A stretch of 64,000 nt of DNA from Xanthostigma xanthostigma (lineage: Eukaryota; Arthropoda; Insecta; Raphidioptera; Raphidiidae), in the NCBI GenBank assembly GCA_963575645.1, contig OY754465.1:29771501-29835500 (forward strand), written 5' to 3'. The notes below the pieces were generated by a model. The model saw only the letters and a list, made by a program, of their open reading frames with translations, did no database searches and was not told the DNA's origin. The position numbers and the translations under genes are program-made. Below are positions 1-64,000 of this stretch, one piece after another. Numbering within the stretch: the stretch's first letter is position 1; each line of letters opens with the position of its first letter.

Positions 1-136
1 ACGCATACAAGCAGTTTTTACATGCTTTATGACATTTAGGTGCAAATGAGTCTTTATAGGCAAAATTGCTTTATTTCATGAAGGTAAGTCTATTTACACT
101 ATAACATTCAGGTTTGGATCATTCTATCATAAGAAA

Positions 137-149
137 ATGCAAACTGCAT
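137..149. repeat. Dyad ATGCA-AAC-TGCAT, present in nearly every monomer
   Basis: A 5-bp inverted repeat with a 3-base centre. It is kept in nearly all monomers. Rare exceptions carry one change, such as GAAAACTGC near 4588, 19596 and 20419, GCGAACTGC near 5085, 20750 and 27836, and CTTCAT in place of CTGCAT near 2615. The same bases contain two TGCA tetramers. A regulatory or binding role is inference only. Confidence 0.75.
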
Positions 150-224
150 ATTTACTATCATTTTAACGCATACAAGCAGTTTTTACATGCTTTATGACAA
201 TTAGGTGCAAATGAGTCTTTATAG

Positions 225-234
225 GCAAAATTGC
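225..234. repeat. Dyad GCAA-AA-TTGC, perfect palindrome in H subtype
   Basis: Most monomers carry GCAAAATTGC, a 4-bp stem with a 2-base centre. In H-type monomers one A-to-T change makes GCAATATTGC, a perfect 10-bp palindrome, for example at 1049-1058, 9620-9629 and 15554-15563. It recurs near 18030, 39622, 42919, 43743, 46382, 49679, 50501 and 56436. It is a useful lineage marker. Confidence 0.8.
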
Positions 235-3200
235 TTTATTTCATGAAGGTAAGTCTATTTACATTATAATATTCAGGTTTGGATCATTCTCTCATAAGAA
301 AATGCAAACTGCATATTAACCATTATTTTAACGCTACAAGCAGTTTTTACATGCTTTATGACAATTAGGGGCAAATGAGTCCTTATAGGCAAAATTGCTT
401 TATTTTATGAAGGTAAGTCTATTTACACTATAACATTCAAGTTTGGATCATTCTCTCTTAAGAAAATGCAAACTGCATATTAACCATTATTTTAACGCAG
501 ACAAGCAGTTTTTACATGCTTCACGACAATTGCGTGCAAATGAGTCCTTATAGGCAAAATTGCTTTATTTTACAAAGGTAAGTTTATTTACACTATAACA
601 TTCAGGTTTGGATCATTCTCTCATAAGAAAATGCAAACTGCATATTAACCATTATTTTAACGCAGACAAGCAGTTTTTACATACTTTACGACAATTAGGT
701 GCAAATGAGTCTTTATAGGCAAAACTGCTTTATTTCATGAGGGTTAGTCTATTTACACTATAACATTCAGGTTTGGATCATTCTCTCATAAGAAAATGCA
801 AACTGCATATTTACTATCATTTTAACGCAGACAAGCAGTTTTTACATGCTTCACGACAATTGCGTGCAAATGAGTCCTTATAGGCAAAATTGCTTTATTT
901 TACAAAGGTAAGTCTATTTACACTATAACATTCAGGTTTGGATCATTCTCTCATAAGAAAATGCAAACTGCATATTAACCATTATTTTAACGCATACAAG
1001 CAGTTTTTACATGCTTTATGACAATTAGGGGCAAATGAGTCCTTATAGGCAATATTGCTTTATTTTATGAAGGTAAGTCTATTTACACTATAACATTCAG
1101 GTTTGGATCATTCTCTCATAAGAAAATGCAAACTGCATATTAACAATTATTTAAACGCAGACAAGCAGTTTTTACATGCTTTACGACAATTAGGTGCAAA
1201 TGAGTCCTTATAGGCAAAATTGCTTTATTTCATGAAGGTAAGTCTATTTACACTATAATATTCAGGTTTGGATCATTCTCTCATAAGAAAATGCAAACTG
1301 CATATTAACCATTATTTTAACGCTACAAGCAGTTTTTACATGCTTTATGAAAATTAGGGGCAAATGAGTCCTTATAGGCAAAATTGCTTTATTTCATGAG
1401 GGTAAGTCTATTTACACTATAACATTCAGGTTTGGATCATTCTCTCATAAGAAAATGCAAACTGCATATTAACCATTATTTTAACGCATACAAGCAATTT
1501 TTACATGCTTTATGACAATTAGAGGCAAATGAGTCCTTATAGGCAAAATTGCTTTATTTCATAAAGGTAAGTCTATTTACACTATAATATTCAGGTTTGG
1601 ATCATTCTCTCATAAGAAAATGCAAACTGCATATTAACCATTATTTTAACGCTACAAGCAGTTTTTACATGCTTTATGACAATTAGGTGCAAATGAGTCC
1701 TTATAGGCAAAATTGCTTTATTTTACAAAGGTAAGTCTATTTTCACTATAACATTCAGGTTTGGATCATTCTCTCATAAGAAAATGCAAACTGCATATTA
1801 ACTATTATTTTAACGCATACAAGCAGTTTTTACAAGCTTTATGACAATTAGGTGCAAATGAGTCCTTATAGGCAAAATTGCTTTATTTCATGAGGGTAAG
1901 TCTATTTACACTATAACATTCAGGTTTGGATCATTCGCTCATAAGAAAATGCAAACTGCATATTTACTATCATTTTAACGCATACAAGCAGTTTTTACAT
2001 GCTTTATGACAATTAGGTGCAAATGAGTCTTTATAGGCAAAATTGCTTTATTTCATGTAGGTAAGTCTATTTACACTATAACATTCAGGTTTGGATCATT
2101 CTCTCATAGGAAAATGCAAACTGCATATTAACCATTATTTTAACACATACAAGCAATTTTAAAATGCTTTATGACAATTAGGGGCAAATGAGTCCTTATA
2201 GGCAAAATTGCTTTATTTCATGAAGGTAAGTCTATTTACACTATAATATTCAGGTTTGGATCATTCTCTCATAAGAAAATGCAAACTGCATATTAACCAT
2301 TATTTTAACGCTACAAGCAGTTTTTACATGCTTTATGACAATTAGGGGCAAATGATTCCTTATAGGCAAAATTGCTTTATTTCATGAAGGTAAGTCTATT
2401 TACACTATAACATTCAGGTTTGGATCATTCTCTCATAAGAAAATGCAAACTGCATATTAACCATTATTTTAACGCAGACAAGCAGTTTTTACATGCTTCA
2501 CGACAATTGCGTGCAAATGAGTCCTTATAGGCAAAATTGCTTTATTTTACAAAGGTAAGTTTATTTACACTATAACATTCAGGTTTGGATCATTCTCTCA
2601 TAAGAAAATGCAAACTTCATATTAACCATTATTTAAACGCAGACAAGCAGTTTTTACATGCTTTACGACAATTAGGTGCAAATGAGTCTTTATAGGCAAA
2701 ATTGCTTTATTTCATGAGGGTAAGTCTATTTACACTATTACATTCAGGTTTGGATCATTATCTCATAAGAAAATGCAAACTGCATATTAACCATTATTTT
2801 AACGCATACAAGCAGTTTTTACATGCTTTATGACAATTAGGGGCAAATGAGTCCTTATAGGCAAAATTGCTTTATTTCATGAGGGTAAGTCTATTTACAC
2901 TATTACATTCAGGTTTGGATCATTCGCTCATAAGAAAATGCAAACTGCATATTTACTATTATTTTAACGCATACAAGCAGTTTTTACATGCTTTATGACA
3001 ATTAGGTGCAAATGAGTCTTTATAGGCAAAATTGCTTTATTTCATGAGGGTAAGTCTATTTACACTATAACATTCAGGTTTGGATCATTCTCTCATAAGA
3101 AAATGCAAACTGCATATTAACCATTATTTTAACGCAGACAAGCAGTTTTTACATGCTTCACGACAATTGCGTGCAAATGAGTCCTTATAGGCAAAATTGC

Positions 3201-4066
3201 TTTATTTTACAAAGGTAAGTTTATTTACACTATAACATTCAGGTTTGGATCATTCTCTCATAAGAAAATGCAAACTGCATATTAACCATTATTTTAACGC
3301 AGACAAGCAGTTTTTACATACTTTACGACAATTAGGTGCAAATGAGTCTTTATAGGCAAAATTGCTTTATTTCATGAGGGTTAGTCTATTTACACTATAA
3401 CATTCAGGTTTGGATCATTCTCTCATAAGAAAATGCAAACTGCATATTAACCATTATTTTAACGCAGACAAGCAGTTTTTACATGCTTCACGACAATTGC
3501 GTGCAAATGAGTCCTTATAGGCAAAATTGCTTTATTTTACAAAGGTAAGTTTATTTACACTATAACATTCAGGTTTGGATCATTCTCTCATAAGAAAATG
3601 CAAACTTCATATTAACCATTATTTTAACGCATACAAGCAGTTTTTACATGCTTTATGACAATAAGGGCCAAATGAGTCCTTATAGGCAAAATTGCTTTAA
3701 TTCATGAAGTTAAGTCTATTTACACTATAATATTCAGGTTTGGATCATTCTCTCATAAGAAAATGCAAACTGCATATTAACCATTATTTTAACGCATACA
3801 AGCAGTTTTTACATGCTTTATGACAATAAGGGGCAAATGAGTCCTTATAGGCAAAATTGCTTTATATCATGAAGGTAAGTCTATTTACACTATAACATTC
3901 AGGTTTGGATCATTCTATCATAAGAAAATGCAAACTGCATATTAACCATTATTTTAACGCAGACAAGCAGTTTTTACATGCTTCACGACAATTGCGTGCA
4001 AATGAGTCCTTATAGGCAAAATTGCTTTATTTTACAAAGGTAAGTTTATTTACACTATAACATTCA

Positions 4067-5750
4067 GGTTTGGATCATTCTCTCATAAGAAAATGCAAAC
4101 TGCATATTAACCATTATTTTAACGCATACAAGCAATTTTTACATGCTTTATGACAGTTAGGGGCAAATGAGTCCTTATAGGCAAAATTGCTTTATTTCAT
4201 ATAGGTAAGTCTATTTACATTATAATATTCAGGTTTGGATCATTCTCTCATAAGAAAATGCAAACTGCATATTAACCATTATTTTAACGCTACAAGCAGT
4301 TTTTACATGCTTTATGACAATTAGGGGCAAATGAGTCCTTATAGGCAAAATTGCTTTATTTCATGAAGGTAAGTCTATTTACACTATAACATTCAGGTTT
4401 GGATCATTCTCTCATAAGAAAATGCAAACTGCATATTTACTATCATTTTAACGCATACAAGCAGTTTTTACATGCTTTATGACATTTAGGTGCAAATGAG
4501 TCTTTATAGGCAAAATTGCTTTATTTCATGAAGGTAAGTCTATTTACACTATAACATTCAGGTTTGGATCATTCTCTCATAAGAAAATGAAAACTGCATA
4601 TTTACTATCATTTTAACGCATACAAGCAGTTTTTACATGCTTTATGACAATTAGGTGCAAATGAGTCTTTATAGGCAAAATTACTTTATTTCATGAAGGT
4701 AAGTCTATTTACATTATAATATTCAGGTTTGGATCATTCTCTCATAAGAAAATGCAAACTGCATATTAACCATTATTTTAACGCTACAAGCAGTTTTTAC
4801 ATGCTTTATGACAATTAGGGGCAAATGAGTCCTTATAGGCAAAATTGCTTTATTTTATGAAGGTAAGTCTATTTACACTATAACATTCAGGTTTGGATCA
4901 TTCTCTCTTAAGAAAATGCAAACTGCATATTAACCATTATTTTAACGCATACAAGCAGTTTTTACATGCTTTACGACAATTAGGTGCAAATGAGTCCTTA
5001 TAGGCAAAATTGCTTTATTTTACAAAGGTAAGTCTATTTTCACTATAACATTTAGGTTTGGATCATTCTCTCATAAGAAAATGCGAACTGCATATTAACT
5101 ATTATTTTAACGCATACAAGCAGTTTTTACAAGCTTTATGACAATTAGGTGCAAATGAGTCCTTATAAGCAAAATTGCTTTATTTCATGAGGGTAAGTCT
5201 ATTTACACTATAACATTCAGGTTTGGATCATTCGCTCATAAGAAAATGCAAACTGCATATTTACTATCATTTTAACGCATACAAGCAGTTTTTACATGCT
5301 TTATGACAATTAGGTGCAAATGAGTCTTTATAGGCAAAATTGCTTTATTTCATGAAGGTAAGTCTATTTACACTATAACATTCAGGTTTGGATCATTCTC
5401 TCATAAGAAAATGCAAACTGCATATTAACCATTATTTTAACGCATACAAGCAGTTTTTACATGCTTTATGACAATAAGGGCCAAATGAGTCCTTATAGGC
5501 AAAATTGCTTTATTTTACAAAGGTAAGTCTATTTACACTATAACATTTAGGTTTGGATCATTCTCTCATAAGAAAATGCAAACTGCATATTAACCATTAT
5601 TTAAACGCAGACAAGCAGTTTTTACATGCTTTTCGACAATTAGGTGCAAATAAGTCCTTATAGGCAAAATTGCTTTATTTTACAAAGGTAAGTCTATTTT
5701 CACTATAACATTCAGGTTTGGATCATTCTCTCATAAGAAAATGCAAACTG
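4067..5750 (+). repeat. Segment related in pieces to 19074-21410
   Basis: Rare variants pair at 15007 bp in the first part: GACAGTTAGG at 4152/19159, AAGAAAATGA at 4581/19588 and TTACTTTATT at 4681/19688. They pair at 15667 bp in the second part (CACTATAACATTTAGG at 5041/20708) and at 15665 bp further on (TTTCGACAAT at 5631/21296). The 660-bp step is a difference of four monomers (E-F-G plus a J2-like unit) present near 19.95-20.6 kb and absent here. The 2-bp step comes from a small deletion near 21101. Confidence 0.8.
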
Positions 5751-7527
5751 AATATTAACTATTATTTAAACGCATGCAAGCAGTTTTTACAAGCTTTATG
5801 ACAATTAGGTGCAAATGAGTCCTTATAAGCAAAATTGCTTTATTTCATGAGGGTTAGTCTATTTACACTATAACATTCAGGTTTGGATCATTCTCTCATA
5901 AGAAAATGCAAACTGCATATTTACTATCATTTTAACGCATACAAGCAGTTTTTACATGCTTTACGACAATTAGGTGCAAATGAGTCCTTATAGGCAAAAT
6001 TGCTTTATTTCATGAGGGTAAGTCTATTTACACTATAACATTCAGGTTTGGATCATTCGCTCATAAGAAAATGCAAACTGCATATTTACTATCATTTTAA
6101 CGCATACAAGCAGTTTTTACATGCTTTATGACAATTAGGTGCAAATGAGTCTTTATAGGCAAAATTGCTTTATTTCATGAAGGTAAGTCTATTTACACTA
6201 TAACATTCAGGTTTGGATCATTCTCTTATAAGAAAATGCAAACTGCATATTAACCATTATTTTAACGCATACAAGCAATTTTTACATGCTTTATGACAAT
6301 TAGGGGCAAATGAGTCCTTATAGGCAAAATTGCTTTACTTCATAAAGGTAAGTCTATTTACACTATAATATTCAGGTTTGGATCATTCTCTCATAAGAAA
6401 ATGCAAACTGCATATTAACCATTATTTTAACGCTACAAGCAGTTTTTACATGCTTTATGACAATTAGGTGCAAATGAGTCCTTATAGGCAAAATTGCTTT
6501 ATTTTACAAAGGTAAGTCTATTTTCTCTATAACATTCAGGTTTGGATCATTCTCTCATAAGAAAATGCAAACTGAATATTAACTATTATTTTAACGCATA
6601 CAAGCAGTTTTTACATGCTTTATGACAATTAGGGGCAAATGAGTCCTTATAGGCAAAATTGCTTTATTTCATGAAGGTAAGTCTATTTACACTATAACAT
6701 TCAGGTTTGGATCATTCTCTCATAAGAAAATGCAAACTGCATATTTACTATCATTTTAACGCATACAAGCAGTTTTTACATGCTTTATGACATTTAGGTG
6801 CAAATGAGTCTTTATAGGCAAAATTGCTTTATTTCATGAAGGTAAGTCTATTTACACTATAATATTCAGGTTTGGATCATTCTCTCATAAGAAAATGCAA
6901 ACTGCATATTTACTATCATTTTAACGCATACAAGCAGTTTTTACATGCTTTATGACAATTAGGTGCAAATGAGTCTTTATAGGCAAAATTGCTTTATTTC
7001 ATGAAGGTAAGTCTATTTACATTATAATATTCAGGTTTGGATCATTCTCTCATAAGAAAATGCAAACTGCATATTAACCATTATTTTAACGCTACAAGCA
7101 GTTTTTACATGCTTTATGACAATTAGGGGCAAATGAGTCCTTATAGGCAAAATTGCTTTATTTTATGAAGGTAAGTCTATTTACACTATAACATTCAAGT
7201 TTGGATCATTCTCTCTTAAGAAAATGCAAACTGCATATTAACCATTATTTTAACGCAGACAAGCAGTTTTTACATGCTTCACGACAATTGCGTGCAAATG
7301 AGTCCTTATAGGCAAAATTGCTTTATTTTACAAAGGTAAGTTTATTTACACTATAACATTCAGGTTTGGATCATTCTCTCATAAGAAAATGCAAACTGCA
7401 TATTAACCATTATTTTAACGCAGACAAGCAGTTTTTACATACTTTACGACAATTAGGTGCAAATGAGTCTTTATAGGCAAAATTGCTTTATTTCATGAGG
7501 GTTAGTCTATTTACACTATAACATTCA
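5715..7527 (+). repeat. 11-mer HOR, unit 1 (1813 bp)
   Basis: The unit runs D-like, A-like, A, B, C, D-like, J, J2, K, E, F. Its first monomer carries CTGAATATTAAC and GCATGCAAGC, both repeated exactly 1813 bp later (GAATATT at 5750 and 7563). Other pairs at the same distance are GACATTTAGG at 6789/8602 and the K-type A before GTTTGG at 7198/9011. Two monomers of 164 bp explain 11 x 165 - 2. Confidence 0.87.
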
Positions 7528-9340
7528 GGTTTGGATCATTCTCTCATAAGAAAATGCAAACTGAATATTAACTATTATTTAAACGCATGCAAGCAGTTTT
7601 TACAAGCTTTATGACAATTAGGTGCAAATGAGTCCTTATAAGCAAAATTGCTTTATTTCATGAGGGTTAGTCTATTTACACTATAACATTCAGGTTTGGA
7701 TCATTCTCTCATAAGAAAATGCAAACTGCATATTTACTATCATTTTAACGCATACAAGCAGTTTTTACATGCTTTACGACAATTAGGTGCAAATGAGTCC
7801 TTATAGGCAAAATTGCTTTATTTCATGAGGGTAAGTCTATTTACACTATAACATTCAGGTTTGGATCATTCGCTCATAAGAAAATGCAAACTGCATATTT
7901 ACTATCATTTTAACGCATACAAGCAGTTTTTACATGCTTTATGACAATTAGGTGCAAATGAGTCTTTATAGGCAAAATTGCTTTATTTCATGAAGGTAAG
8001 TCTATTTACACTATAACATTCAGGTTTGGATCATTCTCTTATAAGAAAATGCAAACTGCATATTAACCATTATTTTAACGCATACAAGCAATTTTTACAT
8101 GCTTTATGACAATTAGGGGCAAATGAGTCCTTATAGGCAAAATTGCTTTACTTCATAAAGGTAAGTCTATTTACACTATAATATTCAGGTTTGGATCATT
8201 CTCTCATAAGAAAATGCAAACTGCATATTAACCATTATTTTAACGCTACAAGCAGTTTTTACATGCTTTATGACAATTAGGTGCAAATGAGTCCTTATAG
8301 GCAAAATTGCTTTATTTTACAAAGGTAAGTCTATTTTCTCTATAACATTCAGGTTTGGATCATTCTCTCATAAGAAAATGCAAACTGAATATTAACTATT
8401 ATTTTAACGCATACAAGCAGTTTTTACATGCTTTATGACAATTAGGGGCAAATGAGTCCTTATAGGCAAAATTGCTTTATTTCATGAAGGTAAGTCTATT
8501 TACACTATAACATTCAGGTTTGGATCATTCTCTCATAAGAAAATGCAAACTGCATATTTACTATCATTTTAACGCATACAAGCAGTTTTTACATGCTTTA
8601 TGACATTTAGGTGCAAATGAGTCTTTATAGGCAAAATTGCTTTATTTCATGAAGGTAAGTCTATTTACACTATAACATTCAGGTTTGGATCATTCTCTCA
8701 TAAGAAAATGCAAACTGCATATTTACTATCATTTTAACGCATACAAGCAGTTTTTACATGCTTTATGACAATTAGGTGCAAATGAGTCTTTATAGGCAAA
8801 ATTGCTTTATTTCATGAAGGTAAGTCTATTTACATTATAATATTCAGGTTTGGATCATTCTCTCATAAGAAAATGCAAACTGCATATTAACCATTATTTT
8901 AACGCTATAAGCAGTTTTTACATGCTTTATGACAATTAGGGGCAAATGAGTCCTTATAGGCAAAATTGCTTTATTTTATGAAGGTAAGTCTATTTACACT
9001 ATAACATTCAAGTTTGGATCATTCTCTCTTAAGAAAATGCAAACTGCATATTAACCATTATTTTAACGCAGACAAGCAGTTTTTACATGCTTCACGACAA
9101 TTGCGTGCAAATGAGTCCTTATAGGCAAAATTGCTTTATTTTACAAAGGTAAGTTTATTTACACTATAACATTCAGGTTTGGATCATTCTCTCATAAGAA
9201 AATGCAAACTGCATATTAACCATTATTTTAACGCAGACAAGCAGTTTTTACATACTTTACGACAATTAGGTGCAAATGAGTCTTTATAGGCAAAATTGCT
9301 TTATTTCATGAGGGTTAGTCTATTTACACTATAACATTCA
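7528..9340 (+). repeat. 11-mer HOR, unit 2 (1813 bp)
   Basis: This is the second head-to-tail unit, with the same 11 subtypes in the same order. The next monomer (from 9341) is G-type rather than the expected D-like, so the tandem ends there and continues as part of the long block 8572-12850. The few differences from unit 1 include GCTATAAGC near 8908. Confidence 0.87.
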
Positions 9341-12300
9341 GGTTTGGATCATTCTCTCATAAGAAAATGCAAACTGCATATTTACTATCATTTTAACGCA
9401 GACAAGCAGTTTTTACATGCTTCACGACAATTGCGTGCAAATGAGTCCTTATAGGCAAAATTGCTTTATTTTACAAAGGTAAGTCTATTTACACTATAAC
9501 ATTCAGGTTTGGATCATTCTCTCATAAGAAAATGCAAACTGCATATTAACCATTATTTTAACGCATACAAGCAGTTTTTACATGCTTTATGACAATTAGG
9601 GGCAAATGAGTCCTTATAGGCAATATTGCTTTATTTTATGAAGGTAAGTCTATTTACACTATAACATTCAGGTTTGGATCATTCTCTCATAAGAAAATGC
9701 AAACTGCATATTAACAATTATTTAAACGCAGACAAGCAGTTTTTACATGCTTTACGACAATTAGGTGCAAATGAGTCCTTATAGGCAAAATTGCTTTATT
9801 TCATGAAGGTAAGTCTATTTACACTATAATATTCAGGTTTGGATCATTCTCTCATAAGAAAATGCAAACTGCATATTAACCATTATTTTAACGCTACAAG
9901 CAGTTTTTACATGCTTTATGAAAATTAGGGGCAAATGAGTCCTTATAGGCAAAATTGCTTTATTTCATGAGGGTAAGTCTATTTACACTATAACATTCAG
10001 GTTTGGATCATTCGCTCATAAGAAAATGCAAACTGCATATTTACTATCATTTTAACGCATACAAGCAGTTTTTACATGCTTTATGACAATTAGGTGCAAA
10101 TGAGTCTTTATAGGCAAAATTGCTTTATTTCATGAAGGTAAGTCTATTTACACTATAACATTCAGGTTTGGATCATTCTCTCATAAGAAAATGCAAACTG
10201 CATATTAACCATTATTTTAACGCATACAAGCAATTTTTACATGCTTTATGACAATTAGAGGTAAATGAGTCCTTATAGGCAAAATTGCTTTATTTCATAA
10301 AGGTAAGTCTATTTACACTATAATATTCAGGTTTGGATCATTCTCTCATAAGAAAATGCAAACTGCATATTAACCATTATTTTAACGCTACAAGCAGTTT
10401 TTACATGCTTTATGACAATTAGGTGCAAATGAGTCCTTATAGGCAAAATTGCTTTATTTTACAAAGGTAAGTCTATTTTCACTATAACATTCAGGTTTGG
10501 ATCATTCTCTCATAAGAAAATGCAAACTGCATATTAACTATTATTTTAACGCATACAAGCAGTTTTTACAAGCTTTATGACAATTAGGTGCAAATGAGTC
10601 CTTATAGGCAAAATTGCTTTATTTCATGAGGGTAAGTCTATTTACACTATAACATTCAGGTTTGGATCATTCGCTCATAAGAAAATGCAAACTGCATATT
10701 TACTATCATTTTAACGCATACAAGCAGTTTTTACATGCTTTATGACAATTAGGTGCAAATGAGTCTTTATAGGCAAAATTGCTTTATTTCATGTAGGTAA
10801 GTCTATTTACACTATAACATTCAGGTTTGGATCATTCTCTCATAGGAAAATGCAAACTGCATATTAACCATTATTTTAACGCATACAAGCAATTTTAAAA
10901 TGCTTTATGACAATTAGGGGCAAATGAGTCCTTATAGGCAAAATTGCTTTATTTCATGAAGGTAAGTCTATTTACACTATAATATTCAGGTTTGGATCAT
11001 TCTCTCATAAGAAAATGCAAACTGCATATTAACCATTATTTTAACGCTACAAGCAGTTTTTACATGCTTTATGACAATTAGGGGCAAATGATTCCTTATA
11101 GGCAAAATTGCTTTATTTCATGAAGGTAAGTCTATTTACACTATAACATTCAGGTTTGGATCATTCTCTCATAAGAAAATGCAAACTGCATATTAACCAT
11201 TATTTTAACGCAGACAAGCAGTTTTTACATGCTTCACGACAATTGCGTGCAAATGAGTCCTTATAGGCAAAATTGCTTTATTTTACAAAGGTAAGTTTAT
11301 TTACACTATAACATTCAGGTTTGGATCATTCTCTCATAAGAAAATGCAAACTTCATATTAACCATTATTTAAACGCAGACAAGCAGTTTTTACATGCTTT
11401 ACGACAATTAGGTGCAAATGAGTCTTTATAGGCAAAATTGCTTTATTTCATGAGGGTAAGTCTATTTACACTATTACATTCAGGTTTGGATCATTATCTC
11501 ATAAGAAAATGCAAACTGCATATTAACCATTATTTTAACGCATACAAGCAGTTTTTACATGCTTTATGACAATTAGGGGCAAATGAGTCCTTATAGGCAA
11601 AATTGCTTTATTTCATGAGGGTAAGTCTATTTACACTATAACATTCAGGTTTGGATCATTCGCTCATAAGAAAATGCAAACTGCATATTTACTATCATTT
11701 TAACGCATACAAGCAGTTTTTACATGCTTTATGACAATTAGGTGCAAATGAGTCTTTATAGGCAAAATTGCTTTGTTTCATGAGGGTAAGTCTATTTACA
11801 CTATAACATTCAGGTTTGGATCATTCTCTCATAAGAAAATGCAAACTGCATATTAACCATTATTTTAACGCAGACAAGCAGTTTTTACATGCTTCACGAC
11901 AATTGCGTGCAAATGAGTCCTTATAGGCAAAATTGCTTTATTTTACAAAGGTAAGTTTATTTACACTATAACATTCAGGTTTGGATCATTCTCTCATAAG
12001 AAAATGCAAACTGCATATTAACCATTATTTTAACGCAGACAAGCAGTTTTTACATACTTTACGACAATTAGGTGCAAATGAGTCTTTATAGGCAAAATTG
12101 CTTTATTTCATGAGGGTAACTCTATTTACACTATAACATTCAGGTTTGGATCATTCTCTCATAAGAAAATGCAAACTGCATATTAACCATTATTTTAACG
12201 CAGACAAGCAGTTTTTACATGCTTCACGACAATTGCGTGCAAATGAGTCCTTATAGGCAAAATTGCTTTATTTTACAAAGGTAAGTTTATTTACACTATA

Positions 12301-12850
12301 ACATTCAGGTTTGGATCATTCTCTCATAAGAAAATGCAAACTTCATATTAACCATTATTTTAACGCATACAAGCAGTTTTTACATGCTTTATGACAATAA
12401 GGGCCAAATGAGTCCTTATAGGCAAAATTGCTTTAATTCATGAAGGTAAGTCTATTTACACTATAATATTCAGGTTTGGATCATTCTCTCATAAGAAAAT
12501 GCAAACTGCATATTAACCATTATTTTAACGCATACAAGCAGTTTTTACATGCTTTATGACAATTAGGGGCAAATGAGTCCTTATAGGCAAAATTGCTTTA
12601 TATCATGAAGGTAAGTCTATTTACACTATAACATTCAGGTTTGGATCATTCTATCATAAGAAAATGCAAACTGCATATTAACCATTATTTTAACGCAGAC
12701 AAGCAGTTTTTACATGCTTCACGACAATTGCGTGCAAATGAGTCCTTATAGGCAAAATTGCTTTATTTTACAAAGGTAAGTTTATTTACACTATAACATT
12801 CAGGTTTGGATCATTCTCTCATAAGAAAATGCAAACTGCATATTAACCAT
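8572..12850 (+). repeat. Long block, copy 2 (pairs with 1-4115)
   Basis: This is the second copy of the 25-26-monomer block. It has the extra A monomer at about 10004-10168. Private changes include GCTATAAGC near 8908, AGAGGTAAAT near 10257 and TTTGTTTCATG near 11773. It overlaps the second unit of the 11-mer repeat (7528-9340) and runs into the 15-mer HOR at 12638, so the blocks are nested rather than separate. Confidence 0.83.
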
Positions 12851-14450
12851 TATTTTAACGCAGACAAGCAGTTTTTACATACTTTACGACAATTAGGTGC
12901 AAATGAGTCTTTATAGGCAAAATTGCTTTATTTCATGAGGGTTAGTCTATTTACACTATAACATTCAGGTTTGGATCATTCTCTCATAAGAAAATGCAAA
13001 CTGCATATTTACTATCATTTTAACGCAGACAAGCAGTTTTTACATGCTTCACGACAATTGCGTGCAAATGAGTCCTTATAGGCAAAATTGCTTTATTTTA
13101 CAAAGGTAAGTCTATTTACACTATAACATTCAGGTTTGGATCATTCTCTCATAAGAAAATGCAAACTGCATATTAACAATTATTTAAACGCAGACAAGCA
13201 GTTTTTACATGCTTTACGACAATTAGGTGCAAATGAGTCCTTATAGGCAAAATTGCTTTATTTCATGAGGGTAAGTCTATTTACACTATAACATTCAGGT
13301 TTGGATCATTCGCTCATAAGAAAATGCAAACTGCATATTTACTATCATTTTAACGCATACAAGCAGTTTTTACATGCTTTATGACAATTAGGTGCAAATG
13401 AGTCTTTATAGGCAAAATTGCTTTATTTCATGAAGGTAAGTCTATTTACACTATAACATTCAGGTTTGGATCATTCTCTTATAAGAAAATGCAAACTGCA
13501 TATTAACCATTATTTTAACGCATACAAGCAATTTTTACATGCTTTATGACAATTAGGGGCAAATGAGTCCTTATAGGCAAAATTGCTTTACTTCATAAAG
13601 GTAAGTCTATTTACACTATAATATTCAGGTTTGGATCATTCTCTCATAAGAAAATGCAAACTGCATATTAACCATTATTTTAACGCTACAAGCAGTTTTT
13701 ACATGCTTTATGACAATTAGGTGCAAATGAGTCCTTATAGGCAAAATTGCTTTATTTTACAAAGGTAAGTCTATTTTCTCTATAACATTCAGGTTTGGAT
13801 CATTCTCTCATAAGAAAATGCAAACTGCATATTAACTATTATTTTAACGCATACAAGCAGTTTTTACAAGCTTTATGACAATTAGGTGCAAATGAGTCCT
13901 TATAGGCAAAATTGCTTTATTTCATGAGGGTAAGTCTATTTACACTATAACATTCAGGTTTGGAACATTCGCTCATAAGAAAATGCAAACTGCATATTTA
14001 CTATCATTTTAACGCATACAAGCAGTTTTTACATGCTTTATGACAATTAGGTGCAAATGAGTCTTTATAGGCAAAATTGCTTTATTTCATGAAGGTAAGT
14101 CTATTTACACTATAACATTCAGGTTTGGATCATTCTCTCATAAGAAAATGCAAACTGCATATTAACCATTATTTTAACGCATACAAGCAATTTTTACATG
14201 CTTTATGACAGTTAGGGGCAAATGAGTCCTTATAGGCAAAATTGCTTTATTTCATGAAGGTAAGTCTATTTACATTATAATATTCAGGTTTGGATCATTC
14301 TCTCATAAGAAAATGCAAACTGCATATTAACCATTATTTTAACGCTACAAGCAGTTTTTACATGCTTTATGACAATTAGGGGCAAATGAGTCCTTATAGG
14401 CAAAATTGCTTTATTTCATGAAGGTAAGTCTATTTACACTATAACATTCA
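12638..14450 (+). repeat. Partial unit of the 15-mer HOR (11 monomers)
   Basis: The order is E, F, G, I, A, B, C, D, A, B, C. Compared with the full 15-mer it lacks the leading J-J2-K and the H monomer. It shares GGAACATTCGCT (near 13963) with the next unit (near 16440). It lacks the 4-bp insertion seen in the C monomers at 16217 and 18693. Confidence 0.8.
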
Positions 14451-14944
14451 GGTTTGGATCATTCTCTCATAAGAAAATGCAAACTGCATATTTACTATCA
14501 TTTTAACGCATACAAGCAGTTTTTACATGCTTTATGACATTTAGGTGCAAATGAGTCTTTATAGGCAAAATTGCTTTATTTCATGAAGGTAAGTCTATTT
14601 ACACTATAACATTCAGGTTTGGATCATTCTCTCATAAGAAAATGCAAACTGCATATTTACTATCATTTTAACGCATACAAGCAGTTTTTACATGCTTTAT
14701 GACAATTAGGTGCAAATGAGTCTTTATAGGCAAAATTGCTTTATTTCATGAAGGTAAGTCTATTTACATTATAATATTCAGGTTTGGATCATTCTCTCAT
14801 AAGAAAATGCAAACTGCATATTAACCATTATTTTAACGCTACAAGCAGTTTTTACATGCTTTATGACAATTAGGGGCAAATGAGTCCTTATAGGCAAAAT
14901 TGCTTTATTTTATGAAGGTAAGTCTATTTACACTATAACATTCA
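14451..14944 (+). repeat. J-J2-K three-monomer module
   Basis: J (14451-14615) is marked by GACATTTAGG. J2 (14616-14780) is A-like but has TTCTCTC and ends in CATTATAATATT. K (14781-14944, 164 bp) has the CTACAAGC deletion and TTATGAAGG and ends in ATTCAAG instead of ATTCAGG, followed by CTCTCTTAAG in the next monomer. The module occurs from GACATTTAGG at 31, 4481, 6789, 8602, 14536, 17012 and 19488, and nowhere after about 20 kb, so it is confined to the left third. Confidence 0.85.
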
Positions 14945-15769
14945 AGTTTGGATCATTCTCTCTTAAGAAAATGCAAACTGCATATTAACCATTATTTTAA
15001 CGCAGACAAGCAGTTTTTACATGCTTCACGACAATTGCGTGCAAATGAGTCCTTATAGGCAAAATTGCTTTATTTTACAAAGGTAAGTTTATTTACACTA
15101 TAACATTCAGGTTTGGATCATTCTCTCATAAGAAAATGCAAACTGCATATTAACCATTATTTTAACGCAGACAAGCAGTTTTTACATACTTTACGACAAT
15201 TAGGTGCAAATGAGTCTTTATAGGCAAAATTGCTTTATTTCATGAGGGTTAGTCTATTTACACTATAACATTCAGGTTTGGATCATTCTCTCATAAGAAA
15301 ATGCAAACTGCATATTTACTATCATTTTAACGCAGACAAGCAGTTTTTACATGCTTCACGACAATTGCGTGCAAATGAGTCCTTATAGGCAAAATTGCTT
15401 TATTTTACAAAGGTAAGTCTATTTACACTATAACATTCAGGTTTGGATCATTCTCTCATAAGAAAATGCAAACTGCATATTAACCATTATTTTAACGCAT
15501 ACAAGCAGTTTTTACATGCTTTATGACAATTAGGGGCAAATGAGTCCTTATAGGCAATATTGCTTTATTTTATGAAGGTAAGTCTATTTACACTATAACA
15601 TTCAGGTTTGGATCATTCTCTCATAAGAAAATGCAAACTGCATATTAACAATTATTTAAACGCAGACAAGCAGTTTTTACATGCTTTACGACAATTAGGT
15701 GCAAATGAGTCCTTATAGGCAAAATTGCTTTATTTCATGAGGGTAAGTCTATTTACACTATAACATTCA
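14945..15769 (+). repeat. E-F-G-H-I five-monomer module (825 bp), type example
   Basis: Five consecutive 165-bp subtypes recur in this order. E (14945-15109) has GCAGACAAGC, CTTCACGACAATTGCGTGC and AGTTTATTTAC. F (15110-15274) has ACATACTTTACGAC, GAGTCTTTAT and CATGAGGG. G (15275-15439) joins ATTTACTATC to GCAGACAAGC and CTTCACGAC. H (15440-15604) has TTAGGGGC and the palindrome GCAATATTGC. I (15605-15769) has TTAACAATTATTTAAACGC and TTTACGAC. Other copies begin near 440, 9011, 17420, 39013, 42310, 45772 and 49069. H is missing in the copy near 12638-13300. Confidence 0.85.
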
Positions 15770-16212
15770 GGTTTGGATCATTCGCTCATAAGAAAATGCA
15801 AACTGCATATTTACTATCATTTTAACGCATACAAGCAGTTTTTACATGCTTTATGACAATTAGGTGCAAATGAGTCTTTATAGGCAAAATTGCTTTATTT
15901 CATGAAGGTAAGTCTATTTACACTATAACATTCAGGTTTGGATCATTCTCTTATAAGAAAATGCAAACTGCATATTAACCATTATTTTAACGCATACAAG
16001 CAATTTTTACATGCTTTATGACAATTAGGGGCAAATGAGTCCTTATAGGCAAAATTGCTTTACTTCATAAAGGTAAGTCTATTTACACTATAATATTCAG
16101 GTTTGGATCATTCTCTCATAAGAAAATGCAAACTGCATATTAACCATTATTTTAACGCTACAAGCAGTTTTTACATGCTTTATGACAATTAGGTGCAAAT
16201 GAGTCCTTATAG

Positions 16213-16226
16213 GCAAAATAATTTGC
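16213..16226. other. 4-bp insertion in a C monomer (HOR marker)
   Basis: CAAAATAATTTGC replaces the usual CAAAATTGC. The same insertion occurs 2476 bp downstream at about 18689-18702 and nowhere else that I saw. It therefore arose before duplication of the two full 15-mer units, but after their split from the partial unit at 12638. Confidence 0.88.
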
Positions 16227-16926
16227 TTTATTTTACAAAGGTAAGTCTATTTTCTCTATAACATTCAGGTTTGGATCATTCTCTCATAAGAAAATGCAAA
16301 CTGCATATTAACTATTATTTTAACGCATACAAGCAGTTTTTACAAGCTTTATGACAATTAGGTGCAAATGAGTCCTTATAGGCAAAATTGCTTTATTTCA
16401 TGAGGGTAAGTCTATTTACACTATAACATTCAGGTTTGGAACATTCGCTCATAAGAAAATGCAAACTGCATATTTACTATCATTTTAACGCCTACAAGCA
16501 GTTTTTACATGCTTTATGACAATTAGGTGCAAATGAGTCTTTATAGGCAAAATTGCTTTATTTCATGAAGGTAAGTCTATTTACACTATAACATTCAGGT
16601 TTGGATCATTCTCTCATAAGAAAATGCAAACTGCATATTAACCATTATTTTAACGCATACAAGCAATTTTTACATGCTTTATGACAGTTAGGGGCAAATG
16701 AGTCCTTATAGGCAAAATTGCTTTATTTCATGAAGGTAAGTCTATTTACATTATAATATTCAGGTTTGGATCATTCTCTCATAAGAAAATGCAAACTGCA
16801 TATTAACCATTATTTTAACGCTACAAGCAGTTTTTACATGCTTTATGACAATTAGGGGCAAATGAGTCCTTATAGGCAAAATTGCTTTATTTCATGAAGG
16901 TAAGTCTATTTACACTATAACATTCA

Positions 16927-19402
16927 GGTTTGGATCATTCTCTCATAAGAAAATGCAAACTGCATATTTACTATCATTTTAACGCATACAAGCAGTTTTT
17001 ACATGCTTTATGACATTTAGGTGCAAATGAGTCTTTATAGGCAAAATTGCTTTATTTCATGAAGGTAAGTCTATTTACACTATAACATTCAGGTTTGGAT
17101 CATTCTCTCATAAGAAAATGCAAACTGCATATTTACTATCATTTTAACGCATACAAGCAGTTTTTACATGCTTTATGACAATTAGGTGCAAATGAGTCTT
17201 TATAGGCAAAATTGCTTTATTTCATGAAGGTAAGTCTATTTACATTATAATATTCAGGTTTGGATCATTCTCTCATAAGAAAATGCAAACTGCATATTAA
17301 CCATTATTTTAACGCTACAAGCAGTTTTTACATGCTTTATGACAATTAGGGGCAAATGAGTCCTTATAGGCAAAATTGCTTTATTTTATGAAGGTAAGTC
17401 TATTTACACTATAACATTCAAGTTTGGATCATTCTCTCTTAAGAAAATGCAAACTGCATATTAACCATTATTTTAACGCAGACAAGCAGTTTTTACATGC
17501 TTCACGACAATTGCGTGCAAATGAGTCCTTATAGGCAAAATTGCTTTATTTTACAAAGGTAAGTTTATTTACACTATAACATTCAGGTTTGGATCATTCT
17601 CTCATAAGAAAATGCAAACTGCATATTAACCATTATTTTAACGCAGACAAGCAGTTTTTACATACTTTACGACAATTAGGTGCAAATGAGTCTTTATAGG
17701 CAAAATTGCTTTATTTCATGAGGGTTAGTCTATTTACACTATAACATTCAGGTTTGGATCATTCTCTCATAAGAAAATGCAAACTGCATATTTACTATCA
17801 TTTTAACGCAGACAAGCAGTTTTTACATGCTTCACGACAATTGCGTGCAAATGAGTCCTTATAGGCAAAATTGCTTTATTTTACAAAGGTAAGTCTATTT
17901 ACACTATAACATTCAGGTTTGGATCATTCTCTCATAAGAAAATGCAAACTGCATATTAACCATTATTTTAACGCATACAAGCAGTTTTTACATGCTTTAT
18001 GACAATTAGGGGCAAATGAGTCCTTATAGGCAATATTGCTTTATTTTATGAAGGTAAGTCTATTTACACTATAACATTCAGGTTTGGATCATTCTCTCAT
18101 AAGAAAATGCAAACTGCATATTAACAATTATTTAAACGCAGACAAGCAGTTTTTACATGCTTTACGACAATTAGGTGCAAATGAGTCCTTATAGGCAAAA
18201 TTGCTTTATTTCATGAGGGTAAGTCTATTTACACTATAACATTCAGGTTTGGATCATTCGCTCATAAGAAAATGCAAACTGCATATTTACTATCATTTTA
18301 ACGCATACAAGCAGTTTTTACATGCTTTATGACAATTAGGTGCAAATGAGTCTTTATAGGCAAAATTGCTTTATTTCATGAAGGTAAGTCTATTTACACT
18401 ATAACATTCAGGTTTGGATCATTCTCTTATAAGAAAATGCAAACTGCATATTAACCATTATTTTAACGCATACAAGCAATTTTTACATGCTTTATGACAA
18501 TTAGGGGCAAATGAGTCCTTATAGGCAAAATTGCTTTACTTCATAAAGGTAAGTCTATTTACACTATAATATTCAGGTTTGGATCATTCTCTCATAAGAA
18601 AATGCAAACTGCATATTAACCATTATTTTAACGCTACAAGCAGTTTTTACATGCTTTATGACAATTAGGTGCAAATGAGTCCTTATAGGCAAAATAATTT
18701 GCTTTATTTTACAAAGGTAAGTCTATTTTCTCTATAACATTCAGGTTTGGATCATTCTCTCATAAGAAAATGCAAACTAAATATTAACTATTATTTTAAC
18801 GCATACAAGCAGTTTTTACAAGCTTTATGACAATTAGGTGCAAATGAGTCCTTATAGGCAAAATTGCTTTATTTCATGAGGGTAAGTCTATTTACACTAT
18901 AACATTCAGGTTTGGATCATTCGCTCATAAGAAAATGCAAACTGCATATTTACTATCATTTTAACGCATACAAGCAGTTTTTACATGCTTTATGACAATT
19001 AGGTGCAAATGAGTCTTTATAGGCAAAATTGCTTTATTTCATGAAGGTAAGTCTATTTACACTATAACATTCAGGTTTGGATCATTCTCTCATAAGAAAA
19101 TGCAAACTGCATATTAACCATTATTTTAACGCATACAAGCAATTTTTACATGCTTTATGACAGTTAGGGGCAAATGAGTCCTTATAGGCAAAATTGCTTT
19201 ATTTCATATAGGTAAGTCTATTTACATTATAATATTCAGGTTTGGATCATTCTCTCATAAGAAAATGCAAACTGCATATTAACCATTATTTTAACGCTAC
19301 AAGCAGTTTTTACATGCTTTATGACAATTAGGGGCAAATGAGTCCTTATAGGCAAAATTGCTTTATTTCATGAAGGTAAGTCTATTTACACTATAACATT
19401 CA
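16927..19402 (+). repeat. 15-mer HOR, full unit 2 (2476 bp)
   Basis: Same monomer order and length as unit 1, including the 4-bp insertion near 18693. Private differences visible by eye are few: CTAAATATT instead of CTGCATATT near 18778, GGATCATTCGCT instead of GGAACATTCGCT near 18916, and CATATAGG instead of CATGAAGG near 19205. This near-identity suggests recent duplication. Confidence 0.92.
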
Positions 19403-20390
19403 GGTTTGGATCATTCTCTCATAAGAAAATGCAAACTGCATATTTACTATCATTTTAACGCATACAAGCAGTTTTTACATGCTTTATGACATTTAGGTGC
19501 AAATGAGTCTTTATAGGCAAAATTGCTTTATTTCATGAAGGTAAGTCTATTTACACTATAACATTCAGGTTTGGATCATTCTCTCATAAGAAAATGAAAA
19601 CTGCATATTTACTATCATTTTAACGCATACAAGCAGTTTTTACATGCTTTATGACAATTAGGTGCAAATGAGTCTTTATAGGCAAAATTACTTTATTTCA
19701 TGAAGGTAAGTCTATTTACATTATAATATTCAGGTTTGGATCATTCTCTCATAAGAAAATGCAAACTGCATATTAACCATTATTTTAACGCTACAAGCAG
19801 TTTTTACATGCTTTATGACAATTAGGGGCAAATGAGTCCTTATAGGCAAAATTGCTTTATTTTATGAAGGTAAGTCTATTTACACTATAACATTCAGGTT
19901 TGGATCATTCTCTCTTAAGAAAATGCAAACTGCATATTAACCATTATTTTAACGCAGACAAGCAGTTTTTACATGCTTCACGACAATTACGTGCAAATGA
20001 GTCCTTATAGGCAAATTTGCTTTATTTTACAAAGGTAAGTTTATTTACACTATAACATTCAGGTTTGGATCATTCTCTCATAAGAAAATGCAAACTGCAT
20101 ATTAACCATTATTTTAACGCAGACAAGCAGTTTTTACATACTTTACGACAATTAGGTGCAAATGAGTCTTTATAGGCAAAATTGCTTTATTTCATGAGGG
20201 TTAGTCTATTTACACTATAACATTCAGGTTTGGATCATTCTCTCATAAGAAAATGCAAACTGCATATTTACTATCATTTTAACGCAGACAAGCAGTTTTT
20301 ACATGCTTCACGACAATTGCGTGCAAATGAGTCCTTATAGGCAAAATTGCTTTATTTTACAAAGGTAAGTCTATTTACACTATAACATTC
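19403..20390 (+). repeat. 15-mer HOR, truncated third unit (6 monomers)
   Basis: J, J2, K, E, F and G follow in the expected order. Differences include GAAAACTGC (19596), TTACTTTATT (19688) and CAATTACGTGC (near 19985). The next monomer is J2-like, with GACAGTAAGG and ATAGCTTTATT, so the 15-mer register is lost here. Confidence 0.82.
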
Positions 20391-20721
20391 AGGTTTGGAT
20401 CATTCTCTCATAAGAAAATGAAAACTGCATATTTACTATCATTTTAACGCATACAAGCAGTTTTTACATGCTTTATGACAGTAAGGGGCAAATGAGTCCT
20501 TATAGGCAAAATAGCTTTATTTCATGAAGGTAAGTCTATTTACATTATAATATTCAGGTTTGGATCATTCTCTCTTAAGAAAATGCAAACTGCATATTAA
20601 CCATTATTTAAACGCAGACAAGCAGTTTTTACATGCTTTACGACAATTAGGTGCAAATGAGTCCTTATAGGCAAAATTGCTTTATTTTACAAAGGTAAGT
20701 CTATTTTCACTATAACATTTA

Positions 20722-22935
20722 GGTTTGGATCATTCTCTCATAAGAAAATGCGAACTGCATATTAACTATTATTTTAACGCATACAAGCAGTTTTTACAAG
20801 CTTTATGACAATTAGGTGCAAATGAGTCCTTATAAGCAAAATTGCTTTATTTCATGAGGGTAAGTCTATTTACACTATAACATTCAGGTTTGGATCATTC
20901 GCTCATAAGAAAATGCAAACTGCATATTTACTATCATTTTAACGCATACAAGCAGTTTTTACATGCTTTATGACAATTAGGTGCAAATGAGTCTTTATAG
21001 GCAAAATTGCTTTATTTCATGAAGGTAAGTCTATTTACACTATAACATTCAGGTTTGGATCATTCTCTCATAAGAAAATGCAAACTGCATATTAACCATT
21101 ATTAACGCATACAAGCAGTTTTTACATGCTTTATGACAATTAGGGCCAAATGAGTCCTTATAGGCAAAATTGCTTTATTTTACAAAGGTAAGTCTATTTA
21201 CACTATAACATTTAGGTTTGGATCATTCTCTCATAAGAAAATGCAAACTGCATATTAACCATTATTTAAACGCAGACAAGCAGTTTTTACATGCTTTTCG
21301 ACAATTAGGTGCAAATAAGTCCTTATAGGCAAAATTGCTTTATTTTACAAAGGTAAGTCTATTTTCACTATAACATTCAGGTTTGGATCATTCTCTCATA
21401 AGAAAATGCAAACTGAATATTAACTATTATTTAAACGCATACAAGCAGTTTTTACAAGCTTTATGACAATTAGGTGCAAATGAGTCCTTATAAGCAAAAT
21501 TGCTTTATTTCATGAGCGTAAGTCTATTTACACTATACAATTCAGGTTTGGATCATTCGCTCATAAGAAAATGCAAACTGCATATTTAGTATCATTTTAA
21601 CGCATACAAGCAGTTTTTACATGCTTTATGACAATTAGGTGCAAATGAGTCTTTATAGGCAAAATTGCTTTATTTCATGAAGGTAAGTCTATTTACACTA
21701 TAACATTCAGGTTTGGATCATTCTCTATAAGAAAATGCAAACTGCATATTAACCATTATTTTAACGCATACAAGCAGTTTTTACATGCTTTATGACAATA
21801 AGGGCCAAATGAGTCCTTATAGGCAAAATTGCTTTATTTCATGAAGGTAAGTCTATTTACACTATAATATTCAGGTTTGGATCTATCTCTCATAAGAAAA
21901 TGCAAACTGCATATTAACCATTATTTTAACGCTACAAGCAGTTTTTACATGCTTTATGAGAATTAGGGGCAAATCAGTCCTTATAGGCAAAATTGCTTTA
22001 TATCATGAAGGTAAGTCTATTTACACTATAACATTCAGGTTTAGATCATTCTCTGATAAGAAAATGCAAACTGCATATTAACCATTATTTTAACGCAGAC
22101 AAGCAGTTTTTACATGCTTCACGACAATTGCGTGCAAATGAGTCCTTATAGGCAAAATTGCTTTATTTTACAAAGGTAAGTTTATTTACACTATAACATT
22201 CAGGTTTGGATCATTCTCTCATAAGAAAATGCAAACTGCATACTAACCATTATTTTAACGCAGACAAGCAGTTTTTACATACTTTACGACAATTAGGTGC
22301 AAATGAGTCCTTATAGGCAAAATTGCTTTATTTCATGAGGGTAAGTCTATTTACACTATAACATTCAGGTTTGGATCATTCTCTCATAAGAAAATGCAAA
22401 CTGCATATTTACTATCATTTTAACGCAGACAAGCAGTTTTTACATGCTTCACGACAATTGCGTGCAAATGAGTCCTTATAGGCAAAATTGCTTTATTTTA
22501 CAAAGGTAAGTCTATTTACACTATAACATTCAGGTTTGGATCATTCTCTCATAAGAAAATGCAAACTGCATATTAACCATTATTTTAACGCATACAAGCA
22601 GTTTTTACATGCTTTATGACAATTAGGTGCAAATGAGTCCTTATAGGCAAAATTGCTTTATTTCATGAGGGTAAGTCTATTTACACTATAACATTCAGGT
22701 TTGGATCATTCGCTCATAAGAAAATGCAAACTGCATATTTACTATCATTTTAACGCATACAAGCAGTTTTTACATGCTTTATGACAATTAGGTGCAAATG
22801 AGTCTTTATAGGCAAAATTGCTTTATTTCATGAAGGTAAGTCTATTTACACTATAACATTCAGGTTTGGATCATTCTCTCATAAGAAAATGCAAACTGCA
22901 TATTAACCATTATTTTAACGCATACAAGCAATTTT
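20722..22935 (+). repeat. Dispersed duplication, copy 1 (pairs with 27808-30022)
   Basis: Rare variants repeat 7088 bp apart: TTTCGAC at 21296/28384, CATGAGCGTA at 21511/28599, TTCTCTATAA at 21721/28809 and AAATCAGTCC at 21971/29059. GCATACTAAC lies at 22238/29325 (7087 bp). This copy has a private 2-bp deletion, ATTATTAACGC, at about 21099-21108. About 13 monomers are shared. The match breaks inside the B-type monomer starting at 22863. Confidence 0.87.
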
Positions 22936-25900
22936 TACATACTTTACGACAATTAGGTGCAAATGAGTCTTTATAGGCAAAATTGCTTTATTTCATGAGT
23001 GTAAGTCTATTTACACTATAACATTCAGGTTTGGATCATTCTCTCATAAGAAAATGCGAACTGCATATTTACTATCATTTTAACGCAGAAAAGCAGTTTT
23101 TACATGCTTCACGACAATTGCGTGCAAATGAGTCCATTTAGGCAAAATTGCTTTATTTTACAAAGGTAAGTCTATTTACACTATAACATTCAGGTTTGGA
23201 TCATTCTCTCATAAGAAAATGCAAACTGCATATTAACCATTATTTTAACGCATACAAGCAGTTTTTACATGCTTTATGACAATTAGGGGCAAATGAGTCC
23301 TTATAGGCAAAATTGCTTTATTTTATGAAGGTAAGTCTATTTACACTATAACATTCAGGTTTGGATCATTCTCTCATAAGAAAATGCAAACTGCATATTA
23401 ACCATTATTTAAACGCAGACAAGCAGTTTTTACATGCTTTTCGACAATTAGGTGCAAATGAGTCCTTATAGGCAAAATTGCTTTATTTTACAAAGGTAAG
23501 TCTATTTTCACTATAACATTCAGGTTTGGATCATTCTCTCATAAGAAAATGCAAACTGCATATTAACTATTATTTTAACGCATACAAGCAGTTTTTACAA
23601 GCTTTATGACAATTAGGTGCAAATGAGTCCTTATAGGCAAAATTGCTTTATTATATGAGGGTAAGTCTATTTACACTATAACATTCAGGTTTGGATCATT
23701 CGCTCATAAGAAAATGCAAACTGCATATTTACTATCATTTTAACGCATACAAGCAGTTTTTACATGCTTTATGACAATTAGGTGCAAATGAGTCTTTATA
23801 GGCAAAATTGCTTTATTTCATGAAGGTAAGTCTATTTACACTATAACATTCAGGTTTGGATCATTCTCTCATAAGAAAATGCAAACTGCATATTAACCAT
23901 TATTTTAACGCATACAAGCAATTTTTACATGCTTTATGACAATTAGAGGCAAATGAGTCCTTATAGGCAAAATTGCTTTATTTCATAAAGGTAAGTCTAT
24001 TTACACTATAATATTCAGGTTTGGATCATTCTCTCATAAGAAAATGCAAACTGCATATTAACCATTATTTTAACGCTACAAGCAGTTTTTACATGCTTTA
24101 TGACAATTAGGTGCAAATGAGTCCTTATAGGCAAAATTGCTTTATTTTACAAAGGTAAGTTTATTTACACTATAACATTCAGGTTTGGATCATTCTCTCA
24201 TAAGAAAATGCAAACTGCATATTAACCATTATTTTAACGCAGACAAGCAGTTTTTACATACTTTACGACAATTAGGTGCAAATGAGTCTTTATAGGCAAA
24301 ATTGCTTTATTTCATGAGGGTTAGTCTATTTACACTATACAATTCAGGTTTGGATCATTCTCTCATAAGAAAATGCAAACTGCTTATTTACTATCATTTT
24401 AACGCAGACAAGCAGTTTTTACATGCTTCACGACAATTGCGTGCAAATGAGTCCTTATAGGCAAAATTGCTTTATTTTACAAAGGTAAGTCTATTTACAC
24501 TATAACATTCAGGTTTGGATCATTCTCTCATAAGAAAATGCAAACTGCATATTAACCATTATTTTAACGCATACAAGCAGTTTTTACATGCTTTATGACA
24601 ATTAGGGGCAAATGAGTCCTTATAGGTAATATTGCTTTATTTTATGAAGGTAAGTCTATTTACACTATAACATTCAGGTTTGGATCATTCTCTCATAAGA
24701 AAATGCAAACTGCATATTAACAATTATTTAAACGCAGACAAGCAGTTTTTACATGCTTTACGACAATTAGGTGCAAATGAGTCCTTATAGGCAAAATTGC
24801 TTTATTTCATGAGGGTAAGTCTATTTTCACTATAACATTCAGGTTTGGATCATTCGCTCATAAGAAAATGCAAACTGCATATTTACTATCATTTTAACGC
24901 ATACAAGCAGTTTTTACATGCTTTATGACAATTAGGTGCAAATGAGTCTTTATAGGCAAAATTGCTTTATTTCATGAAGGTAAGTCTATTTACACTATAA
25001 CATTCAGGTTTGGATCATTCTCTTATAAGAAAATGCAATCTGCATATTAACCATTATTTTATCGCATACAAGCAATTTTTACATGCTTTATGACAATTAG
25101 GGGCAAATGAGTCCTTATAGGCAAAATTGCTTTACTTCATAAAGGTAAGTCTATTTACACTATAATATTCAGGTTTGGATCATTCTCTCATAAGAAAATG
25201 CAAACTGCATATTAACCATTATTTTAACGCTACAAGCAGTTTTTACATGCTTTATGACAATTAGGTGCAAATGAGTCCTTATAGGCAAAATTGCTTTATT
25301 TTACAAAGGTAAGTCTATTTTCTCTATAACATTCAGGTTTGGATCATTCTCTCATAAGAAAATGCAAACTGCATATTAACTATTATTTTAACGCATACAA
25401 GCAGTTTTTACAAGCTTTATGACAATTAGGTGCAAATGAGTCCTTATAGGCAAAATTGCTTTATTTCATGAGGGTAAGTCTATTTACACTATAACATTCA
25501 GGTTTGGATCATTCGCTCATAAGAAAATGCAAACTGCATATTTACTATCATTTTAACGCATACAAGCAGTTTTTACATGCTTTATGACAATTAGGTGCAA
25601 ATGAGTCTTTATAGGCAAAATTGCTTTATTTCATGAAGGTAAGTCTATTTACACTATAACATTCAGGTTTGGATCATTCTCTCATAAGAAAATGCAAACT
25701 GCATATTAACCATTATTTTAACGCTACAAGCAGTTTTTACATGCTTTATGACAATTAGGGGCAAATGAGTCCTTATAGGCAAAATTGCTTTATATCATGA
25801 AGGTAAGTCTATTTACACTATAACATTCAGGTTTGGATCATTCTCTCATAAAAAAATGCAAACTGCATATTAACCATTATTTAAACGCAGACAAGCAGTT

Positions 25901-26488
25901 TTTACATGCTTTTCGACAATTAGGTGCAAATGAGTCCTTATAGGCAAAAGTGCTTTATTTTACAAAGGTAAGTCTATTTTCACTATAACATTCAGGTTTG
26001 GATCATTCTCTAATAAGAAAATGCAAACTGCATATTAACTATTATTTTAACGCATACAAGCAGTTTTTACAAGCTTTATGACAATTAGGTGCAAATGAGT
26101 CCTTATAAGCAAAATTGCTTTATTTCATGAGGGTTAGTCTATTTACACTATACAATTCAGGTTTGGATCATTCGCTCATAAGAAAATGCAAACTGCATAT
26201 TTACTATCATTTTAACGCATACAAGCAGTTTTTACATGCTTTATAACAATTAGGTGCAAATGAGTCTTTATAGGCAAAATTGCTTTATTTCATGAAGGTA
26301 AGTCTATTTACACTATAACATTCAGGTTTGGATCCATCTCTCATAAGAAAATGCAAACTGCATATTAACCATTATTTTAACGCTACAAGCAGTTTTTACA
26401 TGCTTTATGACAATTAGGGGCAAATGAGTCCTTATAGGCAAAATTGCTTTATATCATGAAGGTAAGTCTATTTACACTATAACATTCA
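22936..26488 (+). repeat. Mixed-module satellite segment without a clear local HOR
   Basis: About 21-22 monomers, with E-I type and A-D type modules in irregular order. Landmarks are GAGTCCATTTAGG near 23131, TTATATGAGG near 23651, GTAATATTGC near 24626 (a decayed H palindrome), ATTTTATCGC near 25060, CTAATAAG near 26010 and GGATCCATCTC near 26331. The GCTTTTCGAC variant seen at 21296 recurs near 23436 and 25911. I found no long exact partner within the window for the whole segment. Confidence 0.75.
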
Positions 26489-28137
26489 GGTTTGGATCAT
26501 TCTCTCATAAGAAAATGCAAACTGCATATTAACCATTATTTTAACGCAGACAAGCAGTTTTTACATGCTTCACGACAATTGCGTGCAAATGAGTCCTTAT
26601 AGGCAAAATTGCTTTATTTTATGAAGGTAAGTCTATTTACACTATAACATTCAGGTTTGGATCATTCTCTCATAAGAAAATGCAAACTGCATATTAACCA
26701 TTATTTAAACGCAGACAAGCAGTTTTTACATGCTTTACGACAATTAGGTGCAAATGAGTCCTTATAGGCAAAATTGCTTTATTTTACAAAGGTAAGTCTA
26801 TTTTTTTTATAACATTCAGGTTTGGATCATTCTCTCATAAGAAAATGCAAACTGCATATTAACTATTATTTTAACGCAGACAAGCAGTTTTTACATGCTT
26901 TACGACAATTAGGTGCAAATGAGTCCTTATAGGCAAAATTGCTTTATTTTACAAAGGTAAGTCTATTTTCACTATAACATTCAGGTTTGGATCATTCTCT
27001 CATAAGAAAATGCAAACTGCATATTAACTATTATTTTAACGCATACAAGCAGTTTTTACAAGCTTTATGACAATTAGGTGCAAATGAGTCCTTATAGGCA
27101 AAATTGCTTTATTTCATGAGGGTAAGTCTATTTTCACTATAACATTCAGGTTTGGATCATTCTCTCATAAGAAAATGCAAACTGCATATTAACCATTATT
27201 TTAACGCATACAAGCAATTTTTACATGCTTTATGACAATTAGGGGCAAATGAGTCCTTATAGGCAAAATTGCTTTATTTCATGAAGGTAAGTCTATTTAC
27301 ACTATAATATTCAAGTTTGGATCATTCTCTTATAAGAAAATGCAAACTGCATATTAACCATTATTTTAACGCTACAACCAGTTTTTACATGCTTTATGAC
27401 AATTAGGTGCAAATGAGTCCTTATAGGCAAAATTGCTTTATTTTACAAAGGTAAGTCTATTTACACTATAACATTCAGGTTTGGATCATTCTCTCATAAG
27501 AAAATGCAAACTGCATATTAACAATTATTTTAACGCATGCAAGAAGTTTTTACATGCTTTATGACAATTAGGGGCAAATGAGTCCTTATAGGCAAAATTG
27601 CTTTATTTTATGAAGGTAAGTCTATTTACACAATAACATTCAGGTTTGGATCATTCTCTCTTAAGAAAATGCAAACTGCATATTAACCATTATTTAAACG
27701 CAGACAAGCAGTTTTTACATGCTTTACGACAATTAGGTGCAAATGAGTCCTTATAGGCAAAATTGCTTTATTTTACAAAGGTAAGTCTATTTTCTTTATA
27801 ACATTCAGGTTTGGATCATTCTCTCATAAGAAAATGCGAACTGCATATTAACTATTATTTTAACGCATACAAGCAGTTTTTACAAGCTTTATGACAATTA
27901 GGTGCAAATGAGTCCTTATAAGCAAAATTGCTTTATTTCATGAGGGTAAGTCTATTTACACTATAACATTCAGGTTTGGATCATTCGCTCATAAGAAAAT
28001 GCAAACTGCATATTTACTATCATTTTAACGCATACAAGCAGTTTTTACATGCTTTATGACAATTAGGTGCAAATGAGTCTTTATAGGCAAAATTGCTTTA
28101 TTTCATGAAGGTAAGTCTATTTACACTATAACATTCA
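26489..28137 (+). repeat. 10-monomer block duplicated 33.3 kb away (pairs with 59785-61433)
   Basis: Markers at 33296 bp distance include AGTCTA followed by an unusually long T8 run at 26795/60091. GCTACAACCAG lies at 27371/60667, and GCATGCAAGAAG near 27536 pairs with 60831. The block starts with an E-type monomer that ends in TTATGAAGG. Part of it is also repeated at 34621-35270, including GCTACAACCAG at 34621 and GCATGCAAGAAG near 34793. A change private to this copy is TTCAAGTTTGG near 27311. Confidence 0.87.
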
Positions 28138-30022
28138 GGTTTGGATCATTCTCTCATAAGAAAATGCAAACTGCATATTAACCATTATTTTAACGCATAC
28201 AAGCAGTTTTTACATGCTTTATGACAATTAGGGCCAAATGAGTCCTTATAGGCAAAATTGCTTTATTTTACAAAGGTAAGTCTATTTACACTATAACATT
28301 TAGGTTTGGATCATTCTCTCATAAGAAAATGCAAACTGCATATTAACCATTATTTAAACGCAGACAAGCAGTTTTTACATGCTTTTCGACAATTAGGTGC
28401 AAATGAGTCCTTATAGGCAAAATTGCTTTATTTTACAAAGGTAAGTCTATTTTCACTATAACATTCAGGTTTGGATCATTCTCTCATAAGAAAATGCAAA
28501 CTGCATATTAACTATTATTTAAACGCATACAAGCAGTTTTTAGAAGCTTTATGACAATTAGGTGCAAATGAGTCCTTATAAGCAAAATTGCTTTATTTCA
28601 TGAGCGTAAGTCTATTTACACTATACAATTCAGGTTTGGATCATTCGCTCATAAGAAAATGCAAACTGCATATTTAGTATCATTTTAACGCATACAAGCA
28701 GTTTTTACATGCTTTATGACAATTAGGTGCAAATGAGTCTTTATAGGCAAAATTGCTTTATTTCATGAAGGTAAGTCTATTTACACTATAACATTCAGGT
28801 TTGGATCATTCTCTATAAGAAAATGCAAACTGCATATTAACCATTATTTTAACGCATACAAGCAGTTTTTACATGCTTTATGACAATAAGGGCCAAATGA
28901 GTCCTTATAGGCAAAATTGCTTTATTTCATGAAGGTAAGTCTATTTACACTATAATATTCAGGTTTGGATCATTCTCTCATAAGAAAATGCAAACTGCAT
29001 ATTAACCATTATTTTAACGCTACAAGCAGTTTTTACATGCTTTATGACAATTAGGGGCAAATCAGTCCTTATAGGCAAAATTGCTTTATATCATGAAGGT
29101 AAGTCTATTTACACTATAACATTCAGGTTTGGATTATTCTCTCATAAGAAAATGCAAACTGCATATTAACCATTATTTTAACGCAGACAAGCAGTTTTTA
29201 CATGCTTCACGACAATTGCGTGCAAATGAGTCCTTATAGGCAAAATTGCTTTATTTTACAAAGGTAAGTTTATTTACACTATAACATTCAGGTTTGGATC
29301 ATTCTCTCATAAGAAAATGCAAATGCATACTAACCATTATTTTAACGCAGACAAGCAGTTTTTACATACTTTACGACAATTAGGTGCAAATGAGTCTTTA
29401 TAGGCAAAATTGCTTTATTTCATGAGGGTAAGTCTATTTACACTATAACATTCAGGTTTGGATCATTCTCTCATAAGAAAATGCAAACTGCATATTTACT
29501 ATCATTTTAACGCAGACAAGCAGTTTTTACATGCTTCACGACAATTGCGTGCAAATGAGTCCTTATAGGCAAAATTGCTTTCTTTTACAAAGGTAAGTCT
29601 ATTTACACTATAACATTCAGGTTTGGATCATTCTCTCATAAGAAAATGCAAACTGCATATTAACCATTATTTTAACGCATACAAGCAGTTTTTACATGCT
29701 TTATGACAATTAGGTGCAAATGAGTCCTTATAGGCAAAATTGCTTTATTTCATGAGGGTAAGTCTATTTACACTATAACATTCAGGTTTGGATCATTCGC
29801 TCATAAGAAAATGCAAACCGCATATTTACTATTATTTTAACGCATACAAGCAGTTTTTACATGCTTTATGACAATTAGGTGCAAATGAGTCTTTATAGGC
29901 AAAATAGCTTTATTTCATGAAGGTAAGTCTATTTACACTATAACATTTAGGTTTGGATCATTCTCTCATAAGAAAATGCAAACTGCATATTAACCATTAT
30001 TTTAACGCATACAAGCAATTTT
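27808..30022 (+). repeat. Dispersed duplication, copy 2 (pairs with 20722-22935)
   Basis: Second copy of the roughly 2.2-kb block. It has a private 1-bp deletion, AAATGCATAC for AAACTGCATAC, near 29322 and a private GCAAACCGC near 29815. Its right end overlaps the start of another duplicated block (29620-32550), so two duplication events have stacked here. Confidence 0.85.
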
Positions 30023-31433
30023 TACATGCTTTATGACAATTAGGGGCAAATGAGTCCTTATAGGCAAAATTGCTTTATTTCATAAAGGTAAGTCTATTTA
30101 CACTATAATATTCAGGTTTGGATCATTCTCTCATAAGAAAATGCAAACTGCATATTAACCATTATTTTAACGCTACAAGCAGTTCTTACATGCTTTATGA
30201 CAATTAGGTGCAAATGAGTCCTTATAGGCAAAATTGCTTTATTTTACAAAGGTAAGTCTATTTTCACTATAACATTCAGGTTTGGATCATTCTCTCATAA
30301 GAAAATGCAAACTGCATATTAACTATTATTTTAACGCATACAAGCAGTTTTTACAAGCTTTATGACAATTAGGTGCAAATGAGTCCTTATAGGCAAAATT
30401 GCTTTATTTCATGAGGGTAAGTCTATTTACACTATAAAATTCAGGTTTGGATCATTCGCTCATAAGAAAATGCAAACTGCATATTTACTATCATTTTAAC
30501 GCATACAAGCAGTTTTTACATGCTTTATGACAATTAGGTGCAAATGAGTCTTTATAGGCAAAATTGCTTTATTTCATGAAGGTAAGTCTATTTATTCTAT
30601 AACATTCAGGTTTGGATCATTCTCTCATAAGAAAATGCAAACTGCATATTAACCATTATTTTCACGCAGACAAGCAGTTTTTACATACTTTACGACAATT
30701 AGGTGCAAATGAGTCTTTATAGGCAAAATTGCTTTATTTCATGAGGGTAAGTCTATTTACACTATAACATTCAGGTTTGGATCATTCTCTCATAAGAAAA
30801 TGCAAACTGCATATTTACTATCATTTTAACGCAGACAAGCAGTTTTTACATGCTTCACGACAATTGCGTGCAAATGAGTCCTTATACTCAAAATTGCTTT
30901 ATTTTACAAAGGTAAGTCTATTTACACTATAACATTCAGGTTTGGATCATTCTCTCATAAGAAAATGCAAACTGCATATTAACCATTATTTAAACGCATA
31001 CAAGCAGTTTTTACATGCTTTATGACAATTAGGGGCAAATGAGTCCTTATAGGCAAAATTGCTTTATTTTATGAAGGTAAGTCTATTTACACTATAACAT
31101 TCAGGTTTGGATCATTCTCTCATAAGAAAATGCAAACTGCATATTAACCATTATTTAAACGCAGACAAGCAGTTTTTACATGCTTTACGACAATTAGGTG
31201 CAAATGAGTCCTTATAGGCAAAATTGCTTTATTTTACAAAGGTAAGTCTATTTTCACTATAACATTCAGGTTTGGATCATTCTCTCATAAGAAAATGCAA
31301 ACTGCATATTAACTATTATTTTAACGCATACAAGCAGTTTTTACAAGCTTTATGACAATTAGGTGCAAATGAGTCCTTATAGGCAAAATTGCTTTATTTC
31401 ATGAGGGTAAGTCTATTTACACTATAACATTCA

Positions 31434-31598
31434 GGTTTGGATCATTCGCTCATAAGAAAATGCAAACTGCATATTTACTATCATTTTAACGCATACAAGC
31501 AGTTTTTACATGCTTTATGACAATTAGGTGCAAATGAGTCTTTATAGGCAAAATTGCTTTATTTCATGAAGGTAAGTCTATTTACACTATAACATTCA
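31434..31598 (+). repeat. Subtype A monomer
   Basis: Diagnostic bases are TTCGCTCATAAG (extra CpG), ATTTACTATCATTTTAAC, GCATACAAGCAG, TTATGACAATTAGGTGC, GAGTCTTTATAGG and CATGAAGG. One variant carries TTTGCTATC and CATGTAGG, in the monomers starting at 33246, 37860, 40992 and 47751, and it marks one duplicated block. A is the commonest partner of both D (upstream) and B (downstream). Confidence 0.85.
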
Positions 31599-31763
31599 GG
31601 TTTGGATCATTCTCTCATAAGAAAATGCAAACTGCATATTAACCATTATTTTAACGCATACAAGCAATTTTTACATGCTTTATGACAATTAGAGGCAAAT
31701 GAGTCCTTATAGGCAAAATTGCTTTATTTCATAAAGGTAAGTCTAATTACACTATAATATTCA
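31599..31763 (+). repeat. Subtype B monomer
   Basis: Diagnostic bases are ATTAACCATTATTTTAAC, GCATACAAGCAATTTTT (A in place of G before the T run), TTAGAGGC or TTAGGGGC, CATAAAGG or CATGAAGG, and CTATAATATT. A sub-branch has TTCTCTTATAAG with ACTTCATAAAGG, as near 6222, 13488, 43478 and 57000. Another has GACAGTTAGG, as near 4152, 14207, 19159, 45033 and 51624. Confidence 0.85.
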
Positions 31764-31927
31764 GGTTTGGATCATTCTCTCATAAGAAAATGCAAACTGC
31801 ATATTAACCATTATTTTAACGCTACAAGCAGTTTTTACATGCTTTATGACAATTAGGTGCAAATGAGTCCTTATAGGCAAAATTGCTTTATTTTACAAAG
31901 GTAAGTCTATTTTCACAATAACATTCA
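31764..31927 (+). repeat. Subtype C monomer (164 bp, 1-bp deletion)
   Basis: The segment ACGCTACAAGC lacks one base relative to ACGCATACAAGC. It continues with TTATGACAATTAGGTGC, TTACAAAGG and TATTTTCAC or TATTTTCTC. A related form, here called C', has TTAGGGGC and CATGAAGG or TATATCATG. A further branch has GCTACAACCAG (27371, 34621, 60667, 63140) and marks another duplicated block. Confidence 0.85.
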
Positions 31928-32092
31928 GGTTTGGATCATTCTCTCATAAGAAAATTCAAACTGCATATTAACTATTATTTTAACGCATACAAGCAGTTTT
32001 TACAAGCTTTATGACAATTAGGTGCAAATGAGTCCTTATAGGCAAAATTGCTTTATTTCATGAGGGTTAGTCTATTTACACTATAACATTCA
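31928..32092 (+). repeat. Subtype D monomer
   Basis: Diagnostic bases are ATTAACTATTATTTTAAC, TTACAAGCTTTATGAC (AAGC where other subtypes have ATGC) and CATGAGGG. This copy has AAAATTCAAAC, a private change, and GGGTTAG. A branch with GCGAACTGC occurs near 5085, 20750, 27836, 35088 and 61134, and usually also has TATAAGC instead of TATAGGC. Confidence 0.82.
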
Positions 32093-32550
32093 GGTTTGGA
32101 TCATTCGCTCATAAGAAAATGCAAACTGCATATTTACTATCATTTTAACGCATACAAGCAGTTTTTACATGCTTTATGACAATTAGGTGCAAATGAGTCT
32201 TTATAGGCAAAATTGCTTTATTTCATGTAGGTAAGTCTATTTACACTATAACATTCAGGTTTGGATCATTCTCTCATAAGAAAATGCAAACTGCATATTA
32301 ACCATTATTTTAACGCATACAAGCAATTTTTACATGCTTTATGACAATTAGGGGCAAATGAGTCCTTATAGGCAAAATTGCTTTATTTCATGAAGGTAAG
32401 TCTATTTACACTATAATATTCAGGTTTGGATCATTCTCTCATAAGAAAATGCAAACTGCATATTAACCATTATTTTAACGCTACAAGCAGTTTTTACATG
32501 CTTTATGACAATTAGGGGCAAATGAGTCCTTATAGGCAAAATTGCTTTAT

Positions 32551-35387
32551 TTCATGAGGGTAAGTCTATTTACACTATAACATTCAGGTTTGGATCATTC
32601 GCTCATAAGAAAATGCAAACTGCATATTTACTATCATTTTAACGCATACAAGCAGTTTTTACATGCTTTATGACAATTAGGTGCAAATGAGTCTTTATAG
32701 GCAAAATTGCTTTATTTCATGAAGGTAAGTCTATTTACACTATAACATTCAGGTTTGGATCATTCTCTCATAAGAAAATGCAAACTGCATATTAACCATT
32801 ATTTTAACGCATACAAGCAATTTTTACATGCTTTATGACAATTAGAGGCAAATGAGTCCTTATAGGCAAAATTGCTTTATTTCATAAAGGTAAGTCTATT
32901 TACACTATAATATTCAGGTTTGGATCATTCTCTCATAAGAAAATGCAAACTGCATATTAACCATTATTTTAACGCTACAAGCAGTTTTTACATGCTTTAT
33001 GACAATTAGGTGCAAATGAGTCCTTATAGGCAAAATTGCTTTATTTTACAAAGGTAAGTCTATTTTCACTATAACATTCAGGTTTGGATCATTCTCTCAT
33101 AAGAAAATGCAAACTGCATATTAACTATTATTTTAACGCATACAAGCAGTTTTTACAAGCTTTATGACAATTAGGTGCAAATGAGTCCTTATAGGCAAAA
33201 TTGCTTTATTTCATGAGGGTAAGTCTATTTACACTATAACATTCAGGTTTGGATCATTCGCTCATAAGAAAATGCAAACTGCATATTTGCTATCATTTTA
33301 ACGCATACAAGCAGTTTTTACATGCTTTATGACAATTAGGTGCAAATGAGTCTTTATAGGCAAAATTGCTTTATTTCATGTAGGTAAGTCTATTTACACT
33401 ATAACATTCAGGTTTGGATCATTCTCTCATAAGAAAATGCAAACTGCATATTAACCATTATTTTAACGCTACAAGCAGTTTTTACATGCTTTATGACAAT
33501 TAGGGGCAAATGAGTCCTTATAGGCAAAATTGCTTTATTTCATGAAGGTAAGTCTATTTACACTATAACATTCAGGTTTGGATCATTCTCTCATAAGAAA
33601 ATGCAAACTGCATATTAACCATTATTTTAACGCAGACAAGCAGTTTTTACATGCTTCACGACAATTGCGTGCAAATGAGTCCTTATAGGCAAAATTGCTT
33701 TATTTTACAAAGGTAAGTTTATTTACACTATAACATTCAGGTTTGGATCATTCTCTCATAAGAAAATGCAAACTTCATATTAACCATTATTTAAACGCAG
33801 ACAAGCAGTTTTTACATGCTTTACGACAATTAGGTGCAAATGAGTCTTTATAGGCAAAATTGTTTTATTTCATGAGGGTAAGTCTATTTACACTATAACA
33901 TTCAGGTTTGGATCATTATCTCATAAGAAAATGCAAACTGCATATTAACCATTATTTTAACGCATACAAGCAGTTTTTACATGCTTTATGACAATTAGGG
34001 GCAAATGAGTCCTTATAGGCAAAATTGCTTTATTTCATGAAGGTTAGTCTATTTACACTATAACATTCAGGTTTGGATCATTCTCTCATAAGAAAATGCA
34101 AACTGCATATTAACCATTATTTTAACGCATACAAGCAGTTTTTACATGCTTTATGACAATAAGGGCCAAATGAGTCCTTATAGGCAAAATTGCTTTAATT
34201 CATGAAGGTAAGTCTATTTACACTATAATATTCAGGTTTGGATCATTCTCTCATAAGAAAATGCAAACTGCATATTAACCATTATTTTAACGCTACAAGC
34301 AGTTTTTACATGCTTTATGACAATTAGGGGCAAATGAGTCCTTATAGGCAAAATTGCTTTATATCATGAAGGTAAGTGTATTTACACTATAACATTCAGG
34401 TTTGGATCATTCTCTCATAAGAAAATGCAAACTGCATATTAACCATTATTTTAACGCAGACAAGCAGTTTTTACATGCTTTATGACAATTAGGGGCAAAT
34501 GAGTCCTTATAGGCAAAATTGCTTTATTTCATGAAGGTAAGTCTATTTACACTATAATATTCAGGTTTGGATCATTCTCTCATAAGAAAATGCAAACTGC
34601 ATATTAACCATTATTTTAACGCTACAACCAGTTTTTACATGCTTTATGACAATTAGGTGCAAATGAGTCCTTATAGGCAAAATTGCTTTATTTTACAAAG
34701 GTAAGTCTATTTACACTATAACATTCAGGTTTGGATCATTCTCTCATAAGAAAATGCAAACTGCATATTAACAATTATTTTAACGCATGCAAGAAGTTTT
34801 TACATGCTTTATGACAATTAGGGGCAAATGAGTCCTTATAGGCAAAATTGCTTTATTTTATGAAGGTAAGTCTATTTACACTATAACATTCAGGTTTGGA
34901 TCATTCTCTCTTAAGAAAATGCAAACTGCATATTAACCATTATTTAAACGCAGACAAGCAGTTTTTACATGCTTTACGACAATTAGGTGCAAATGAGTCC
35001 TTATAGGCAAAATTGCTTTATTTTACAAAGGTAAGTCTATTTTCTTTATAACATTCAGGTTTGGATCATTCTCTCATAAGAAAATGCGAACTGCATATTA
35101 ACTATTATTTTAACGCATACAAGCAGTTTTTACAAGCTTTATGACAATTAGGTGCAAATGAGTCCTTATAAGCAAAATTGCTTTATTTCATGAGGGTAAG
35201 TCTATTTACACTATAACATTCAGGTTTGGATCATTCGCTCATAAGAAAATGCAAACTGCATATTTACTATCATTTTAACGCATACAAGCAGTTTTTACAT
35301 GCTTTATGACAATTAGGGCCAAATGAGTCCTTATAGGCAAAATTGCTTTATTTTACAAAGGTAAGTCTATTTACACTATAACATTCA
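32551..35387 (+). repeat. Segment joining A-B-C-D modules to shared E/I/C blocks
   Basis: A-B-C-D-A runs from 32587. The A monomer at 33246 carries TTTGCTATC and CATGTAGG and is followed by C', E, an I-like monomer with AACTTCATATT and TTGTTTTATT, and monomers with TCATTATCTC and ATAAGGGCCA. The same series appears from 37860, 40992 and 47751, but here the B monomer after A is absent. From about 34456 the segment matches 27190-28030 (GCTACAACCAG at 34621, 7250 bp after 27371). TTAATTGC near 35479 belongs to the next block. Confidence 0.78.
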
Positions 35388-38316
35388 GGTTTGGATCATT
35401 CTCTCATAAGAAAATGCAAACTGCATATTAACCATTATTTTAACGCATACAAGCAGTTTTTACATGCTTTATGACAATTAATTGCAAATGAGTCCTTATA
35501 GGCAAAATTGCTTTATTTCATGAGGGTAAGTCTATTTACACTATAACATTCAGGTTTGGATCATTCGCTCATAAGAAAATGCAAACTGCATATTTACTAT
35601 CATTTTAACGCATACAAGCAGTTTTTACATGCTTTATGACAATTAGGTGCAAATGAGTCTTTATAGGCAAAATTGCTTTATTTCATGAAGGTAAGTCTAT
35701 TTACACTATAACATTTAGGTTTGGATCATTCTCTCATAAGAAAATGCAAACTGCATATTAACCATTATTTTAACGCATACAAGCAATTTTTACATGCTTT
35801 ATGACAATTAGGGGCAAATGAGTCCTTATAGGCAAAATTGCTTTATTTCATAAAGGTAAGTCTATTTACACTATAATATTCAGGTTTGGATCATTCTCTC
35901 ATAAGAAAATGCAAACTGCATATTAACCATTATTTTAACGCTACAAGCAGTTCTTACATGCTTTATGACAATTAGGTGCAAATGAGTCCTTATAGGCAAA
36001 ATTGCTTTATTTTACAAAGGTAAGTCTATTTTCACTATAACATTCAGGTTTGGATCATTCTCTCATAAGAAAATGCAAACTGCATATTAACTATTATTTT
36101 AACGCATACAAGCAGTTTTTACAAGCTTTATGACAATTAGGTGCAAATGAGTCCTTATAGGCAAAATTGCTTTATTTCATGAGGGTAAGTCTATTTACAC
36201 TATAAAATTCAGGTTTGGATCATTCGCTCATAAGAAAATGCAAACTGCATATTTACTATCATTTTAACGCATACAAGCAGTTTTTACATGCTTTATGACA
36301 ATTAGGTGCAAATGAGTCTTTATAGGCAAAATTGCTTTATTTCATGAAGGTAAGTCTATTTATTCTATAACATTCAGGTTTGGATCATTCTCTCATAAGA
36401 AAATGCAAACTGCATATTAACCATTATTTTCACGCAGACAAGCAGTTTTTACATACTTTACGACAATTAGGTGCAAATGAGTCTTTATAGGCAAAATTGC
36501 TTTATTTCATGAGGGTAAGTCTATTTACACTATAACATTCAGGTTTGGATCATTCTCTCATAAGAAAATGCAAACTGCATATTTACTATCATTTTAACGC
36601 AGACAAGCAGTTTTTACATGCTTCACGACAATTGCGTGCAAATGAGTCCTTATACTCAAAATTGCTTTATTTTACAAAGGTAAGTCTATTTACACTATAA
36701 CATTCAGGTTTGGATCATTCTCTCATAAGAAAATGCAAACTGCATATTAACCATTATTTAAACGCATACAAGCAGTTTTTACATGCTTTATGACAATTAG
36801 GGGCAAATGAGTCCTTATAGGCAAAATTGCTTTATTTTATGAAGGTAAGTCTATTTACACTATAACATTCAGGTTTGGATCATTCTCTCATAAGAAAATG
36901 CAAACTGCATATTAACCATTATTTAAACGCAGACAAGCAGTTTTTACATGCTTTACGACAATTAGGTGCAAATGAGTCCTTATAGGCAAAATTGCTTTAT
37001 TTTACAAAGGTAAGTCTATTTTCACTATAACATTCAGGTTTGGATCATTCTCTCATAAGAAAATGCAAACTGCATATTAACTATTATTTTAACGCATACA
37101 AGCAGTTTTTACAAGCTTTATGACAATTAGGTGCAAATGAGTCCTTATAGGCAAAATTGCTTTATTTCATGAGGGTAAGTCTATTTACACTATAACATTC
37201 AGGTTTGGATCATTCGCTCATAAGAAAATGCAAACTGCATATTTACTATCATTTTAACGCATACAAGCAGTTTTTACATGCTTTATGACAATTAGGTGCA
37301 AATGAGTCTTTATAGGCAAAATTGCTTTATTTCATGAAGGTAAGTCTATTTACACTATAACATTCAGGTTTGGATCATTCTCTCATAAGAAAATGCAAAC
37401 TGCATATTAACCATTATTTTAACGCATACAAGCAAAAAAACATGCTTTATGACAATTAGAGGCAAATGAGTCCTTATAGGCAAAATTGCTTTATTTCATA
37501 AAGGTAAGTCTAATTACACTATAATATTCAGGTTTGGATCATTCTCTCATAAGAAAATGCAAACTGCATATTAACCATTATTTTAACGCTACAAGCAGTT
37601 TTTACATGCTTTATGACAATTAGGTGCAAATGAGTCCTTATAGGCAAAATTGCTTTATTTTACAAAGGTAAGTCTATTTTCACTATAACATTCAGGTTTG
37701 GATCATTCTCTCATAAGAAAATGCAAACTGCATATTAACTATTATTTTAACGCATACAAGCAGTTTTTACAAGCTTTATGACAATTAGGTGCAAATGAGT
37801 CCTTATAGGCAAAATTGCTTTATTTCATGAGGGTAAGTCTATTTACACTATAACATTCAGGTTTGGATCATTCGCTCATAAGAAAATGCAAACTGCATAT
37901 TTGCTATCATTTTAACGCATACAAGCAGTTTTTACATGCTTTATGACAATTAGGTGCAAATGAGTCTTTATAGGCAAAATTGCTTTATTTCATGTAGGTA
38001 AGTCTATTTACACTATAACATTCAGGTTTGGATCATTCTCTCATAAGAAAATGCAAACTGCATATTAACCATTATTTTAACGCATACAAGCAATTTTTAC
38101 ATGCTTTATGACAATTAGGGGCAAATGAGTCCTTATAGGCAAAATTGCTTTATTTCATGAAGGTAAGTCTATTTACACTATAATATTCAGGTTTGGATCA
38201 TTCTCTCATAAGAAAATGCAAACTGCATATTAACCATTATTTTAACGCTACAAGCAGTTTTTACATGCTTTATGACAATTAGGGGCAAATGAGTCCTTAT
38301 AGGCAAAATTGCTTTA
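35388..38316 (+). repeat. 18-monomer block, copy 2 (pairs with 29620-32550)
   Basis: Same monomer order as 29620-32550. Private changes are CAATTAATTGC near 35476 and the A7 tract at 37434-37440, which replaces the usual AATTTTTA and shortens the monomer by 1 bp. Downstream the A monomer at 37860 has TTTGCTATC, whereas the paired monomer at 32093 has TTTACTATC. Confidence 0.86.
37434..37440. other. A7 tract replacing the T run of a B monomer
   Basis: AGCAAAAAAACATGC stands where every other B monomer has AGCAATTTTTACATGC. It is one base shorter and the only A7 run I noticed in the array. It may be a local mutation or a consensus or sequencing error at a homopolymer. Confidence 0.85.
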
Positions 38317-39012
38317 TTTCATGAAGGTAAGTCTATTTACACTATAACATTCAGGTTTGGATCATTCTCTCATAAGAAAATGCAAACTGCATATTAACCA
38401 TTATTTTAACGCAGACAAGCAGTTTTTACATGCTTCACGACAATTGCGTGCAAATGAGTCCTTATAGGCAAAATTGCTTTATTTTACAAAGGTAAGTTTA
38501 TTTACACTATAACATTCAGGTTTGGATCATTCTCTCATAAGAAAATGCAAACTTCATATTAACCATTATTTAAACGCAGACAAGCAGTTTTTACATGCTT
38601 TACGACAATTAGGTGCAAATGAGTCTTTATAGGCAAAATTGTTTTATTTCATGAGGGTAAGTCTATTTACACTATAACATTCAGGTTTGGATCATTATCT
38701 CATAAGAAAATGCAAACTGCATATTAACCATTATTTTAACGCATACAAGCAGTTTTTACATGCTTTATGACAATAAGGGCCAAATGAGTCCTTATAGGCA
38801 AAATTGCTTTAATTCATGAAGGTAAGTCTATTTACACTATAATATTCAGGTTTGGATCATTCTCTCATAAGAAAATGCAAACTGCATATTAACCATTATT
38901 TTAACGCTACAAGCAGTTTTTACATGCTTTATGACAATTAGGGGCAAATGAGTCCTTATAGGCAAAATTGCTTTATATCATGAAGGTAAGTCTATTTACA
39001 CTATAACATTCA

Positions 39013-42000
39013 GGTTTGGATCATTCTCTCATAAGAAAATGCAAACTGCATATTAACCATTATTTTAACGCAGACAAGCAGTTTTTACATGCTTCACGAC
39101 AATTGCGTGCAAATGAGTCCTTATAGGCAAAATTGCTTTATTTTACAAAGGTAAGTTTATTTACACTATAACATTCAGGTTTGGATCATTCTCTCATAAG
39201 AAAATGCAAACTGCATATTAACCATTATTTTAACGCAGACAAGCAGTTTTTACATACTTTACGACAATTAGGTGCAAATGAGTCTTTATAGGCAAAATTG
39301 CTTTATTTCATGAGGGTAAGTCTATTTACACTATAACATTCAGGTTTGGATCATTCTCTCATAAGAAAATGCAAACTGCATATTTACTATCATTTTAACG
39401 CAGACAAGCAGTTTTTACATGCTTCACGACAATTGCGTGCAAATGAGTCCTTATAGGCAAAATTGCTTTATTTTACAAAGGTAAGTCTATTTACACTATA
39501 ACATCCAGGTTTGGATCATTCTCTCATAGGAAAATGCAAACTGCATATTAACCATTATTTTAACGCATACAAGCAGTTTTTACATGCTTTATGACAATTA
39601 GGGGCAAATGAGTCCTTATAGGCAATATTGCTTTATTTTATGAAGGTAAGTCTATTTACACTATAACATTCAGGTTTGGATCATTCTCTCATAAGAAAAT
39701 GCAAACTGCATATTAACAATTATTTAAACGCAGACAAGCAGTTTTTACATGCTTTACGACAATTAGGTGCAAATGAGTCCTTATAGGCAAAATTGCTTTA
39801 TTTTACAAAGGTAAGTCTATTTTCACTATAACATTCAGGTTTGGATCATTCTCTCATAAGAAAATGCAAACTGCATATTAACTATTATTTTAACGCATAC
39901 AAGCAGTTTTTACAAGCTTTATGACAATTAGGTGCAAATGAGTCCTTATAGGCAAAATTGCTTTATTTCATGAGGGTAAGTCTATTTACACTATAACATT
40001 CAGGTTTGGATCATTCGCTCATAAGAAAATGCAAACTGCATATTTACTATCATTTTAACGCATACAAGCAGTTTTTACATGCTTTATGACAATTAGGTGC
40101 AAATGAGTCTTTATAGGCAAAATTGCTTTATTTCATGAAGGTAGGTCTATTTACACTATAACATTCAGGTTTGGATCATTCTCTCATAAGAAAATGCAAA
40201 CTGCATATTAACCATTATTTTAACGCATACAAGCAATTTTTACATGCTTTATGACAATTAGAGGCAAATGAGTCCTTATAGGCAAAATTGCTTTATTTCA
40301 TGAGGGTAAGTCTATTTACACTATAACATTCAGGTTTGGATCATTCGCTCATAAGAAAATGCAAACTGCATATTTACTATCATTTTAACGCATACAAGCA
40401 GTTTTTACATGCTTTATGACAATTAGGTGCAAATGAGTCTTTATAGGCAAAATTGCTTTATTTCATGAAGGTAAGTCTATTTACACTATAACATTCAGGT
40501 TTGGATCATTCTCTCATAAGAAAATGCAAACTGCATATTAACCATTATTTTAACGCATACAAGCAATTTTTACGTGCTTTATGACAATTAGAGGCAAATG
40601 AGTCCTTATAGGCAAAATTGCTTTATTTCATAAAGGTAAGTCTATTTACACTATAATATTCAGGTTTGGATCATTCTCTCATAAGAAAATGCAAACTGCA
40701 TATTAACCATTATTTTAACGCTACAAGCAGTTTTTACATGCTTTATGACAATTAGGTGCAAATGAGTCCTTATAGGCAAAATTGCTTTATTTTACAAAGG
40801 TAAGTCTATTTTCACTATAACATTCAGGTTTGGATCATTCTCTCATAAGAAAATGCAAACTGCATATTAACTATTATTTTAACGCATACAAGCAGTTTTT
40901 ACAAGCTTTATGACAATTAGGTGCAAATGAGTCCTTATAGGCAAAATTGCTTTATTTCATGAGGGTAAGTCTATTTACACTATAACATTCAGGTTTGGAT
41001 CATTCGCTCATAAGAAAATGCAAACTGCATATTTGCTATCATTTTAACGCATACAAGCAGTTTTTACATGCTTTATGACAATTAGGTGCAAATGAGTCTT
41101 TATAGGCAAAATTGCTTTATTTCATGTAGGTAAGTCTATTTACACTATAACATTCAGGTTTGGATCATTCTCTCATAAGAAAATGCAAACTGCATATTAA
41201 CCATTATTTTAACGCATACAAGCAATTTTTACATGCTTTATGACAATTAGGGGCAAATGAGTCCTTATAGGCAAAATTGCTTTATTTCATGAAGGTAAGT
41301 CTATTTACACTATAATATTCAGGTTTGGATCATTCTCTCATAAGAAAATGCAAACTGCATATTAACCATTATTTTAACGCTACAAGCAGTTTTTACATGC
41401 TTTATGACAATTAGGGGCAAATGAGTCCTTATAGGCAAAATTGCTTTATTTCATGAAGGTAAGTCTATTTACACTATAACATTCAGGTTTGGATCATTCT
41501 CTCATAAGAAAATGCAAACTGCATATTAACCATTATTTTAACGCAGACAAGCAGTTTTTACATGCTTCACGACAATTGCGTGCAAATGAGTCCTTATAGG
41601 CAAAATTGCTTTATTTTACAAAGGTAAGTTTATTTACACTATAACATTCAGGTTTGGATCATTCTCTCATAAGAAAATGCAAACTTCATATTAACCATTA
41701 TTTAAACGCAGACAAGCAGTTTTTACATGCTTTACGACAATTAGGTGCAAATGAGTCTTTATAGGCAAAATTGTTTTATTTCATGAGGGTAAGTCTATTT
41801 ACACTATAACATTCAGGTTTGGATCATTATCTCATAAGAAAATGCAAACTGCATATTAACCATTATTTTAACGCATACAAGCAGTTTTTACATGCTTTAT
41901 GACAATTAGGGGCAAATGAGTCCTTATAGGCAAAATTGCTTTATTTCATGAAGGTTAGTCTATTTACACTATAACATTCAGGTTTGGATCATTCTCTCAT

Positions 42001-45000
42001 AAGAAAATGCAAACTGCATATTAACCATTATTTTAACGCATACAAGCAGTTTTTACATGCTTTATGACAATAAGGGCCAAATGAGTCCTTATAGGCAAAA
42101 TTGCTTTAATTCATGAAGGTAAGTCTATTTACACTATAATATTCAGGTTTGGATCATTCTCTCATAAGAAAATGCAAACTGCATATTAACCATTATTTTA
42201 ACGCTACAAGCAGTTTTTACATGCTTTATGACAATTAGGGGCAAATGAGTCCTTATAGGCAAAATTGCTTTATATCATGAAGGTAAGTCTATTTACACTA
42301 TAACATTCAGGTTTGGATCATTCTCTCATAAGAAAATGCAAACTGCATATTAACCATTATTTTAACGCAGACAAGCAGTTTTTACATGCTTCACGACAAT
42401 TGCGTGCAAATGAGTCCTTATAGGCAAAATTGCTTTATTTTACAAAGGTAAGTTTATTTACACTATAACATTCAGGTTTGGATCATTCTCTCATAAGAAA
42501 ATGCAAACTGCATATTAACCATTATTTTAACGCAGACAAGCAGTTTTTACATACTTTACGACAATTAGGTGCAAATGAGTCTTTATAGGCAAAATTGCTT
42601 TATTTCATGAGGGTAAGTCTATTTACACTATAACATTCAGGTTTGGATCATTCTCTCATAAGAAAATGCAAACTGCATATTTACTATCATTTTAACGCAG
42701 ACAAGCAGTTTTTACATGCTTCACGACAATTGCGTGCAAATGAGTCCTTATAGGCAAAATTGCTTTATTTTACAAAGGTAAGTCTATTTACACTATAACA
42801 TCCAGGTTTGGATCATTCTCTCATAAGAAAATGCAAACTGCATATTAACCATTATTTTAACGCATACAAGCAGTTTTTACATGCTTTATGACAATTAGGG
42901 GCAAATGAGTCCTTATAGGCAATATTGCTTTATTTTATGAAGGTAAGTCTATTTACACTATAACATTCAGGTTTGGATCATTCTCTCATAAGAAAATGCA
43001 AACTGCATATTAACAATTATTTAAACGCAGACAAGCAGTTTTTACATGCTTTACGACAATTAGGTGCAAATGAGTCCTTATAGGCAAAATTGCTTTATTT
43101 TACAAAGGTAAGTCTATTTTCACTATAACATTCAGGTTTGGATCATTCTCTCATAAGAAAATGCAAACTGCATATTAACTATTATTTTAACGCATACAAG
43201 CAGTTTTTACAAGCTTTATGACAATTAGGTGCAAATGAGTCCTTATAGGCAAAATTGCTTTATTTCATGAGGGTAAGTCTATTTACACTATAACATTCAG
43301 GTTTGGATCATTCGCTCATAAGAAAATGCAAACTGCATATTTACTATCATTTTAACGCATACAAGCAGTTTTTACATGCTTTATGACAATTAGGTGCAAA
43401 TGAGTCTTTATAGGCAAAATTGCTTTATTTCATGAAGGTAAGTCTATTTACACTATAACATTCAGGTTTGGATCATTCTCTTATAAGAAAATGCAAACTG
43501 CATATTAACCATTATTTTAACGCATACAAGCAATTTTTACATGCTTTATGACAATTAGGGGCAAATGAGTGCTTATAGGCAAAATTGCTTTACTTCATAA
43601 AGGTAAGTCTATTTACACTATAATATTCAGGTTTGGATCATTCTCTCATAAGAAAATGCAAACTGCATATTAACCATTATTTTAACGCTACAAGCAGTTT
43701 TTACATGCTTTATGACAATTAGGTGCAAATGAGTCCTTATAGGCAATATTGCTTTATTTTATGAAGGTAAGTCTATTTACACTATAACATTCAGGTTTGG
43801 ATCATTCTCTCATAAGAAAATGCAAACTGCATATTAACAATTATTTAAACGCAGACAAGCAGTTTTTACATGCTTTACGACAATTAGGTGCAAATGAGTC
43901 CTTATAGGCAAAATTGCTTTATTTTACAAAGGTAAGTCTATTTTCACTATAACATTCAGGTTTGGATCATTCTCTCATAAGAAAATGCAAATTGCATATT
44001 AACTATTATTTTAACGCATACAAGCAGTTTTTACAAGCTTTATGACAATTAGGTGCAAATGAGTCCTTATAGGCAAAATTGCTTTATTTCATGAGGGTAA
44101 GTCTATTTACACTATAACATTCAGGTTTGGATCATTCGCTCATAAGAAAATGCAAACTGCATATTTACTATCATTTTAACGCATACAAGCAGTTTTTACA
44201 TGCTTTATGACAATTAGGTGCAAATGAGTCTTTATAGGCAAAATTGCTTTATTTCATGAAGGTAAGTCTATTTACACTATAACATTCAGGTTTGGATCAT
44301 TCTCTTATAAGAAAATGCAAACTGCATATTAACCATTATTTTAACGCATACAAGCAATTTTTACATGCTTTATGACAATTAGGGGCAAATGAGTCCTTAT
44401 AGGCAAAATTGCTTTACTTCATAAAGGTAAGTCTATTTACACTATAATATTCAGGTTTGGATCATTCTCTCATAAGAAAATGCAAACTGCATATTAACCA
44501 TTATTTTAACGCTACAAGCAGTTTTTACATGCTTTATGACAATTAGGTGCAAATGAGTCCTTATAGGCAAAATTGCTTTATTTTACAAAGGTAAGTCTAT
44601 TTTCTCTATAACATTCAGGTTTGGATCATTCTCTCATAAGAAAATGCAAACTGCATATTAACTATTATTTTAACGCATACAAGCAGTTTTTACAAGCTTT
44701 ATGACAATTAGGTGCAAATGAGTCCTTATAGGCAAAATTGCTTTATTTCATGAGGGTAAGTCTATTTACACTATAACATTCAGGTTTGGATCATTCGCTC
44801 ATAAGAAAATGCAAACTGCATATTTACTATCATTTTAACGCATACAAGCAGTTTTTACATGCTTTATGACAATTAGGTGCAAATGAGTCTTTATAGGCAA
44901 AATTGCTTTATTTCATGAAGGTAAGTCTATTTACACTATAACATTCAGGTTTGGATCATTCTCTCATAAGAAAATGCAAACTGCATATTAACCATTATTT

Positions 45001-45771
45001 TAACGCATACAAGCAATTTTTACATGCTTTATGACAGTTAGGGGCAAATGAGTCCTTATAGGCAAAATTGCTTTATTTCATGAAGGTAAGTCTATTTACA
45101 CTATAATATTCAGGTTTGGATCATTCTCTCATAAGAAAATGCAAACTGCATATTAACCATTATTTTAACGCTACAAGCAGTTTTTACATGCTTTATGACA
45201 ATTAGGGGCAAATGAGTCCTTATAGGCAAAATTGCTTTATTTTACAAAGGTTAGTCTATTTTTACTATAACATTCAGGTTTGGATCATTCTCTCATAAGA
45301 AAATGCAAACTGCATATTAACTATTATTTTAACGCATACAAGCAGTTTTTACAAGCTTTATGACAATTAGGTGCAAATGAGTCCTTATAGGCAAAATTGC
45401 TTTATTTCATGAGGGTAAGTCTATTTACACTATAACATTCAGGTTTGGATCATTCGCTCATAAGAAAATGCAAACTGCATATTAACCATTATTTTAACGC
45501 AGACAAGCAGTTTTTACATGCTTTATGACAATTAGGGGCAAATGAGTCCTTATAGGAAAAATTGCTTTATTTTATGAAGGTAAGTCTATTTACACTATAA
45601 CATTCAGGTTTGGATCATTCTCTCATAAGAAAATGCAAACTGCATATTAACCATTATTTAAACGCAGACAAGCAGTTTTTACATGCTTTACGACAATTAG
45701 GTGCAAATGAGTCTTTATAGGCAAAATTACTTTATTTCATGAGGGTAAGTCTATTTACACTATAACATTCA
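39013..45771 (+). repeat. 41-mer HOR, unit 1 (6759 bp)
   Basis: The unit begins with E-F-G-H-I and ends just before the E monomer at 45772. Markers recurring 6759 bp later are ACATCCAGG at 39501/46260, TAGGTCTATT at 40142/46901, the TTTGC A monomer at 40992/47751, ACATCCAGG at 42798/49557 and GAGTGCTTAT at 43567/50326. Internally it splits into a 20-mer (39013-42309, 3297 bp) and a 21-mer (42310-45771). Both open with E-F-G-H-I and share the ACATCCAGG marker, so an older 20-mer duplication is nested inside. Confidence 0.9.
43300..44947 (+). repeat. 10-monomer block with nested 5-mer (pairs with 55993-57640)
   Basis: The order is A, B, C-like, I, D, A, B, C, D, A. The first five are followed 824 bp later by another A-B (TCTTATAAG marker at 43480/44304). 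The C-like monomer is a hybrid: it begins as C but carries GCAATATTGC and TTATGAAGG of H. The GCAAATTGC variant of D lies near 43988. The same order recurs at 55993, 12693 bp downstream, and in part near 50058 within 41-mer unit 2. Confidence 0.82.
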
Positions 45772-48700
45772 GGTTTGGATCATTCTCTCATAAGAAAATG
45801 CAAACTGCATATTAACCATTATTTTAACGCAGACAAGCAGTTTTTACATGCTTCACGACAATTGCGTGCAAATGAGTCCTTATAGGCAAAATTGCTTTAT
45901 TTTACAAAGGTAAGTTTATTTACACTATAACATTCAGGTTTGGATCATTCTCTCATAAGAAAATGCAAACTGCATATTAACCATTATTTTAACGCAGACA
46001 AGCAGTTTTTACATACTTTACGACAATTAGGTGCAAATGAGTCTTTATAGGCAAAATTGCTTTATTTCATGAGGGTAAGTCTATTTACACTATAACATTC
46101 AGGTTTGGATCATTCTCTCATAAGAAAATGCAAACTGCATATTTACTATCATTTTAACGCAGACAAGCAGTTTTTACATGCTTCACGACAATTGCGTGCA
46201 AATGAGTCCTTATAGGCAAAATTGCTTTATTTTACAAAGGTAAGTCTATTTACACTATAACATCCAGGTTTGGATCATTCTCTCATAGGAAAATGCAAAC
46301 TGCATATTAACCATTATTTTAACGCATACAAGCAGTTTTTACATGCTTTATGACAATTAGGGGCAAATGAGTCCTTATAGGCAATATTGCTTTATTTTAT
46401 GAAGGTAAGTCTATTTACACTATAACATTCAGGTTTGGATCATTCTCTCATAAGAAAATGCAAACTGCATATTAACAATTATTTAAACGCAGACAAGCAG
46501 TTTTTACATGCTTTACGACAATTAGGTGCAAATGAGTCCTTATAGGCAAAATTGCTTTATTTTACAAAGGTAAGTCTATTTTCACTATAACATTCAGGTT
46601 TGGATCATTCTCTCATAAGAAAATGCAAACTGCATATTAACTATTATTTTAACGCATACAAGCAGTTTTTACAAGCTTTATGACAATTAGGTGCAAATGA
46701 GTCCTTATAGGCAAAATTGCTTTATTTCATGAGGGTAAGTCTATTTACACTATAACATTCAGGTTTGGATCATTCGCTCATAAGAAAATGCAAACTGCAT
46801 ATTTACTATCATTTTAACGCATACAAGCAGTTTTTACATGCTTTATGACAATTAGGTGCAAATGAGTCTTTATAGGCAAAATTGCTTTATTTCATGAAGG
46901 TAGGTCTATTTACACTATAACATTCAGGTTTGGATCATTCTCTCATAAGAAAATGCAAACTGCATATTAACCATTATTTTAACGCATACAAGCAATTTTT
47001 ACATGCTTTATGACAATTAGAGGCAAATGAGTCCTTATAGGCAAAATTGCTTTATTTCATGAGGGTAAGTCTATTTACACTATAACATTCAGGTTTGGAT
47101 CATTCGCTCATAAGAAAATGCAAACTGCATATTTACTATCATTTTAACGCATACAAGCAGTTTTTACATGCTTTATGACAATTAGGTGCAAATGAGTCTT
47201 TATAGGCAAAATTGCTTTATTTCATGAAGGTAAGTCTATTTACACTATAACATTCAGGTTTGGATCATTCTCTCATAAGAAAATGCAAACTGCATATTAA
47301 CCATTATTTTAACGCATACAAGCAATTTTTACATGCTTTATGACAATTAGAGGCAAATGAGTCCTTATAGGCAAAATTGCTTTATTTCATAAAGGTAAGT
47401 CTATTTACACTATAATATTCAGGTTTGGATCATTCTCTCATAAGAAAATGCAAACTGCATATTAACCATTATTTTAACGCTACAAGCAGTTTTTACATGC
47501 TTTATGACAATTAGGTGCAAATGAGTCCTTATAGGCAAAATTGCTTTATTTTACAAAGGTAAGTCTATTTTCACTATAACATTCAGGTTTGGATCATTCT
47601 CTCATAAGAAAATGCAAACTGCATATTAACTATTATTTTAACGCATACAAGCAGTTTTTACAAGCTTTATGACAATTAGGTGCAAATGAGTCCTTATAGG
47701 CAAAATTGCTTTATTTCATGAGGGTAAGTCTATTTACACTATAACATTCAGGTTTGGATCATTCGCTCATAAGAAAATGCAAACTGCATATTTGCTATCA
47801 TTTTAACGCATACAAGCAGTTTTTACATGCTTTATGACAATTAGGTGCAAATAAGTCTTTATAGGCAAAATTGCTTTATTTCATGTAGGTAAGTCTATTT
47901 ACACTATAACATTCAGGTTTGGATCATTCTCTCATAAGAAAATGCAAACTGCATATTAACCATTATTTTAACGCATACAAGCAATTTTTACATGCTTTAT
48001 GACAATTAGGGGCAAATGAGTCCTTATAGGCAAAATTGCTTTATTTCATGAAGGTAAGTCTATTTACACTATAATATTCAGGTTTGGATCATTCTCTCAT
48101 AAGAAAATGCAAACTGCATATTAACCATTATTTTAACGCTACAAGCAGTTTTTACATGCTTTATGACAATTAGGGGCAAATGAGTCCTTATAGGCAAAAT
48201 TGCTTTATTTCATGAAGGTAAGTCTATTTACACTATAACATTCAGGTTTGGATCATTCTCTCATAAGAAAATGCAAACTGCATATTAACCATTATTTTAA
48301 CGCAGACAAGCAGTTTTTACATGCTTCACGACAATTGCGTGCAAATGAGTCCTTATAGGCAAAATTGCTTTATTTTACAAAGGTAAGTTTATTTACACTA
48401 TAACATTCAGGTTTGGATCATTCTCTCATAAGAAAATGCAAACTTCATATTAACCATTATTTAAACGCAGACAAGCAGTTTTTACATGCTTTACGACAAT
48501 TAGGTGCAAATGAGTCTTTATAGGCAAAACTGTTTTATTTCATGAGGGTAAGTCTATTTACACTATAACATTCAGGTTTGGATCATTATCTCATAAGAAA
48601 ATGCAAACTGCATATTAACCATTATTTTAACGCATACAAGCAGTTTTTACATGCTTTATGACAATTAGGGGCAAATGAGTCCTTATAGGCAAAATTGCTT

Positions 48701-51700
48701 TATTTCATGAAGGTTAGTCTATTTACACTATAACATTCAGGTTTGGATCATTCTCTCATAAGAAAATGCAAACTGCATATTAACCATTATTTTAACGCAT
48801 ACAAGCAGTTTTTACATGCTTTATGACAATAAGGGCCAAATGAGTCCTTATAGGCAAAATTGCTTTAATTCATGAAGGTAAGTCTATTTACACTATAATA
48901 TTCAGGTTTGGATCATTCTCTCATAAGAAAATGCAAACTGCATATTAACCATTATTTTAACGCTACAAGCAGTTTTTACATGCTTTATGACAATTATGGG
49001 CAAATGAGTCCTTATAGGCAAAATTGCTTTATATCATGAAGGTAAGTCTATTTACACTATAACATTCAGGTTTGGATCATTCTCTCATAAGAAAATGCAA
49101 ACTGCATATTAACCATTATTTTAACGCAGACAAGCAGTTTTTACATGCTTCACGACAATTGCGTGCAAATGAGTCCTTATAGGCAAAATTGCTTTATTTT
49201 ACAAAGGTAAGTTTATTTACACTATAACATTCAGGTTTGGATCATTCTCTCATAAGAAAATGCAAACTGCATATTAACCATTATTTTAACGCAGACAAGC
49301 AGTTTTTACATACTTTACGACAATTAGGTGCAAATGAGTCTTTATAGGCAAAATTGCTTTATTTCATGAGGGTAAGTCTATTTACACTATAACATTCAGG
49401 TTTGGATCATTCTCTCATAAGAAAATGCAAACTGCATATTTACTATCATTTTAACGCAGACAAGCAGTTTTTACATGCTTCACGACAATTGCGTGCAAAT
49501 GAGTCCTTATAGGCAAAATTGCTTTATTTTACAAAGGTAAGTCTATTTACACTATAACATCCAGGTTTGGATCATTCTCTCATAAGAAAATGCAAACTGC
49601 ATATTAACCATTATTTTAACGCATACAAGCAGTTTTTACATGCTTTATGACAATTAGGGGCAAATGAGTCCTTATAGGCAATATTGCTTTATTTTATGAA
49701 GGTAAGTCTATTTACACTATAACATTCAGGTTTGGATCATTCTCTCATAAGAAAATGCAAACTGCATATTAACAATTATTTAAACGCAGACAAGCAGTTT
49801 TTACATGCTTTACGACAATTAGGTGCAAATGAGTCCTTATAGGCAAAATTGCTTTATTTTACAAAGGTAAGTCTATTTTCACTATAACATTCAGGTTTGG
49901 ATCATTCTCTCATAAGAAAATGCAAACTGCATATTAACTATTATTTTAACGCATACAAGCAGTTTTTACAAGCTTTATGACAATTAGGTGCAAATGAGTC
50001 CTTATAGGCAAAATTGCTTTATTTCATGAGGGTAAGTCTATTTACACTATAACATTCAGGTTTGGATCATTCGCTCATAAGAAAATGCAAACTGCATATT
50101 TACTATCATTTTAACGCATACAAGCAGTTTTTACATGCTTTATGACAATTAGGTGCAAATGAGTCTTTATAGGCAAAATTGCTTTATTTCATGAAGGTAA
50201 GTCTATTTACACTATAACATTCAGGTTTGGATCATTCTCTTATAAGAAAATGCAAACTGCATATTAACCATTATTTTAACGCATACAAGCAATTTTTACA
50301 TGCTTTATGACAATTAGGGGCAAATGAGTGCTTATAGGCAAAATTGCTTTACTTCATAAAGGTAAGTCTATTTACACTATAATATTCAGGTTTGGATCAT
50401 TCTCTCATAAGAAAATGCAAACTGCATATTAACCATTATTTTAACGCTACAAGCAGTTTTTACATGCTTTATGACAATTAGGTGCAAATGAGTCCTTATA
50501 GGCAATATTGCTTTATTTTATGAAGGTAAGTCTATTTACACTATAACATTCAGGTTTGGATCATTCTCTCATAAGAAAATGCAAACTGCATATTAACAAT
50601 TATTTAAACGCAGACAAGCAGTTTTTACATGCTTTACGACAATTAGGTGCAAATGAGTCCTTATAGGCAAAATTGCTTTATTTTACAAAGGTAAGTCTAT
50701 TTTCACTATAACATTCAGGTTTGGATCATTCTCTCATAAGAAAATGCAAATTGCATATTAACTATTATTACGCATACAAGCAGTTTTTACAAGCTTTATG
50801 ACAATTAGGTGCAAATGAGTCCTTATAGGCAAAATTGCTTTATTTCATGAGGGTAAGTCTATTTACACTATAACATTCAGGTTTGGATCATTCGCTCATA
50901 AGAAAATGCAAACTGCATATTTACTATCATTTTAACGCATACAAGCAGTTTTTACATGCTTTATGACAATTAGGTGCAAATGAGTCTTTATAGGCAAAAT
51001 TGCTTTATTTCATGAAGGTAAGTCTATTTACACTATAACATTCAGGTTTGGATCATTCTCTTATAAGAAAATGCAAACTGCATATTAACCATTATTTTAA
51101 CGCTACAAGCAGTTTTTACATGCTTTATGACAATTAGGTGCAAATGAGTCCTTATAGGCAAAATTGCTTTATTTTACAAAGGTAAGTCTATTTTCTCTAT
51201 AACATTCAGGTTTGGATCATTCTCTCATAAGAAAATGCAAACTGCATATTAACTATTATTTTAACGCATACAAGCAGTTTTTACAAGCTTTATGACAATT
51301 AGGTGCAAATGAGTCCTTATAGGCAAAATTGCTTTATTTCATGAGGGTAAGTCTATTTACACTATAACATTCAGGTTTGGATCATTCGCTCATAAGAAAA
51401 TGCAAACTGCATATTTACTATCATTTTAACGCATACAAGCAGTTTTTACATGCTTTATGACAATTAGGTGCAAATGAGTCTTTATAGGCAAAATTGCTTT
51501 ATTTCATGAAGGTAAGTCTATTTACACTATAACATTCAGGTTTGGATCATTCTCTCATAAGAAAATGCAAACTGCATATTAACCATTATTTTAACGCATA
51601 CAAGCAATTTTTACATGCTTTATGACAGTTAGGGGCAAATGAGTCCTTATAGGCAAAATTGCTTTATTTCATGAAGGTAAGTCTATTTACACTATAATAT

Positions 51701-52527
51701 TCAGGTTTGGATCATTCTCTCATAAGAAAATGCAAACTGCATATTAACCATTATTTTAACGCTACAAGCAGTTTTTACATGCTTTATGACAATTAGGGGC
51801 AAATGAGTCCTTATAGGCAAAATTGCTTTATTTCATGAAGGTAAGTCTATTTACACTATAACATTCAGGTTTGGATCATTCTCTCATAAGAAAATGCAAA
51901 CTGCATATTAACCATTATTTAAACGCAGACAAGCAGTTTTTACATGCTTTACGACAATTAGGTGCAAATGAGTCCTTATAGGCAAAATTGCTTTATTTTA
52001 CAAAGGTTAGTCTATTTTTACTATAACATTCAGGTTTGGATCATTCTCTCATAAGAAAATGCAAACTGCATATTAACTATTATTTTAACGCATACAAGCA
52101 GTTTTTACAAGCTTTATGACAATTAGGTGCAAATGAGTCCTTATAGGCAAAATTGCTTTATTTCATGAGGGTAAGTCTATTTACACTATAACATTCAGGT
52201 TTGGATCATTCGCTCATAAGAAAATGCAAACTGCATATTAACCATTATTTTAACGCAGACAAGCAGTTTTTAGATGCTTTATGACAATTAGGGGCAAATG
52301 AGTCCTTATAGGAAAAATTGCTTTATTTTATGAAGGTAAGTCTATTTACACTATAACATTCAGGTTTGGATCATTCTCTCATAAGAAAATGCAAACTGCA
52401 TATTAACCATTATTTAAACGCAGACAAGCAGTTTTTACATGCTTTACGACAATTAGGTGCAAATGAGTCTTTATAGGCAAAATTACTTTATTTCATGAGG
52501 GTAAGTCTATTTACACTATAACATTCA
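45772..52527 (+). repeat. 41-mer HOR, unit 2 (6756 bp)
   Basis: Same series as 39013-45771. Three differences break the exact spacing. A 3-bp deletion (CTATTATTACGC) lies near 50762. One B/C junction is fused near 51060-51110, losing a monomer (GACAGTTAGG at 45033/51624 is 6591 bp apart). An added I-like monomer before 52001 brings the offset to 6756 (CAAAGGTTAG at 45245/52001). The pair ends with the TAGGAAAAATTG and AATTACTTTATT monomers, and an E monomer at 52528 would open a third unit that does not continue. Confidence 0.88.
50758..50772. other. 3-bp deletion in a D monomer
   Basis: TTAACTATTATTACGCATAC replaces the usual form with TTTTAACGC, removing three bases. The partner monomer 6759 bp upstream (near 44000) is intact, so the deletion arose after the 41-mer duplication. 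Length in this region stays a multiple of three. Confidence 0.85.
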
Positions 52528-53517
52528 GGTTTGGATCATTCTCTCATAAGAAAATGCAAACTGCATATTAACCATTATTTTAACGCAGACAAGCAGTTTT
52601 TACATGCTTCACGACAATTGCGTGCAAATGAGTCCTTATAGGCAAAATTGCTTTATTTTACAAAGGTAAGTCTATTTACACTATAACATTCAGGTTTGGA
52701 TCATTCTCTCATAAGAAAATGCAAACTGCATGTTAACCATTATTTTAACGCAGACAAGCAGTTTTTACATGCTTTATGACAATTAGGGGCAAATGAGTCC
52801 TTATAGGCAAAATTGCTTTATTTTATGAAGGTAAGTCTATTTACACTATAACATTCAGGTTTGGATCATTCTCTCATAAGAAAATGCAAACTGCATATTA
52901 ACCATTATTTAAACGCAGACAAGTTGTTTTTACATGCTTTACGACAATTAGGTGCAAATGAGTCCTTATAGGCAAAATTGCTTTATTTTACAAAGGTTAG
53001 TCTATTTTTACTATAACATTCAGGTTTGGATCATTCTCTCATAAGAAAATGCAAACTGCATATTAACTATTATTTTAACGCATACAAGCAGTTTTTACAA
53101 GCTTTATGACAATTAGGTGCAAATGAGTCCTTATAGGCAAAATTGCTTTATTTCATGAGGGTAAGTCTATTTACACTATAACATTCAGGTTTGGATCATT
53201 CGCTTATAAGAAAATGCAAACTGCATATTAACCATTATTTTAACGCAGACAAGCAGTTTTTACATGCTTTATGACAATTAGGGGCAAATGAGTCCTTATA
53301 GGCAAAATTGCTTTATTTTATGAAGGTAAGTCTATTTACACTATAACATTCAGGTTTGGATCATTCTCTCATAAGAAAATGCAAACTGCATATTAACCAT
53401 TATTTAAACGCAGACAAGCAGTTTTTACATGCTTTACGACAATTAGGTGCAAATGAGTCCTTATAGGCAAAATTGCTTTATTTTACAAAGGTAAGTCTAT
53501 TTTTACTATAACATTCA
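52033..53517 (+). repeat. 6-mer duplication (990 bp), second copy truncated
   Basis: CAAAGGTTAG followed by TATTTTTAC occurs at 52001 and 52991, 990 bp apart, and a related GTAAG form at 53486, a further 495 bp on. Unit 1 is 52033-53022: D, an A/H hybrid, I, E, H-like, I-like. The second unit retains D, the A/H hybrid (TTCGCTTATAAG) and I. Private changes are TTAGATGCT near 52269 and AAGTTGTTTTT near 52921. Confidence 0.8.
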
Positions 53518-55002
53518 GGTTTGGATCATTCTCTCATAAGAAAATGCAAACTGCATATTAACCATTATTTTAACGCAGACAAGCAGTTTTTACATGCTTT
53601 ACGACAATTAGGTGCAAATGAGTCTTTATAGGCAAAATTGCTTTATTTCATGAAGGTATAACTATTTACATTATTATATTCAGGTTTGGATCATTCTCTC
53701 ATAAGAAAATGCAAACTGCATATTAACCATTATTCTAACGCAGACAAGCAGTTTTTACATGCTTTACGACAATTAGGTGCAAATGTGTCCTTATAGGCAA
53801 AATTGCTTTATTTCATGAGGGTAAGTCTATTTACACTATAACATTCAGGTTTGGATCATTCGCTCATAAGAAAATGCAAACTGCATATTTACTATCATTT
53901 TAACGCATACAAGCAGTTTTTACATGCTTTATGACAATTAGGTGCAAATGAGTCTTTATAGGCAAAATTGCTTTATTTCATGAAGGTAAGTCTATTTACA
54001 CTATAACATTCAGGTTTGGATCATTCTCTCATAAGAAAATGCAAACTGCATATTAACCATTATTTTAACGCATACAAGCAATTTTTACATGCTTTATGAC
54101 AATTAGGGGCAAATGAGTCCTTATAGGCAAAATTGCTTTATTTTATGAAGGTAAGTCTATTTACACTATAACATTCAGGTTTGGATCATTCTCTCATAAG
54201 AAAATGCAAACTGCATATTAACCATTATTTAAACGCAGACAAGCAGTTTTTACATGCTTTACGACAATTAGGTGCAAATGAGTCCTTATAGGCAAAATTG
54301 CTTTATTTTACAAAGGAAAGTTTATTTACACTATAACATTCAGGTTTGGATCATTCTCTCATAAGAAAATGCAAACTGCATATTAACCATTATTTTAACG
54401 CAGACAAGCAGTTTTTACATGCTTTACGACAATTAGGTGCAAATGAGTCTTTATAGGCAAAATTGCTTTATTTCATGAAGGTATAACTATTTACATTATT
54501 ATATTCAGGTTTGGATCATTCTCTCATAAGAAAATGCAAACTGCATATTAACCATTATTCTAACGCAGACAAGCAGTTTTTACATGCTTTACGACAATTA
54601 GGTGCAAATGAGTCCTTATAGGCAAAATTGCTTTATTTCATGAGGGTAAGTCTATTTACACTATAACATTCAGGTTTGGATCATTCGCTCATAAGAAAAT
54701 GCAAACTGCATATTTACTATCATTTTAACGCATACAAGCAGTTTTTACATGCTTTATGACAATTAGGTGCAAATGAGTCTTTATAGGCAAAATTGCTTTA
54801 TTTCATGAAGGTAAGTCTATTTACACCATAACATTCAGGTTTGGATCATTCTCTCATAAGAAAATGCAAACTGCATATTAACCATTATTTTAACGCATAC
54901 AAGCAATTTTTACATGCTTTATGACAATTAGGGGCAAATGAGTCCTTATAGGCAAAATTGCTTTATTTCATGAAGGTAAGTCTATTTACACTATAACATT
55001 CA
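53518..55002 (+). repeat. 5-mer duplication (825 bp), second copy truncated
   Basis: A distinctive monomer end, TGAAGGTATAACTATT with TTATTATATT, occurs at 53651 and 54476, 825 bp apart. The monomers that follow (53683, 54508) both have ATTCTAACGCAGAC. Unit 1 continues A, B/H hybrid, I (GGAAAGTTTA), F-like. Unit 2 continues A, B, then switches to E at 55003. The first unit is also copied at the right edge of the window (63412-64000, offset 9729 bp). Confidence 0.82.
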
Positions 55003-55662
55003 GGTTTGGATCATTCTCTCATAAGAAAATGCAAACTGCATATTAACCATTATTTTAACGCAGACAAGCAGTTTTTACATGCTTCACGACAATTGCGTGC
55101 AAATTAGTACTTATAGGCAAAATTGCTTTATTTTACAAAGGTAAGTTTATTTACACTATAACATTCAGGTTTGGATCATTCTCTCATAAGAAAATGCAAA
55201 CTGCATATTAACCATTATTTAAACGCAGACAAGCAGTTTTTACATGCTTTACGACAATTAGGTGCAAATGAGTCTTTATAGGCAAAATTGCTTTATTTCA
55301 TGAGGGTAAGTCTATTTACACTATAACATTCAGGTTTGGATCATTCTCTCATAAGAAAATGCAAACTGCATATTAACCATTATTTTAACGCATACAAGCA
55401 CTTTTTACATGCTTTATGACAATTGAGGGCAAATGAGTCCTTATAGGCAAAATTGCTTTATTTCATGAAGGTTAGTCTATTTACACTATAACATTCAGGT
55501 TTGGATCATTCTCTCATAAGAAAATGCAAACTGCATATTAACCATTATTTAAACGCAGACAAGCAGTTTTTACATGCTTTACGACAATTAGGTGCAAATG
55601 AGTCTTTATGGGCAAAATTGCTTTATATCATGAGGGTAAGTCTATTTACACTATACCATTCA
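55003..55662 (+). repeat. 4-monomer block (pairs with 57806-58465, 2803 bp apart)
   Basis: E, I-like, a monomer with GCACTTTTTAC and ATTGAGGGC, and one with TTATGGGC and TATATCATG. Markers pair at 2803 bp: GCACTTTTTAC at 55398/58201 and AGTCTTTATG at 55601/58404. In this copy the last monomer also reads CTATACCATT where the partner has CTATAACATT. That change, together with TTATGGGC, removes two in-frame stops and opens a chance frame over 55501-55776 (see findings). Confidence 0.85.
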
Positions 55663-57805
55663 GGTTTGGATCATTCTCTCATAAGAAAATGCAAACTGCA
55701 TATTAACAATTATTTAAACGCAGACAAGCAGTTTTTACATGCTTTACGACAATTAGGTGCAAATGAGTCCTTATAGGCAAAATTGCTTTATTTTACAAAG
55801 GTAAGTCTATTTTCACTATAACATTCAGGTTTGGATCATTCTCTCATAAGAAAATGCAAACTGCATATTAACTATTATTTTAACGCATACAAGCAGTTTT
55901 TACAAGCTTTATGACAATTAGGTGCAAATGAGTCCTTATAGGCAAAATTGCTTTATTTCATGAGGGTAAGTCTATTTACACTATAACATTCAGGTTTGGA
56001 TCATTCGCTCATAAGAAAATGCAAACTGCATATTTACTATCATTTTAACGCATACAAGCAGTTTTTACATGCTTTATGACAATTAGGTGCAAATGAGTCT
56101 TTATAGGCAAAATTGCTTTATTTCATGAAGGTAAGTCTATTTACACTATAACATTCAGGTTTGGATCATTCTCTTATAAGAAAATGCAAACTGCATATTA
56201 ACCATTATTTTAACGCATACAAGCAATTTTTACATGCTTTATGACAATTAGGGGCAAATGAGTCCTTATAGGCAAAATTGCTTTACTTCATAAAGGTAAG
56301 TCTATTTACACTATAATATTCAGGTTTGGATCATTCTCTCATAAGAAAATGCAAACTGCATATTAACCATTATTTTAACGCTACAAGCAGTTTTTACATG
56401 CTTTATGACAATTAGGTGCAAATGAGTCCTTATAGGCAATATTGCTTTATTTTATGAAGGTAAGTCTATTTACACTATAACATTCAGGTTTGGATCATTC
56501 TCTCATAAGAAAATGCAAACTGCATATTAACAATTATTTAAACGCAGACAAGCAGTTTTTACATGCTTTACGACAATTAGGTGCAAATGAGTCCTTATAG
56601 GCAAAATTGCTTTATTTTACAAAGGTAAGTCTATTTTCACTATAACATTCAGGTTTGGATCATTCTCTCATAAGAAAATGCAAATTGCATATTAACTATT
56701 ATTTTAACGCATACAAGCAGTTTTTACAAGCTTTATGACAATTAGGTGCAAATGAGTCCTTATAGGCAAAATTGCTTTATTTCATGAGGGTAAGTCTATT
56801 TACACTATAACATTCAGGTTTGGATCATTCGCTCATAAGAAAATGCAAACTGCATATTTACTATCATTTTAACGCATACAAGCAGTTTTTACATGCTTAA
56901 TGACAATTAGGTGCAAATGAGTCTTTATAGGAAAAATTGCTTTATTTCATGAAGGTAAGTCTATTTACACTATAACATTCAGGTTTGGATCATTCTCTTA
57001 TAAGAAAATGCAAACTGCATATTAACCATTATTTTAACGCATACAAGCAATTTTTACATGCTTTATGACAATTAGGGGCAAATGAGTCCTTATAGGCAAA
57101 ATTGCTTTACTTCATAAAGGTAAGTCTATTTACACTATAATATTCAGGTTTGGATCATTCTCTCATAAGAAAATGCAAACTGCATATTAACCATTATTTT
57201 AACGCTACAAGCAGTTTTTACATGCTTTATGACAATTAGGTGCAAATGAGTCCTTATAGGCAAAATTGCTTTATTTTACAAAGGTAAGTCTATTTTCTCT
57301 ATAACATTCAGGTTTGGATCATTCTCTCATAAGAAAATGCAAACTGCATATTAACTATTATTTTAACGCATACAAGCAGTTTTTACAAGCTTTATGACAA
57401 TTAGGTGCAAATGAGTTCTTATAGGCAAAATTGCTTTATTTCATGAGAGTAAGTCTATTTACACTATAACATTCAGGTTTGGATCATTCGCTCATAAGAA
57501 AATGCAAACTGCATATTTACTATCATTTTAACGCATACAAGCAGTTTTTACATGCTTTATGACAATTAGGTGCAAATGAGTCTTTATAGGCAAAATTGCT
57601 TTATTTCATGAAGGTAAGTCTATTTACACTATAACATTCAGGTTTGGATCATTCTCTCTTAAGAAAATGCAAACTGCATATTAACCATTATTTTAACGCA
57701 TACAAGCAATTTTTACATGCTTTATGACAATTAGGGGCAAATGAGTTCTTATAGGCAAAATTGCTTTATTTCATGAAGGTTAGTCTATTTACACTATAAC
57801 ATTCA
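55663..57805 (+). repeat. Copy of the 43.3-44.9-kb block plus flanks
   Basis: After I and D monomers, 55993-57640 repeats the ten-monomer order of 43300-44947, including the hybrid C monomer with GCAATATTGC, the GCAAATTGC D monomer and the 824-bp internal spacing (TCTTATAAG at 56173/56997). Private changes are ATGCTTAATGAC near 56894, TAGGAAAAATTG near 56929, GAGTTCTTATA near 57414 and CATGAGAGT near 57442. The last monomer before 57806 has CTCTCTTAAG and GAGTTCTTATA. Confidence 0.82.
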
Positions 57806-59125
57806 GGTTTGGATCATTCTCTCATAAGAAAATGCAAACTGCATATTAACCATTATTTTAACGCAGACAAGCAGTTTTTACATGCTTCACGACAATTGCG
57901 TGCAAATTAGTCCTTATAGGCAAAATTGCTTTATTTTACAAAGGTAAGTTTATTTACACTATAACATTCAGGTTTGGATCATTCTCTCATAAGAAAATGC
58001 AAACTGCATATTAACCATTATTTAAACGCAGACAAGCAGTTTTTACATGCTTTACGACAATTAGGTGCAAATGAGTCTTTATAGGCAAAATTGCTTTATT
58101 TCATGAGGGTAAGTCTATTTACACTATAACATTCAGGTTTGGATCATTCTCTCATAAGAAAATGCAAACTGCATATTAACCATTATTTTAACGCATACAA
58201 GCACTTTTTACATGCTTTATGACAATTGAGGGCAAATGAGTCCTTATAGGCAAAATTGCTTTATTTCATGAAGGTTAGTCTATTTACACTATAACATTCA
58301 GGTTTGGATCATTCTCTCATAAGAAAATGCAAACTGCATATTAACCATTATTTAAACGCAGACAAGCAGTTTTTACATGCTTTACGACAATTAGGTGCAA
58401 ATGAGTCTTTATGGGCAAAATTGCTTTATATCATGAGGGTAAGTCTATTTACACTATAACATTCAGGTTTGGATCATTCTCTCATAAGAAAATGCAAACT
58501 GCATATTTATTATCATTTTAACGCATACAAGCAGTTTTTACATGCTTTATGACAATTAGGTGCAAATGAGTCTTTATAGGCAAAATTGCTTTATTTTATG
58601 AGGGTAAGTCTATTTACACTATAACATTCAGGTTTGGATCATTCTCTCATAAGAAAATTCAAACTGCATATTAACCATTATTTTAACGCTGATAAGCAGT
58701 TTTTACATGCTTTACGACAATTAAGTGCAAATGAGTCCTTATAGGCAAAATTGCTTTATTTTACAAAGGTAAGTCTATTTTCACTATAACATTCAGGTTT
58801 GAATCTTTCTCTCATAAGAAAATGCAAACTGCATATTAACTATTATTTTAACGCATACAAGCAGTTTTTACAAGCTTTATGACAATTAGGTGCAAATGAG
58901 TCCTTATAGGCAAAATTGCTTTATTTCATGAGGGTAAGTCTATTTACACTATAACATTCAGGTTTGGATCATTCTCTCATAAGAAAATGCAAACTGCATA
59001 TTAACCATTATTTAAACGCAGACAAGCAGTTTTTACATGCTTTACGACAATTAGGTGCAAATGAGTCCTTATAGGCAAAATTGCTTTATTTCATGAAGGT
59101 AAGTCTATTTACACTATAACATTCA
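57806..59125 (+). repeat. Second copy of the 4-monomer block and mixed monomers
   Basis: 57806-58465 repeats 55003-55662. The following four monomers are an irregular mix. They carry private changes ATTTATTATC near 58505, ACGCTGATAAGC near 58686, CAATTAAGTGC near 58728 and GTTTGAATCTTTC near 58796. I saw no longer partner for 58466-59125. Confidence 0.76.
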
Positions 59126-61598
59126 GGTTTGGATCATTCTCTCATAATAAAATGCAAACTGCATATTAACCATTATTATAACGCATACAAGCAGTTTTTA
59201 CATGCTTTATGACAATTAGGGGCAAATGAGTCCATATAGGCAAAATTGCTTTATTTTACAAAGGTAAGTCTATTTACACTATACATTCAGGTTTGGATCA
59301 TTCTCTCGTAAGAAAATGCAAACTGCATATTAACCATTATTTAAACGCAGACAAGCAGTTTTTACATGCTTCACGACAATTAAGTGCAAATGAGTCTTTA
59401 TAGGCAAAATTGCTTAATTTCATGAGGGTAAGTCTATTTACACTATAACATTCAGGTTTGGATCATTCTCTCATAAGAAAATGCAAACTGCATATTTACT
59501 ATCATTTTTACGCAGACAAGCAGTTTTTACATGCTTCACGACAATTGCGTGCAAATGAGTCCTTATAGGCAAAATTGCTTTATTTTACAAAGGTAAGTCT
59601 ATTTACACTATAACATTCAGGTTTGGATCATTCTCTCATAAGAAAATGCAAACTGCATATTAACCATTATTTTAACGCATACAAGCAGTTTTTACATGCT
59701 TTATGACAATTAGGGGCAAATGAGTCCATATAGGCAAAATTGCTTTATTTTACAAAGGTAAGTCTATTTACACTATAACATTCAGGTTTGAATCATTCTC
59801 TCATAAGAAAATGCAAACTGCATGTTAACCATTATTTTAACGCAGACAAGCAGTTTTTACATGCTTCACGACAATTGCGTGCAAATGAGTCCTTATAGGC
59901 AAAATTGCTTTATTTTATGAAGGTAAGTCTATTTACACTATAACATTCAGGTTTGGATCATTCTCTCATAAGAAAATGCAAACTGCATATTAACCATTAT
60001 TTAAACGCAGACAAGCAGTTTTTACATGCATTACGACAATTAGGTGCAAATGAGTCCTTATAGGCAAAATTGCTTTATTTTACAAAGGTAAGTCTATTTT
60101 TTTTATAACATTCAGGTTTGGATCATTCTCTCATAAGAAAATGCAAACTGCATATTAACTATTATTTTAACGCAGACAAGCAGTTTTTACATGCTTTACG
60201 ACAATTAGGTGCAAATGAGTCCTTATAGGCAAAATTGCTTTATTTTACAAAGGTAAGTCTATTTTCACTATAACATTCAGGTTTGGATCATTCTCTCATA
60301 AGAAAATGCAAACTGCATATTAACTATTATTTTAACGCATACAAGCAGTTTTTACAAGCTTTATGACAATTAGGTGCAAATGAGTCCTTATAGGCAAAAT
60401 TGCTTTATTTCATGAGGGTAAGTCTATTTTCACTATAACATTCAGGTTTGGATCATTCTCTCATAAGAAAATGCAAACTGCATATTAACCATTATTTTAA
60501 CGCATACAAGCAATTTTTACATGCTTTATGACAATTAGGGGCAAATGAGTCCTTATAGGCAAAATTGCTTTATTTCATGAAGGTAAGTCTATTTACACTA
60601 TAATATTCAGGTTTGGATCATTCTCTCATAAGAAAATGCAAACTGCATATTAACCATTATTTTAACGCTACAACCAGTTTTTACATGCTTTATGACAATT
60701 AGGTGCAAATGAGTCCTTATAGGCAAAATTGCTTTATTTTACAAAGGTAAGTCTATTTACACTATAACATTCAGGTTTGGATCATTCTCTCATAAGAAAA
60801 TGCAAACTGCATATTAACAATTATTTTAACGCATGCAAGAAGTTTTTACATGCTTTATGACAATTAGGGGCAAATGAGTCCTTATAGGCAAAATTGCTTT
60901 ATTTTATGAAGGTAAGTCTATTTACACTATAACATTCAGGTTTGGATCATTCTCTCTTAAGAAAATGCAAACTGCATATTAACCATTATTTAAACGCAGA
61001 CAAGCAGTTTTTACATGCTTTACGACAATTAGGTGCAAATGAGTCCTTATAGGCAAAATTGCTTTATTTTACAAAGGTAAGTCTATTTTCTTTATAACAT
61101 TCAGGTTTGGATCATTCTCTCATAAGAAAATGCGAACTGCATATTAACTATTATTTTAACGCATACAAGCAGTTTTTACAAGCTTTATGACAATTAGGTG
61201 CAAATGAGTCCTTATAAGCAAAATTGCTTTATTTCATGAGGGTAAGTCTATTTACACTATAACATTCAGGTTTGGATCATTCGCTCATAAGAAAATGCAA
61301 ACTGCATATTTACTATCATTTTAACGCATACAAGCAGTTTTTACATGCTTTATGACAATTAGGTGCAAATGAGTCTTTATAGACAAAATTGCTTTATTTC
61401 ATGAAGGTAAGTCTATTTACACTATAACATTCAGGTTTGGATCATTCTCTCATAAGAAAATGCAAACTGCATATTTACTATCATTTTAACGCATACAAGC
61501 AGTTTTTACATGCTTTATGACAATTAGGTGCAAATGAGTCTGTATAGGCAAAATTGCTTTATTTCATGAAGGTAAGTCTATTTACACTATAACATTCA
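59126..61598 (+). repeat. Second 15-mer HOR, unit 1 (2473 bp)
   Basis: Anchors at 59126 and 61599 are 2473 bp apart. Markers at the same distance are CATTATTATA at 59171/61644, TTCTCTCGTA at 59301/61774, AGTCTA with T8 at 60091/62564, GCTACAACCAG at 60667/63140 and GCATGCAAGAAG at 60831/63304. The monomer order differs from the 15-mer at 14451, so this is an independent HOR. Its inner part (59785-61433) is the copy of 26489-28137. Confidence 0.9.
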
Positions 61599-63461
61599 GG
61601 TTTGGATCATTCTCTCATAATAAAATGCAAACTGCATATTAACCATTATTATAACGCATACAAGCAGTTTTTACATGCTTTATGACAATTAGAGGCAAAT
61701 GAGTCCATATAGGCAAAATTGCTTTATTTTACAAAGGTAAGTCTATTTACACTATACATTCAGGTTTGGATCATTCTCTCGTAAGAAAATGCAAACTGCA
61801 TATTAACCATTATTTAAACGCAGACAAGCAGTTTTTACATGCTTCACGACAATTAAGTGCAAATGAGTCTTTATAGGCAAAATTGCTTAATTTCATGAGG
61901 GTAAGTCTATTTACACTATAACATTCAGGTTTGGATCATTCTCTCATAAGAAAATGCAAACTGCATATTTACTATCATTTTTACGCAGACAAGCAGTTTT
62001 TACATGCTTCACGACAATTGCGTGCAAATGAGTCCTTATAGGCAAAATTGCTTTATTTTACAAAGGTAAGTCTATTTACACTATAACATTCAGGTTTGGA
62101 TCATTCTCTCATAAGAAAATGCAAACTGCATATTAACCATTATTTTAACGCATACAAGCAGTTTTTACATGCTTTATGACAATTAGGGGCAAATGAGTCC
62201 ATATAGGCAAAATTGCTTTATTTTACAAAGGTAAGTCTATTTACACTATAACATTCAGGTTTGAATCATTCTCTCATAAGAAAATGCAAACTGCATGTTA
62301 ACCATTATTTTAACGCAGACAAGCAGTTTTTACATGCTTCACGACAATTGCGTGCAAATGAGTCCTTATAGGCAAAATTGCTTTATTTTATGAAGGTAAG
62401 TCTATTTACACTATAACATTCAGGTTTGGATCATTCTCTCATAAGAAAATGCAAACTGCATATTAACCATTATTTAAACGCAGACAAGCAGTTTTTACAT
62501 GCTTTACGACAATTAGGTGCAAATGAGTCCTTATAGGTAAAATTGCTTTATTTTACAAAGGTAAGTCTATTTTTTTTATAACATTCAGGTTTGGATCATT
62601 CTCTCATAAGAAAATGCAAACTGCATATTAACTATTATTTTAACGCAGACAAGCAGTTTTTACATGCTTTACGACAATTAGGTGCAAATGAGTCCTTATA
62701 GGCAAAATTGCTTTATTTTACAAAGGTAAGTCTATTTTCACTATAACATTCAGGTTTGGATCATTCTCTCATAAGAAAATGCAAACTGCATATTAACTAT
62801 TATTTTAACGCATACAAGCAGTTTTTACAAGCTTTATGACAATTAGGTGCAAATGAGTCCTTATAGGCAAAATTGCTTTATTTCATGAGGGTAAGTCTAT
62901 TTTCACTATAACATTCAGGTTTGGATCATTCTCTCATAAGAAAATGCAAACTGCATATTAACCATTATTTTAACGCATACAAGCAATTTTTACATGCTTT
63001 ATGACAATTAGGGGCAAATGAGTCCTTATAGGCAAAATTGCTTTATTTCATGAAGGTAAGTCTATTTACACTATAATATTCAGGTTTGGATCATTCTCTC
63101 ATAAGAAAATGCAAACTGCATATTAACCATTATTTTAACGCTACAACCAGTTTTTACATGCTTTATGACAATTAGGTGCAAATGAGTCCTTATAGGCAAA
63201 ATTGCTTTATTTTACAAAGGTAAGTCTATTTACACTATAACATTCAGGTTTGGATCATTCTCTCATAAGAAAATGCAAACTGCATATTAACAATTATTTT
63301 AACGCATGCAAGAAGTTTTTACATGCTTTATGACAATTAGGGGCAAATGAGTCCTTATAGGCAAAATTGCTTTATTTTATGAAGGTAAGTCTATTTACAC
63401 TATAACATTCAGGTTTGGATCATTCTCTCTTAAGAAAATGCAAACTGCATATTAACCATTA
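61599..63461 (+). repeat. Second 15-mer HOR, truncated unit 2 (11 monomers)
   Basis: The series of unit 1 repeats through the GCATGCAAGAAG monomer and into the next one (CTCTCTTAAG), then switches at about 63462 to ATTCTAACGCAGAC, the series of 53683. Small differences from unit 1 are TTAGAGGC near 61690 and GGTAAAATTGC near 62537. Confidence 0.87.
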
Positions 63462-64000
63462 TTCTAACGCAGACAAGCAGTTTTTACATGCTTTACGACA
63501 ATTAGGTGCAAATGTGTCCTTATAGGCAAAATTGCTTTATTTCATGAGGGTAAGTCTATTTACACTATAACATTCAGGTTTGGATCATTCGCTCATAAGA
63601 AAATGCAAACTGCATATTTACTATCATTTTAACGCATACAAGCAGTTTTTACATGCTTTATGACAATTAGGTGCAAATGAGTCTTTATAGGCAAAATTGC
63701 TTTATTTCATGAAGGTAAGTCTATTTACACTATAACATTCAGGTTTGGATCATTCTCTCATAAGAAAATGCAAACTGCATATTAACCATTATTTTAACGC
63801 ATACAAGCAATTTTTACATGCTTTATGACAATTAGGGGCAAATGAGTCCTTATAGGCAAAATTGCTTTATTTTATGAAGGTAAGTCTATTTACACTATAA
63901 CATTCAGGTTTGGATCATTCTCTCATAAGAAAATGCAAACTGCATATTAACCATTATTTAAACGCAGACAAGCAGTTTTTACATGCTTTACGACAATTAG
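63412..64000 (+). repeat. Right-edge copy of 53683-54270
   Basis: ATTCTAACGCAGAC and AAATGTGTCC (63510) match 53781 at 9729 bp distance. They are followed by A, a B/H hybrid and an I-like monomer in the same order. The first part of the first monomer still follows the 15-mer series (CTCTCTTAAG), so the switch point lies within that monomer. The array runs on past the window. Confidence 0.82.

Follow-up and report, generated by a model that had tools for sequence, protein, structure and literature searches.

A 41-monomer tandem pair in a 165-bp satellite array of Xanthostigma xanthostigma, one among many recent block copies

Human alpha satellite includes a 52-mer on chromosome 21 that is present in exactly two copies, diverging from each other by 0.2%, as well as a 34-mer on the Y chromosome (PMC12385485). 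In the Populus satellite Palv156, higher-order repeats (HORs) are called from 2 monomers upward, and similarity falls with distance (PMC12046899). In Tribolium madens, the major and minor satellites form multi-megabase arrays with a base element of ~110 bp, and the excerpts of that account used here give macro-dyad organisation as documented, according to its describers, only in Tribolium (PMC13081366). As to the processes that shape such arrays, unequal exchange and break-induced replication have been discussed as models (Smith 1976 and Rice 2020, reviewed in PMC8997354), and microhomology-mediated end joining has been argued for in a maize centromere (PMC8997354).

The DNA analysed here is a stretch of 64,000 nucleotides (the window; C2:29771501-29835500), located on a contig of 69.27 Mb (C2) in an assembly of 623 Mb in 28 contigs; positions without a contig prefix are those of the window, and the array, units, indels and tracts placed within it below are all given on the plus strand. 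From its first base to its last (1..64000), the window is a single AT-rich tandem array with a 165-bp monomer, for which TRF returns one row (388.2 copies, 93% matches). Cyclic alignment to the consensus yields 388 full monomers in one orientation and one register, beside a 39-bp stub; 324 of these are 165 bp long and 60 are 164 bp, with the others measuring 162, 163, 168 and 168 bp, and truncated junction monomers number zero. As every full monomer falls within 162-168 bp, no junction in the window breaks register. The median difference between monomers of the window is 10 of 165 sites (~6%), and average-linkage clustering at a cut of 2.5 differences resolves 86 monomer types. Searched at gathering thresholds, Rfam gave no matches in the window, and a literature search by six satellite sub-sequences and by "165 bp" found no description of this satellite. 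Successive copies of a 15-mer block lie at 12693-20446, and the 168-bp monomers at 16155 and 18631 both carry the same small insertion.

Two units of 41 monomers stand head to tail in this array, namely unit 1 at 38985..45743 (6759 bp) and unit 2 at 45744..52499 (6756 bp), each delimited by its base-level match to the other. In a global alignment, the units agree at all but 5 of 6591 aligned bases (99.92%), with three gaps that measure 3, 165 and 165 bp; this identity is far above that between individual monomers, and the full match pairs 38985-45915 with 45744-52671. When up to 2 differences are allowed per monomer, matching runs in the window extend to 29 monomers; across 200 trials with the monomer order shuffled, none exceeded 5, which places the pair beyond chance. 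The 41-monomer tandem pair is thus present in the assembly, and the first-pass annotation was right to see a tandem duplication of 6.76 kb, albeit one of two copies and not an HOR array. That annotation had set the start at 39013 and the abutment at 45772; the units do adjoin, with both positions lying 28 bp inside the re-mapped start and junction.

The spacing of the pair, previously given as exactly 6759 bp, is so up to 44010 (4 mismatches in 5026 bases for 38985-44010 against +6759 bp), after which it becomes 6756, then 6591 and finally 6756 through 45915. At the first of these steps, 3 bp of unit 1 (44011..44013) are missing in unit 2 by alignment, taking the lag from 6759 to 6756. At the second, one monomer's length in unit 1 (44307..44471) is likewise missing in unit 2, taking the lag from 6756 to 6591; the placement of this indel is arbitrary within the repeat, and the type map identifies the missing monomer as type 27, at 44344-44508. 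The segment at lag 6591 (44472-45242) contains no mismatches. An alignment gap between the units then follows at 45208, and here the type map assigns unit 1 a single monomer of type 67 (45168..45331) with types 13 and 42 as its counterpart in unit 2; the type 67 monomer is probably a fusion produced by the loss of a single monomer in unit 1. The equal count of 41 monomers thus stems in part from two single-monomer indels, one per unit, that cancel each other.

As with the 52-mer of human chromosome 21, the block is very long, is present in two complete copies, and has copies far closer to each other than its monomers are (PMC12385485). That 52-mer is an alpha-satellite unit of Willard type with a mean monomer divergence of 17.7%, whereas the present array is a 165-bp satellite with a divergence of ~6% (PMC12385485). 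Moreover, unlike in the Willard-type 52-mer (PMC12385485), monomer types recur inside the unit; judged at the 2.5-difference cut, types 3, 4, 5, 9, 10, 11, 13, 27, 31 and 42 recur in unit 1, which sets the 41-mer apart from Willard-type repeats. Palv156, which is a plant satellite, is likewise described as containing monomer blocks that repeat within an array (PMC12046899). In copying very long blocks, the present array resembles human alpha satellite.

The left edge of the 41-mer (38985) is crossed by another, older duplication (37133-43558). Its first copy, of 19 monomers (37133..40263; lags 3131, 3132 and 3297), begins 1.85 kb to the left of the 41-mer, and its second, of 20 monomers (40264..43558), is defined by alignment to the first; the copies differ by 4 mismatches in 3122 aligned bases, a 165-bp indel and a 2-bp end gap, with a short 7/8-bp misfit near 37436. 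Within unit 1, recurrence at 3297 bp is confined to 38985-40261, and beyond 40261 the halves cease to match. The opening series that had been seen to recur after 3297 bp does exist, with 3 mismatches, as the right-hand end of the duplication that starts at 37133. As the inner pair begins outside the 41-mer, the description of the latter as a 20-mer plus a 21-mer falls away (37133-40263/40264-43558 straddles its left edge), and the nesting is not clean. An HOR of HORs would have its inner repeat wholly inside the outer unit and dividing it, and here the inner repeat spans 37133-43558 and the outer begins at 38985; what survives of that earlier reading is an older duplication of ~20 monomers that was carried into a newer one of 41.

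The order of these two events can be read from four 1,211-bp segments, at 38985 and at +3297, +6759 and +10056 from it. The first segment equals the third and the second equals the fourth, with three differences between the pairs; the 19/20-mer duplication thus came first, and the later 41-mer exchange cut through it. The 6.76-kb diagonal had been expected to show higher identity than the 3.30-kb diagonal, and it does so in direction (5 mismatches in 6591 bases versus 4 in 3122) but not significantly (Fisher p=0.48); a significantly higher identity for the 41-mer than for the older duplication was thus rejected.

At the junction of the units lies a tract of 172 bp (45744..45915), inside which the exchange point is to be sought. 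Three sequences, 38985-39156, 45744-45915 and 52500-52671, are identical over this length (0 differences in three pairwise comparisons), the last being the right-hand end of the duplicated match, ~one monomer past unit 2. The match thus exceeds the lag by 172 bp, giving 2.03 copies, and the three-way identity confines the exchange point to just over one monomer. Among 20,000 random in-phase comparisons, the identical tract has a median of 20 bp and a 95th percentile of 81 bp once recent duplicates are set aside; a tract of at least 172 bp is found in 0.5% of the remaining pairs, and in 2.8% when recent duplicates are included. A junction that is in register and placed in a long identical tract is what would be expected under either unequal crossing over or break-induced replication. 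The 41-mer keeps register, and its junction lies in a common identical tract, as out-of-register homologous exchange predicts.

This does not extend to all blocks. A scan of junction tracts covered nine tandem blocks, of which six were usable (the 11-mer and the 15-mer being broken by indels, and the 21-mer having three copies), and gave tracts of 19, 23, 33, 50, 172 and 261 bp, with the scan tolerating isolated mismatches and the background requiring exact identity, a bias that favours the blocks. Two of the six (172 and 261 bp) exceed the 81-bp 95th percentile; the other four, at only 19-50 bp, are near the background median, and they count against the exchange reading, as does the end joining argued for in maize (PMC8997354).

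We consider it very likely that the 41-mer pair stems from one recent out-of-register homologous exchange in the normal turnover of the satellite array. The event would have involved two monomers that stand 41 positions from each other and have the identical 172-bp tract in common; it would have proceeded either through unequal sister-chromatid crossing over or through break-induced replication restarting one block behind the fork, thereby doubling the intervening 6.76-kb block. Beforehand, this block would have held the right end of copy 1 and the whole of copy 2 of the earlier 19/20-mer duplication; later divergence of the units would then have introduced the five substitutions, the 3-bp indel and the two single-monomer indels. 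Which of the two pathways acted is a matter of inference, as is an absence of function for the arrangement. Blocks that are in register, of varied length and nested by age, along with gains and losses of single monomers, are as in unequal-exchange and break-induced-replication models (PMC8997354), and nothing was found here that these models, as excerpted, exclude.

A partial third copy of the block (33 monomers) occupies window coordinates 103862-109301, 57 kb downstream. It differs from unit 2 at 17 of 5440 aligned bases and by a 656-bp deletion, and it runs on into the right flank of unit 2. Of the five substitutions that distinguish the units, the third copy has the base of unit 1 at four and that of unit 2 at one; with this copy as outgroup, four are derived in unit 2 and the fifth in unit 1. 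It also aligns with unit 2 without a gap at the position corresponding to 45208, where the monomer loss is thus derived in unit 1. The 3-bp indel lies inside the deletion of the outgroup and the other 165-bp indel at its edge, such that neither is polarised. Derived changes being found in both units, each must have altered after the duplication; this argues against the assembler having simply gone through one block twice, though not against two haplotypes joined end to end.

An assembly artefact, in which the assembler passed through one block a second time or placed two haplotypes end to end, is improbable on these grounds and others. In its favour, the copies share 99.92% identity, and haplotypes would differ in much the same way; against this, the window contains no N, the five substitutions and three indels include derived changes in both units (a pattern that two haplotypes could also give), the junction does not break register, and duplications of the same kind but of other lengths lie nearby. 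Extrachromosomal circles of satellite DNA are reportedly treated in a plant study, and a block excised as a circle, replicated, and reinserted beside its source would be a very improbable origin for the present pair. Satellite circles are mentioned for Tribolium freemani (PMC13081366), but here there are just 2.03 copies, in place and in source order, with no sequence sign of a circle, and a single exchange is simpler.

How common block copies are around the pair was gauged by a census of 264 kb that includes the window. Near-identical monomers (mostly 2 differences or fewer, with a little more tolerated) were chained into blocks of at least 8 monomers, using 1540 monomers out of 1599 slots after exclusion of 59 that carried an insert or were off-length. 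Of the usable monomers, 1419 fall in at least one duplicated block. The census lists 252 duplicated block pairs, but one block may be read in several overlapping rows, so that this figure is not a number of events; a strict tandem test admitted 12 of the pairs and left out 240, with the tandem count being too low as the 19/20-mer pair is missing from it. These 12 tandem rows have starting lags of 11, 12, 13, 14, 18, 21, 27, 41, 58, 59 and 115 monomers. A fixed HOR period for the array was rejected, as the tandem lags share none. Self-comparison by megablast was insensitive, returning 6 matches only and missing known blocks. A breakpoint hot spot at monomer position 75-82 was also considered and rejected; sites 76, 78, 79 and 81 are among the most variable, and block boundaries pile up at 75-82 because differences are visible there, which is not evidence for a hot spot.

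Several of the blocks are larger than the 41-mer. A 59-mer tandem duplication has its first copy at 53702..63463, with a lag of 9729 bp and 6 mismatches in 9762 bp, and its second copy extends past the window to end at C2:29844692; this pair is longer than the 41-mer pair and similar in identity. A 57-mer tandem pair, starting ~94 kb upstream of the window, has 3 mismatches in 9416 bp. It forms part of a series of approximately five related units of 57-70 monomers at C2:29673595-29722890 (window -97905 to -48610), and this upstream series is nearer to a true HOR array than is the 41-mer. The suggestion that HORs of such length are uncommon does not apply here, given that the 59-mer and the 57-mer are longer and that 14 of the 252 pairs in 264 kb have more than 41 matched monomers.

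Under a definition that asks for distinct monomers head to tail, in blocks far more alike than the monomers themselves, the 41-mer is an HOR; under one that asks for many homogenised copies it is not, with 2.03 tandem copies and one partial copy (33 monomers) within 264 kb. Having two copies, it is a local duplication and not a higher-order repeat array, and labelling any two-copy block an "HOR" overstates regularity. The array is a mosaic of local block duplications with no common period, and the 41-mer pair, of two copies, is one among many recent block copies, as is ordinary for such satellite DNA. That the 41-mer is instead a true selected centromeric higher-order repeat unit, as in human alpha satellite, would accord with its distinct head-to-tail monomers and with an identity between blocks far above that within them, but is extremely unlikely in view of its two tandem copies only, the lack of a common period among tandem lags in the 264-kb census (12 rows), and the absence from the window of sites resembling the CENP-B box (core TTCGNNNNANNCGGG, at most 1 mismatch); the upstream series of 57-70-monomer units has ~five of them. 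The 41-mer pair matters little by itself; it is a clean worked example of satellite turnover, in which the order of events and the direction of change are readable from the sequence.

The wider array was sampled in 40 pieces of 1-2 kb, of which the first 20 were scored and 26 of the 40 were placed on the consensus. On C2, the satellite occurs at every sampled place from 29.05 to 32.00 Mb, and in the piece at 29.101-29.103 Mb it is confined to the first 299 bases; it was not seen in the samples at 28.95, 29.00 and 32.30 Mb, and the sample at 28.90 Mb scored at background. Among the pieces sampled on a second contig, C1, it is present at 40.42 and 40.60 Mb and was not seen at 40.2 and 41.0 Mb. 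Genome-wide, a conserved 23-base core of the monomer occurs 51,822 times in forward and 55,639 times in reverse orientation, near strand balance, with a control reading of 0. The most frequent 22-base cores occur 345 times per 388 monomers in the window; if this ratio holds elsewhere, we estimate ~120,000 monomers, amounting to 20 Mb or ~3% of the genome. The samples on C2 place the window in a multi-megabase array, and the position of the satellite in the middle of the chromosome and its abundance suggest that it is probably centromeric or pericentromeric. Elsewhere, at C1:39538742-39560325, a core spacing series of 161-164-166-164-165 recurs at least 4 times within 22 kb among the matches listed, which suggests long block copies on another chromosome too.

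Sampled pieces of C2 also differ in orientation, the satellite being minus at 29.05 Mb, plus from 29.0805 Mb, minus from 29.1005 Mb and plus at 29.13-31.00 Mb, then minus at 31.04 and 31.08 Mb, plus at 31.12 Mb and minus at 31.16-32.00 Mb. Two of the switches are located at base level (C2:29.0805 and 29.1005 Mb), and at least 3 more are implied between 31.00 and 31.16 Mb. No perfect palindromes were found at the two base-level junctions, where the best arms are ~87% complementary over 300 bp in a search that stayed near the ends of its range. Megabase arrays with switches of monomer orientation inside them are as in Tribolium madens (PMC13081366), a likeness drawn from descriptions. The excerpted account of that species treats inverted subarrays with a ~110-bp element, whereas the present array features long direct block duplications of a 165-bp monomer (PMC13081366). 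We raise only tentatively, as a rather doubtful reading, that very long recent block duplications and orientation switches might together make this abundant satellite an insect example of macro-dyad-like organisation outside Tribolium.

Other elements were seen along the way. A Pao-type LTR retrotransposon with a Pfam Peptidase_A17 domain sits in the satellite at C2:29894327-29900631; two identical 236-bp direct repeats lie near its ends, and their identity suggests that the insertion is probably young. A LINE, apparently 5'-truncated and with a TTA-repeat end, lies at C2:29760339-29763256; it has domains for endonuclease and reverse transcriptase. The contig C28 carries mitochondrial genes in the invertebrate code, in the order ND2-COX1-COX2. 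COX1-like fragments occur in the nuclear contigs at C6:1195571-1196020 (two TAA stops) and C2:16906869-16907126 (one TGA only), and these are probable nuclear copies of mitochondrial DNA.
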